Origin: Cladophialophora immunda
Taxonomy: Eukaryota; Ascomycota; Eurotiomycetes; Chaetothyriales; Herpotrichiellaceae
Assembly (NCBI RefSeq): GCF_000835495.1
Contig: NW_015622545.1
Span: forward strand, 3,240,777-3,304,776
Direction: 5' to 3'
Length of the DNA stretch: 64,000 nt
Both the position numbers and the translations under genes were made by a program. The notes beneath the pieces were generated by a model. That model did not search any database. It was not told the DNA's origin and was given only the letters and a program-made list of their open reading frames with translations. Positions 1-64,000 of this stretch are shown piece after piece (positions within the stretch are counted from its first letter, which is position 1; each line of letters opens with the position of its first letter).

Positions 1-415
1 GATTCAGCAGGAGTTTGCGAAAGAAAAGAGAGAAACCGTGGAGGAAGAAGGGGATCAAATCGTGGACAACGGCCTTCCTGGATGGGGAAGTTGGACAGGA
101 GAAGGAATCAGCAAGAAAGCTCAAAAGAGGGTCAAGGGTCGGTTTTTGACGACGGTCAAGGGTGTGGCGGAAGAAAAGCGACAAGACTCCAGGCTGGAAA
201 AGGTCATCATCAACGAAAAGCGTGTCAAGAAGAACGGCAAGTATTTGGCCAGCGAACTCCCTCATCCATTCGAGTCACGACAACAGTACGAACGATCGCT
301 TCGTCTACCCCTGGGACCTGAATGGACGACGAAGACTACGTTCCAGGACAGCACGAAGCCGCGCGTGTTGATCAAGCAGGGCGTCATCCAGCCCATGGCA
401 CGACCTCTGGCATAG
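1..415 (+). CDS. UTP14: U3 snoRNP protein Utp14, C-terminal end (5' truncated by window)
   Basis: Open frame from the window edge to a TAG at 413-415, about 137 codons. It carries the conserved Utp14 C-terminal signature around GWGSWTG, followed by a basic segment and an R-V-x-x-K-V-I-I-N-E-K-like stretch and a final LPHPFESRQQYERS region. Utp14 is a subunit of the small-subunit processome; it binds and activates the DEAH helicase Dhr1 and is needed for early 18S rRNA processing in the nucleolus. The frame is open upstream to base 2 with no ATG, so the start lies outside the window. GTG at 38 is not a start. Homology is recognised from the signature, not searched. Confidence 0.85.
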   Translation, partial: IQQEFAKEKRETVEEEGDQIVDNGLPGWGSWTGEGISKKAQKRVKGRFLTTVKGVAEEKRQDSRLEKVIINEKRVKKNGKYLASELPHPFESRQQYERSLRLPLGPEWTTKTTFQDSTKPRVLIKQGVIQPMARPLA

Positions 416-1354
416 AGGCCGAAGATAGATTGTGAGCAGTGGAGATGAAAAGCAGACCAAATGAGCAGGATCAGGATCGTGTCAAAATCAGTGCTTCAAG
501 TTAGACGAAGAGGAGCACCTTACAGTATATGTGGAGTGGCATTCAGAAGAATTCAGCCTTGTCCTCAGACAGGACTCCTAATCTTGGCAACACGGCACGT
601 GATCGACTTTCCACTGTCCTCTACAATCTCCTCGACCTCTGCCTCCTCCTTTCTCTCCATCACTTTGGAACACTCTGCACCACTTGCCGCCAGCGTCACG
701 GACGGCCCTAGCTCTTTCCACCTCGCCGCCATGTCCACGTACGAAGCCCCGCCAAATCCTTGCTCTCATGCAGGAAGCAGCAATGGACAGCGTCTCAAAT
801 CAAGGGCACAAACTGTGCTATGCTCCCAACTTCGTTCTCGACCACATCATTTTTCTACACTCTCTGCCCTCCTGATCCGTCTATACGTTTTATCAACCCT
901 CATTCCTAGTCATCAGACATCCTTTGGCCGCGTTTCCTATTCATATTCTTGGTCGCAGTTCTGCCGCAGTGTCACCTCGCCCCTAAGCTCGAGCCTCCTC
1001 GACCAGGTAGCCGCACAGATCGCCTTCTTCGCCGTGCATGTCCGCGCCAAAGCCTCCCGGTCTCGCTCTGGTATGCCCGGATGCCCCTCCCCACTACCTC
1101 ACATACCATCTCGATCTGGAAAACTATTTTGCCCGCCATTTTTCTCCTCTCCTCAGCCTCGTCCCAGAGCTCGTCCCGTCTCCTCCCTGTTGAAGGAAGA
1201 GTAAAACTATTGTGATTCGGCTCTATACCTTGATTCGTGGACAAGAAGAGTATAGGAGCGCTCTGCAACCTCCAAACAGCACATCAACAATCCGCCGGAG
1301 ATTCCGCACGCTTACCCATCGAGAAGACTACACTTCCCCCGCCCTTCTCCTTTC
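416..1354. other. Intergenic: UTP14 3' flank and GH81 upstream region
   Basis: No convincing gene. A 247-codon plus-strand open frame at 461-1204 is rich in S, L and R with no recognisable domain and looks like a chance frame in pyrimidine-rich DNA. The stretch at about 1080-1200 is C/T rich, as is common just upstream of fungal transcription starts. It probably holds the UTP14 3' UTR and the promoter and 5' UTR of the glucanase gene. Confidence 0.5.
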
Positions 1355-4300
1355 ATGCGCCCTCAGTGCAGATCATGTTTGCTAACACTACTCCAGGTCC
1401 TGTTTGCTTCAGCCTTACCTATTCATCGGTTCTTCGGTCCGTTAAGCTCTCTAAATCCTGCATGTGATAGAGGTGGTCAAGATTTTTGATAGTGGCGGAT
1501 TACTGACAATCCTCATCATCCAATCACACAGGTGCCAATGCAGCTCTTACCACTGACATCTTACCTCAACCCGCACCGTCCATATCAGGTCTGCATCCTC
1601 CCCGCTCGGCAGGATCGGTTGGTGGTGTTGACACCGCGGTTTAGGGGACACCCCCGACTCCAACATTGCATTGGCTGTCTATGACGCAGATGTTGAATCA
1701 CAGAGCTATTCGTCTGCGATCACCTTTGCCGATCCACATCTCAGTATCCAAACCGTCACCATCACCGCATTACCTTCCTCGCAAGTTCCAACCGTGACTT
1801 CTGCAAGCCAAAGCGTTCCAGACACTACTGGTGTTAGTTTTATGCCTCTGCCCGTCCTCAAGCCTCAGATCGCTAATTTATCCAGTCATTAATTACGACT
1901 CTTGAAACCGAAGGGAATCCTCCCGTACAGCCTTTCCCTACAAGTATTCAAACTGTTGCCTCGCCCACTTTGGAGCCTCTGAATGGAACTGCTCCCTTCG
2001 GCAATTCAACAGCGATTAGTGCGCAGAGCACAGTGACCGAGACCATCACATTGCCACTGACAACTTTCGAAAGCATCTCGACCACGCAAACCGTGGCAAC
2101 CGTGGCAATTGAAACGACCGCGGTTATAACTGCCGTCACAGTCCTCAACACCACTATTACTGCCGACGGGTCCATCGTAGCAACATCATCCGCAGGTACA
2201 ACGGTCCTTACTACAACTGGAACAGCACTCGTCGAAACCACTTTGACAGCGTCATCAACCGTGACTGGGACGGTAGCAACAACCTTGACGGCGGCCCTCG
2301 GTTCAATCTCAAGTCTCCCCACCGCCAGTCCGGCCTGCTTGGTGAGCATGGGTTGCTCTGGACAGGATATCTTTCTGCCTGTTGCGCTGGGGCAACCCCC
2401 TAATAACATCGAACAAAGAGGTGGACATCCTGTTCCGCGGCTTGGGATTATTGATGTTGGCGGCCCAATCGAGACAAATAAATTCTACGAAAACTTCGTG
2501 CTAGGCTCCCAAGGCTCTCCCAGTTTTGTGATGCCGTACTCCCTAGCTTGGAGCAAGGGGAGTGGAAATGCCTTGAGTTGGGGAATGGCAATATCGCATC
2601 TTGATGACGACCAGAAGCATTTTGGGCCGAACAATACTGCGATCCCAGGCGCACCAGCATCTTACTACATCAATGGGCTCGGAATCCAGTCGGTGATCCT
2701 CTCCGCCGTCGAGTTTGGCTCAAACACAGTTCTGACAGCGGATTCCTTGTTGGCGTTCTCTGCAAACATCCATCTTCAGCCTTCAACCGGCTCACCTTCG
2801 GTGCTTACCATGTCGGTGGTCCAGGGCATGGCCTTTATCACTGGGCAATACGTCAATCTGCAGCCAGCGATACAAAGCAGCGTCTTCTTCCGGAATGTCG
2901 CTGCAGCGGGCGAACCGAAGCCAGGCATTTTCAAATACAGGGTCACTTTAGAAGACGGAAAACTGTGGCTGATATATGCTATACCAGCCAATGGACTCAC
3001 CCCCAACTTCCAGCTCAGCTCAAGTACGTTACTCCGAGGCTTGCCAAATTGGTATGGAGATATACAGATTGCGAAGCTCTCTGATGACAGTTTGGAGTCT
3101 ATATATGATGATGCGGCCGGCGCCTATCCAACAGCTGGACACATTTCCGGCTCCGCCCAGAACACGACCGCTCAATACAGTTTGTCTTGGTCCAAGGGAG
3201 GGGTTTATTCGAGCAACACGACTCTTCTCATGTTTGCTTTGCCTCATCACCGTGAGTCTTTCGACTCCTTTACCCAATGCAACGTCACTGCGATTGAGCT
3301 CGCCACCACAACCAAGGGCAACGCGACAGCAGTTGTGAGTGACTATTGGGTTCTGGAGGAGCGCAACCTCCCAATTACCCTGGGATTCGCGCCCTGGCGA
3401 CCAGGAAATCCCACAGACTTCCAAGGGGCGAATTCCCTCTCCCCTGCAGCGCTTTCCATCATACAAAACGTCGCTGCAACTGAAGCCTCTCAGAACATGT
3501 CAGTCCAAACAAACCTCAACAGCATGTATTATAGCGGAAAGGCTCTGAGCAAATTCGCGCAGCTTGTTTACACCATGCACGATCTCGCGAATCAGCAAGA
3601 TCTGGCAAACGCCGCGTTACTGGAGCTTGAAAGCTGCTTCGAGGTCTTCGCAGATAACCAGCAACAGTATCCTTTGATCTACGACACGGACTGGAAGGGC
3701 CTGGTGTCCTCAGCGAGTTATGTGACAGGGGATCCCGGTGTAGACTTTGGAAACTCCTACTACAATGATCACCACTTTCACTACGGCTACTTCCTCCACG
3801 CAGCTGCTGTCGTTGGTTATCTGGACCCTGCCTGGCTCAATCAGAACAAGGATTATGTGAACGCTTTAGTTCGCGATGTCTCCAACCCCAGTACTCTGGA
3901 TCAATATTTCCCGGTTTTCCGATCCTTTGATTGGTATCATGGGCACTCATGGGCCAAAGGACTTTTTGAGTCTGGCGATGGCAAGGATGAAGAATCCTCT
4001 TCTGAGGATGCTATGTTTGCATACGGGCTGAAGATGTGGGGCAGGACGGTCGGCGATGCCTCCATGGAAGCTCGTGGCAATCTGATGCTCGCAGTTCTGG
4101 CACGCAGTCTGCAGAACTATTTCCTGATGACATCGGACAATACCAATCAGCCCGCCGCTTTCATTGGGAACAAAGTGACCGGCATCCTGTTTGAGAACAA
4201 AGCAGATCATGTCACCTACTTTGGTACTGATCTGAGCTATGTTCAAGGGTATGATACACTGTTTACTTCTCACACTTCCGCTTGCTACGTTGCTGATTAC

Positions 4301-4692
4301 TCGCAGCATCCACATGATCCCTCTCATGCCTTTCTCGACGTTGACTCGGACCGGTAAGAGCTTCCACCAACCGAAGTCGCGCACCAAACTGACTTGCCTG
4401 TGACAGAGCAATTCGTAACAGAGGAATGGATCACATACTTCGCAGATGGCGCCGTTCGACAGGTTATAGATATTACTGGTGGCTGGAAAGGTGAGCGGTA
4501 CGAGGACCATCTGATGGAGCGCAACACTGACAATCCTCAGGCATTGTGTATGCGAATTTAGCAATCATCAACCCAACAGCAGCGTACAATTTCTTCACGC
4601 AGCCTAGTTTTGACATGGGATGGATCGATGGCGGAGCGTCCCTGACGTGGTACATTGCAATGAGTGCCCTGTTGGGAGGGACGCCGTCATAG
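1355..4692 (+). CDS. Secreted endo-1,3-beta-glucanase, GH81 family
   Basis: Spliced model of about 1002 residues. The ATG at 1355 opens a signal peptide with a hydrophobic core LLTLLQVLFASALP. Proposed introns: 1473-1531 (or from 1476), 1589-1644, 1833-1885, 4249-4306, 4354-4406 and 4491-4540. The last three restore the family sequence exactly (for example VQG|IHMIPL). A Ser/Thr-rich, probably O-glycosylated stretch (about 2010-2330) precedes the GH81 domain. The domain holds the motif region YYNDHHFHYGYF and the catalytic region GHSWAKG...GDGKDEESSSE, where the family's acid/base residues lie. GH81 enzymes cleave cell-wall beta-1,3-glucan endo-wise, typically in septum separation or autolysis. 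The three 5' introns are the least certain part; the 1589-1644 donor (GTCTGC) is weak. Confidence 0.85.
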
Positions 4693-5077
4693 ACAAGGGC
4701 TCCAGTGAGAGAGATCTGAGCTCGATCAGCCAACAGAAAGTTTGCAACAGACGGCAATGATCAGGGCATGGTCTGGAAAACGGTACCGGCACACGCATCT
4801 GAATTCAGGCAAGGATCCGGGCCAAGCACGGCATCAGGTCTGCATGAAGAGTGTTTGGCTTCCGGGATCGACGCGAGTGAATAAATTCTGCTCCTCCCTT
4901 CTGCTCAAAAGTATCGATTTAGTAGAAAGCCAACGTTCCCGTTTCCTCAGCGTTATCGTTGTCCACTCTCCAACCCATGGATGAGGATCTAGGAAGCTGC
5001 ATCCGCCACAAACGCCGTCGACGCATTGCAGTTCAGTCGAGGGCGGCATGCCTCAGCTCTCGTTCATCTACGCTCCA
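4693..5077. other. Intergenic between convergent genes
   Basis: About 385 bp between the stop codons of the GH81 gene and the LYR-protein gene. Nothing beyond probable 3' UTRs is visible. Confidence 0.5.
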
Positions 5078-6391
5078 TCACCCAAACAAAAGCCTTGCTT
5101 GCCTGTCTTTCAAGGATTCCGACATGTTCTGCTCGCTTTTCTCCATCTCCGCCCTGGAGATGCCATCGTCCCAGTAGAAGACCAATCCCAAATCCGCGGC
5201 GGCCTTTGTACCGGCAGCCGCTGTCTTCACCAAGGGGGTCTGTTTCAAGACCACGCGGGAGAGTAGTCTTTGAAGAAGCCGAGGCGTGATTTTGTGAGGG
5301 CGACCGCTGTGCCAGTCCTTGAGACGGGGCCCGGGCCGGGGACCTTCCAATATCAGACAGGACTGGCTGTCGAGCCACTCCTGCTGCTGGATGGCCTCAG
5401 GCGAGATCCACGCCGGGGTCCGGCGCCGGACGAACGGTTCCATCTCCCTCCTGCCGCTCACGAGGTCGTGGAGCTCCCGGTACTCGTCTTCCGGCAGTGG
5501 GGGAAGCGCGGCCTTGACGTTGTGGTTGTACCATTTGCGGCGCAGGTTCTTGTACCGCGACTGCGGGAGCGGTTTGCCCCAGATGGTTGTCTCGGGCGGG
5601 TTGAATCGCGACTTGACTTTGAGGTGGGCGCCGACGCGCGTGAAGTAGACCTGTTCGCTGGCTTGGGACGCGATCAGGGCGAGCAGGCGCGGGGGAAGCT
5701 CCAGATTCTCCCATTTTTCGGTCGGCGCGTCTTGCTTCCCGCGGGGACGAGGCGTGGCGGGAACGGAGGTAGTGCCGTCGCCATCACCTCGCGCGGTCGT
5801 GACTGTGGGCTGTAAAGAAGGGTATAATGTGTCCTCTTCTGTGGTGCTCACAGAGTCCTCCTCCTCCGCCGCCACCTCCCCCGCGTCGTCCTTGAGTGTT
5901 TCATCAAGATCTAGTTCCGAGCTGGTAGGAGAGACGGCGTCCGCCAATGCCATTTCCGCGGTCGCGATATTCTGGCCCTTTGCGTCTTTTCCAAGTCCCG
6001 TTCTTCCGCCTTCAGGGCCCAGGGTGGCGGGTGGATACAAGAACTTTTCCAGGAGGTCATATTTCCTGGGCCCTTTTCTCCCGTAGGTCATGCGTAACAC
6101 GTTCTCCAGCGCGGCGGTGTACCCTTGGTTCGCATGCCGGAGGATCGAAGCCAGTTTCCTGGCCTGGTGGAGCAGTCGCGTCACTTGCTCGGGCGCAAGG
6201 TCTCGGTCACGGCGGTGGAGTATGCGGCTTCGGTCGCCTCCTCCGGTGGTAGGCAACTTGGGAATCCAGCGCCGGAAGCCGTCGATGGTGAATTTTCGCA
6301 TGTACGCCCGACATTGCGGGAGGGGGAGGTAGGAGCATTCTCGCAGGCACGCCCGGTAGATGTGTAGCGGGTTCGTTTCTGGGGGAGGCAT
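5078..6391 (-). CDS. LYR-motif protein, Cup1-like N-terminal domain, mitochondrial
   Basis: Single-exon gene of 437 residues. Near the N-terminus (residues about 8-35) it has NPLHIYRACLRECSYLP, a Leu/Ile-Tyr-Arg pattern of the LYR superfamily with the conserved downstream Phe and Arg, matching the fungal Cup1-like N-terminal LYR family. LYR proteins act in mitochondria as Fe-S cluster delivery or respiratory-complex assembly factors. The middle (about 145-225) is acidic and low complexity; the C-terminal 150 residues contain a second conserved block around RYKNLRRKWY and the tail RAEMEKSEQNM. The gene is divergent from the mL41 gene (367 bp shared upstream region), which also encodes a mitochondrial protein. 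The exact molecular role is unknown. Confidence 0.7.
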   Translation of the reverse strand: MPPPETNPLHIYRACLRECSYLPLPQCRAYMRKFTIDGFRRWIPKLPTTGGGDRSRILHRRDRDLAPEQVTRLLHQARKLASILRHANQGYTAALENVLRMTYGRKGPRKYDLLEKFLYPPATLGPEGGRTGLGKDAKGQNIATAEMALADAVSPTSSELDLDETLKDDAGEVAAEEEDSVSTTEEDTLYPSLQPTVTTARGDGDGTTSVPATPRPRGKQDAPTEKWENLELPPRLLALIASQASEQVYFTRVGAHLKVKSRFNPPETTIWGKPLPQSRYKNLRRKWYNHNVKAALPPLPEDEYRELHDLVSGRREMEPFVRRRTPAWISPEAIQQQEWLDSQSCLILEGPRPGPRLKDWHSGRPHKITPRLLQRLLSRVVLKQTPLVKTAAAGTKAAADLGLVFYWDDGISRAEMEKSEQNMSESLKDRQARLLFG

Positions 6392-6758
6392 TCACATGGT
6401 TCGATTGGACTGTAAAGGAGCGAGCGGTTGGGGTGCTGGTGTATTGCAAGAAGGTGAGTTACCTAGGTGCACTACAAGTACTCCGTGCAGAGCAGCCGTG
6501 TACAAAATATCTACGAGGTAGTATGGGCGAGTGGTGCCAGAAAGTTGAATGGGACATGTTGGCCAATGAGCGCTCGCGATGATCGGAGTCGGGAGCGAGC
6601 ACAGCTGGACCCCGTTAGGACGGCATGACACTCGTCCTAAAACGACCATCAGTTTTTCAATGTTTCTTGCTCTTTTGTCGACGCTTCAGCATCGCAGAAC
6701 GTCCATGGTTTTATAGCCGAAGAAACGCGAAGGGCGCCAGGACACTCCTACAGTTGCC
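6392..6758. promoter_or_regulatory. Shared upstream region of LYR protein and mL41
   Basis: A 367-bp divergent intergenic region between two nuclear genes for mitochondrial proteins, so probably a bidirectional promoter. No specific factor site recognised. Confidence 0.4.
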
Positions 6759-7768
6759 ATGGTCAAGCCTTCGCCTCAACTATGCGCCCGCCTGCGCTTC
6801 ACCACCAAGCAGGTTGGCCGCGGATTCTACCGCGGAAATCGAGCTGGAGCGATGGGTGCTCACACCGAATTCGGCCGTTACGTGATCGACTGGCGGAAGA
6901 CTGTACATTATAACATGCCCGAGATGAAAGACTTTCCAGTAAGCTCCTCCCGGGAATGTTCTGCGGGAAGTTCAGACACTAACTACTGGCCGCAAACTAG
7001 CTCACACCCTTCGTGACCATGGAGATGGAACCGAAAAGCAGAGCCGAGGATCGCCCCGACGGGACGACGTACGTACCGAGTCGGATCGATGCGCTGGAAT
7101 TCCTGAGAACTTGGAAAAAGATCAATCCATTGGAGTATGATGGCATTGTCGCTCATCAGGAGGAAGAACGCCGACGGTTTGCGGCTGCAACAGCTGAACA
7201 GAACCATGAGGAGACGCAGGAGCAGGAGCAGGGGCAGGAGCAGGAGCGGGCCCAGCAGGAGGCTGAACGGTGGGCCCGAGAACAAGCGCAACAGCGACCC
7301 CAGAAGCGGATTCAAAAGCAAGTACAACAACAAACGCGATCCATCCATACGACCAGGAGATTGCGGACACCTGCCCAGGCTCCCGTGGTCCCAGAGCAAC
7401 CCGACCAGCCGGGAAAGGAGTGGAATCAAATGTCCAGAGCTGAAAGGAAGGGACTGGTCAACAAAGCCACCACGTCGGAACTACGCCAGCTCAGACGAGA
7501 GCGCAAGGGCTCCAAAATCACACCGCAGGAGAAGAAGGAAACCAAGAAAGATGTCAAAGTGCGGCTGAGAAGGGAACTTCTTGGCAAAGGACTGTTCCAG
7601 GACGAGAAGGAGCTCCAAAAGCTGTTGACGGAAGAAGGCCGTCGGAGGAAGCGAGCCGGTCTGCCTCGCGCGACGGACGAAGAGAAGGGCCGATTTTTGG
7701 ACGGGTTACAGCACAAGACCGAGGCGAAGGGGCTGTTTGACAAGATATTCGGTGGAGGAAGGCAATGA
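6759..7768 (+). CDS. MRPL27: Mitochondrial large-subunit ribosomal protein mL41 (yeast Mrpl27) with long charged C-terminal extension
   Basis: ATG at 6759; one intron 6939-7000 (donor GTAAGC, branch ACTAAC), phase 0, giving 315 residues. The first about 75 residues carry the MRP-L27/mL41 pattern: RLRFTTKQVGRGFYRGNR, then HTEFGRYVIDWRKT, and LTPFVT right after the splice. mL41 belongs to the mitochondrial 54S subunit. Typical members are near 100-150 residues. Here the rest is a Q/E/R-rich, probably coiled-coil segment (QEQEQGQEQE at about residues 140-150) followed by a basic tail ending in GLFDKIFGGG. The reading frame is continuous across the junction, so this is one polypeptide, not two genes. 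Confidence 0.8.
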
Positions 7769-8945
7769 CCAGAATGCTTGCCCGCTAAAGCCTTGCCCCG
7801 ACATGGTAGAGGCTTTCAGACGCCCTCGATGAGGAATTCGCGCTGGCCAGCTGCCGCGCATTGGGAGCCACTTGCTGCGGAGTGGCTTTAGCAGCGACGC
7901 AGTCTGAACTGCTGTTCACGCGACAAGGCATCTTTGTCTGAAGGCCTCCCAGAGTTGGAAGCCTATGGCCAGCCTCATCGAACCACACAGCGCGGGGAAC
8001 CATGAGAGGGTACTGAGAATTGCAATTCCGGGGGAACATTGCGAGCGTTGGACAGAGCCATGTCACATGTATTATTATACTGCCTTGGAGGACGGGTGGT
8101 GGCGTATATCTACAGCGGCCCTGTCAAAGGCCTGTCTGTGGTTTGTCCGCCGCTTCCTCCTGCAAGCCTGCAATACCCGTTTCTTCCACATCGTCCCCCG
8201 AAACATCCGCAACGCCAAGCCTCCAGTGCCCATTGTCGATGCCGGTGCCAGAAAGGGAGGATCAGTATAGAACAGTGTTCGTACTTAGTGGTATCACGAG
8301 GGCATGGTATTATGTAGTAAAACGAGGCCACTTTGACAATCCCATCCAGTGCATAGAGGGTGTACACGTGCTTGGGCATTGTAAGACTCTACCGTGACTA
8401 CTTAGCAACCTGGTCACCTCCACCACCCACCTCCTATTCACGGCGGCAACGGATAGATGAGAGTGAACTATAGCGACGGGCTAGCTTGATATTCCCTTTG
8501 CTTGATATGTTGATCCCCTTTCTATTCGCGAGATCGCGGCATGAACCTGCGCCCCTTTATCAAATCTTTTCATAGAAATTCATGTCAATACTGGACACCG
8601 TCATACATCCAAGCCACTTCTCTGCCACAACATCTCTGCCCTAAAGTCGAAGACGTAGAGGATCGCCAGGCACAGGACAATCCCGGAGCTGTCACTCTCT
8701 TCTACCTGAGGTGCAAGTCGCCGCAAAGGACCGCCTGTTTCTCACGGTTCACTTCTGCCCTAGGTGTTCCGAGTCCTTCAAGAAAGATAGGGGATGCGAA
8801 GTGAACGTGTAGGCTCCCATAAGAGCTTCTTCGCCCGCTCGGCTGACTTCTATCGCAAGTGCGTCAAAGGGTTCGTCGTGCACTTCATCAGTTTCGTGGT
8901 TCGTGGGACTCGCTCTCGGTGCAGACCACGATTGTTTCCCAAGAA
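7769..8945. other. Intergenic between convergent genes; one unexplained minus-strand frame
   Basis: About 1.2 kb between the stops of mL41 and the protease gene. No RNA gene seen. A minus-strand frame at 8749-8949 (66 codons, acidic, ending in SEHLGQK) abuts the last protease exon in another frame. I could not find a splice joining it in frame, so it is either a chance frame or a former continuation of the protease gene. Confidence 0.4.
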
Positions 8946-10982
8946 TCATCTGTCCGGTCGTGGCTTTTCTGACTTCATTTTATCTTCCTCAAATTCCGGC
9001 GCCAGAATACTTTCTTCCCACCTTTTGGGCGATGATCCGGAAGAAGGTGGCAGAGAAGGCGCGAGGGAGGCGTAGCCTGAGTCACGTGGTGAGTCTGCCA
9101 TTGAAGTTGGACGGGTCGGCAAAGGTCGGTAGGGGTATGATGAAAGTCGTGATGTTGGCCCAGAATGTAGGTGGGAGGCATAGCCTGAGTCCGGTAGTGA
9201 GTCCGCCATTTTTGACATTCGTTGGAAGCGCATATACGCCCGGTGGGTTAGTGATGGCATAGTGAGACCGTGCTGTTCGTCCCCTGAGGAGATCTAATTA
9301 TGCGGAGTCAGTAAGTCTCGTTGTCTGGCTGTGGTCTATATGGGCTTGTGGTGACTTGCCTCGTTCTCGCTGTCCGACGTCGAAGGGTTTAATGCTGTAC
9401 GGAAAAGAGCCAGTGGATCTGCAGACACGCTGCTCTGAGAGTCCAGCAGGTACCTCTTGCAAAGTACGTCGAGCAAGGTCGGAAGCTTAACTGAAGCCAT
9501 GCCGAATGTCTGCCGGATATCTTCCAGGCTACGAGTCATGGGAATAACATAACCTGCTCCAAAGGTATCGGAGGCGACGACGTGGCCGTAGACTTCAAGT
9601 CGAGATGCATGAAGTACCCAGGACCCTGAATCACCGTCACCGATCTCTACATATCTGGTCAGCAAGACAGCGGTTTGGGGGGTTGAATTAACTCTACCGG
9701 CATCTCCGTCTAATTTGAGCGTGTACGCATCCACAAACTCTCTGCCATGACCGAGCAAGACTCGACAGGGCAGAGACGACAGCACCCCAGACTGAATTCC
9801 TTGCAGGCCACTCTTCATGACGACTGGGCGTGTCCTTGGGGATTCCATGAAATTAATCGTGCCCACCGTGAAGTCCCCTGAGCGGTGGCTGTGATCGTCG
9901 CCAAGCTGGTTAACGCTATAGTTGAGTCGGTCGTCAATGTCAATCAGAGCCCAATCATAGTAGTGTGGACGCTGAGGAAAATCCGAAACGGGGGGATCCA
10001 AGATCTGTCCTATGTTGTCCCACAACTCAGGCTTGGGCGACGGGGTTTCAGACAATAGCGATTTGATAAGGCCAGAAGCCTGTCCGAGCACCAGGGGATC
10101 GCGCTTGTCAAGAGGATTATTAGGGACACTGAGGTCCTCGTTGTCATCTTCGTCGTCTGAGATCAAGCTGTCGCTGTTGCTGTCACTGTCATCATCAGCG
10201 ACAGTGAGATTCAGATCATAGGTGCCTTTCACTTGATCTGTGAGGTGACCAGCAGTCATGCCGTACAAAACATAATCACCTTCGCGAGAGGTCAGCTTGA
10301 CGAGACCCCCGCAGGTTCCAATCCGAGATTCAACGCCCTTGACCAGCTTCATCGGTGCACCACACAGCGTTGTGTCCAGAGACCGAGGTCTCTCTATATT
10401 GCTTATGCAGACATTGATAGCACCGCCTCTGGTCTTCGGAGACTGGCCAACCACCAACACCTCAAAGGAGGGTATTGATGAATCTTGTGGTTGAGTGATA
10501 GCCTTCACGTGTTGTTGTTCAAAGAACTTTCGCGCCCGTTTGGCACGCGCCTCATGGCATAAGACCACGATCCAGGCTTTAGCGGTGTCTTCAGTATGTC
10601 CAAGCACCATCAGCCTCAGGGCCATGGGCTCACGCTTTAATGAACGTTTTGTCAATTGATGGAGTAATGGCCCTTCGACCCGCTCGAGGACATCTTTGAA
10701 GCGAGCAATCGTCGCTGTGTCAACGGGTTTATCGAATTCTCGCAAGCTGTCGCCACTGGAGGGAGGGAAAAGTACAATGCCTGTCCTATCACTACTGGCA
10801 ACTCTCGACGGGTTGGATGTCTTTTCCAGGGTTTTCGGGGAGTGGGACGCGCTCGCATAGCCAGAGTCTGCACGGCTATCGTAGGAGATATTCTGATTGA
10901 TATCGATTGGTAGGGGATGCTCGCTGGTCCTGCTCTCAGGAGGGATGCCACTATTTTCGGGGGTAGCAGTAACGTCGCCCAT
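8946..10982 (-). CDS. Trypsin-fold serine protease-like protein with DSGYAS repeats
   Basis: Two exons (10982-9360 and 9293-8946), 656 residues. The intron 9294-9359 is GC-AG with the textbook donor GCAAGT, branch CTTACTGAC and acceptor AATTAG; splicing is phase 0 and runs in frame into the 3' exon. Without it the frame stops at 9336. Residues about 1-60 are disordered with one DSGYAS motif; about 90-190 form an unrecognised domain; then comes a chymotrypsin-fold domain with all triad motifs: TAGHL (His), YDWALIDI (Asp) and GDGDSGSW (Ser), plus a VYGHVVASD strand. An acidic loop (DDDSDSNSDS) separates His and Asp. The C-terminal exon adds two more DSGYAS motifs, each following MADS. No signal peptide, so it probably acts inside the cell. 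It is divergent from the membrane-protein gene at 11347. The ATG at 10982 was preferred to 11144 because the intervening codons look like 5' UTR. Substrate unknown. Confidence 0.75.
9067..9210 (-). repeat. In-frame duplicated DSGYAS-coding segment
   Basis: Two similar segments of about 37 bp begin at about 9067 and 9174, offset by 108 bp (36 codons). On the minus strand each encodes MADS-x2-DSGYAS in the last exon of the protease gene. The DNA between them is not obviously duplicated, so either the repeat is old or selection held the motif itself. A third DSGYAS lies near the protein's N-terminus (about 10849-10869). Confidence 0.75.
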
Positions 10983-11346
10983 CGTTGTTTCCTTGCAGAG
11001 ACAACGGACTGGAGTTTGAGGCGTTCTTTCCAAAGAGACTTCGGTCAATTTTTCATGGAGGAGCGAGTTGGGAGGAGGGTGTAGATGAAGAGAGAGGTAA
11101 TGTAGTCGGTTCAGCCTCACCACTGCACAGCCCCGCCAACGCACACAGCTCCAATGGCAGCATCTCTCTTAGCGACCACAGCCACCACCGCGAGTCTGCG
11201 ACAGCAAAGACACGCTGGGCCATGCGCGTGCTGCGCCTCCATTGTGAACATGGGCATTGACACTCATGGGAAAGACGAGAACGCATGACAAGCCTCCTCC
11301 TCCTCCTCCTCCTCCTCCGTCCTAGACTCTTGCTCTATCCAGCAGA
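10983..11346. promoter_or_regulatory. Shared upstream region of protease and membrane-protein genes
   Basis: A 364-bp divergent intergenic region, short enough to be one bidirectional promoter. It contains a CCT-repeat tract at 11293-11318, pyrimidine-rich in the direction of the plus-strand gene. Confidence 0.5.
11293..11318. repeat. (CCT)n microsatellite
   Basis: About 8-9 uninterrupted CCT units some 30-55 bp upstream of the ATG at 11347. Poly-pyrimidine tracts are common in fungal core promoters and 5' UTRs. Confidence 0.9.
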
Positions 11347-12592
11347 ATGATCTTCTTGTCGTCGCCGTTCCCCCTAGAGCACGTTTCTGACCAACAACTC
11401 CAGCGACTGTGCGAGGTGCTTTGGAGCTGGAAGATTTGTCTGAGCTGCAAAGCAGGACAAGGCTGCACGACACCTCATTGCTCATGGCCACGATCACAAA
11501 GACTGGCCGGGTATTTTGCATTCTACAAGGACATCACGGCTCTCTATGTCCCTGAATTCCTCCCCGGTAGCCATCCTGCCCTAAGAAGTCACGAGGATTT
11601 GTTCGAGATCATCCGAGTGCTCAAGTCTCAGCCTGATGTGCCACGCTTCCAGCTGACGAAGCACTATTTCTCGACTCGAGACGGCGGCAATGCTCCTATG
11701 CCGCCCATTTCTGACCAGGACAGAGCTGTCAGTCTCGCTGTGAGGGCCATGGCAATGGTCAAATGCTCCGCCGAGAAGCAATCTTTGGACTTTGTCGAGC
11801 TAGGGACCAAATCTCTGCAGTGGCGCCAAGAGATCTCGCTCTCTCAGTTTGTGACAGAGGCATTCCCGGAGACAAGCCACCCAGCGCTCAGTGAGAAGGA
11901 CAATACCGGCAGCTCCTTGGAGATTAAGGCCCAGTTGACAGCACAGAGACTCAAAAAGATTGCGGGCCTGAAGTTCCAGCCGACGAGTGATCTTGGAGAA
12001 CATCTGAAGCTTGACCAGAAGCTCGGGGTGGTGCATATCTTCCATCACACAGCTTTCCTGACCGAACACCTGATCGCAAGCCAGTCAATCTCCACGACGG
12101 TCTCCGTCGGCAAAGCCATCGAACTGTAGGCGCCTCCAACCACCACTACCGCATCGAGTGCAGGCTGACTATCGCAGGGCCAACATTCCACGCCAACTGG
12201 CGCTCGAGTCGCTCGACTCGGTACAACGAATCCTCTTCCCACCCGACATACACTCACAGTCCCTCCTGCGCTCCCTCGTCTCCAAAGCCGCTTTTGACCC
12301 CGACTGCCTGCGCTTTGAGTCCGCCCCTTACCGCTCCGACGATGAAAACGACATCACCTACCATCACTTCTGCTCTAGGCTGATGGACCTCTATGACGAG
12401 ACCATCAGTCCGACGCCACGCAGCCTTGTCGACAAATGGGTTGAAAAGAGAAGCGGTGCGAGACATGTCATGATGGCGACACTCGTCGGTGTAATTATCG
12501 CCATCATTCTCGGAATACTCTCCCTTGCTGTTTCGATCTTCCAGGCTTGGGTCGGGTATCAAGCGTGGAAACATCCCCTACCCAATGTCTGA
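11347..12592 (+). CDS. Unknown fungal protein with conserved C-terminal membrane anchor
   Basis: ATG at 11347; one intron 12126-12177, phase 2, restores ...KAIEL|ANIPRQLALESLDS; 397 residues. The last 130 residues match a widespread fungal family of unknown function: PRQLALESLDSVQRILFPP, a DPDCLRFE block, RLMDLYDE, then SGARHVMMATLVG leading into a single transmembrane helix (VIIAIILGILSLAVSIFQAW) and a short tail YQAWKHP. The N-terminal part has a cysteine cluster (CLSCKAGQGC...C, residues about 35-50) and no enzyme motif. The anchor suggests a membrane-bound sensor or effector. The close divergent arrangement with a protease gene suggests co-regulation; that is inference. Confidence 0.75.
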
Positions 12593-13338
12593 GCTCACAA
12601 CGCATCCAGGGGAGGCTCAAATCTTCGACTCCATGGGGTCGCTCTCTAATGTTCTCGAAAATCGTCCATCTCTCTGGTTGCTGCTCTCTCGAACTTAGCT
12701 CTGCATTAAATCTTCCCAGCGCATCTTGGCAGTCAAGGTAGACCATGAAATAAATAAATAAAAAAGGCCCCTGGCGCGCAAAAAGGAGCAACTCCTGATA
12801 CCAAACTACTTACAACTGTCCCACCTCCATACTCCACTGTGCGGTTCTCCCCAACTGGCCATCTGCCATGTCTCCTCGTCTGCTGTCGCACATGTCGGAG
12901 GTGGCAGCTTGGTCAGGTATCCGACGTGTGAGCTCACGGGTGACATGGACTGTAAACTCGAGGCGCAGTTTGGATGTAGAAGTCTGGCGATGCTGCTTTT
13001 GGGAAGAATTCCTATTGGATGAGCCGCCAACCGCAGCGAGAGCCACGGTCCTCAGCTGCTTCGATAGGGCGGCATCGCCATCGTCCCAATGGGGTTAAGG
13101 CGCGCCCTCGATTCCACGTCGTCTTGGCATCTGGAAACTGAATTTTGTATGTATTTCGTCTTCGCAGCCACCCCGCAATATCAACTGAGTCACACCATTC
13201 GCCTCCAGATATATCCTGCGAACATCGAAGGCTCCCTCAAACCGCAAGACATTCGACACAGCTTCTGTTGACAAGTTGACCGCTCTGGGCTACTTGTAGA
13301 AACTCTGAAATCTGTACGGCCTCAAGCCATCCACAAAC
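12593..13338. other. Intergenic: upstream region of eIF2-gamma
   Basis: About 746 bp. A 60-codon plus-strand frame at 13089-13271 could be an upstream ORF if the 5' UTR is long, but nothing else supports it. An A-rich stretch (AAATAAATAAATAAAAAAG, about 12747-12767) may be the poly(A) region of the preceding gene. Confidence 0.4.
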
Positions 13339-14880
13339 ATGGCTACCAACGGCGATCTGCCCTCTGACGATGAATTTTCTCAGCCTGGCACCCCCCCTGG
13401 CGACGAGAATGATGTCGATGACATTGAAGAAACCAACCAACCACCCAAATCCGCGCTGAAGAAGAACACCTCGGCCGCGATTCCTGAACCACAAGTCCCT
13501 CGCCCTGTCCTGCCCGAGCAGCCCGACCCGAAAGATCTCGATGTCTCGAAACTAACTCCTCTGTCACCCGAAATCATTGCAAGGCAAGCCACGATCAACA
13601 TCGGCACAATAGGCCATGTGGCTCACGGGAAGTCGACCGTCGTCAAGGCCATCTCGGGAGTCCAAACCGTCCGATTCAAAAATGAGTTGGAACGAAACAT
13701 CACCATCAAGTTGGGGTATGCCAACGCCAAAATCTACAAGTGTGACAATCCAGAGTGTCCGCGACCTACATGTTACAAATCCTACAAGTCTGAAAAGGAG
13801 GTCGACCCTCCGTGTGAAAGAGAAGGGTGCGGAGGCACGTACCGACTTCTCCGCCACGTGTCTTTCGTCGACTGTCCTGGGCACGATATTCTGATGAGCA
13901 CCATGTTGTCTGGCGCCGCAGTCATGGATGCAGCGTTGCTTCTCATAGCAGGAAACGAAAGCTGTCCCCAGCCACAGACCTCGGAACATCTTGCTGCCAT
14001 CGAGATCATGAAACTGAACCATATCATCATCCTACAGAACAAGGTCGACTTGATGAGGGAAGAGGGGGCACAAGCACATTACGAGTCGATTCTGAAGTTC
14101 ATCAAAGGCACTGTTGCAGATGGCTCACCGATTATCCCCATCTCTGCTCAGCTGAAGTACAATATTGACGCCATTAACGAGTACCTGGTCACCAAAATCC
14201 CTGTTCCGGTGCGAAATTTCAGCGCCGCACCACATATGATCGTAATTCGATCATTTGATGTGAACAAGCCCGGCGCTGAGATCGAGGATCTCAAAGGCGG
14301 CGTCGCGGGCGGTTCTATCCTCACTGGCGTCCTCAAACTCGGCGACGAAATCGAGATCCGCCCGGGAATCATCACGAAAGACGCAACAGGTCAGACTGTG
14401 TGCCGCCCCATCATGTCCCGGGTTGTGAGCTTGTTCGCCGAACACAATGATCTGAAATTCGCCGTGCCTGGAGGCCTTATCGGCGTAGGCACCCGGGTTG
14501 ACCCCACACTCTGCAGAGCAGACCGTCTAGTCGGCCATGTACTGGGGTTGAAGGGCCAACTCCCTGAAATCTACATGGAACTTGAGGTTAACTACTTCTT
14601 GCTCCGGCGTCTGTTGGGCGTCAAGACCGCGGATGGCAAGCAAGCTAAAGTGGCCAAACTAGCAAAGAACGAAGTATTGATGGTGAATATCGGATCAACA
14701 GCAACGGGTGCCAAGGTTATGGGCGTCAAGGCCGATGCGGCCAAGTTGACTTTGACTAACCCCGCCTGTACGGCTATCGGAGAGAAGATTGCGCTGAGTC
14801 GGAGAATCGAGAAGCACTGGCGATTGATCGGGTGGGCCAATATTGTGGCAGGCAACACCATCGAACCGGAGTCTTCTTAG
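13339..14880 (+). CDS. GCD11: Translation initiation factor eIF2 subunit gamma
   Basis: Intronless, 513 residues, usual for the fungal protein. A divergent N-terminal tail (about 1-80) is followed by a translational GTPase domain: G1 loop GHVAHGKST (92-100), a switch region [17 protein letters not shown], a zinc-binding knuckle with cysteines in [11 protein letters not shown] and CEREGCGG, G3 VDCPGH and G4 NKVD. Domains II and III follow, ending in [15 protein letters not shown]. eIF2-gamma binds GTP and initiator Met-tRNA and is the core of the cytosolic ternary complex. ATG at 13339 chosen as the first in frame with a family-like N-terminus. Confidence 0.97.
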
Positions 14881-15989
14881 GATGAGACTTTGAGATGAGA
14901 CTACGCCATGTCGGGGGGGTTGAAAAGTGCGAGGAAGGCCAAGAACGGAAAAGAGAAGGAAGGACAAGGAACCCTTGAAATTTGAGGGAAAGAACTGGAT
15001 TTCAGCCAGCGATGCTTGGATCAGGCTGGACAGATTGAAGTTTGACATGACAGCGATGGCCATGGCAGTGATGAGATTGACATGGCACAGCGACCGCAAA
15101 GTATGGATGAATTCTACATGACACACCTGGCGGAAGCAGACAACTGTGTCTCGGGAGTTATTGAACTCTCATGTCCTCTTTTCGCGACCACATGGACCAG
15201 ACATGCTCTGGGATGAAGCGACAGGTTCCCGAAAGCGTGTCGGCGAGAGAGAGCAGTGGATTGAACGTGACACGAAGACGAGATGCATGACGAAAGAGAG
15301 ATATCGAAGAATAGAGGAGACAAACCCAGTGATCATGGCTCCATTGACCAAAATGTGCCTGCGTCTGGTCCCAGTTCCAGCCCGAGTCCGAACAGATCCC
15401 CCGGTGGGCGAGAGTGCCATCCCAGCCCATATTGAAAGTCCCAAGGATCGAGAACGAGGTCCAAGGCAACCAACGCCACACTCTGGCTCGTATGATTCCC
15501 TTTACGCCCCAGCTGCATCGGACTCGGACCAGCCAAAACAAAAACAATCTATGAGAAGGGGCACAAGGGGCGGCGGACTTGGGAGTGGTTTGATGAACCG
15601 GCGTGGTTTGGAATTGGGACTGGAACGGGCACTAGGAGTGGGAATGAGAACCAGAGTCTCTCAAGCTCCCCCGGACTGATTTCTAGAACCTGATTCGGGT
15701 AGTACGGTAGAAGTACATCACAACATACGTTGTACGGACCTTTATTTAGACAGGAAGAGAGAGAATCGAGAGCTACATCAGAAATCAAAGTTCCCCAGGA
15801 CCCAAACTGACGGACAAGAAGGACGGAGACTATACTGTATTGATTGATACGCTACAGTGTGAAATTCGCCCATCGAGGTATGTAGTAGTTAGGCTCTTGC
15901 TCAATATGGAATACGAGAAGTGAAAAAGAGAATGTGTCTCTCTCTCCGTGTGATATTAACCCCTTCTTTTCCTTGGACTAAAGGAGGAC

Positions 15990-16021
<32 letters not shown>

Positions 16022-16804
16022 CATAAACCCCGAACAGTCGTCGCCCGCGCCTTTTTCACTGACTCATGACCCGTCGCTTTACTCTCCCGCTAACGACTAT
16101 TTAGTCGACTCGCTCCCTCGTCCGCTCTCTTCTGCTTCCTCCCTCTCTTTCGCGCTCCTCTTGTACTCCCGTCTGCTCCCTTCCGGCTCTGGCCCGCTCC
16201 TACTGTACTCCCTCACGTGCCAGCGAGGCTCCCGTTCGGGCTCTAGTCTTTGGATCTTTTTGCTGTTTGAAACCGGGGACGACCGCTATGAAGCCAATTG
16301 AAGTGTCATGTTGGTAAAGACTCGAAGTTAAGTATGTATCTGACTTGATGCTGAAGCAAGGAAAGTACCGTGTCGAGCTTGAAGGACGTGCTGCTTGAAT
16401 TTTAATTTCTGATCCGGGCTGCTATGATCTCTGTGACGCCTTTCTCTCGCATTGATAGCCATGCAACCGTCACACCGGTTGAAATTGTGACATGGGATTG
16501 ATATGGTGCAGTTGTGATTGGGGTGGCCCCTTGGCGCCCCAAGGACACGTGACCCACTGTAATGACGCTCAAAGCCGTCAGTACTGTCATTATAACGCTA
16601 GTATTATATAGTCTGACGGATCCCTCAGACCCTCTGAATCCATCATGTCCTCCAAGAGTCACATCTGCATCGCTACGACGCATCGCACCCCTCGCCAAAC
16701 TAGCAATTATATCTCTGACCCTAAGCTCCTTGCCTGTACTCCGACAGTGTTTGATACACGCCTACCGAAAACCGCGCTTTTCATCATACGACCAGTATCA
16801 TCGT
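14881..16804. other. Long intergenic region (about 1.9 kb)
   Basis: No supported gene. A 177-codon plus-strand frame at 15146-15679 lacks any domain and is rich in R, P and G; I regard it as chance. The region contains a TA microsatellite and, at about 16090-16240, a strongly pyrimidine-rich block that could be a promoter for an unseen transcript. Confidence 0.4.
15996..16021. repeat. (TA)n microsatellite
   Basis: Thirteen TA units without interruption in the intergenic region downstream of eIF2-gamma. Confidence 0.95.
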
Positions 16805-18636
16805 ATGACACGGAGAGACAAGTGTGATGCCTGCAGGAAGGCCAAAATCAAGGTACGTGCGACGAATAAGTTGTGTACACCCTGCATCTGATAACCATAT
16901 AGTGTGATGAGTCGTCGCCCCAATGTTTCAACTGTGTTCGTCTGGGGAAAGCCTGTACTCGTGACCAGTATACAAAGGCTCAGTTCAAATTTGTCGAGGT
17001 AAAAGCTAGGATACCGGAGGGAGCCAAACAGCCATGCTTACCCTCCGCTGATGGGCTCGAGCCAGGACGCCTCGAATGCGCAAAGGGCTTTATTGGGACA
17101 GAGGAAATCCACCGTCGTTGTGAGACATCGACGTGACACTGGACAGGCAATCGGGCGAAGGGCAGCGAGACCGATCGAATCAGAACTGTCCCAAGCCGAC
17201 CTCTTCTGGTCTCGCTCCGAAAGTTCTACGCTTCTCGCCAGATGGGCGTTCTCGACCGAAAATTATATCGATCATGTGGACAGCTATGGCGGCTGGTCCA
17301 CCTATGTGCCTTGCTATCTCGGGAGAAGTGAGGCAGTCAGCAATGCTGCGCGCTGCTTCATGGAATGTAGACAAACTTTGGCGAATCAAACCGAGACTAA
17401 CCTTAGAGCTCTCGAGTTGTCTAACGTCGATGCCGTGCGAAGTATTCGACAGGCCCTAGAGACGAGAGGTTCGCCCCCTTGTAAAGGAGACATTCTCCTA
17501 GCCGTCCAGCTGCTCTACGTCGTTGAAGTAGGTCGCCTACCACTGCCAAACGATTGAATGCTGCATATCTTGCTAATACCGAATGCACGCTAGGTCATGC
17601 TGACCCACAATCCCTCCGCCTTCGTCATCCATGTTGAGGGCTTGATAGCCCTTTTGAAAGCGCACAAGAAGCACCTGGGCGACCCAGATGACCAGGAAGA
17701 ACTGATGAGCAGAATTATTTTTCAGTCGACATTCGCCAGCGGGGCAAGATCGTCAAAACACCTGCACCTTTCCATGTTGCTGCAGATATGCTGATGATGG
17801 GATTGTAGCTGGTCCCTGCCATGTTCGCCGGAACGAACCACGGTCTGGACGACCCAGAATGGCTGACAACTCCCCTGCTGCCGCGGGACATTTCCGGTGT
17901 TTCCAGAACAATGACACAACAGACTAGCGCGAGGGTTGCTCACTCTTTCCTTCTTATCCCGCGTCTGGCACGCCTAGTCAGGCTTCTCCGCGCCTCCGCA
18001 AATGAACCAGACGCCTAGAAGGAGGCCCTCGAACTCGCGCAGCACCTCTTCAATAACACAGTGGACGCCGAATTCTTCCGTGAGGCTACAGCTTCTGGCG
18101 AGCTTCGCCTCGAGCAGACGGTACTTCGGGAAATTGTTGAGGCAGTGCCAATGTCGTACCGCTTCGGATCGGTGCGCCTGTCAGTGTTGCTGTCAAGCTA
18201 CTGGTCCTGTCGGCTCTTTATTTGTGGGTTGGTAGAAGCCCTGCTAGCCGTGTCACCAGTTGCGTCGCTCATGTTCGACGAGTGCACAGTACACAGCGAG
18301 GACGGTCGCGTGGCAACTGACGCCTTAATGGCTACGCAGCACACCGTCATGACAGTGGCAGCGGCGACAGACAAGACCCCCCACCGTGGCAGTGAGATGC
18401 GGCTGCTGATGCTACTTAATGCGGCCTTTGGCTCTTGGGTTCGACTGGAGAGAAGGCTGGAGGCATCGGGGAGGAGGCTAGGGAAAGAGAGACTGAAGCG
18501 AGCAACAAGGATGAAGCAGTCGTGTTTGGACATGGCGAATCGACTTCTAGTTGCATCGCATGCTGCCCCCATGACGGAAACTGGGTTGAAGGCTATTATA
18601 GACTTGTATTCCGGCGGTTCTCTAGTCGGCACCTAA
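16805..18636 (+). pseudogene. Zn2Cys6 transcription factor with an in-frame stop
   Basis: ATG at 16805; introns 16853-16902, 16999-17065, 17528-17593 and probably a GC-AG intron 17744-17808; about 527 codons. The N-terminus is a complete Gal4-type binuclear zinc cluster (C-x2-C-x6-C-x6-C-x2-C-x6-C, starting CDACRKAKIK) interrupted by the first intron at the usual place after the third-cysteine spacer. The middle region resembles the fungal DUF3468-type regulator domain (LLAVQLLYVVE...FVIHVEGLIALLKAH). At 18016-18018 a TAG interrupts otherwise continuous homology (DA-stop-KEALELAQ). A 42-nt intron 17977-18018 would remove it in frame but is shorter than the others here and lacks a good branch site. 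So the gene is either recently inactivated, truncated, or has a tiny intron. Confidence 0.6.
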
Positions 18637-19632
18637 CCAACGACCGAGGTCTCGAAACATGCCACATTGTCTCTGTGCCAAGTCAACACGGAGACATGAG
18701 CAGGCCCCGACGAAGGCCGACAAGTATCCAGATCAAGCCTGCGTGTCTCCAGCATGTGGTGATTCTAGCCGAGCAACAGCATGCCACTGATGTCTGGAGG
18801 AGCAAGATAGTCCAGCAATACCTGTTCAGGGGGGCGCAGACCCTCCTCAATTCCTACTGATTATTACATGACACAGAAGAACATATTGAACTGGGGCGAG
18901 GCTTCTAGCCATAGGCGCCAACTCGTACGGCGGTAGGTAACAGGCACGTTCACATCTTGTAAAGCAGTTGATTGATTGTGTTGTTGTCTCTCTATCTCCC
19001 CAGACGAATGACAAAAGAAAAGACCACCAAGCTAAAGTGGTACCCTCGAACTGGCCAATCAGAGAGTGGCAACGTTTGCCTGTACAATGTACAGCCAAAA
19101 GTCGACCAATCACCTTGCTCGTCCGCCTTGTACCTCAGGTCCCCTTCAAACATTTCCCATTACAATATAGACATAGAACAGACGGCGCCTCACATCCTCC
19201 CTCCAGGAACCATGCTCAAGGTTACGTTGTCTTGTCGTGGGTACTTACTCTTCCGCTCGCCTTTGCCCTAGGCACGAGTGTCATGTCTGATATATCGAGG
19301 ATAATGAAGTTAGGCAAGGAGGACCCTGAGTAATATGCGACAAAGGGATCGACGAGTCAAGTAGGGAAAAAAAGAGCCGGGTGCAGCGGGAGTTCGAAGC
19401 AGACTTGGGATCAGTTGAATTACCTACTCTCTTTTCCGCTCTCGAAATCTAAGTTTGCGTTCTTGGTGTCGATCGAAGACTCGCCTATATTTTTCTTTTC
19501 AAGTGCGGCGGGAAATACCTCGGTCTTGGTGAATTGAAACCTGATACTTCGGCCCGCCTTAATCAAAGATACGAGATATCTATCTACCTACTCACCCTTC
19601 CACCCATCCTATCTTTGTAATATTTACCAGTC
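18637..19632. other. Intergenic between convergent genes
   Basis: About 1 kb between the regulator and the dienelactone hydrolase gene. No domain-bearing frame and no RNA gene recognised. Confidence 0.4.
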
Positions 19633-20788
19633 TCAAGTCGCTCTCAAATAGCTTCCAAAGAACTCCGCCAATTCGCCGTACCTAGGACGTCGCGTGATGT
19701 CAGTCCAAACCAAACCACGAGATCAAACCAAAGGTCTCTCCAATAGCACTCACCCTCGCTCGAATTCTGCTCGACTGTGAAGCCCTTCAAGGTCCGCACG
19801 CGCACCCATCCAGCCATGCCACATGGTGCTGTATGTCTCGACATGTCCACCAATACCGTTCGACCTGACAACGTCGGCGTAGACTTTGACGAGATCGACC
19901 GGCTCATCCTTGGAAGCGAGGGTCATGTGTGGAATGGTCAGGCTTTCAGCGTCGGCTCTGTCCATGCGGCTGTGATAGTAACAGGTTAGGATAAGATATT
20001 CAGAATCAACGGCAAGAACAAGAAATCATCATGGTTCTGGAATAACGGAATGGAAAGTGGTATTTCGCTTACGCAGGATGGGCCTGAGCCGAAGCATCAA
20101 AGGGAGACTCGGAACCTGAAACAAATACAGCTATCTTCAAACCAGTATCAGTGTCTGAATCTGTCTCAGGCACCTCGATCGATTTCCTTGACAGAAAACA
20201 TCAAGGCAAAAGAATAGATACCTTGCCACCCCAACAAAGTCCGTAAACGCCCCAATGCTCGACCGTCGGGAGTTTGGCTTTACACTCGCCCACGACCTCC
20301 AAGAGCGCTGCGCGACTCTTCTCGATACCCGCCTTCTGAGCCATGAAAGTCCCGAAAAGCAGCTTCTTTTCCTCTGTGTCCGTCGGTATCCAATCAAATT
20401 GGACGCCGGAGCCGTTGAAGAAGTCGGGGACCAAGACCACGGCAGAATCATTGAATTGGGTGGCAGACGAAAGAAGGTCGGCACCCTGGAGAGTTTGCGG
20501 ACTGATGCCGAAGATGTCATATATTGCGATGATGCCGATTTTGGGGTTGGTGGTGGAAGGACCGGTAATGTCTGGTTATGAGCACGGCCATTCATTGGTC
20601 AGCTGATTGAGTATTTGTGTAACGTCTCTCGTGGGCATAGGATGACGGGGCAGAAATGGAGACAGGATATCTGAAGGAGAGGGGACAATTGTACAAGTCT
20701 TCAATCCCGCGAAAGTCTCATAGTTTCCCTTGGGAGTGTACTCCTTTGGCACGACGGTGGGAACGCTGTGGCATGCTTCGCTGGTCAT
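19633..20788 (-). CDS. Dienelactone hydrolase family protein
   Basis: Five exons: 20788-20695, 20571-20222, 20134-20073, 19969-19754, 19681-19633; 256 residues. The splice joins restore the family sequence: GLKTYITGP, then IAIYDIFG, LVPDFF, the nucleophile elbow GLCWGGK (catalytic Cys), QAHPA, ASKDE (Asp) and MWHGWMGARAD (His), ending in YGELAEFFGSYL. Dienelactone hydrolases open lactone or enol-lactone rings in the cytosol, classically dienelactone to maleylacetate in aromatic catabolism; many fungal paralogs have unknown substrates. It is divergent from the Zn2Cys6 gene at 21605 and shares an upstream region containing the TCGGTCCGA motif, so it may belong to the catabolic cluster. Confidence 0.88.
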
Positions 20789-21604
20789 CGTAAGCGCGCC
20801 ACCCGTACATTTACCAGAAGTCCGGTGCGAATCTAGGAAGGAAAGCTTGGGTAGGGTGAAAGGATCCGTAACCTCAGATTGAAGTCTTCGTGAGACCTGA
20901 AGTTCCTGCAAGATTTGAGCAAATTGGCAAGCCTTTTCGTGCGAACAAATATAAAAGGCTACGTGGATGTGTTTGAATCCAGCCCCAACCCAAGTAGACG
21001 GACAAATTCCAGTTTTCGGATGTCAGTCCAACGGATCTGTCCAAGGCTGAAGTATTCCATACCATGTCAAAGTCAGTGGGACCTGAACTCCAGCGTATTC
21101 AAAATAGCCTCCCCTGATGTGAATGTGGATTCCCGTGGAGCTAAACAATGCACGATTAGATTAAAAAGCGAGGACGAAACCACAAACAGGCCCCTTCGTG
21201 GATTCTCCGCTCCGCTCGCCGTCGGGTACATCGGTCCGAGAGTTGTATTTGCCCAGGAACCTAATTGGCTTCTCTTTTCCTTGTGCAGCTGTAATGCCCT
21301 TTAGCGCATCCGATGTCTGTCCTGAAATCAGTTTAGTTCTGCCGATTGCCGACGGACACGATGGCACTTTGGATCGAGCCACGGACATGGCTCGGGGAGG
21401 GACAAGGTGACTATTGCTACTGGTTTCCCAGCACCTAAAGGACCAATAACGGAGTGGGAATCCGAGCCCCGCCCTCGCTGGCCAAGCCCAAAGTCTCATA
21501 CCCCTCTTCAGGTTATCAAATCTCCCTCACTAACACTCACCCTTCTCACACGACGTCGCGAACAAAGAGAAAAATCCGTTGGGATAGAGACAGAGACGGT
21601 TGAA
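20789..21604. promoter_or_regulatory. Divergent upstream region, dienelactone hydrolase / cluster regulator
   Basis: An 816-bp region between divergent starts. It holds one copy of TCGGTCCGA (21231-21239) and no supported gene. Confidence 0.5.
21231..21239. promoter_or_regulatory. Candidate Zn2Cys6 operator TCGGTCCGA
   Basis: CGG-N-CCG inverted half-sites with flanking T and A, 366 bp upstream of the regulator ATG and 443 bp upstream of the dienelactone hydrolase ATG. The identical 9-mer recurs upstream of the enoyl-CoA hydratase gene and twice in the transporter/ligase divergent region. Inverted CGG triplets are the usual target of Gal4-type dimers. Confidence 0.5.
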
Positions 21605-23770
21605 ATGTCACTTGGAACCGATACGGGCTCGGGCTGGCCATCTGCAAGGGATCAGCCGCCATCCTCCAGCGGTATTACGCGCAACCGGTATGCGTGCACC
21701 GAATGCAGGAAGTCAAAGGTCTTTCTTTAGCCTGCCCCTCTTTGCCATAACATAACTCCACCACGAGTTGAGCCTTCACGTCAATGTATAGAGATATCTG
21801 ACGAAAGCTGCCATCAGTTGCGATGTGATGCGCCGAAGAATCCATGCTCGCGATGCAGCAGACTTGGGCTGAAGTGCGAGGTTACATCAACTAAAAGGCT
21901 GAATAAAAGCCGGTAACTGTCCATATCAACTCTATTACTCCAAAGAGCTTTCAAGCTGACTACCGATAGCAAAATTGAAACTTTAGAGAAAGAATTACAA
22001 CATCTGAGATCCGTTGTGGAATCGAATGCGACGTCAGGACCAGCCAACATTCCGGCGACCGGAACAACAGTTGGTATATCCTATTTACATCCGGCTTACA
22101 GCGTGGAGTTTCACCAATCCCTACCAGTACCTAGACAGTTTCAGACATCTACGGGTGATTCCAGAACCATAGAAACTGTCGAAATAGAGGGTGCTGAAGT
22201 CGAATATCTATTTCAAAAGTCAGTGGCTTGATTACATCTATCTGGCGGACTACTTATAAGACGCAGGTATTTCGCACACTACCATCCATTCCTTCCATTT
22301 CTCTCGCCATCCAAAACCACAAATCAGTATTACGATGACTCCATCCTCCTGTTCTGGTCGATTGTCTGCGTGGCGGCTCGCCGATGTCGAACAGGGGAAA
22401 TTCTTTTGAGTAAGCTCACAGGGCCGGTGACAAGACTTCTCTGGGCAACCATCTCTTCCACGCCCATCTCACTCTTCAGCTTACAAGCTATCATTGTTCT
22501 TTCTGCGTGGCCCTTTCCAACGGCCAGGTTGACGACTGATCCCTCCCATGTCCTTACCGGGATCGCCATCAACTCCGCCATGTGTCTGGGCTTAAACCGA
22601 CATGGAGCAGCAGTCAATCTCACAGAATCGGGGACCATCTTCACAGAAACGGAATGTCAAGAACGTCGCAGAACCTGGGCAGCGTGTAACATTTTATCTG
22701 AAACGTATGTCACCCCCCCATCAATACTGTCCGAAGCAATGCCCTGACTTGGAACACAGCGTGTGCTCAAGGCTTGGCCATTCCACCCCTGCGCAAACAT
22801 TTGATTGGGGAATTGATCGTGCATGCGAATCTGGGTCCAGCTATAGCAACGCCCTTCACCCGAACCTTCGTCACCATTTGACCATTCAACGATTTTGCAA
22901 CCGTGTCAATAAACTTATGACAGGAAATCGGTTAGATCCCAATGGATTCCCCTCGGACGGCGAACGATACTCGATGATGAATATGCTGGAAAATGACTTC
23001 GGTTCTCTTGAATTAGCTTTGGACAATGAACTATCAAGTCAGTTACGCCATTCAGATCACTACATTTCTTCTAATACGAGCAAGAAGATATCAATCAGCT
23101 CCACTTGCAGGCGGTCAAACTTTATCTGCATCTTTTCCATTTCTTTGATTCCTGCCTCTCTGAAGCTCGACAGGCGGGCATTCTCCGAGCTTATAACATT
23201 GCGACAAGCTTTATTTCCACGATGGTCGCCGCCGACACTGCTTCAGATGTTTTGGCATACACTCCTGTATATCTCATCCAAAGCTTGAGTACTGCTGCTC
23301 AAGTCATCTTTAAGGTCTTGAACTCCAGTTATCATCGTTTTGTTGATGGTGATGCCGGAAGTATGAGTTTTCACACAGCCACAGTTATCCTTCGCCGAAG
23401 CTCCTTGGAGAGCAATGACATAGGGGATAGAGCAGCTAGCAGGCTCACTCAGCTATGGCGTGCATATAGTATCATCCAGGAAAAGAAGCAGGAAGAGCCC
23501 GTCTTACAAGTGAAGAATCGATTGGGCGCTAGTTTGATGTACGACTTCTTGTGGCAGTACAGAGATCATTGCGGTATCCAAGCAAATGGAGGTTCGTGTT
23601 GCATGCCTACCAAAAAGGAGCTTCCAGAGGGGCTGTCGCTGACCTGACAAGCAGCAACAATCGATCGAATTTCTAGTAGCACTACTCATTCCTGCCCCCC
23701 GACAATAGTGCCTGATCCGATGATGAATTGGGAGGGGCTTGAAGATTTGGACTTGTGCTATAACTTTTGA
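21605..23770 (+). CDS. Zn2Cys6 transcription factor, likely regulator of the adjacent cluster
   Basis: Seven exons with introns 21719-21817, 21913-21969, 22219-22266, 22705-22759, 23038-23087 and 23592-23651; 598 residues. N-terminal Gal4 zinc cluster split by intron 1 (CTECRKSK|LRCDAPKNPCSRC...C), a coiled-coil dimerisation segment (IETLEKELQHLRSVVES), then a fungal_trans domain (YFAHYHPFLPFL, FWSIVCVAAR, SAMCLGLNRHG, RRRTWAACNILSE). The acidic C-terminal tail MNWEGLEDLDL looks like an activation region. It ends 211 bp from the convergent lyase gene and shares its promoter with dienelactone hydrolase, so it is well placed to control the cluster. The layout resembles PrtT/XlnR-size activators, but no orthology is claimed. 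Confidence 0.85.
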
Positions 23771-23981
23771 TCCTACGGGCCGTAAACGATCTCAGCACCA
23801 GAATGATTAAATTTGCATCGAAGTTGATAATGTACATTGGGAATAGCTATTTGGTCTCTACAATCGTGCCAGTCGTACTTCGCAGCGACTTACTTGCATG
23901 AAGGGACTCTGTTCTTAATCATAGCTGACAAATACGGAGTTACCTTTCGACAAAGCATATGTGTGTCGTCTAATGGGGGTT

Positions 23982-25046
23982 TCAGATATCCTGTAACAAG
24001 AGCCCGCCAGCTTTACGATCAAACTCAATCAGCTCTCGCATACCAGACACTGCTATCATATCCCGTGGGCCTGGGACGTCTCTATCCGCATCGCCTGTTT
24101 CCTTCAGCCTTTTCAATGCTGCTGAGACATATTTGAAGGTGGGAGCCAGACAGGCTCCGGGATATATGATGATTTTAATTCCCAATTCTTGCGCCTCGGT
24201 TACCGTGAGATGAGGCGTTGAGGATCCTTGAACCATGCCATACAGCACCGGTACAGGGGAGAGCACCTCACACAGTCTTCTGACTTGCTCTCTTGTTTGG
24301 ATGGCTTCAAGCATGGCCACATCGGCGCCGACTTCAACGGCTTTCTTCAGCCTCAACAGTGCAGCTTCAAACCCGAGCTCATGCAAAGAGTCTGTCCTGG
24401 CAATGATGACAATGTCGGATCGGACGATTTTGCGCATCTCAGTGGCGGCTCGAATGCGGGATAGGAAGATCTCTTCTGAAACAAGTTCTTTCTGGTTAAG
24501 GTGTCCGCAACGTTTATTCACAACCTGGTCCTCCAGATGCAACGCGGCAACCCCTGCACGGCAATACTGTTCGACAGTCCGGCCTACCATTATCGGACCT
24601 GTGAACCCTAAGTGTCATTGCTCAAGACAAGGGCGGAGGAGCCGGGTCACGCACCTCCGTATCCAGTATCGGCATCTGCTATGACTGGGATGTCGCGATG
24701 GATGTTCGCTATCATTTCTGCATTCTCCTTCATGTCGTTCAAGGTTGCAAGACCAAGATCTGGGGTCCCGACTCGCGATACGCTTGTTCCTGCACCGGTC
24801 TGCCGCCTTTCGTGTCAGTTCAGCCATTCTGATATCAGTTCGCATGCTGCTGACCATGTACAAGCATTCAAATCCCGCATGCAGGGCCAATCTTGTCGAC
24901 AAACCATCATATACACCAGGACAAACAACTATCTTTGCTGGGTCGGCCAACATCGATCTTAATTTTGCGGCCGCGTTTGGCAGGGGATTGGTCACGTATT
25001 GGCCGTGAGGCAGGCCATTTTGGACACTAGTACCTGTGCTTTCCAT
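23982..25046 (-). CDS. PEP mutase / isocitrate lyase superfamily C-C lyase
   Basis: Three exons (25046-24855, 24799-24655, 24598-23982), 317 residues. Motifs of the PEPM/ICL barrel are complete: CPGVYDGLSTRLA, TGAGTSVSRVG, PVIADADTGYGG (metal-binding Asp), HLEDQ, and the catalytic loop NKRCGHL whose Cys marks C-C lyases rather than phosphomutases; also IIARTDS. Family members cleave 2-hydroxy acids: 2-methylisocitrate lyase (pyruvate + succinate), 2,3-dimethylmalate lyase (pyruvate + propionate) and oxaloacetate hydrolase. No mitochondrial presequence is obvious. It is divergent from the aconitase-type gene across 470 bp, implying co-regulation and a hydratase-then-lyase route. The exact substrate cannot be read from sequence alone. 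Confidence 0.88.
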
Positions 25047-25516
25047 TTTTTTCTCCTATGGACAAAGACTTCTCTCTTCACAGCAGGTTTCAGAAATGGA
25101 TTGAAAATGTGGGATGCGACTCAAAGGGATGTTCGTATATTCTTCACGATTGTTGTAACCAAGGCTACAAACCAACTTCACACGCACGTACCGATGACTT
25201 TTGCGGCACTAGCCTGTTCGATTCACCGGACATGCCGTAGCTGGTTGATGTTTCGGGTACAAATAATCGGCTAAAGTTCATCAAAGTTCATCTCGCACCG
25301 ACACGCTCCGGCCCATGATACCCAATGATGCAGAGAGCGGAATGAACTCTCGACGCTAAGATGTAGACATGGCATCTATTAGCACTCACCCATCAGCCAA
25401 TCCCGGCGGGAGATAAGAGTTCTTTGATTGTGAATTTGCAAGCACAGGAGTGATGGAAGTTGCATATTAAAGCACAACTTGCCGTCAACAGGCAAAACAC
25501 GAAGGTTATCATCACA
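25047..25516. promoter_or_regulatory. Divergent promoter, lyase / aconitase-type hydratase
   Basis: A 470-bp region. It has a CGG-N5-CCG inverted repeat at 25227-25237 and a tandem AAAGTTCATC repeat at about 25274-25294. The exact 9-mer TCGGTCCGA found elsewhere in the cluster is absent here. Confidence 0.45.
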
Positions 25517-28391
25517 ATGTCAACAATATTAGCCGAAGACTCTCATGCCATGCGAGCGAGCCGCGACATTGACGACACGTGTGAAAAGGTCCTCTCGCTT
25601 CTTAAGGATCTCAGAGGTGTTGAAATCGTCCAAGATGCAGTCTCAGGCAGGTCTACTTGCTACAATGACGGTCTCTATTGTTTGCTTAACTAATTGAGCT
25701 CAAGGGATTCTGACTCACTATTCGAATCTTCTGGGTTTCATAGATTCCTTGAGTCAAATACTCCCATCCATGGGGTACCCCCATGAATCGTCCGCTTTAA
25801 GATACGTTGTGGAAGTATGCACTACTTCTAACGACTTTGGTGGTCTGGGAATTGATACAAAAGCGTCCCTCTCTGACAGTGCAGAAGACGAAGTGGTATT
25901 CTTGGTTTCAGCTTGGTTGCAGGCTCTCAATTCTTCAGACCGAGCCAAATCTGTGCCAAAAATGCTGCCAATCAGGCCACCGGGAAGAAAGCCCATGACA
26001 ATGGCAGAGAAAATTCTCGCCACACATGACACCGAGAGACGAGGTGAGGTGCAACTAGGAGATACCCTGCGTATAGATGTGGACTGGGTGATTGCTTCGG
26101 AGCTGTCTTGGAAGGTATGGCACTGGGTCAATCTCAAAGTCAATCGACGATAACGTGCATACAGGGGATGGAAAGGACGTACGATCTGATGGGAAAGCCT
26201 GGGATTTTCAGAAACGACCGTTTTTGGCTTGCAGGAGATCACAGAGTCCATCCTCGGCTGACCCAGGAGCCGCAAATAAAGGCGTTGATGGACGCCAGTG
26301 TGAGAGCGAAAAAAGATTTCAAAATGACCGAATTCCAGGGATTCAACGTAAGTCGCCACCTCTCATCGCTACTGTCGACCATCTGATGATTTCTCCTTCA
26401 GTATACCATTCTGCATACGGAATTCTTTCGTGAACGCGCACAACCAGGGATGCTAGTGATTGGTTCTGATTCTCATACATGTTCTGCAGGTGCCATTGGT
26501 TGTCTGGCGATCGGTTTGGGAGGAGCAGACGTGACGGTGCCACTCATTACAGGCGAAACTTGGATAAAAGTTCCCGAGATTGTTAATCTGCGTTTTATTA
26601 ACAGACCACCCCGCGGGATTGGAGGGAAGGATACAATCCTATATATCCTCAAAGAGTTTAAGAGGAACACAATTGCTGCGGATAGGATTGTCGAGTTCAC
26701 AGGTCCAGGCTTGAAGTATCTTTCCCTTGATGCTCGCTTTGCAATCGCTAATATGACAACGGTAGGTCTCCTTCAGCCTTTAAATTACTTGGATCCGCTG
26801 ATGATGAATTGCATTTAGGAGCTCGGGGGGGTGACTGGGATTTTTGAGGCTGATCAACGGACATTTGACTTCGTCAATCGCCGACATATGAAGAGATATA
26901 AGAACGATTCGAACTATTTCCGAGCAGATCTAGATGCAAACTATTGCAAGATCTTCGAGATCGATCTCGCGAAAGTAGAAGCTTTTGTGGCGAGATTTCC
27001 GTCACCAGACAATGTCGTTCCTATTCAAGACATCGCCGGCATGAAGTTGGAAGGGTGCTTTATCGGTGCGTGTACGACTGCAGAAGAAGATCTCATCATT
27101 GGTGCGATGGTATTGGAGGAAGGAATGAAACAAGGAATGGTACCCGTGAAGGGAAGGAGACTGGTGATTCCAGGATCCAGGCCCATTCGACATAAGCTGG
27201 ACAAACTTGGCTTTACCGAAATCTATCAGGCGGCTGGTTTTGAAGTCGGTGTTCCAGGCTGCAGTATGTGCGTTGGCACAGGTGTTGATCGAGCAGGCGA
27301 AGGAGAAATGTGGTTGTCTTCGCAAAATCGGAATTTCAAGAATCGTATGGGAAAGGGTGAGTGCTAATCTAGCTCTCCGAAAGCCAGTTCTCACCATCTC
27401 TTGAACAAATAGGATCTGTTGCGAATCTCGCATCTGCAGCCACCGTGGCGGCATCTTCATTCAAAATGGAAGTCACAAACCCGCAATATCTGCTAGAACG
27501 ACTGGACGAAGCGCGATTGACTCAATATCTGGGATATGACCCTTTGATTGATCGGATTCCAGTTAGCATAGGAAGCCCGAGCTTTATGGAACCAGGCGGG
27601 TCAAGCACAGCTACAACACACGAAATTGCCGGTCCAATTGTAAGAAAGTCCACAGCGATGAAGACAGCCAGGCCGTCAGATGAGGCGAAGCCTAGCACGA
27701 TCATTTCGGGGAAGGTCTTCAAACTTGGGGATTTTATTGACACGGATGCAGTACGTCAGAGGCTATGGACCAGCCTCCCTCCATTCTACGGGAAACTGAC
27801 ATAAGTGTATAGATTGCTCCTTCGCAGTTCGCGATGAGTTCCAAAACCCAGGCCGATTTTGGGCTACACTGCATGGAGCTCTTCATGCCAGAATTCAGAC
27901 AATTGGTGAAAGATGGACTGAATGTAATTGTAGCTGGAGAATCTTTTGGCTGCGGCTCGTCGCGCGAAGCTGCCGTCACCTGTCTATTGGGTGAGCCATC
28001 TTTTCCCCACTACTTGAAAGCAAAAAATACTGACAAGAGACCACAACTAGGGGCCGGAATTCATTGTGTGATTGCAAAGTCGTTTTCTTTCATTTATGCC
28101 CGCAATCAGCCGAATCTGGGTCTTTTGGGCTTTACCATCACAGACAAAGACTTCCACGAATTGGCACAGCAAGGCGCGGAGATCAATATAAACCTGTCGG
28201 CCAGAGAGGTTATGATTCAAGGCAAAAGGTTTCCGTTCAAACTCAGTGAAATGGAGAAACAACTGATTGCTGTTGGAGGAATTACGTCGGCTTTCCAAGA
28301 ATTTGGAAAGCGACTGTTCGAGCGCATGTGTTCTGGCCAACCGACTGTGGCTCGACAGAGACCACAGGACGAAAGACGCGAACTTTTTTAA
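25517..28391 (+). CDS. Fused aconitase-family hydratase (LeuC+LeuD type) with N-terminal extension
   Basis: Eight exons, introns 25671-25743, 26115-26164, 26348-26401, 26762-26818, 27357-27412, 27751-27812 and 27991-28050; 820 residues. Domains 1-3 contain [21 protein letters not shown] (from about 257) and the 4Fe-4S cysteines in GACTTAEED (about 441) and GCSMC (about 504 and 507). The swivel domain carries [13 protein letters not shown] (about 690). It is closer in style to isopropylmalate dehydratase/homoaconitase than to mitochondrial aconitase. Residues 1-140 are an extra N-terminal segment with no recognised fold. Known relatives isomerise or hydrate citrate, isopropylmalate, methylcitrate or dimethylmaleate. 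The divergent lyase gene suggests the product is cleaved next. The first intron (donor GTCTCT) is the weakest join. Confidence 0.85.
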
Positions 28392-29017
28392 CCCAAGGCA
28401 ATGAAGATTTGACTAATGATAAAATCTTGAATTGTGATATGTCAGCCGGAATGCTCATCTGAGATATTGAATGCTCCTTACTCCTGGTGCCTATTAGGCA
28501 AGGTGGTGCAGTCATGACGCCTGCATTGTTACCTACACCAAACCAGCCCTGTGGTGCCCATTACCACATCTCCTTGCGTAAGATGATGTCTATATAATGC
28601 AGATAGTCCTCCTGGTAGCCATGCTCTTCAGAGCCATCAATGACAATCATTTGCATGCATACTGTACGACATGATACCTCAACCTCCAAGGGTCATCACA
28701 CATCTACATTGTTCTAACGCTAGAAACGATTTGGAATAATTGAATTCAGTCTCTGTTCATATGGCAGTGCCAATTTCAGCGAAGCCACTCTCGGTACTCG
28801 CAAGATTCTTCGGACGGGCTCCATCTCGGCCCAGAGCGGAATGTTATGATTTCGGTCCGAGTTTATCTAGGAGGTATGTACCCATTTGCTAGTATGCTAT
28901 TGTGGGGACTCCAGGATTGTTGACGTTCATGGTTAAGGATTTTATCGATAAAATGAAGGCAAAGGAGGGAGATTGACTGTTATTCCACGCTACGCATTTC
29001 AGCTTCTTTGCTCCAAG
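28392..29017. promoter_or_regulatory. Upstream region of enoyl-CoA hydratase gene
   Basis: A 626-bp region following the aconitase-type gene. It contains TCGGTCCGA at 28852-28860, about 160 bp before the next ATG, and no supported gene. Confidence 0.5.
28852..28860. promoter_or_regulatory. Candidate Zn2Cys6 operator TCGGTCCGA
   Basis: Second exact copy of the cluster 9-mer, 158-166 bp upstream of the enoyl-CoA hydratase ATG, a typical distance for a fungal activator site. Confidence 0.55.
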
Positions 29018-30074
29018 ATGGTGGATCACACTTTCAAATATTTTACATTCACTACTCCTCAGGAATGGATTGGACACGTGGAGATTAATAGGCCCGAAAC
29101 GTTGAATGCTTTCTTTGAAGAGTAAGACCTTGTGATATGGTTCACATCTGAAAAATATTATACATTTTCGCCCTTCGAGATTAAACTAACACGGATATAG
29201 CATGTTGCACGAGCTCCGAGACATCTTCAAGTGGCTGTCCAGCGACGCTGACACCCGTGTTGTTATTCTTTCCGGTGCAGGACCTCGAGCGTTTTCGACA
29301 GGAATAGATGTCAAAAGGCCTTCTGCAAAAGTCGTGATACGGAACGGAGAGATACAAGACCCTGCAAGGAGGGCGAGGCAGATCAGGAGACATGTCATGG
29401 ATGTCCAAGACTGTGTCAGTTCCATTGAATGCTGCGAAAAGCGTATGTCACAATCAAATGCTTGCAGTGTATGAAATTGCTCAAAGGGGGCCCTCAGGCT
29501 AACTGGCACAATCAAAATTGGAAGCTGTGATATGCATCATGCACGGCTACACTCTGGGACTAGCCATCGATATCTCAGCCAGCGCCGACATACGGATATG
29601 CACTAAAGACGCAATCTTCTCTGTCAAAGAGGTCGATTTGGGTCTTGCTGCAGATGCTGGGGCTCTTCAACGGCTGCCCAGCATTGTTGGCTCCTTATCT
29701 TGGGTCAAAGATGTCTGTTATACTGGGAGAAGATTCGGCGCCGAAGAGGCATTGAGCGTGGGATACGTCAGCTCCATTTCAAAAGACAAACAAAGTGCCA
29801 CCCAAGAGGCCATTAAATTGGCCGCAAATATCGCTAGCAAAAGTCAGATTGCTGTACTGGGCACGAAAGAGTTGCTTAATTATGGCACGAATCATGACGC
29901 TTCAAATGGTAAGACTCTAAAATCTCAGGCAGCAATGGCGCCTCGGTACTAAATTGTTTTACAGGCCTTAGATACACTTCTCTATGGAGCGGTGCGATGC
30001 TTCAAACCAGGGATATATCCTCTGCCGTCAACGCAATGAAGCATAGGAAGAAGGCGACATTTGCGAACTTGTAA
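29018..30074 (+). CDS. Enoyl-CoA hydratase/isomerase family protein
   Basis: Four exons (introns 29122-29200, 29443-29524, 29909-29964), 279 residues, a normal crotonase length. Crotonase features: VEINRPETLNAF, the oxyanion-hole segment GAGPRAFSTGIDVKR, KPVICIMHGYTLGLAIDI, and SVKEVDLGLAADAGALQRLP with an acidic residue at the second catalytic position, resembling dienoyl-CoA isomerase-type members. No clear C-terminal PTS1 (ends ATFANL; a degenerate NL at most). Crotonases hydrate or isomerise unsaturated acyl-CoAs in beta-oxidation and related routes. In this cluster it probably works downstream of the acyl-CoA synthetase at 33169. Start chosen at ATG 29018, directly before the family's first strand. 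Confidence 0.88.
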
Positions 30075-30530
30075 ATTCCCATGGTTTCTCAAGCGAATGG
30101 GCCACCCGATCGCACCCTTATGGCAATATTCTTCAGTGCATCGAACCGCAACGATTATATTATATATGACTTGAAGGGAAAAGCGATCCTACTTGTCTAA
30201 TCCGCCTTTTTTTTTTCAACTCTCCGACGTTTACCAAGTGTCTCGTTCGCTTTCGAGGCGAGAAGACCTTACTCTTGAGTAGAGCGAGCCGGTACATTTT
30301 CTGCCATGTACCATTCGTAATCTGATCAGTTTCACTATAAATCTAACTCAACGAGCTATCATGATACTGCGCGATACGACTCCTGATAGGTCGGTGGGCG
30401 ACTCGCTTGTAATGTATGACATAGGCTACTTCGTTCAAGGAAGTCGATGAGATATTTTCTGTTTCACAGGTGTGGTAGTCGGAAGTGAGGATATATTTGC
30501 CCCAAAAAGTAATCTCCCACCACCACAGTC
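30075..30530. other. Intergenic between convergent genes
   Basis: About 456 bp between the crotonase and transporter stop codons. Only 3' UTRs expected; a short poly-T run at about 30207 is the only notable feature. Confidence 0.5.
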
Positions 30531-32291
30531 TCACAGAATGTATCGAAAGGCAATGTGATCATCGTAAACCTCCTCCAGCGATTTTTCCATATGAGGGTGA
30601 ATCTCGTTTCTTGACGCGTATTCCGCTTTGACACGCTCTTTGCCACGGTTCTTGATTCGCATGATGGCTTGAGCCGTAACTGTGAGAATCAGACCAGTTA
30701 CGAGGAGGGCCAAGACAATGCAATGTCCCTCAATGTAGCGAGGTGACTTTTTATAGATCTGCGTCCCGATCATGGATAGGCATTGGCTGAAAACCTGTGA
30801 AATGGCGTACACGGTCGCACGTTTGGTGTAGCCGGCAATATTGATTCCCACCCAAGCAACAAGCAGAACCACCGAAGGAAAGACCCCGCTGGATACGAGA
30901 CAAGTGCCGAAGATCAGAACCGGAACATTCGTGACTGTAAGCAGGATGATGTACCCAACGCAGGAAAGACCAAGGGTTCCCATAAGAAAGTATCCTTTCA
31001 GGCCTGTGCGATCTGAGAGGATGTTGACAACAATCATCGTGGCTGTTGCACATGCGTATGGAATGACTGAGAAGAGTTGTGTATTAACTGCCTAACAATC
31101 AGTTCTGTCGGCGGAGGCATTACTGTAGATGGCAACGAACGTGGGGAGAATCCGAACGCCCTGATGAAGCTGGGAAGGAAAGAACTGAGCGATGCCACTC
31201 CTAAACCCAAAGACCCAGTAATGAGGCTGAATAAGTAGAGCCGAGCGTCTTTGAAGGCGATCAAAATCTGCCGAGGTTGAACCTTTGATTCAGGAGTATT
31301 GTAGACTGTGTCGTGTTAGTTGACGTAAATTAAGGCTGCTTTGATGATGTACCCAGCGAACGATCGATAGCCAACGCTACTTCTTTGTCCGTGAAAGGGA
31401 ATTTCTTTTTGTTCTTCATTTGGTCTGGAAAGCCGGGAAGGATGATCCAAACTAGGAGGCCCAGACCTACAGCTATCGCTCCTTCGATGATGAACAGCCA
31501 CTGCCACCCGGCTTTCCCGTGCACCCCAGTCAGATTCTTTTCAACTCCATAGGCCAACAGACCACTAAAGGAGCCAGATATTGTCGCAGCGGAGTAATAA
31601 ACAGCTTTTTGCCGGTCAGCAACATCTTCATACACTAGAACAAAGTCAGATAAATAACTTACCTCCCCGAGTGGCAACCTCATCTCTTTTGTACCACACA
31701 TTAGTATATAGGACCAGGCTCTGAATAAAGGCCTCCGAGGCTCCAATCAGAACACGAACCCCGGCGATTGTCTTCCAGTTACGGGCAGCGGACATTACGA
31801 AGACACATACGCCCAAAAGAATGCTGGCGCCACCAAGTTGGCGGTGTGGTCCTATCACACGCAGAAGTAGGTTGGCTGGCAGCATGAAAACACAATATCC
31901 GACAACTTGGAAAATCAGCATCGGCACGGCGAAAAAGATTCTTATTGAGGAAGGTTGACTAACAAAACAGCATCAGACAGTTGTAGAATTGGCCATCGGT
32001 CATTCTCAAATCCTTTTGCAGCGTCATGATTCGAGCGTTGCCCAAGTTGTTTCTGTCCTGTTCAATGTCACCAATTAGTGGAGGCTCTGGAGTCCAAAAA
32101 GGTACGCTCACAAGATATGCAACCAAAAAACTTGTTGCAAGCATTGGCAGAATGAAGAAATCCATTTTCCGCACAAGTAGCCGTTCAGCTCGCGATTTGC
32201 CGGGAGTTCCGCTGTTTGTCTGCTCTGAAGGATCGGTGACGGAAGCATCATCAGATTGGTCAACCTGAATTTCCTTGTTCTGCTCAGACAT
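30531..32291 (-). CDS. MFS transporter, allantoate permease (Dal5/anion:cation symporter) family
   Basis: Six exons; introns 32058-32111, 31906-31963, 31605-31662, 31306-31352 and 31088-31140; 496 residues, about 12 membrane segments. Family markers: RKMDFFILPMLATSFLVAYL|DRNNLGNAR at the first splice, FVGYCVFMLPANLLLR, a central YSAATISGSFSGLLAYG and WQWLFIIEG. The first intron has no stop and is a multiple of three, so it could be misread as coding. The Dal5 family takes up small organic anions such as allantoate, pantothenate, nicotinate and other carboxylates at the plasma membrane. It is divergent from the acyl-CoA synthetase; its upstream region carries two tandem cluster 9-mers. Likely imports the cluster's carboxylate substrate (inference). 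Confidence 0.88.
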
Positions 32292-33168
32292 GGGGGGAGA
32301 ACGAGACCGTCTGTGTTAGCTGTATCTTTTCTGTTGCTGGAGTTTCTAAGTCGAATCCGAATAGCAACAGGGTAAAGATGAATGAACGGGGAAGTGAGAC
32401 CGGTTTTTTTTCTTCCTAAACAAGGCTTCCAATGACTGATTAAGTTATAGAGATGAAATCCTAGCTTTATGGAGAATACGGGGAAATTATCTGGGGAACA
32501 AGAGATCCCTCGGGCTAGGAGGCGCCTTCAGGTGTCGACCGGTCCGTAACTTTTAGTGCAATTAATCTTGCAGCAATTTGCATCGGTCCCAACTCAGCAA
32601 GCCCTGTCAACTCTGTTGAAATCTTGCGGTAGGCTAATGGTAGAGAAAGTACTACTCCTGAAGACCGGGGCGCCGTAAATGTGTGACACGTCTTTCGGTG
32701 CGCGTCTCGTACACTTTTATCTATAACCTACCTATGCTAAATTATCTAGAATATTAACTGCTTCCGAGAGCTTTTATGGAGGGAGTCGATGAGGACCACC
32801 GCAAGGTAATAAATCTGCATTTGGACATTGCGACTCCTCTGCATAGCAAGTCTGAAGAGGAAAATGGTCTCCAGTATCTGTGAGTAGAAGCTACAGGGTT
32901 AACCTCTTCTGTTTCCATGCTACTCGGTCCGAGTCGGTCCGAAATTGATCTGCCGCAATACCCGATCGGGTCAATGAATCGACCCAAGAGCCGATGGAAA
33001 GATGTTGCAGAGCAGGTGGGATGGATTCGCATGAAGAACCAGCTGGCTGTGAACGGGGTTGCGTGCATTACTTGCGGCTCAATGCTTCACTTAAGTCGGA
33101 CTATGGCATTCATGCTAGAGAATCCGACAATTACTCCATGCCCTACTGCAAAGTTCTCCCCATAACAC
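32292..33168. promoter_or_regulatory. Divergent promoter, MFS transporter / acyl-CoA synthetase
   Basis: An 877-bp region with two exact TCGGTCCGA copies at 32924-32932 and 32934-32942 and a related CCGGTCCGT at 32539-32547. No supported gene. Confidence 0.55.
32924..32942. promoter_or_regulatory. Tandem candidate operators, two TCGGTCCGA copies
   Basis: Two exact 9-mers with starts 10 bp apart, about one helical turn, 227-245 bp upstream of the acyl-CoA synthetase ATG and about 635 bp upstream of the transporter ATG. The helical phasing is suggestive of cooperative dimer binding. Confidence 0.6.
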
Positions 33169-35243
33169 ATGTCCAGCGGCTTTGACGAGGACCGATTCAC
33201 GATGTTTCTAGCGGCGACTGCTGCCGCAACAGGTGGTGCGGCTATTGCAGCATATGTAGATGCCAAACTTGATATCACAAAGGACCTTCAATCAATATTA
33301 ATCCAAAAAACAGTGGAGAGGAAATGGAAAAGAGCAGGTAAGTCGAAGTCAGAATGTGAATGTATTTTCATGCTGATCTCGATTCCCTCTGTGTAGTCAC
33401 AAAGAAGAAGAAAAGCCTTTGGTATCTTTTCGAGTTCGAGGCTCGGCTACATCCTGTGAAGGAGTGCATATGGTCTGAAGCCGGCTCTTATACTTGGGCC
33501 GAAGTCCATCAGCAAAGCTGCCGCTATGCCAACTGGTTTCTCTCACAAGGAATAGCCTCGGGACAGTTGGTGGCTTTGTACCTGCAAAATTGCCCAGAAT
33601 TCATTTTCGCCTGGTTAGGCCTCTGGGCCATTGGTTGTGCGCCGGCAATGATCAACTACAACCTCTCGGGAGATGCGTTACTGCATTGCTTACGGCTGGC
33701 CGAAGCTCCTCTTATTCTGGTCGACTCAGAGTTCCCAAAGCGCGTACTTGAGCATAGAGAAATTCTAGAATGCGAACTAGGATCTAAGATCGTCACTCTT
33801 GATCAGGAAGTCAAAGATGAGATTTCGAGAGAGGTTACAGATAGGCCAGGCGACAAATACAGAGATAATGTGAATGGCACAGATGCAAACAGCCTCATCT
33901 TCACCAGGTAGGTGGTATTTGGTACAACACTTACAGACCTCTACTGATGCTTTGTCAATAGTGGAACTACAGGTCGACCCAAAGCCTGTCCTCATCCAGT
34001 TTTGAAGGGGTTTGTATCTGGTTCAGTGGCAGGTCGAAATATAGGGCTTACGACTGACACGCGCTTGTACAATTGTATGCCCTTATATCACGCAACTGGC
34101 GGCCAGATCAGCATGATGTGCATGATGGGAGGTCTTTCTCTGTGCCTTGGAAAGAAATTTAGTGCCTCAGGGTTCTGGAACGATGTCAGGAAGTCACAAG
34201 CAACGTGCATAACCTATGTCGGGGAGACGGCACGATACCTGCTCGCTATGCCACCAAGCCCGCTAGATAAGCAGCACAGAGTGCAATGTATGATCGGGAA
34301 TGGGCTGAGACCAGATGTCTGGGTCAAGTTTCGCGAGAGGTTTGGAGTTCAAGACGTTGCAGAATTCTTTAGCAGTTCAGAAGGGGTATTCGGACTCCTG
34401 AATCACTGCAAAGGTATAGATCCCCGAACTAAATCCTCAAGGAGCTGCAATCCAAGGACTAATTCATTTTCGAATACAGGTGACTATCTTTTAGGCGCGG
34501 TGGGTCACCACGGCGCCCTTTTGCGCTTTATGTTTCGGAATGTCTACGTCCCAGTCGAAATCAACCCTGCATCGAACGAGCTTCTGCGGGATCCACGCAC
34601 TGGTTTTGCAAAACGCCGATCATACGATGAAGGCGGCGAGATCATTGTTGCTGTTTCTTCGGTCGCCGCTTTTGCAGGCTACTACAAAAACCCGGAAGCT
34701 ACTGCTAAAAAATTCGAGCGAGACGTTTTTAGAACCGGAGACCTCTGGTATCGTACGGGCGACGCTCTCCGACGAACCACCGATGGCCGTTGGTACTTTC
34801 TCGACCGTTTAGGTGACACGTTCCGATGGAAAAGCGAAAATGTAAGCACGGCAGAGGTTGCTGGAGTGCTAGAAAAGTTCCCCGGAATTGCAGAAGCATG
34901 TGTATACGGTGTTGAAGTGCCCGGCCACGAAGGACGTGCTGGCTGTGCAGCGCTTCTCATCGATCACACTGGGCAAGCATCGTTTGATTTCGAAGCGTTA
35001 CTGAAACATGCAAAAAGATTTCTACCAAGTTATGCGGTTCCGGTCTTTCTGAGGTTGGTCAAGGAAATGCCACATATTCACAACAACAAGCAAAACAAGG
35101 GTTTATTAAGACAGGGAGGTATAAACCCGACAGAAGCTCAGAATACCGATGTGCTATTATGGCTTGGACCTGGCAGAGAATGTTACATTCCCTTCAGGAA
35201 CGAGAACTGGGAAGCTTTAAATCGAGGGACGGCAAAATTATAG
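33169..35243 (+). CDS. Acyl-CoA synthetase, FATP / very-long-chain type
   Basis: Four exons (introns 33338-33396, 33908-33961, 34414-34479), 631 residues. An N-terminal hydrophobic segment (FLAATAAATGGAAIAAYV) fits a membrane anchor. The AMP-binding P-loop SGTTGRPK (about 227) is formed across intron 2, followed by YNCMPLYHATGG, an RTGDL-like block, and the FATP/VLACS signature DRLGDTFRWKSENVSTAEV. The intron at 34414-34479 has no stop and a length divisible by three, but GDY directly after HCKG matches the family. These enzymes activate long or very long fatty acids and some branched or ring-bearing acids to CoA thioesters at the ER, peroxisome or plasma membrane. Here it probably primes the acyl part of the cluster substrate. 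Confidence 0.9.
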
Positions 35244-35899
35244 GTCAATTTGCCATACATTGGTTCAGTGGCCACTCAAGCCTTCGTTCAACCGTGCTAT
35301 AAGATCGGAATGCAGCGAGACTATGACGGCGTGGCTGAAGATGTCAAGGCCACTGCGACTTCTTTTTCTAGAGTAGTAAACTGATCGTCAATCAGACAGT
35401 CTGATCTAACACTTCAAGATGTCTTTCTCCACCAACAAACGACAGGCTCTCCGATGTACTGGTCCAAGCTCTTCAAGATGCCTTTTCGACGCTGCCAGGC
35501 TCCCGCCCGGATAAGCAAACTCTTCTCTGGCAATCAATATTATCATCTAACAAACACCCCCCGACAGTACAAGCTAGAGGAATCCTTCTTAACGGCACCT
35601 TCGCACCGACATTCGAAGTTGGCTATTTGAGCTCAACACCACACTTCGATTTTTCTTCGTGCTTCGCGCGCTCAAGCCATCATCTCCTCGTGGTCACTTC
35701 TCGGCTTCGAACTTTTATTGCAGGATCCGGAAGTGAACGGTCGGTCTATTATGAGCTAAAGGAGACTCTAGACTTCGGCTGGTGACCACTAGCCACCTGT
35801 GATTCAGGACACCAGTTTAACTCTGACAACGCCCGTTCATTTGTGCTTTCGTCGACCAGCCTTGCGGGGTTATGGCGATTTGCCTCCCCTTGCCTTCGG
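35244..35899. other. Intergenic between convergent genes
   Basis: About 656 bp after the acyl-CoA synthetase. No domain-bearing frame seen. Confidence 0.4.
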
Positions 35900-36555
35900 T
35901 CACTTTACATGTAAGCCGTCCTCCTCAAACTGCTGGGCCCCTTCGGTGGGAAGTTTCCAGGCCACACGGTCCTTGGTAAATTGCTCCATTGTGGGTTTCA
36001 ACTTGGTCTCATGCAGAGAGAAATCGTCCACGCTGCCTACCCGCAGGATACTCACGCCCGGAAAAGCCGCGCCGACCCGATACATGAGCGAGCCGCACGT
36101 GGAACAGAAGTAGTTGGTCATGGTATTGTCCTGGCCCGAGGTTTTTACGAAAACAGTGTGCGATTGACCAAAGGTCTTCAGGTTGTCGCGACCGCGCAGG
36201 TGCTTCAGGTGCGTGTCGTAGACGGTGAAGTTGGTCGCGTGTACGGACGCAGTGAGTTTGTGGCAGTCGGAGCAGTTGCAGACGAAGGAACCGACAAAAC
36301 CAGGGCCATGAGTTGGCTGGGAATTTGGAGGTGGTATTAGCGCAGAGCAGATAGAGGGGCAGACTCGAAAGACGGGCAGACTTGGATGCTAAAACTTACG
36401 AATGAGAGTTGCACGGCGCCACAAAAGCAGGTGGCCGTCGCTTCATCTTCGGTGGACCAGCCATCATTGGCCAAGCCTGCCACAGGGAAGTACGGTTTGG
36501 TTTTGTCGACGATGGTGTTGGTGGGCATGTTTGTGATCTTGTATATGGACGTCAA
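35900..36555 (-). CDS. GFA / CENP-V-like domain protein (Cys-rich, zinc-binding)
   Basis: Two exons (36555-36400, 36316-35900) joined across a GTAAGT...CCCAG intron, 190 residues (181 if the second ATG at 36528 is used). Zinc-ligand pattern of the glutathione-dependent formaldehyde-activating (GFA) fold: CFCGAVQLSFP, VCNCSDCHKLTAS, and CSTCGSLMYRV. GFA was described as converting formaldehyde plus glutathione to S-hydroxymethylglutathione in Paracoccus, but most fungal paralogs are uncharacterised. It lies outside the clear cluster limits and shows no TCGGTCCGA upstream. Confidence in the fold is high, in the activity low. Confidence 0.85.
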
Positions 36556-37445
36556 GAGTGATGTAGTATTCGGAGTTGTTAATTGAGTGATAACCTGATG
36601 GGCAGGATGCTAGAGCCAGGGTTGGTGGTGGTGTTACTGTTGCTGTTGCTGTTGGTGTTGGAGACACACTGTTATATAGGGCGTATGTTGGGGACTCAGA
36701 TTATCTCCATTCATCATTTTACAATCAAGCCGATGCACCAGACGGCACCTTAGACCGTCGGCCAACTCGGTGCGGCGCCGTAGTTAAGTCGCCGACTGGA
36801 CCGGACGCAATGCTGTTTTAGGTCTAGTCTTTAAGTACTCCTAAATACTGTCCTTATGAATACATTATCTCATGCCCATATCCACAGGAAGTCCTTCGAG
36901 CGGCTTAGTGCCGAGCTCGGTGCGAAGTACAGCCCCACAAATTACCCACTCTTACAAACCAGGCCGGACACAATGCTGTTTTAGGTCTAGTCATTAACAC
37001 CACTAACTTCCAGGGATCCTGACGACCTGGTAAATTCTATCTCTCACTACCACGCCCACATGTGTCAAGTCACTTGATTGAGAATTCTCGATTGCTAGAG
37101 AAGAGCAATGGCAGAGCCAGGCGAGCTTCCTTGTATTCATTAGCAGAAAACCCAAACCACCGCGTACCATGGCCGCGAGACTATCAATATCCACGGGAGG
37201 AGTATTTCTGTCCTGTATCTTCCTTAGGATAACTGAAAGAGGTTTAGTCTGAATTAAAAACTTGGTAATCTGAGATGTAGATCGTTCAAGAATTAATCCC
37301 ATGAACGAGGAGCGCAGATGGGGAGGAAAGAGTACTAGGACGCGTTGGGGTATACGCAAATACAACTTCGAGATCTGTTTTCAACTATTCAATCATTCCA
37401 TAAAGCTTAGCAAGAGTGTGAGACACACGGCATGAATTCGCTGCA
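36556..37445. other. Intergenic with a diverged direct repeat
   Basis: About 890 bp. It contains the 29-bp direct repeat listed separately. A minus-strand 120-codon frame at 37003-37365 has no recognised domain and may be a relic or chance frame. Confidence 0.4.
36801..36992. repeat. 29-bp direct repeat pair
   Basis: Segments 36801-36829 and 36964-36992 match at 28 of 29 positions (CCGGAC at the start, GGTCTAGTC at the end) and start 163 bp apart. The flanks are partly similar (both preceded by related C/G-rich text). Probably remnants of a repeat unit or old element. Confidence 0.7.
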
Positions 37446-39128
37446 TTAACCCAGTCTGTAACGGTCGTTGATCCATTTAGTGACTTCTGAAGCGGTCTGC
37501 TTGTGCTCAAGTGATGTGAACCGTGCCTTTTGGATCACCCACATCGAGCAAAGACAGAACAACCTTCCCACCATCTTTCCAGGCGGAGGTGAACGCGGAT
37601 GCGAGTCATATCTGCGTGTAAAGCCCAAGAGCAGAGGGATTGACCACATGATCACAGAAGACAGCTTGTCGACAGCTTCCTGCTCCGTATGAATTCGTTC
37701 CATATTCTCCCGATCTGGTTCGCGCCCATGTATTGTGGCACCGTAGTTGATCACATCGACCAACGACTCCCGTAGAACGATCTGGCTTGCAGCATGAAAG
37801 TTCCACAAGCATCCCAACCAAAGGTTGTGGTAACTGAGCATACGTGCATATGGAAAATGGGGAATAGGAAGGTCAAATGGCTCATCCATCTCACGAGGTT
37901 GCGCAATTTGCTGTGGATCCGTCACCTCTGGCTTCCACAACCCCGTCATCGCCGAAGTCCAGCTCTCGATAGAAGCAATCAGGTTTTGGATTGAGTGCGC
38001 CAGTTGTGTTGACTGTTCTACCTTTTCCTCTAGAGAGCTCCCGACCTCCTCGCCGCTCTCCGTCAGCTTCTTAGCCGCAGCAAAGAGAATGTTCATATGG
38101 AGAACATCAGCAGTAATATGGATGTCGGGCTGATCAACGTTCAGCTTGCTCACCCACATTATCTGCTCAGGATCGGGTTCTTCACGAAGCAGGATTTGCC
38201 GAGCTTGAAGGCGTTTATGTGCTAGACACCCGAGAGCGAAGCTAGATTGATTGAAGAGATAGTCGTTACCTCCGCTATGGAGGATGTGTTTGATAGCGTC
38301 TCTATGAGGTCCAAGCGGCCCGATCCGTGCAAGATACATCTTCTATAATGGTTAAGAGTCAGCAGGTGCCAGAATTTATGGGAATAGCATAGTACTACGG
38401 TACCTCGAAGTTATCAATCAGTAGGATGGCAGCCAGAACTTGGTCACTGGCCAGTCTGTGCTCCTCATGTGCGACCACTCTCAGGCCATTCAAAGCGGCG
38501 CCGTAATACTGTCGTGCCTTGATATGGAAAGGAGTATCTCCGACACTCTCATGCCTCATGTCGGCACAGGCCACAGCTCGGACGGCTAGCCAAAGGACCG
38601 ATCCTGGAGGGGCACTGAGGTAGAGTGGGTAAAGGTCGTGCATATGTCCGGGAACTACTCCGTCGTTGCCCGGATACAAGGTCCAGTTGACGAAGAACCG
38701 AGCAACAGCCCGAGTCTCAACATCTCTTTTCAGAGGGCCCGGTACCTCAGCGAGTGCCCTGTCACTAAGCCATGGATACTGTAATAGCAGACCGGGCTCG
38801 ACGACGTGTGTGGATGCTTGTGGGTGCTGTTCCTGGAGTACCTGAGACGGTAGGACGTCGAACGACATTGCAGGCGCCTTACCCTCTCTCACTTCCCTCC
38901 TTGCTCGTTCCGAGTTCTTCTGCGACGCTTCGTTTTCGTCCCGAAACATGAAGTCAGTGTCTGCCGGAAAGCCAGAACAAGTCAGGCCTCGTTGCGTGCA
39001 GCGGCCACAAATGGGACGAACACGATCACACTGCAGCCGACTGTCAGCATGAATAGAGACCTGTCGATCGAATGGCATACCTTCGCCTTTGCGACTCTGC
39101 ATGGCAAGCAGGTACGAACGACACTCAT
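37446..39128 (-). CDS. Zn2Cys6 transcription factor
   Basis: Three exons (39128-39081, 39030-38404, 38342-37446), 523 residues. Gal4-type zinc cluster CLPCRVAKAK|CDRVRPICGRCTQRGLTC split by a 50-nt intron at the usual point, followed by an acidic/Gln linker and a DUF3468-like regulator region (ARFFVNWTLYPG, ALNGLRVVAHEEHRLASDQVLAAILLIDNFE, then LGPHRDAIKHIL). An upstream in-frame ATG at 39182 would add 18 residues; the nearer ATG gives the usual short N-terminus. No obvious target genes; the nearest neighbours are the GFA-like gene and the MITE region. Confidence 0.85.
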
Positions 39129-40074
39129 ACTGTCTGCACCTTCAACATAGGCCGCATAGGTTCGCCGCCGTTGTCGGAGCAATACGTCTAGGTGGACTGG
39201 ACGTCGGTAGACTTTGCGATGAGCTGTTAGAAATCTCTACGAGAAAATATATACGCTGAGATGTCACCAATTGCAATTCAGGGTTCTTAACCCTGAGAGA
39301 TAAGCTGCCACCACCTTTTAAGTTTTGTCCCGTGAACCCTACGTCATGGTTCTACGTCGTGGTTCCACGTCATAGCATGTGACCAGGCAAACTAAACGGC
39401 CCGGCCGAATAGCCTGACTGCCTGACTAGGAAGTCGTTACCACAAGCACAGTCGGTGTCAGAAGTCTGTAGTACGAGAACGATTTCTGGTGAGAATTTTC
39501 ACTTTTATCATTCTTGCTTCACTAGACTTTGAGATTGAATAATGAGGTTAAAGGATCTAATAGAGTAGAGTCTTGTGAGTATTTCTATAGCTTTAAAATA
39601 TAGTTATAGCTTCTTAGTAAAAACTATGAGAAATGTTGAAATAGTCATTACGAATCGCACAATTTAGCTTGTCAGACGGGTTGATTCTTCGGTTAGACTA
39701 AAGCTGCCAGACTCCAGACTTCTGACACCGACTGTGACAAGCATAGCGCGACTAATTATATGCTAGGTTATCGCTAGGGAGGGTTGTTCTACCGTTTCCC
39801 AGAACAGAGCGAGTTATCGCCATCACCAAGTATGAATCCTTCCGAGAGCAACGGCTGGTGATGTCGACGTCCTCGATGAGCGAAGAAATACCCACCAGCT
39901 CAGGATGAAGGCGCACCACGCTCGCAGTACCACGTCGGTCCTGCAGGCCTTGGCTATCCGCATTCTCTATCCAAGTTTTGCTCATCACTACTTCGGTCAG
40001 GAGAGCAAGATCGGGTTCATTCATAATTCCATCGATGCCCTCTTTCACTGCCATGATAAGTCGAAGGGCTTTTA
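39129..40074. other. Intergenic, AT-rich, containing a MITE
   Basis: About 945 bp with the 290-bp terminal-inverted-repeat element at 39447-39736. The rest (39737-40074) contains the start of a chance frame that runs into the decayed gene at 40075. Confidence 0.5.
39447..39736. mobile_element. MITE-like element with 22-bp perfect TIRs and 5-bp target duplication
   Basis: The left end 39447-39468 begins CACAGTCGG and ends AAGTCTG; its perfect reverse complement is 39715-39736. Both sides are flanked by ACAAG (39442-39446 and 39737-39741), a 5-bp target-site duplication. The 290-bp interior is AT-rich and encodes no transposase, so the element is non-autonomous. The superfamily is unclear: 5-bp duplications and CAC termini recall Transib-like elements, but that is only a suggestion. 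Confidence 0.8.
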
Positions 40075-40911
40075 TTCCTCGTCAGTTTGTCACTTCAGCT
40101 ACAACCTGAGCAGGCCATATCCTTTCCGTTGGATCACTCCGGTCGCTATCGTGGGCGGCATCATACTCACTGTCCTCTTTTTGGTCCTCAACTTCGCAGC
40201 TAACGGATATATACTCTTAATTAGCTTCGTTGCTGATCTAAACTCCAAGGTCGCGGATATAGTTTGGTTCGAGAAGACGCAATTCTCTTACGAGAGTAAG
40301 CTGTCTGCGAGTTGTTAATCGGCGAATATCGCTTCGGGTACCGTACTTACCACAAAAGTCTGGTTTTCAATATACTTTGGGCAGTGTTTGGAGAGAGGAT
40401 GAGACAGATCCCCCGGTTCCCCTAACAGCTTTGAACTATCTCAATAACTCAATTACAAACTGTGTTTTTGGGGGCGTTTCTATCTTCCTTTTCGACTTCG
40501 ACTCCGAAAGCAATGGTCCATTGTGGAATTGGAACCGAGACTCTGAAGCATCCGTAAGCATTCATGACCTAAAGAAAGTGCATCTCCTCGGCTGATATAA
40601 ACAGACGTACATCACTTGTTCATTGAACAACGGGCCGGTACCAATGTATTTCACTCTGAGCATTACTGTCAAGAGCAATTTGCAGGGTTCATCCGCTAAC
40701 GATACCTAGGGGTTCCTGACTGCAAGAATGCAGACACAAGCCTGGTGAGCCTCATATCTCTGCTCACGCGCCGACCTTCCAACGATGATATCAGTCGCGG
40801 CTCAAACCAGCAAGACGTCTTAGCGGATGATTTCATAAAGATGTCAGACGGATATAACGCTTATTATGATATTGCTGGTGGAGATGTGGGCGCAGATAGT
40901 TGTCGGTGAAT
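40075..40911 (+). pseudogene. Decayed gene of a fungal membrane-protein family
   Basis: Homology to a common fungal family of unknown function is visible in pieces: YNLSRPYPFRW followed by a transmembrane helix (PVAIVGGIILTVLFLVLNFA), then SASC, a TAA at 40316-40318, continuing family-like text (SANIASGT), a frame change near 40375, LNYLNNSITNC, a still canonical intron 40558-40606 (GTAAGC...AACAG), TYITCSLNNGP, and another frame change near 40705 before VPDCKNADTSL. At least one stop and two frameshifts make a functional product unlikely. Boundaries are approximate. Confidence 0.65.
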
Positions 40912-41291
40912 GAGAGAATGAGAATGAAAGCATGATGGCGTATTGTTTTCATACCTAAACCACGATTTTGGCGAAATAGTCCGCGTACAGTGAAAACGCT
41001 TCCGAGATTAGTCCCAAGATGGACCTACTGATCAACTTCTCTAGACTCCGTCACCAAACATCGCCAATGATTCCTCTGCAGCATCGGAAGGTGTGTCGGG
41101 AAAGCTCTTGCAACCGAGCTGCGGAGGTAACCCTTGGATTTGATAGCACAAGAGAGAAGATCTGAGTATGCCTTGTCGTATGGCCTAACCATGAGGAGGA
41201 AACCATTTTCAATACAATGTACTCCATTATAACTAACCCTGCTTCTATCCCTTGTGTCTAATCGCATGTTCATGACTTGGAAGGCTGTTTT
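40912..41291. other. Intergenic
   Basis: About 380 bp between the decayed gene and the alcohol dehydrogenase stop codon. Nothing recognised. Confidence 0.5.
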
Positions 41292-42406
41292 TCAGCGAAC
41301 AAGTACGCCTCTGTAACGCATCTTGCCTGTTCGCAGAGCTTCCATCGCGTCCTCGATCCCCTTCTCGTTCATCTGCCACTCCATAATGATAGGCTTGATA
41401 CCGTGCAGGATCGAAAAGTCGAGCATTCGTCGAATGGAAGGGCGCGCAGCTACAACGGATCCTTGGATGCGGATGCCTTTCATCACAAGATCGAATAAGT
41501 GGATTGGAGTTGCCTCTGAGCTGACTGTAAGTGGGTAGATAGTGCCATCTGCTGCCAAAATAGGGATGAGTCTCAAAGACGTCTTGGTTAGCGTGCGTTG
41601 CGAACGTCGCAGCGTTTTAAACTTACTTCGAGTAATCGGGGTTTCCACTTCCGCAGATGAGAAGATGATTGATCTTCTTGTTCTCTGAAAGTTCCAATCC
41701 CTTCATCACATAAAAGTCGGTAGCACCCAACTTAATAGCTTCGTCCTTTTTCGATCCGGAGCTCGATATGACAGCAACCTCACAGCCGAGTTTGGCCGCA
41801 AATTGGATAGCTAGATGTCCCAAACCGCCCATTCCAAAAATCCCGACTCTATCACCAGGTTTTAGACCATACATGGTCAAAGCTGTCCACACTGTGGCAC
41901 CAGCACACATCATAGGAGCAGCATGCTTCAATTCGAGACCGGAGGGAATTTTTGCCAACATATCAGCAGCCCATACGACGTGAGAACCGAATGATCCTTC
42001 GTCGAGATCGGCCTCGCCATAAATTTGGACATCAGCACAAAATTGTTCCATTCCTAGATTCATATTCGATATTCGTCAGGCCTCTCAAGAACACCTCGAG
42101 AAGTAGAAACTTACCGTTCAGGCAGTAATGACATTGTCCGCACACGTTGTGTACGTATCCAAAACCCACACGATCACCAGGCTTCAGACCCTGGACCTGT
42201 GAGCCAACATCCTCAACTATGCCGACGCCTTCGTGACCGAGAACACATCCTGTGTGTAGCAAATGTTCATCGGTTCCGCAGAGTCCAGAATGAGTCAATT
42301 TGACCAAGGCGTCATTGGGACCGAGTAGACGTGTTGTGGTGTCTTTAACAATCTTGCCTTCTCTGGAACCACGGAAAACTTCGAATGAAACCTCCTTTCG
42401 AGCCAT
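41292..42406 (-). CDS. Zinc-dependent alcohol dehydrogenase (MDR, cinnamyl/Adh6-like)
   Basis: Three exons (42406-42115, 42053-41627, 41571-41292), 332 residues. Catalytic zinc ligands lie in GLCGTDEHL and GHEGVG; the structural zinc lobe CGQCHYCLNGMEQFC is completed across intron 1; the Rossmann glycine motif is GIFGMGGLGHLA. The C-terminal SSEATPIHLFDLVMKGIRIQGS segment is typical of the CAD/Adh6 branch, which reduces or oxidises a broad range of aldehydes and alcohols with NADP(H). An ATG at 42484 would add 26 residues unlike the family, so 42406 is preferred. Likely cytosolic housekeeping or detoxification role. Confidence 0.9.
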
Positions 42407-42787
42407 TAGGTAGGAATGGTTGGTATTGTCTCGTTGATTTTGGATGAGGTTGATAACTCGAAGGGGTGGGTGAAGACCGGCCATCTATTTTATAGATGTA
42501 AAATACCATGTACTTAAAATAACTGCGAACGTAGGAATTGTGTTTGTCACAATTCTTAGCCAGATGTAACGGTACAAGGCTGCCGGCATCTCGTCTATTC
42601 TGTGCACAAACAGTGGTGAGGACCTAACCTAGTCGGGATATGCGTCCGGAACGCCAGATGAGGGCAAATATGCTGCCGATCTCGCGTCGTGTCGTTCTTC
42701 GCTTGAGCTGCTGTCATCAACCTCCTGCGTCTCCTTCCTTGTTTTCATCTTGTGACTTTGCCCCCTTGCAGCACTTGGAGTTTGGAC

Positions 42788-43214
42788 ATGGAGAATAAGG
42801 GTTTACCGGTAGAAAAATTCCAGCCACTATGGGACTATTCTATTATTTCTGATCTGCCCTGGGATTTCATTAAACATGTTTTACAAAGAAACCTCATGTG
42901 ACAAGTGGGACCTGATACGTTTTACTTGCTTGTGCCGAGATGTGTTACACAGACGCTATCGCATTGGTTTATTTGGAAAGTGCCAGAAATTCATCATCCC
43001 ATGCGTCCGGAAACTCCTGGATCCAATCGTTACGTCGTTCTTCCTTATACGAAGCAATATAACAGGCCTTGCAATATTCTCAATAAGCAGGATACCACCC
43101 AGCTTGTGGCCAGTCGACAATGACGATCACGTGAGGTGGGTCGACGAGAGAAGTGATGATGTTGGCTTGGTGAAGATCTTTATACGTCGAAATAATAGCT
43201 GCCTCGTCAGGTAA
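42788..43214 (+). pseudogene. Possible frameshifted F-box-like fragment
   Basis: ATG at 42788 opens a short frame with ISDLPWDFIKHVL, resembling the first half of an F-box. After a frame change near 42870-42880 the other frame continues KWDLIRFTCLCRDVLHRRY, resembling the second half. Neither frame alone makes a protein beyond about 110 residues. The match is by pattern only and could be coincidence. Confidence 0.25.
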
Positions 43215-43897
43215 ATACGACCTCCAGGGATCTATTGTCTTCTAATTTTACCAACAAATGAGCTATGAGGCGGTGCCTTTATGCTCCGAAGTGCTGTGAG
43301 CATATTTTGTGGATCGTAGCAAATAGCCGTACGGTCGGAAGCATTCAAAGAATCCCACCGGTCCATTAAACTGTGCCCGTGAATGACTTGCATATATATG
43401 AACGCTTGTTGTCAATTTGCGTGTGTAGGCGCGTCACCCACTGCATCGGAGTTGCGGACCGATGCTAAGAAAATGCTGCGGCACTTCGAGAAATCTCACC
43501 TCTAGCCCAGAAGCCACCTCCAAGACCATATATTGCTCCTCAAGTACTTTATTGCTCCTGCAGCCCCAGAGTTTCAGCATTAGAATCGGACGATCAGGGG
43601 GTTGGTCGTGCGACGGGACGAAGTAAGCAATGATCGGCTCGTATCAGCTCGAGGGGGACGTATAGCTGAGGCCCAAAGGAGACCCCTGAGCCCGAACTGG
43701 CCTTCTAGTTAGTGCTTGGGCGCACGCGCTCCCCCGGGCGTTGCTCTGTCCTCAGCCGGGCATCCCCGATGCTCCGTTACGTGCCCGATTAAAAGCGGCC
43801 TTGCTCTCTTTCCTGAACGAAAATGGTCGTGGACGAAGCACAGTTCGGGGCATATATACTATATATATATAGTTATAGTTATAGTTATATATATATC

Positions 43898-43943
43898 TAG
43901 ACAGGTAGACAGGTAGACAGGTAGACAGGTAGACAGGTAGACA
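43898..43943. repeat. Octamer tandem repeat (TAGACAGG)n
   Basis: Five perfect units plus a partial sixth, directly preceded by a TA/TAGTTA-rich microsatellite (about 43852-43897). Confidence 0.9.
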
Positions 43944-44080
43944 CCCTTAGCAGAAGAACTCGTCAGCTGTACGAAGCGAGGTCTTGTACCGGATCCATCG
44001 AGTTGGGGTTGGGACAGAACTGTAAAAAGAGGAAAGCTCGATTTCTCCGCCCGTCATGATATTCCAACAATGTACCTCGC

Positions 44081-44129
44081 GAGTACCGAGTATCGAGTAT
44101 CGAGTATCGAGTATCGAGCATCGAGCATC
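44081..44129. repeat. Heptamer tandem repeat (GAGTATC)n
   Basis: Seven units; four perfect GAGTATC flanked by GAGTACC and two GAGCATC variants. It lies about 210-260 bp beyond the stop codon of the Net1/Dnt1-like gene. Confidence 0.9.
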
Positions 44130-44338
44130 GAATAGTACGAAGGGCGAGAAAGTCCGAGACTATGCAGGTTCCAGTGTCCTTAATCTCAGGATATCCCACG
44201 GCCAAAACGCTCGCTCGTTCGCTGGACACAGGTAGGTACATAGGTACAAACAACAGGCCTCCGTCTAACCTAACCTCGTGACGACGACGACGACCACCAC
44301 CACCAGGAGGAATGTATTCAGGCCTACAACTCGTCATC

Positions 44339-47300
44339 CTAATCATTGTCTTCGTCGCTGTAACTGGTGTCGTCGTCGTCCTCCTCCTCCTCATCCGACG
44401 AGGCGTTCGGATCCCGCTTACTCGGCGCGGGTCGACCGAACCATTTTCCCTTTGCTTGACTCGTTCTGTTCCCGGTGGTGCTCTTCTCGCTGGCCTTCGT
44501 GCCGACTTCCTCCGATGAAGACGATGAGGTCGAGGAACTACTGTCGTTGCTATTGTCATGATTCTGCTTCTGGCTCCCCGCTAGAGGCGTCTTGCGGATC
44601 GCCGCAACAACCTTTACCTCCTCTTCGTCGTCGTCTTCGCTTTCGTCACTCTCGTCATCATCGTCGTCGTCGTCGTCGTCGACGTTGAAGACGGACGGCT
44701 TCTGCCTCTGTGCGGCTGGGTTCACACGCGCAAGGACACTGCCTGCCACAGCCTTGCTCGCCTTGTTTGCGCTGCGCACCACCTCGTGGAGATCGATCAG
44801 GCGCTTGGCGGTTTCTAGCGTGGGCTTTCTCGCCTGAGGGGTTTTGGCCGGCGTCTTTCCCACTTTCGACTCCGTCTTTGCGGCTGGCGCTGGCGTGGAT
44901 TTCCTGGCCACAGAAGAGCTCGTGGCGCTCTCTGTCGTCTGTGCGCGGACGCTGGGTTTGGGCGTCTTGCTGACCGTGGACGACTTGACAGACGGGTATT
45001 TTGGGGGTGCTTTTGCGGGCGTCTTCGGCGTCACTTTGTGTCCTGCGACCTGGACTCTTGATAAGCTCGTGGTGGATGACTCTCGCCTTATGGAGTTTGC
45101 TTCGCCCGGGCTAGACGGGTTTGTTCCTTCCCTCGGTTCTTCGGAGTTCTTGGCCGCATCTGGTCTTTTCGTCTTGTCGCTTTGCGTGGGCGATTCATCG
45201 TCAATGGAAAGACTCTTAGGCGTCTTCTTCGTCAATGTTGGGGCAGTTTTTGGTTCCGGGGTCTTGGACCTGTGTGCCGCCGTGCTTTTGTCCACTGATG
45301 ACTTGTCGGTGGTGGGTTTCTTCTTTGCAGCGGCCCCTTGCTTCCTCTGACCTTCGGCATTTTTCTTCGCCTCTAATTGCTTCCGCTTCTTGTCTGCTTC
45401 ATATTGCTCTTTCGTCATCCCTTTGCGACTTTCCATGATCTTGATCTCTTCCGGGGTCAACCCCAGACCAGAGGATGAGTTCTTCCCTGAGTCGGCCTGC
45501 TTGTCATCTCTCGCTCCGCCCACCACGACTGTGACCGAAGAACCCCGCTTGTCAACTGCAGCACGGTCAGAGCCCCAGTTCGGAAGGGGCTTCGTAAGTA
45601 AGTTGGCATTCCCATGGTCTTGTTGCGTGGCACGAAGAACGATGGTGGGCGAAGAGCCGGCCGCAGCCATCTCTGGACGCCCCATCGCAACTGCTGGCAT
45701 CTCCAGCGACTTTTTATTCTTGACTCGCTCGGAAGGTGTCGTGGATGTCGTATCTTTCTTGGATGTCGTAGAACGCGATACCACAGAACCGGGCCCCTCG
45801 GCATCTTTCTCCGGCTTGTGTGGTGTCTTTTTTGCAGGAGTCGTCAACGCAGTTTTCTGCTGTGCTCCTCCGAGTCTCTTGTACACAGCATCCATGGGTA
45901 TTTGGTCGTCCGTCGATTCTCGCAGATTCCGTGATAACTGCTCTCCGGGACTGTCGAGAGTCGCCCGCCTCTGCGATCCCTGAGTTTTCTTGCTACGTTT
46001 TGAGGCTTTCTTAGATTGTTTCTCTGCGTCAACCTGAATAGACTGGCCGGGTCCCTCTACAAACCCTTGCTGGCTGCCCTCCGCGCTGAAGGTGTCTGAT
46101 TTCCGTTTCCGAACCCTCTTTGCCTGAGGTCGAGTCTCGCGAGCCGGGTCATCTTTTGACAAGCCGGTGGATTTGGCACCATGAATTTCGCCCCGTCTTC
46201 CCGATGTAGCATCTCCGGCAAGTGTATCCTTTGCAATATCCTTGCGGGGTGTTGTAGATATCACAACCAATGGTCCGTTTTCTTTGTCTTCCTCGCTCAC
46301 CTGTCCGGGCTTTGCGGCTTCCGTGCGTTCTGTTTCCTTGGACGTATTCGTATCTATGAGGCCCGAGTGTTCCGCGTCTCCCGTCTCTGCATCTTCATAG
46401 ATACTGTTTTCAATTTCGTCAGCGGACCTGGTGTTCGTCTTGAAGGCAGTCGGTGGTACTGGCAGCTGAATGATGGAGCGGGTGTCTTCAAATACAGACT
46501 CGTCATCCAGAGCATCAATGGCTTGACTGATGCTGAGCCCGTTGTCGCCTGCCTCGTGTTCCCGAGGAGACTGTAGACGCTCAATATGTGATAAACCGTC
46601 TCTTGGCCGTCGGCTGCCCAGCTGTGCTTGTCGTGATCGCGGGGACATTTGGGAGTCGTCAATATCCGACTCCGGGTAGTCGTAAACGTCACGTCTCTTA
46701 AACTTGTTGGCCGATGCCGGTGCCGGCCGAGCAGTGGAATTTGCGGCCTCTAGCGAGCGCTCGATCTGGTGGCTCACAGAAGTCGAAAGCCTTCTCGACG
46801 TCTCCGAGGGGGGTGTGATAGGCCCTTGGGAGCCCTTTCGAAGACGTCCGAAAGAATCAATCGATGGCAGGACACCGTTCGGTTGATGCGATTGACGAAA
46901 GTCATGGGGATATGCCGAACCATTTCTCTGTCTCTTGTTGGACCCAAAGGTTGCGGGGCGTTCTGCCAGCTCCTCCAGCTCGTCGAGTGTCGCTGGAGCG
47001 ACATTCTGCAGCAACCTCCGGAGTTCGGGGGACTCTTGTTTCGGCCGGACGAGCGTCTGCCGTGCTCCCAAGTCTTGGTCTGGGTTTGTAAACTGCGTGC
47101 CCTCCACCAGCTCGAATGACCCTTGGACGTCCTCATGTTCAATCGATGAGACTGGAGTTTGATCTTCTCTTTGCGTCTCTGGTATCTCGACATGTCGGGG
47201 CCTCTTGCTCGCCGTCGCTGTCGAAGCGTAGTCATCGCCGATACGAAATGGACGTTTGCCCAGTGAGGAAGGCTGAGTAGGGAATGTGGGAACGGGCGGA

Positions 47301-47782
47301 CGCGAACTCTTCTCGAGCTGGATTTGGTATCGGGGGTCGTCCAACTGACTACCAATTGCGACAGATCCTTCTCGCAGGGCTCGACCTTGCTCCAGGATGA
47401 CTTTGATCGTGACGCGCTGATCGGAAGCATCGACTTGGGCTTTGCCTTCGTCCAAGAGGAGATCCGACACGTATGCTCGAGGGTCCAGATCGCAGTCGTC
47501 TTCGTTGTCCTTGAGGTACTTGATGGTCGGGAGCTCACTGGGTCCGAGTTAGAACATGTCGTGTGCGACACCTCAGCGGTCAAACAGGGCTTACAGTTGG
47601 TAGCAGCTCTGGTACGCTCTCTGCACCTCGAGAGCCAGAGTTCCGATCTGCCATTTGTACGGCTCCCGCACGACCACGACCAGCCGCTTCTCGCCTTTGA
47701 CGGGGGAATTGGCGGATCCTTGAAGACTTTTGAGGTAGTCGTCTTCCGAGAGGATCCTTGCGGCAACACGCAACTTGACCAT
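44339..47782 (-). CDS. Net1/Dnt1-like nucleolar protein (Cdc14-binding N-terminal domain)
   Basis: Two exons joined across intron 47538-47594, 1128 residues. The N-terminal about 120 residues match the fungal Dnt1/Net1 ubiquitin-like domain: MVKLRVAARIL, RLVVVVREPYKWQIGTLALEVQRAY, and after the splice IKYLKDNEDDCDLDPRAYVSDLL. The rest is disordered, Ser/Thr/Lys-rich, with many SP/TP sites, ending in acidic runs (an eight- to nine-Asp tract coded by GAC/GAT repeats near 44655-44683, and a DEEEEDDDD tail). In yeasts Net1/Dnt1 sits in the nucleolus, restrains Cdc14-family phosphatase and silences or organises rDNA. A role in mitotic exit control is inferred from the family. Convergent with nothing; divergent side faces no gene for about 270 bp. 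Confidence 0.8.
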
Positions 47783-48056
47783 GGCGGGTGACAGTGCCTT
47801 GACCCGTGCGCATTCAAGGAGCGAATGGTGATGAACTGGTGGGAAAATAAATGTTTCGCGAGGTGAGGAGAGACTGAAAGTGCGGAGAAGGCGGCGTGGA
47901 TCGCGCGACGAAAAACACGCGACGGGATCCACGGCGTTGAGGCAAACCCTTCATTTCTTCGATACATGGTCCACAATAGTCCTCCTCTGCTACGCATTAT
48001 CTGGTCAAGCTAAGGGCTGACTTCACTTTATATTCACATTGGATTCACTGCCGTCC

Positions 48057-49910
48057 TCAACTGATGGAGATGTTGACTATTTTAATGTCCTCTTCTGGCT
48101 TCTCCTTGCGCACCTTTGTGTTTTCAATTTGATGGATCACATCCAACCCTTTGTACGCCCGTCCAAATATGGTGTGCTTATTGTCCAGCCATGGTGTCTT
48201 CTCCGTGGTGATGAAGAATTGTGACCCATTTGTATTGGGCCCAGCATTTGCCATACTCACGGTATATGGCTTGTCGTGCTTGAGATCGGAAAATTCGTCC
48301 TCGAACTCCTTTCCCCAGATGCTCTCGCCGCCGGTGCCATCGCCAAGTGGATCTCCGCCTTGTATCATAAATTTCCTGATCACCCGGTGGAAGATGGTGT
48401 TGTTGTAGTAGCCGTTCCTCGCGTGGGTGACAAAGTTTTCCACCGCCTTTGGGGCCTTGTCCGGAAACAATCTGATATGGATGTCGCCATAGGTGGTATG
48501 CAGGACGGCAGATGTGCCTGATTGGGCCTTCTTTTCTTCCTGCTTCTTTCCGGAAATGACTCGAGGCTTCTCGTTCTGCACATCGCGAGTCGATTTACTA
48601 ATTTCTTCGTCGTTGGTGAACATGTAAAACCGGACTTTGCCATATGCGGTCGCAAACAGCATGGGGTCTCGAGCCTCGGCTTCGTTCAGCAGGGGATTGG
48701 CACTGGCAGCCATCGACACCGTCACCACTTCTTTCTTCTGAGGAGCTCCCTGGTACAAAGCCACGTTCAAAGCTCGAAATGGCTCGTCCTTGCCATACGC
48801 CTTCATCACTCGATTGGTGAGAGTGTTGATCACTTTGATGCCCAAGAGTGATCCGTACGCAATGAAATGGCCCGATTCGTCAAAAGCGATGTTGATTCTT
48901 GACCTGACAACCGGATTATCGAGTTCGCGCTCAACTGCCATCCTTCGTCCAAATTCAACCTCATCGAGCTTCTGAAGCGCAGTCCCTGCTTGTTGCATCG
49001 AGGTTATTGTCTCCAACGATTCATCGTATGACCGGTAGAGTTTGCCGGAAGCAAAGTCGAAAACCCTAATCTTCCGATCCGGAAATGATATCGTGGCAAA
49101 CTGATGGCCCGACGGCGAAATTGTGATACAGCAAGGGGCGGACTTGGCCTTTTTGAAGTCGAACAGATTCGTCGTTGATTTCATCTTGAAGACGCTGTCC
49201 GGCTTTTCGTAATTGTCGCCTGGTTGCCAATATTCAATCATGCCGGTTGAGTCGGCTGACACGACGCAGTCAAAGGCTGGGTTGTACGCCATAGCCACCA
49301 CGGGGGCTCTGTGAAGAGAAGACAAAGTGTTCACAGGAGTCTGTGAGTTGCCGGGATCATCGTAGATATGTATCTCTTTGCCTCTAGCGACAGCTAATAT
49401 CGGCGAAGCTCCTCTCCGATGTACCCAACATATACAAGAAGCTGGGCTCTCCAGGTTCAAAATTGACAGTAGATCGAAGGTAATGACGTCGAAAATCTTG
49501 ATGGTACTGTCGTCGTCGTCGCCAGCTGTGGCGAAGAAAGCTCCGTCTACACTGACCGAGGAGCTCACTATGCGTCCTTCATGTGCCCGGTACTCTTTGG
49601 CGAACTCGATCCCGACCGCAACTTTCTTCCAGAATTTGACGACGCCATCGACTGACGTGGTGATGACGAAATCAGCCGGCGACGGAGCAATTGTCACGGC
49701 CAGCAACTGATCCTTGTGCATCAATGATTTGGAATACCTCACGCCTTTCGGCAAGGCATCCACGTACAGAGATTCATATGGGAGCTTGCGTTTCTTTTTC
49801 GGGGGAACCGAGGACGGCAGTGCCGGTCCAAAGTCATCGTCAGAGGACTCGCTGTCGGATTTTGCGCCATCGACAGACCTCGAGCGTTTGCGGGACTGAG
49901 AATCTGCCAT
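48057..49910 (-). CDS. cyp15: WD40-repeat cyclophilin, peptidyl-prolyl isomerase (Cyp15/PPWD1)
   Basis: Intronless, 617 residues, the usual length. A basic, Ser-rich N-terminus (RKRSRSVDGAKSDSESSDDD) with a nuclear-localisation-like KKKRK is followed by WD40 repeats from about 65 to 390 (VITTSVDGVVKFWKK, FFATAGDDDDSTIKIFD). The cyclophilin domain occupies the last 155 residues, with the active-site motifs FHRVIRKFMIQGGD (catalytic Arg), GSQFFITT and W-L-D-xK-HTIFGR. PPWD1/Cyp15 is a nuclear isomerase associated with spliceosomes. The catalytic residues appear intact. Confidence 0.95.
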   Translation of the reverse strand: MADSQSRKRSRSVDGAKSDSESSDDDFGPALPSSVPPKKKRKLPYESLYVDALPKGVRYSKSLMHKDQLLAVTIAPSPADFVITTSVDGVVKFWKKVAVGIEFAKEYRAHEGRIVSSSVSVDGAFFATAGDDDDSTIKIFDVITFDLLSILNLESPASCICWVHRRGASPILAVARGKEIHIYDDPGNSQTPVNTLSSLHRAPVVAMAYNPAFDCVVSADSTGMIEYWQPGDNYEKPDSVFKMKSTTNLFDFKKAKSAPCCITISPSGHQFATISFPDRKIRVFDFASGKLYRSYDESLETITSMQQAGTALQKLDEVEFGRRMAVERELDNPVVRSRINIAFDESGHFIAYGSLLGIKVINTLTNRVMKAYGKDEPFRALNVALYQGAPQKKEVVTVSMAASANPLLNEAEARDPMLFATAYGKVRFYMFTNDEEISKSTRDVQNEKPRVISGKKQEEKKAQSGTSAVLHTTYGDIHIRLFPDKAPKAVENFVTHARNGYYNNTIFHRVIRKFMIQGGDPLGDGTGGESIWGKEFEDEFSDLKHDKPYTVSMANAGPNTNGSQFFITTEKTPWLDNKHTIFGRAYKGLDVIHQIENTKVRKEKPEEDIKIVNISIS

Positions 49911-50627
49911 GATATGCTCTTGAGCTGGTGGGTTCTGAGATGTTGTTGGTTTCAGTTGCGAGGCTGAAAGAAGTGTCGAGTCGAAAACAAGAAAAACATG
50001 CAGATCGGATAAACTTCGGCACCAGCCTCCCGCTAACTATAAATGAGATAGACACTCTGCCAAGCCCATTATGATTGGTCTATCGTTTATCGGGGCTGAC
50101 CTGGGGATCGACCTCCTCCAGCTGGTATCCCGACTGTTAGCAAGACATTCATTATAACTCTTCTCCTATGCTGCTCGCATGAGTCGACAACTGAGAATCT
50201 CCAGCACTATGCAGAGAGGATGCTCAGTTGAACAAATGCGCTAAACTGCGGGAGTTGGCTCCGGTGCGACCCCACTCCTTGACACGAATGGCTTCCCACG
50301 AGTGAACGAGTTGCGCATGACTGTGCGACCTTGACCGCAAAGCTCCTTTCGCCATCTGAATTTCTCAATTCGGTGTACAGGCGCAAAAGGTCTCGCCTAT
50401 GGACGCTTTCAACCTGTTCAACAGACTGCTTGTCTGGTGTTTCTTTGTTCCTTTGTCTGGCATTTTCATTGCTCGCTGGCTTTGGGATCTCCAACGGCCT
50501 AGAGCGGTCTTACCGCCTCACAGGGATTCTCAAATTGGGCATGATGAGCACGAACTACTGATGTTCTTCATCTGCCTCGGCTACTTGAGTTCGAGGTATT
50601 CTTCAACGGTTGTTTCATGATATCAAG
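49911..50627. promoter_or_regulatory. Divergent upstream region, cyclophilin / DUF3328 gene
   Basis: A 717-bp region. A 73-codon frame with a true ATG at 50399-50620 ends 8 bp before the DUF3328 ATG and encodes two hydrophobic stretches; it may be an upstream ORF or chance. Confidence 0.4.
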
Positions 50628-51678
50628 ATGCCGTCGTCTCTTCGATTTCGCTCCCCATATCGCGGCGAGAAGGACGGCCCCGCCGTGCCGCGGACCCCCA
50701 GGTCGCCTCGTGGGGAATACACTGGAGACCCTGTACCTGCGGAGGGCTCTTTATCCAAGCACAACCCCTTGAAAATCGTCTTCAGCGTCCTCCTTGTGAC
50801 GGCTGCCCTCTCGTTCGCGCTCTTCAGCTATCGATACCAGCTCATCCAAGCGTTCCCGACTCGCCCCTCCGCATACTGGAAGACCAACAGCGCCGCCGCG
50901 CATATGACTCCGGAGCTCCGGACCTTTGCGCCGCCCTTCGGGGAGGCACCCTCGGTATTTGCCGACAGATATGAGTTCCAGCTCCAAGGAGCCAGGGGCG
51001 ATCGGGCGTGGCTGCGCATGTTTCCGAAGGGAGACGGGAGAATATCCGTCCGGCACCCGAGGGAATATGGACTGCCATCGAGCGCTGCTGCGTTTGACGG
51101 AGACGGCCACGCGATTTCTGATACCGAAATATACGATGTTGCTGTAGTGAGGCAATTGGAATGCCTGGTAAGCTCCCCTGACGCCCGCCACCTTACTCCC
51201 GGGCCCACAATGGACTGCGCAATTGTATATAGGACTGCAATTCGCTGACCATGATCCCTGTCCTCGCGTAGGCATTCATCCGCCAGATTCTAATCGACTA
51301 CGACCACGAAGAACACCCCCACGTCCACGAGAAAGCCTATGTCTTTCACTGCCTCGACCATGGTAAGAAGTCTTCCTCTCCAAACCCTTTCTTTTGCTTC
51401 TCCTCCCCCCTAACCCCCCTCCCAGCATGGTACTAAACTCTGTGCTTTGATAAAACATAGTCCGGCAAGCCCTGCTCTGTGCCGCGGACACGACGCTGGA
51501 ACCCACGCGCGATGGCGGCGTGGTTTCATCCCCGAACGGCCCGCATCACTACGTGGGACATCAGAAGATGGTGGCCGATCGCAGCGGCAGCGCGTTGCAG
51601 AGCGCGTTGCATACGTGCAAGAACTGGACGGCGGTCAGGACTTGGATTGAAGAGAATAGGGTTGTGGAGATGGAATGA
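50628..51678 (+). CDS. DUF3328 / UstYa-like membrane protein
   Basis: Three exons (introns 51168-51271, 51363-51460), 282 residues. Type II topology: Pro/Arg-rich cytosolic N-terminus, one transmembrane helix (IVFSVLLVTAALSFALFSY, about 50-70), lumenal domain. The signature region reads FHCLDH|VRQALLCAADTTLEP across intron 2, and HTCKNW near the C-terminus matches the second conserved motif. In the first HxxHC motif the outer His is replaced by Tyr (YVFHC), so metal binding may be altered. UstYa-family members carry out oxidative cyclisation of ribosomal peptides such as ustiloxin, or other oxidations in secondary metabolism. No precursor peptide gene is visible nearby, so the function is open. 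Confidence 0.78.
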
Positions 51679-51897
51679 TTTGCTGTCATTCGTTGGCTGG
51701 AATCAGAGAAGGGGGAGCGTAGTCCTGGGGGATATAGAGATGTAGATGAGAATACAGATTTTGGTCATTACAAGATCAGCTGCGTTGTAAAGTGAAGAGT
51801 AGCGACGGACCGGTCCAAACCATCTTCCCACTAATGAATAGAGCATAGTAGACAAGTCTTTCCCACCAGGCATTCGTCTCATCTGTCCAATCATGCC

Positions 51898-54800
51898 CTA
51901 TGCCGTCTGACTTGCACCGTCATCACCAGCATTTAGCAACGCCCACAATCTCCCTCCCCTCTCAACCAACTCCGTAAAAGGCCCCTGTTCAACAGCTCTC
52001 CCCTCCTCCATGACCACGACATGGTCCGCAACCTCCATCATCTCCCTTGCGTGTGTGACCACGATCACCGTCAATTTGCCCTTTTTCTCCCGACTCAGTC
52101 TAGCGATACTCTGTCGAATACTTGCCGCGCTGTCTCGATCCAATGCGCTGGTCGCTTCATCGAGGATGAGAACCTTGGGGTCGCGAATGAGCGCGCGAGC
52201 GATGACGATCCGCTGTGCCTGGCCGCCGGAGACGCCGAGACCGCCTTCCCCAATGACGGTGGCGTAGCCTTGCGAGAGGGATTGTATGAATTCATGGATC
52301 CCGGCCGCGCGGGCGGCAGAGTCAATGCGAGTTGCGGATGTCCAAGGGGAGTCGGGGGGGAGACCGTAGATGATGTTCTCGCGTACTGTTGTGGGGAGGA
52401 GTACTGGGATCTGCGGAACGGCGGCGATCAGGGAACGGAGAGAGGAGACGTCAAGGGTTCGAATATCGCGGCCGGACAGTGTGAGTGATGCTGGGCCTTC
52501 ATTGGGATTCGAAGGGGACAGTGCGAGGTGATCTGCTGTTGGGGGGTAGAGGCCTAAGAGGAGGGATGCAATGGTCGATTTCCCCGAGCCCGAGGCTCCT
52601 ACTATCGCGGTGGTTTTCCCAGAGGGAATGGTGAGATTCAGTCTTCGAAGGGCTGCCGCCTCCGGTCGGGTCGGGTAAAAGAATGTCAAATTAATGAAGT
52701 GGATTGGCCCTGAAAGTGTGACTGGGTCATGTTCATCTAGTTGGACCTTACCAACTTCTTCATGAGAGTTGACTTGCATACGTGCAAGTCGGAGGAGGCG
52801 GTTGGCAGTATCGGCCGCTGAACTAGTCTGAGGTATGTAGGTGATGACCGCATTCGCATTGGTAGTACAAAACAAGAGGAGTCCAAATACGGTGAGTATA
52901 GAGTTAATCGGCCACTCGTGATCTGTTGCAAGGCGAGCTCCATACCAAAAAATCATCGGCGTGAAGAAAGCGATGGCGGAATCAGATAGGCCGAAGAAGA
53001 AACCGCTGAATAAAGCTCGTCGTACGCCAATGGAAAAGGCCTGACGTGTGGCATCGCGATACTTGTTGTGGAAGTAAGATTCCAGAGTGAGCGATCGTAC
53101 TGTCTTGATGTCTGCAAAAGATTCGACAAATATTTCGTTGACACTGTCACTGGCCGAGCTTGTTCGAGATTCCCACAAAGCAGAGACAATACCAAAACCC
53201 TTTGCCAGAATGTAGAGCACCGGAGAGGCCGCAAGGCTGACCAGTGTGATCTTCCAACAGGAGAGCATCGACCATGTGAAAGCCACAGCCATCATAACAG
53301 CAACGACGAGGAGCTGTGCAGCAAATTTTTCCACGAGATCCTTAATCTCTTCTGCATTCTTATCGAGTGAAGATATGAGGGCTGCAGGATTGTTGTGGTC
53401 TTCATCGAACCAAGCCTTGGGTTGGCGTAGAATACGTTGCAATGCCTGGATTCGGAGCGTGTCCACCCACGATTGGCTTGCAGAGTCGAGAAGGTATTGC
53501 ATGAAAAAACACGCAAAGCCATCGACAACGGCAATTCCAACAACGACCATTGAGTAGGTCAAGGCTTTCTTCTCGTATCCTGTCGGGAAGTAGTAGGTAT
53601 CAAAGATTTGCACGAGGGCATATGAGAATGCGGGTGGAGCCCCTGCGTGGACCAAGGTTGCCAGGAATCCGAGAAGCAGTTTGCTTCGGTTGACATTATC
53701 GAGGCTGGGCCATAGTGCAAGCAGTACTGCAGTGATTGAAGCTGCTGGCTGCAAGTGTTTGCTCACTTTCTCTGCAAGGGTTACATCCATGATATCGTGG
53801 TCTATGCTTTTATTCCCACCGATGGCATCGTATCTCAAGGGTGGCGTGGGCAATGGTTTGTCTCGAGTCCTCGGAGTTCTTGGGATGGCTGACACGAAAA
53901 TCGATTTGCGGGTAATGGCGGCTGGATTAGCGTACGCAGCGGATGATGAAGTCGCTCCCTGATGTTCAGACGGATTCGTTTGGTAAAGAGTATACATAGC
54001 TTTGGCACGGGCCATTGACTGACGCTTGAGAAGCTTCAGTGCAGCTCCACTGCTTGCAGATAATCCTTTCCTCAGCCGATGTCCAAGTGATCTGCCTCCC
54101 CAAGAGTCCTGGGCAGTTTCCAAGCTGTGACTCTGTGCACTTGCTGCTGTATCAAGGTCGAACGAGTCCTTCTTCAATGGCGAAGAAGGGGTAATCGTTC
54201 TTGGCGAGCCCGGAAGGCCCCGTCGTGACATGGATTTGGTCCTCTCATCAGAACAGTTGATTTGTCCGATTGACAGCTCCTTTGCGTAGGCTCCATGGCC
54301 GGTGGCAGCGCTTTTCAAGTCGGCAAGGCTCCCACGACGGCCTTCCTGAATGACTCGACCGCTTTCAAGAACGTACACGAAGTCATTGTCCTGTATCTGA
54401 CTTAGATCATGTGTAATAATGATGGTCGTTTTTCCTCGTCGCCATTCTCGAATAGATCTCATGACAGCTATCTTGCTCGAATTGTCGAGAGCACTTGTTG
54501 CCTCGTCCAGTATCATTATCGGTGTGTCTCTCAAACAAGCACGTGCAATCGCAATCCGCTGCTTTTGGCCTCCAGAGAGAGATGAGCCACTAGTCCCGAC
54601 TCTAGTATGAACCCCTCCCGGAAGTTGGTCAATGGTGTGTCCCAAAGCTGCCATCCTAAGGCATTCGTTTACACGAACCTCCGTAACTCGATCAAAATCG
54701 CGTCGACCCAGCGCAACGTTTCTGAAAATAGTATCGCTGAAAAGGACGCATTTCTGTTGGACTAGAGTGATATTGTTTCGGAGCCAGTTTGTATCAATAT

Positions 54801-56256
54801 CTCCTAAGTCATTGTCGTCGATGAAAATCGCCCCGGTCTTAGGATGGTAGAATCTCATCAGTATATTGCTGAGTGTGCTTTTCCCAGACCCGCTCTTGCC
54901 CACGATGAATGTGGTCTCTCCCGCAGGAAAATAGAATGTACAATGGTCCAGAGCCAGGGATGTGGGTCTTGATGGGTAGGCAAATGAAACCTTCTCAGAA
55001 TTAGACAATCAACTTGCGAAATATACTGAGCACATACCGCCCGGATTTCGATGTTCCCCTCGCAAAATTGTGGCGACAATCTACCCACATTTCGCAGTTG
55101 CGGCTGCCCTTCCAAGACTTTGTTCACCACTGTCTCCAATGCTGAAGCTGACGACTGGCTTCGTTGAAGAATGATGCAATGTGGCAACATGTCCTCAATC
55201 GCCTTCGCAGTTATGAGGCAGGCCCAAAATGTCGTGACCACTTTGCCGGCACTAGTTGCACCCGAATGGACCTGTGTACCACCATACCAGAACCCTGCAC
55301 ACATTCATGAGAGTTGTTCTTTGGTCAGGCGCGAAGAACTTGCCCTGGACGAACATTGCGGTCGTGGTAAAACGTACGAACCCAGATTGCAATGCAGTGG
55401 AAAAGGCCTGCTTCAAGGAGAACACACCGGCCGCCCTGACTGCTGAAGAGTAGTTGTTTGCTTCTTGGTCTTGAGTGTTGAAACACTTTACGGTAACGAT
55501 GTTTGTGACACACTTATTGGCTAAGGTGGTGGCGGTAGTCAGTGTTTCGTTCCGGTAGTCGATATTCGCTTGTACACGTCGAGAAATGAGGATGCTGCCA
55601 ATAGCGATGACAGGGATTGCCGAGAGCACAACCAGAGTCAACTTCCAGTTTGTGACCATTGCGAGGCCAAGTCCAGCCAATGCTTGAACCAGACACACAA
55701 ATACGAAACCAAGAGGCTGCGAGGTTCCTAGTTGCAGTTCACTGATCTGTCTGATATCATTAGAAAGGTGGCCTGTCACTCTCGACACGTCGTACCTCTG
55801 GAACCTGGTTAGGAGCGTCCCTACCCCCGTTGTTCGCGCCTCGTACCATTCTATTTCACGATCGAGTAGAGATTGGAAGAGCAGTTCACGAATGCTCCTT
55901 GCCTGCATCTCGCCAAACACTAGCCAGAGGCTAAAAAGGGTGCCCTTGAAAACAAATGTGGCGGCTGCAAGTCCCAAGAGCGCGTGGAGACTACCTAGAG
56001 AGCGGTCCATGAAGGTTGAGCCATCAGTCTTCCCAGCAGCAAAGTCGGAAAAAGTGTCGAAGAACTTCCCGAAAAAGAATGCCATTGCTGGTTGCAAGCA
56101 TCCTGCGGCGGCTGAGGTGGCAGTGGCCGGCAATAGAATGAATAAGTGTGCCTTTGCTGTGAACTTGAAAATGCTTCTCCAGCAGCCGAGGAAGCCATGT
56201 TTTTGCCGCGCCTCATTAGACTCGATTTGATGCTCGTCTTGAGCAGTTGTGGTCAT
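51898..56256 (-). CDS. Full-size ABC exporter, Ste6/a-factor type (ABCB)
   Basis: Three exons (56256-55344, 55294-55038, 54993-51898), 1421 residues, arranged TMD-NBD-TMD-NBD. Intron 1 (55295-55343) is GC-AG with donor GCAAGT and joins TTTAMFVQ|GFWYGGTQV; intron 2 (54994-55037) is only 44 nt. NBD1: GKSGSGKST (about 422), LSGGQKQR, ILDEATSALD. NBD2: GASGSGKST, VSGGQAQR, ILDEATSALD. All Walker and signature motifs are intact. A long linker (about 640-790) with Ser-rich and basic patches separates the halves. This is the subfamily that exports farnesylated mating peptide in yeasts (Ste6) and includes AtrD-like pumps in filamentous fungi. Located at the plasma membrane. Its 3' end is 219 bp from the convergent DUF3328 gene. 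Confidence 0.92.
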
Positions 56257-56608
56257 GTCGCGAAGGTGGAAGCTTGACTAGACATGGTCGAGAAGGCCAA
56301 CGTTTCAATGTCGCGAACTGATGGCAGCGGGAATAGACATCAAGAATCAACAGCTTGAACCATGCAAAGTCATTATTGAAAACAATGTTCATTCCTCGAC
56401 TTGAATGTTGAGTGCCAAGAGCGCCGATGGCACATCTTGATATTGTTCTTGTGGAATGTGCAGGAATTCCCACGCGGTCCCGCACGGTGGAGGCTTTGAG
56501 ATTCAGTGCACTTGGAAACGAAGCCCCTGGCGCCGACTCGTGCTGTGGTGAACGGCTCGGCATTCGCTGTTGCTGTCTAATTTGGTGTTGGCGTGCCAGT
56601 CTCCCTGC
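56257..56608. other. Intergenic
   Basis: A 352-bp region upstream of the ABC exporter and downstream of the PBDC1-like gene. Probably the exporter promoter; no site recognised. Confidence 0.5.
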
Positions 56609-57079
56609 CTACGACTTCTTCTCCTGCTTCTGAGCGTTTTCATGAATCCAGTCGTTCAGTCCAGCCCTGTTTCTAGCAATTTCGATTGCATAGAACTGCA
56701 CTCGAATTACGAAAATGGTCTCTTTTTCGCCATACTCGGTTTTGGGGCTCTTCCTCAGCATGGTGCCGAAGTTGTAGTCCTCAATTTTCTTCTCGCCCTT
56801 TTCGTAGACCTTGGCGAAGTTGCGCCACTTCTCTTTGCCCTCTTTGCTCTTCATGGCCTCCTCATCGATCTCCTGAGCAGGGTCAAAGTCCGGAAATTCA
56901 CTCTTAAAGTGCTCGAGAATCTCGTCGTCGAGTCGAGTCAAACGGAGCTTTGAGCCAGGCAGCTTTTCGAGGATTCCCCAATAAACAGTCATTTGTTGCA
57001 CTGCCCTCACGGCGAATTGCTTCTCCATGTCCTCGTAGTTCGGAGCATTCTCCGGGTCGATGACGCTGGTGAGGGACAT
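56609..57079 (-). CDS. PBDC1 / Ypl225w-like protein (eEF1A-folding chaperone family)
   Basis: A 156-residue protein from the ATG at 57079. It matches the PBDC1 (polysaccharide biosynthesis domain-containing 1) family throughout: N-terminal MEKQFAVRAVQQMTVYWGILE, GSKLRLTRLDDEILEHF, KEKWRNFAKVYE, DYNFGTMLR and IFVIRVQFYAIEIARNR. The yeast member Ypl225w assists folding of elongation factor eEF1A in the cytosol; the old family name is misleading. An in-frame ATG at 57154 would add 25 residues not typical of the family, so the shorter form is preferred. No intron. Confidence 0.85.
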   Translation of the reverse strand: MSLTSVIDPENAPNYEDMEKQFAVRAVQQMTVYWGILEKLPGSKLRLTRLDDEILEHFKSEFPDFDPAQEIDEEAMKSKEGKEKWRNFAKVYEKGEKKIEDYNFGTMLRKSPKTEYGEKETIFVIRVQFYAIEIARNRAGLNDWIHENAQKQEKKS

Positions 57080-57770
57080 CTCGGCGACCTGGAGATTGTG
57101 ATTCTGGAAGTGTTCGTACCCGATGAGTTCGGATTTCGCAGCCTGCGGGATCAAATTGATTGGTATCTCGGGAAATGTTTCTGACGGAGATGTTTTGTGA
57201 ATTTCTTGGATGATTTTTCGTTGTCAAAGTCTTTCACAAAAAAGACTCCTTGAAACTTGAGATCGATGATACGCCAAAAGGGGTTAGTATGTCTTGGCAA
57301 ACACGTGACTCCTATTCGGTGAAGCATTCTGACCAGGAGATGCAGGCGCCTTGTGGTCGATTGTCCAGCGACCACGACTGTCGATCCATTCCAACTCCTC
57401 ATCATGTTCGGGCTGCAATTTCACTTCAGATGGGGGAGGGACTGGCCTCTCCAAGTTGTCCGTGAATTATCCGCTACCTTCAGCGAACTCGGCTTAGTCG
57501 AACATGCAACATGTCAGATCGGGCGGCCCTCGTCGCACGGCCCGCCTTATCCGCCGACCACGACCACGGCACATTGCATGCCTCGGCAGGGTTCCTCGCG
57601 GAATTGTGGTGGTCGTTCTCTCGAGGGCTAGAGTGAGATCATGTCCGGGGAAATACCCAGCCTGACGACTGTACTATTTCTCCCGCATACCGGCCATAAT
57701 GCGCAACCCACCCCAGGCATCGTTATAGCAACCCCCCTCAAAACATTCAACCAACAGGCAAACAATCAGA
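57080..57770. promoter_or_regulatory. Divergent upstream region, PBDC1-like / carboxylase alpha
   Basis: A 691-bp region. A plus-strand open frame extends from about 57641 to 57907 but in another frame from the carboxylase. No supported extra gene. Confidence 0.4.
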
Positions 57771-60164
57771 ATGAGACAGTATCGAGATACCCAGCCAGAC
57801 CCAGGCCAAACATCCGCAACGCTGCAACGGCCACCCCTCTTTGTCGCTCAGTTACCATCCAGCAGCCATGGCAGAAGGCAGATTCAGAGGGTGTTGATCG
57901 CGAATAGAGGTGAAATCGCATGTCGAATCATCGCAACTTGTCGGAAACTAGATCTAACATCGATCGCTATCTACGCACAAGAAGACTCGTCTTCGCGCCA
58001 TGTTGCCGAGGCAGACGAGGCAGTCAATCTGGGAAGCATTAATCAAACCGGAGGAAACCCATTCTTGAATATCCCGCTTCTTGTTGATGTTGCTCGATCG
58101 CAGGGCGCTGATGCCATACATCCAGGCTATGGCTATCTCAGCGAGAACAAAGATTTCGCGGACGCCGTACGTCAAGCAGGAATGATCTTCATTGGACCAA
58201 GTTCCCAGGCCATGTCCACGCTGGGCGACAAACGCAATTCAAAGGACTACTTGAGGAAACATGCGCCCAGTGTTCCGCTCATTCCAGGATTCACAGGCTC
58301 AAGCCAGAACGTCAAAGAGTTGGAATCCGCCGCAGAAAAGGTTGGGTTTCCGGTGATGCTAAAGGCATCTGCTGGAGGTGGAGGTCGCGGGATGCGGATT
58401 GTTCGAGAGCGTTCACAACTTGCGGGTGAGCTTGCTCGCGCACAGTCAGAGGCTCAGCGTTCTTTTGGATCGAGCGACTGCATTCTCGAGAAGTACATCG
58501 AAGCGGCCAAACATGTCGAAGTCCAGATCATTGGTGACAGCCATGGCAAAGTCCTGTCGTTGTGGGAGAGAGAGTGCTCTGTTCAGCGACGGCACCAGAA
58601 GATTATCGAGGAGACGCCATCCCCATTTTTGACTCCCGAACAGAGGCAAAGAATGTGCGCAGTCGCTGTCCAAATAGGCGAACTCATTGGGTACGAGGGT
58701 GCTGGTACCGTCGAGTTTGTTGTGGACGCCAGAGACGGAAGTTTCTACTTCCTCGAAGTCAACACGCGCCTGCAAGTTGAACACCCCATCACAGAAGAGG
58801 TTACGGGCCTTGACGTTGTCTCGCTGCAATTGTTTGTGGCCGCCGGTGGATCCCTCGCCAGTCTGTCCGTTCTACAGCACATTCCGCAAAAGGGCCACGC
58901 CATCGAGTGTCGGCTCTGCGCAGAAGATCCAAGCAGTGATTTCATGCCACAGAACGGCACCATCCAACTGTGGCGGGAGTCAGACCAGTATCCATCGTCA
59001 AGAGACGTACGATACGAGACCTCTGTACAAACCGGATCCACCATATCCATTTACTTTGATTCGATGATCGCCAAAATCGTGGTGTGGGCGCCGACAAGAT
59101 CCATGGCAATCTCGAAAATGGTCAAGGTTTTGGCAAATACGGTGTGCGCAGGAGTGAAAACCAACCAGCTTTTCCTCCAGGCCTGCCTTTTGCATCAAAG
59201 CTTTCATGACCCGGCTTATACGACCTCGCTGATTCCGACGCATGTGCAGAGTCTGCTGAAAAATCCCTACACTGAATCTGTGCAAGACATGATCTCTATG
59301 CTTTCTCTGGTTCCGGGTCTTGTGCTGAGGGGTGGAGCATCTCCGCTGGCCGATGCGAGGCCTTTCAAGCACGTCACTCGAGGCTTTAGAAACCAATACT
59401 TTGACCCTGTCAATCGCAGCACAACTGTAATTGTTCCTTCAGAGCCCTCCTCCGCTCAGACACCCATTTTGTCAGTTTGGAGCGCCCACTCTCGCGGCGA
59501 GAGCGGCCACTCAAAATACGAGGCCACATTAGTCCCCATCCCAACTGATGAAAACGACCAGGCGCCGGACACCTCAAGCCGTGACCCCGAGGCCTACCAG
59601 ATATCTCGGCAGTATCATGCCATCAGCCACAAGCTCAGAGATCCATCTCTAGCCAACGCTCCACAGTACACCGTGGAATTTACAAAGTGGAAGGACATGC
59701 AAGATCCGACTGGCGACAACGCATGGAGAACCGCGTCAGTCGCCATCTCCATCAACCAATCCATCATCCACGCCCACATCGCAACAGACACACCTTCCAA
59801 CCCCGCCTCCTCCACCGCCTCGTATCAGACCGTCCTGTGCCATTTCCGCGGGCTGGGCACGTGGGTGGAATACAAGTGCTACAGCGTCCTCAACTACATG
59901 GAGAGTCTACGACAAGCCGTTGGTGGTCGCGGCGGCTCTCTGGGAGGTTCAAACTCCAAGGTCATCAAATCCCCCATGCCGTGCAAAGTCCTCTCGGTGC
60001 TCAAAGCCAACGGAGAACAAGTCAAGGCCGGCGAAGTGGTCATGGTCATTGAGAGTATGAAGATGGAGACGAACATCTGCATCAATGTGGACGGCAAGTT
60101 CATGACGGGAGTCAAGAACGGGGATGCCGTGAATGATGGCGCTGTGTTGTGCTGGGTTGAATAG
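57771..60164 (+). CDS. Biotin-dependent acyl-CoA carboxylase alpha subunit (3-methylcrotonyl-CoA carboxylase-like)
   Basis: Intronless, 797 residues. Biotin carboxylase domain from about 40 (RVLIANRGEIACRII), then HPGYGYLSENKDFA, the ATP-grasp loop KASAGGGGRGMRIV, ECSVQRRHQKIIEETPSP, EVNTRLQVEHPITEEVTGLD and the C-terminal AIECRLCAEDP. The biotinyl domain at the end has ESMKMET with the acceptor Lys at about 764; the usual Ala before MKM is Ser, as in several fungal paralogs. This subunit carboxylates biotin with ATP and bicarbonate; a beta subunit, not in this window, would transfer it to an acyl-CoA. The N-terminus (about 39 residues) is not a clear mitochondrial presequence. The acyl-CoA dehydrogenase gene 1.06 kb downstream suggests a branched-chain acyl-CoA route. 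Confidence 0.88.
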   Translation: MRQYRDTQPDPGQTSATLQRPPLFVAQLPSSSHGRRQIQRVLIANRGEIACRIIATCRKLDLTSIAIYAQEDSSSRHVAEADEAVNLGSINQTGGNPFLNIPLLVDVARSQGADAIHPGYGYLSENKDFADAVRQAGMIFIGPSSQAMSTLGDKRNSKDYLRKHAPSVPLIPGFTGSSQNVKELESAAEKVGFPVMLKASAGGGGRGMRIVRERSQLAGELARAQSEAQRSFGSSDCILEKYIEAAKHVEVQIIGDSHGKVLSLWERECSVQRRHQKIIEETPSPFLTPEQRQRMCAVAVQIGELIGYEGAGTVEFVVDARDGSFYFLEVNTRLQVEHPITEEVTGLDVVSLQLFVAAGGSLASLSVLQHIPQKGHAIECRLCAEDPSSDFMPQNGTIQLWRESDQYPSSRDVRYETSVQTGSTISIYFDSMIAKIVVWAPTRSMAISKMVKVLANTVCAGVKTNQLFLQACLLHQSFHDPAYTTSLIPTHVQSLLKNPYTESVQDMISMLSLVPGLVLRGGASPLADARPFKHVTRGFRNQYFDPVNRSTTVIVPSEPSSAQTPILSVWSAHSRGESGHSKYEATLVPIPTDENDQAPDTSSRDPEAYQISRQYHAISHKLRDPSLANAPQYTVEFTKWKDMQDPTGDNAWRTASVAISINQSIIHAHIATDTPSNPASSTASYQTVLCHFRGLGTWVEYKCYSVLNYMESLRQAVGGRGGSLGGSNSKVIKSPMPCKVLSVLKANGEQVKAGEVVMVIESMKMETNICINVDGKFMTGVKNGDAVNDGAVLCWVE

Positions 60165-61220
60165 AAGCGGGATATTATACAGTAGATAGACCATGTATAT
60201 AGAGAAAAATCCCCTTGATTGAATCGAGGTTAGTCGAGTCCTCGATACGGTGATGCTACATCTCTCCACACGAGCATTTTATCGGTATCACCTCGCATAC
60301 AGGTTACTTACTATGTATATCGGATACGAGGTATGTACTAGGTACTAGACAGCCAACCCACCGACTCTCTCTTCAAGTCGACATGTCCACTACCCACCCC
60401 CTTGCGACACGCTCTCTCGTCACGCTGTACCGTACTACGACAACTCGTACCAAGCCTCAAACACAGACCTAGTTACCTACGGGGGATGCCGAGGACTGTG
60501 CCGCCCAGGAATTATGCCTCCCTTCGTCCATCCACCTCTTACAGTACGCACCCGGCCCGCCCACGGCGCCAAGCCGGACTCGGGGTCTCCCTCGCCCCCA
60601 GGCTCCACCCCAATGAGTAGAACCTCGACTACCCATCACCATCGGCCTGTAAGACGGGATAAGCAGTCCCAGTGCCCCAGCCTAGGTAGGTAGGCATGGA
60701 CCGTGACATAATAGCACGGACACCCACATGCCTAACGTCTCATGCGTTTCATACGTAAGAAGGAGGTCCACCCAGGGAGGGTAACACCACCGAATGACCA
60801 GCACCAAGCTCAGCCTCGGCTGAGCTGAGTGAGTGAGTGAGGCCCATCCCATCCGCAGGGTGTGGATTCAAAGGCCGAGCCCCCAGACATGGAGGCTGTC
60901 CTCGCCTCTGCCCTGTCCTGCCGGGTCGAGGCCCGAGCAATGTGCTTTGGGGACGGGTGGCACCTTAAGCCTGGGTTGGGGTGAACCATAAGGACTGGCA
61001 CTCGGCTTGAGATCGGTATTTGAGAGAAAAAGATCCTAGACTTTTGTTGGACTGCTCACGCTACAGTACAAGCAGCCCTCTATGGAACGTGGGCGGAGAA
61101 ATTGATAATAAAGCATTCTTCCGGAACGCGAACTCCCACAGAAGAGGAGAAGCACACTTTCACTTTCTTGAGTCTAGACATATTGATTGATCAATTTTCG
61201 ACTGGAAAGCTTTGTTCACA
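60165..61220. other. Intergenic, about 1.06 kb
   Basis: Upstream region of the acyl-CoA dehydrogenase gene. Short simple-sequence bits only (GTAGGTAGG near 60684, GAGTGAGTGAGTGAGG near 60825-60842). The 72-codon frame at 60402-60620 has no domain. Confidence 0.45.
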
Positions 61221-62618
61221 ATGGCTCCCTCCGTCTCCCCAGCGCCCTACGCCGACCCTGCTTGGCTCTCGCGCGACGTGAGCCCCTACTACACCGCGAG
61301 CCACCGACGCCTCCAAGCCGAAGCGCGCGAATACGTCTCCACGCACATCACGCCGTTCTGCGAGGACTGGGAGCGGCAGGGCTCCGTGCCCAAGGATGTC
61401 ATCCTCACCCACGCGCGGCTGGGATACATGGCTGTCTCGATATACCCGCTTGCCGTCGCGCAGATCAAGGCTCTGGGCCAGAGGCTGCCGGGAGACATCG
61501 ACCCGGAAGAGTGGGATGGGTTCCACGACCTGATTGTGATCGACGAGATTGCCCGGTGTGGCTACCTGGGTGTCATCTGGGCGTTGAGCTGCGGTAATTC
61601 CATCGGCGCCCCGCCTCTCATAAATTTCGGAAACGAGGAGCAAAAGGCGAGATTCTTGCCGGACGTGATCGCCGGGAGATCGCGATTCTGTCTGGGAGTC
61701 ACCGAGCCAGATGGTAAATTCCCTCTCCAGCTCCTTGTCGGTACAGCATCATGTTCCTAACTCGATATAGCTGGATCAGATGTGGCGGGCATCACGACGA
61801 CGGCCGAGCGGCGCGGAGACGTCTATATCGTGAATGGCGCGAAGAAATGGATCACCAATGCCATATTTGCCGACTACTGCACCGCCGCGGTACGCACAGG
61901 TGGACCAGGCCGCGCGGGAGTCTCTGCCCTGATAATACCGCTCAATTCTCCCGGCGTGAAATGCAGCAAGATCGAAAACTCGGGTGTCAACGCCAGCGGC
62001 TCCACGTATATCGAGTTTGACGATGTCGCGGTACCTGTGACAAATCTCCTGGGCGCAGAAAACCGTGGTTTCGACATCATCATGTCAAACTTCAACCATG
62101 AAAGACTCTGGCTGGCATGTACATCCCTTCGCATGGCGCGCGTCTGCATCGAAGACGCTTATGCCCATGCGCTCCGAAGAGAAACTTTCGGCAAGCCCCT
62201 GATTGCGAACCAGGTCATCTCGGCCAAGTTTGCCGACTTTGCCCGTGACGTCGAACCGGTATATGCGTATCTAGAGTCGATTGTGTACTTGACGGAGCAC
62301 GAGCGAAAGAGAAAAACTCGAGGTCGCCCAGGAGGTGACCAGGCCGCATCCCATGGAGACCTCAATCTTGGAGGGATGATTGCCACCCTGAAGACCGGCG
62401 CCGGGCGGGTTTTAGAGCGTGTCAACCGGGACGCGCAGCAAATCATGGGCGGAGCAGGTTATTCACGCACTGGCAAGGGTGCCAGAATCGAGCAGATCAG
62501 TCGAGATGTTCGAGTTATGGTGGTGGGCGGAGGCAGCGATGAGATATTGAGCGATCTTGCCGTCAAGCTGGAGACAAAGGAGCTGCAAAGACTGACTCGT
62601 CCGTCGAGCAAGTTGTGA
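61221..62618 (+). CDS. Acyl-CoA dehydrogenase family protein
   Basis: Two exons joined across intron 61714-61770 (branch CCTAAC), 446 residues. FAD/substrate motifs: CLGVTEPD|AGSDVAGI formed by the splice, VNGAKKWITNA, an RRETFGKPL segment, QQIMGGAGYSRTG and VGGGSDEIL. The Glu in RRETFG is at the position of the catalytic base of isovaleryl-CoA dehydrogenase, while the canonical medium-chain Glu position seems to be Gly; the same pattern also occurs in other fungal FadE-like enzymes. An insert EHERKRKTRGRPGGDQAASHGD (basic and disordered, about 355-375) lies before the last helices. No PTS1 or clear mitochondrial presequence. Introduces a 2,3 double bond into an acyl-CoA using FAD; it may act just before the carboxylase encoded upstream. 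Confidence 0.9.
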
Positions 62619-62935
62619 CTTATTGTGAAGCAATCTGAATAGTATTGGAAATCGTCAGTGAGAACCAGAAAGACATATGAACGCCAAAATGTGGAATTAA
62701 AGTACAATCTTGACTGTACCTACAACAACATTAACGTAGCTGTTTCCCCCACAGCTGAACCATTCTGTCCGGTTTCTGCTGAATGAAGATTACCCTGATA
62801 TTGAGCTTCACAAGGCGATCATTGCTGTTTCACACAGGAACGGGAACCCCTCCCAGAAAATGCTCCGTTCGCATGACCCAGCTCGCACCAAGAAGGCAGC
62901 GGACTAGAAGTCACGCACGTGAAGAGGCCAGGACA
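62619..62935. other. Intergenic between convergent genes
   Basis: A 317-bp region. Only 3' flanks expected. Confidence 0.5.
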
Positions 62936-64000
62936 TCAGAATGCAGCCGACGATCTATTGGAAAACGTTTGTCGGGGGAATCCCTGCAAGCCGTTGTCTC
63001 CCATGGCTTCTGACAAAATCCCGCCCATGTCTTCTCCCAACATACGAGCGTACGTTGGAGGTAGTACACCACTAGCGGGAAACTGGCCGCCCGGAAGATT
63101 TGTGCTGTCAGAAGTCAAAGACTCGGTTATATTTGGCCGGAGGTGTCCTGTTCCGGGTAGTAAATCTGCTAGAGAAGACCTATTCTCCCCAGGGCGGATG
63201 TTCTGGGGCAACCAAGCGTAATCAAGGAGCTGCCACAGCATATTTCCGAGCGGCACAGTCACTTTCTGTGCCAGGCTCACAGGATTTGTGAGAACCCTAG
63301 CAACCCCAGGATCCAACTTGAACGACCGGAGGAGGGTGCCCTTGAGATTCAAATCAGGATACTGTCATCGTGTAGTATAGTAGGATGTCGTGCAACGTAA
63401 TCGATGCGAGTAGGAGATCATCACTTACCATGTGGCCTACATGACCCCACCGCACTGGCTCGCGCTGCAGAAACTTGAGCGCAGCTTGGAGGTGTTTCCT
63501 CGAGGTCTGCGCAATTTCTGCGTCATCACTTTTCTCATATATGCTGTGTATCACTCCTGCCGCCATTGCACAATACCCATAGAAGCTGGGATGGCTGAGA
63601 GGGCCATACGATTCCAGATCGTTTAGCAGCTCCAGGAGGTTTGTGGCGTGTCTTCGACATCGTTCCAGGGCCTCTTGCACGAAACTTAGAGGGACAGGAG
63701 CTGCATAAGCCTGGAAGAAGCGGTATAATATGAATGGATGGTTGAGTAGACAATTGTTGAGGTGATAGAGGGCATGGGAGTAGACAATGTGACTGACTTG
63801 TGACGGTGATACGGTCTCGTCAAATGAAGGTTGTCGATTTAGAGCCTCGGAAATGGTGCTGAAAGCACACGGCGAGTGGCTTTCATAGTACAGTAAAATG
63901 CTCTGTACCTCATAATACTTGGATCGTGGGTCCCAGAGGACATGGGTGGTATTCAGAGTGCGCTTCAAGCTAAATCGGATAAAGCGGCCCAGTGCCGACG
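62936..64000 (-). CDS. Fungal-specific transcription factor, C-terminal part (5' cut by window)
   Basis: Two exons visible, joined across intron 63362-63428 (donor GTAAGT, acceptor GACAG), phase 0: GHM|YPDLNLKG. The frame is open to the window edge. The visible about 330 residues fit the C-terminal half of a fungal_trans regulator: YYEVQSILLYYESHSPC, SHALYHLNNCLLNHPFILYRFFQ, YGYCAMAAGVIHSIYE and LLDYAWLPQNIRPGE. The DNA-binding end is outside the window. Its closeness to the carboxylase/dehydrogenase pair may mean local regulation. Confidence 0.75.

Follow-up and report, generated by a model that had tools for sequence, protein, structure and literature searches.

The closest described systems, as set out in excerpts of the source papers, come from yeast and from three filamentous-fungal settings. 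In the gliotoxin cluster, the site TCGGN3CCGA has been proposed for GliZ but not experimentally proven (PMC4006717), whereas TerR has been measured to bind its terrein-cluster site, TCGGHHWYHCGGH, in vitro, with confirmation from promoter mutations (PMC4360782). The motif of Saccharomyces cerevisiae Stb4 is tabulated as TCGg..CGA, with CGGryCGA as a second form (PMC2174516). In Fusarium graminearum, CGGnCCG is the promoter motif M18, with 369 occurrences, 93 of them conserved, in four Fusarium species, and no factor is assigned to it in the excerpts (PMC2853525).

Here, we analyze a 9-mer, TCGGTCCGA, which recurs in a gene cluster within a 64-kb stretch of the Cladophialophora immunda genome (the window). 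Like the GliZ site, it is an arrangement of TCGG...CCGA inverted triplets that recurs in the majority of the promoters of a cluster with a zinc-cluster regulator of its own; unlike it, the triplets are separated by one base instead of three, and the chemistry of the cluster is another. The terrein system shares with this locus TCGG-starting sites in cluster promoters and a reader, TerR, that is its cluster's own zinc-cluster protein, and differs from it in that the TerR site is a direct repeat with a longer spacer. TCGGTCCGA, TCGGACCGA and the one-mismatch variant TCGGTGCGA all match the TCGGnnCGA of Stb4, and CGGACCGA, on the reverse strand, matches its CGGryCGA; this likeness is one of site sequence alone, yeast being distant from C. 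immunda. The core is the same as that of M18, which is a general motif and not a single-cluster operator. Given these four precedents, the arrangement of the site is of a known kind, and the recurrent word, as a putative site, probably resembles an ordinary docking site of a zinc-cluster regulator. For a one-base spacer in filamentous fungi, we found no factor among the matches listed from the open-licence literature.

The gene cluster and its recurrent 9-mer

The genes of the cluster were remodelled from the sequence and named by domain matches (Table 1). The regulator shares 99% identity with PV07_09273, and its relatives outside the species reach at most 33% identity among the 18 proteins listed (7992 candidates scored). 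Among solved proteins, the lyase matches best one named 2,3-dimethylmalate lyase (E 2.5e-84). The hydratase scores above the general Pfam aconitase cut-off and below every specific NCBIfam cut-off among the 25 of 26 families listed, and its aconitase relatives share about 51-62% identity among the matches listed. Taken together with the synthetase, the crotonase and the transporter, the lyase relative and the hydratase suggest that the cluster serves the uptake of a branched di- or tricarboxylate and its breakdown to acyl-CoA. A literature search on fungal dimethylmalate lyase clusters gave nothing relevant among the matches listed.

Table 1. Sites and modelled genes in and beside the cluster (window positions)
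Feature	Position	Strand	Basis or remark
Dienelactone-hydrolase-like gene	ATG 20788	-	Domain match barely above cut-off
TCGGTCCGA, copy 1, promoter shared by the hydrolase-like gene and the regulator	21231..21239	+	Count, coding score
Zinc-cluster regulator, 599-aa model, 7 exons	21605..23770	+	Zn_clus and Fungal_trans
PEP mutase / isocitrate lyase family lyase	23982..25046	-	Domain match
TCGGTGCGA variant, promoter of lyase (ATG 25046, -) and aconitase (ATG 25517, +)	25293..25301	-	Count
Aconitase-family hydratase	25517..28391	+	99% identical over 85% to PV07_09275
TCGGTCCGA, copy 2, upstream of crotonase ATG 29018	28852..28860	+	Count, gene model
Crotonase-family enzyme	29018..30074	+	Identical to CLAIMM_02130 of the same species
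Probable major-facilitator transporter (ATG 32291)	30531..32291	-	Pfam match below cut-off, incomplete model
Weak copy CGGTCCG, transporter-proximal half of transporter/acyl-CoA synthetase promoter	32540..32546	+	Count
One-mismatch TCGGTCCCA, transporter side of the same promoter	32583..32591	+	Count
Tandem TCGGTCCGAGTCGGTCCGA, copies 3 and 4, unique in genome	32924..32942	+	Count
Acyl-CoA synthetase (AMP-binding)	33169..35243	+	Domain match
TCGGTGCGA variant, between acyl-CoA synthetase and GFA gene	35601..35609	-	Open frame without Pfam match
Glutathione-dependent formaldehyde-activating-enzyme (GFA) family gene	ATG 36528	-	Next gene beyond synthetase
TCGGTGCGA variant, about 390 bp upstream of the GFA gene	36917..36925	+	Count, gene model
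Second, probable zinc-cluster gene	37446..39128, ends approximate	-	Zn_clus 20.4 bits, cut-off 21

The sequence-only reading had reported four exact copies of TCGGTCCGA, at 21231, 28852, 32924 and 32934, in non-coding DNA upstream of cluster genes. A word count of both strands recovered these four copies and no other in the window. All of them lie upstream of modelled start codons, at distances of about 370 bp for the regulator, about 160 bp for the crotonase and 230-250 bp for the synthetase, and all four were called non-coding by our coding classifier, the copy at 21231 being borderline (9.6 against a threshold of 10). This classifier was trained on the long reading frames of the window, which were partly reused in its calibration, and the cluster's own promoters served as the non-coding set; its error rates at threshold 10 (1.1% of non-coding and 96.5% of coding positions called coding) are for both reasons optimistic. 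We also considered a coding exon over the copy at 28852, where ATG 28761 opens a 43-codon frame with a good splice donor at 28874. This exon was rejected because CLAIMM_02130 is identical to the 279 residues modelled from 29018 and because the frame scores as non-coding.

The two copies before the synthetase are spaced by 10 bp, one helical turn, as had been described, and form the sole TCGGNCCGA pair in the genome with 0-30 nt between its members. The weaker CGGTCCG was also present where it had been reported, so that all four exact copies and the weak one at 32540 have CGG-T-CCG. Among the features that had been missed are the one-mismatch TCGGTCCCA at 32583 and a 10-mer, TCGGTCCGAG, which is common to three of the cluster promoters and has 65 copies in the genome. 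The bare core is less confined. CGGTCCG/CGGACCG occurs outside the cluster too, at 1435, 4347, 43455 and 51806, and the looser CGGNCCG was counted 18 times in the window against 12.7 expected, a number reached by 9 of 100 shuffles, which amounts to no clear enrichment. No RNA family reached its gathering threshold in the window.

Enrichment and genome-wide distribution

The genome of C. immunda (42.2 Mb, 39 contigs) holds 237 copies of TCGGTCCGA on both strands, enumerated via one-base extension (73, 50, 65 and 49). At this rate, about 0.36 copies are expected per 64 kb; in dinucleotide shuffles of the window the mean was 0.61, and 2 of 100 reached at least four. Relative to the genome rate, by which 0.016 copies are expected over the cluster's four promoters (2790 bp), the four copies observed there give a Poisson probability of 2.5e-9, or 6e-7 with the tandem taken as one. 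After multiplication by the 131,072 possible 9-mers these values become about 3e-4 and 0.08, a corrected significance that is moderate because the motif was found by looking. Among 1000 shuffles of the promoters, some 9-mer occurred in at least three promoters in 100 and did so with at least four copies in one, and a 9-mer with a CGG/CCG pair (spacer 0-3) occurred in at least three promoters in none. The clustering is moderately beyond chance genome-wide, and the enrichment, given the cluster, is more strongly so.

A second approach ranked dyads. Of the 63 zinc-type dyads, CGG-N1-CCG ranked highest (P 0.003, or about 0.2 after correction), and AT-rich dyads outrank it among all 31,138. The background for this ranking was biased, in that 14 of its 20 genome stretches (L010-L023) had been selected for holding the 9-mer, and we therefore relied upon the genome counts.

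A rival word, AATCTTGC, was set aside. It has four copies in the cluster promoters against 0.11 expected, a naive enrichment similar to that of TCGGTCCGA, with five copies in the window (a count attained by 16 of 100 shuffles) and 1629 in the genome; its probability after multiplication by all 8-mers is about 0.2, and it is without zinc-type symmetry. Its enrichment is a reminder that shared words always turn up.

The sequence-only reading had proposed that frequent occurrence of the 9-mer in unrelated promoters would count against an operator, and on this point the genome gave a mixed answer: the word is uncommon in non-coding DNA, but with 237 copies it is not private to the cluster, nor specific to it. 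We scored 28 unselected copies, made up of the eight that head the list and a random draw of 20 out of the 180 isolated ones on contigs C1-C7, and the classifier placed 21 in coding and 7 in non-coding sequence, against a background coding rate of 46.5% (600 positions in six other stretches at round coordinates). With 7 of 28 non-coding among 237 copies, some tens of other non-coding copies are expected.

Four copies of TCGGTCCGA within 11.7 kb occur at this locus only, an arrangement with a probability of about 0.01 by random placement. Counting the tandem once, two other loci have three copies, at 2.27 Mb on C2 and 2.87 Mb on C4; each of these includes one member that scores as coding, whereas here all members score as non-coding. 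If a quarter of copies is assumed to be non-coding, three non-coding copies fall within 11.7 kb in 0.8% of simulations. These figures bear on the possibility that a moderately common, CpG-rich word came to lie in three promoters by chance, with one 10-bp duplication producing the tandem. With the 237 sites placed at random, 37% of simulations have three copies somewhere in a span of 11.7 kb; the word is common in coding sequence; and the tandem units differ in their last base only, as local duplication would leave them. Set against this, the four exact copies here score as non-coding and are of zinc type, with weak copies and a shared variant alongside. We regard an origin by chance as unlikely.

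A shared one-mismatch variant

The promoter between the lyase and aconitase genes had been described as lacking the 9-mer and having CGG-N5-CCG instead. The latter is present, as CGG-ACATG-CCG, and the exact word is indeed absent; yet the promoter carries the one-mismatch TCGGTGCGA, as does the region upstream of the GFA gene. The TCGGTGCGA variants hold one full CGG triplet only, and TCGGTGCGA alone has 296 genome copies. Together, TCGGTCCGA and its variant form the consensus TCGGTSCGA, which occurs seven times in the window, always between 21.2 and 36.9 kb, a number that none of 100 shuffles reached.

By virtue of the variants at 25293 and 36917, TCGGTSCGA is found in five of five upstream regions; not one of 5000 shuffles reached four regions. 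As the TG variant was picked post hoc, a fairer figure is that in 3 of 5000 shuffles the two regions without the exact word shared one same one-mismatch variant. For the lyase/aconitase promoter alone, some one-mismatch variant appeared in 320 of 5000 shuffles. When 533 sites were placed randomly, seven fell within 15.7 kb anywhere in 1 of 20,000 simulations and six in 0.145%, both figures being post hoc.

Candidate readers and proposed regulation

The interpretation of the 9-mer as an operator is partly supported and is the reading with the best support: the enrichment, the non-coding placement, the zinc-type palindrome, the unique tandem and the shared variant speak for it, and the assignment of its reader is inferred. 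We put the chance at slightly better than even that TCGGTSCGA is a zinc-cluster (Zn2Cys6) operator, probably read by one of the cluster's resident regulators, through which the cluster promoters would be co-switched. Its predominant form, T-CGG-T-CCG-A, is near-palindromic, and a dimer of the reader, for which the regulator at 21605 is the most likely candidate, would engage it with one CGG triplet for each zinc module. Such binding, whether activating or repressing, would put the lyase, aconitase, crotonase, transporter, acyl-CoA synthetase and hydrolase promoters under joint control, and the copy that precedes the regulator itself would allow autoregulation or feedback. A single bound dimer could act on two genes at a time, three of the four cluster promoters being shared by a divergent gene pair. 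The tandem could accommodate two dimers, one helical turn apart on the same face of the transporter/synthetase promoter.

By sequence, the solved zinc-cluster domain closest to that of the regulator at 21605 is Leu3 (PDB 2er8, E 3.2e-5). The Leu3 site is an everted CCG-N4-CGG, in contrast to the inverted CGG-N-CCG found here.

The second, probable zinc-cluster gene, at 37.4-39.1 kb, means that the reader need not be the regulator at 21605. The cysteine motif of this less likely candidate is apparently split by an intron, resuming as CDRVRPICGRCTQRGLTC; about 5 kb separate the gene from the tandem, and it adjoins the GFA gene with its variant site. This position would suit a reading in which the sites are real but the regulator at 21605 is not their reader, this gene or a zinc-cluster factor of more general role taking its place. 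Conservation of CGGnCCG as M18 across four Fusarium genomes (PMC2853525, as excerpted) points toward a general factor, as do the three pairs of TCGGTCCGA within 300 bp genome-wide, against 0.40 expected, two of which are far from the cluster (one member of the pair at 5.75 Mb on C2 is borderline, with a score of 10.6). However, the genome's only four-copy cluster and its only tandem sit in the same gene cluster as the regulator at 21605. Furthermore, four other word-bearing loci show no evident common theme among the ten reading frames scanned, seven of which have a Pfam match, including haem peroxidase, MFS, phospholipid methyltransferase and CoA transferase. We consider a reader other than the regulator at 21605 to be rather improbable.

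If the operator reading is true, an uncharacterised catabolic cluster in a black yeast that degrades toluene would come with a ready-made operator, and the CGGnCCG promoter motif of Fusarium would gain a candidate factor. The reading would also aid in linking zinc-cluster proteins to their sites, leaving the general view of such regulation unchanged. A more speculative extension, which we hold to be doubtful, is that a small TCGGTSCGA regulon joins the branched-dicarboxylate catabolic cluster to the GFA gene, through a reader with an unusually tight one-base inverted-repeat spacing. The toluene-degradation section of a study of this fungus (PMC5595782) contains no mention that we found of the other cluster genes; in the same source, CLAIMM_02133, a formaldehyde-activating enzyme, shows a 12-fold rise on toluene. 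Judging from its locus number, CLAIMM_02133 is probably the neighbouring GFA gene described here.

Paired copies of a candidate operator and a possible second promoter word

Across the genome, three pairs of the candidate zinc-cluster operator TCGGTCCGA have members within 300 bp of each other, including the tandem at 32924 and 32934, against 0.4 expected. Close to the other two pairs, on separate stretches of the genome, lie a gene for a haem peroxidase and one unnamed reading frame. A possible second element common to the cluster promoters is the 8-bp word AATCTTGC: four of its five copies in the window fall inside these promoters, two of them close to the weak sites (32540 and 32583) of the transporter promoter.

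Features in and around the cluster, and paired copies of the candidate operator elsewhere in the genome
Feature	Position	Strand	Remark
TCGGTCCGA pair, members <=300 bp apart	L011:7870-8153		
TCGGTCCGA pair, members <=300 bp apart	L012:1851-2148		
AATCTTGC, cluster promoters	20908-20915, 28800-28807, 32564-32571, 32620-32627		
Upstream reading frame	28761-28892	+	43 codons, ATG 28761
Open frame	35405-35782	+	126 codons, no Pfam match; between synthetase and formaldehyde-activating-enzyme-like (GFA) gene
Second, probable zinc-cluster regulator gene	37446-39128	-	flanks cluster

Reading frames and gene models

The short frame upstream of the crotonase covers the TCGGTCCGA site at 28852 and a good splice donor, and is absent from the deposited crotonase. 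At the start of the aconitase model (25517-25960, +), about 130 residues precede its aconitase matches; the deposited PV07_09275, at 696 residues, is shorter than this model. The open frame beyond the synthetase contains one copy of TCGGTGCGA, a one-mismatch variant of TCGGTCCGA, and is possibly a decayed gene. The cysteine motif of the probable second regulator is apparently interrupted by an intron. Further away, Pfam matches at 57729-62618 (+) point to a biotin carboxylase and, next after it, an acyl-CoA dehydrogenase; the two resemble a leucine-breakdown pair.
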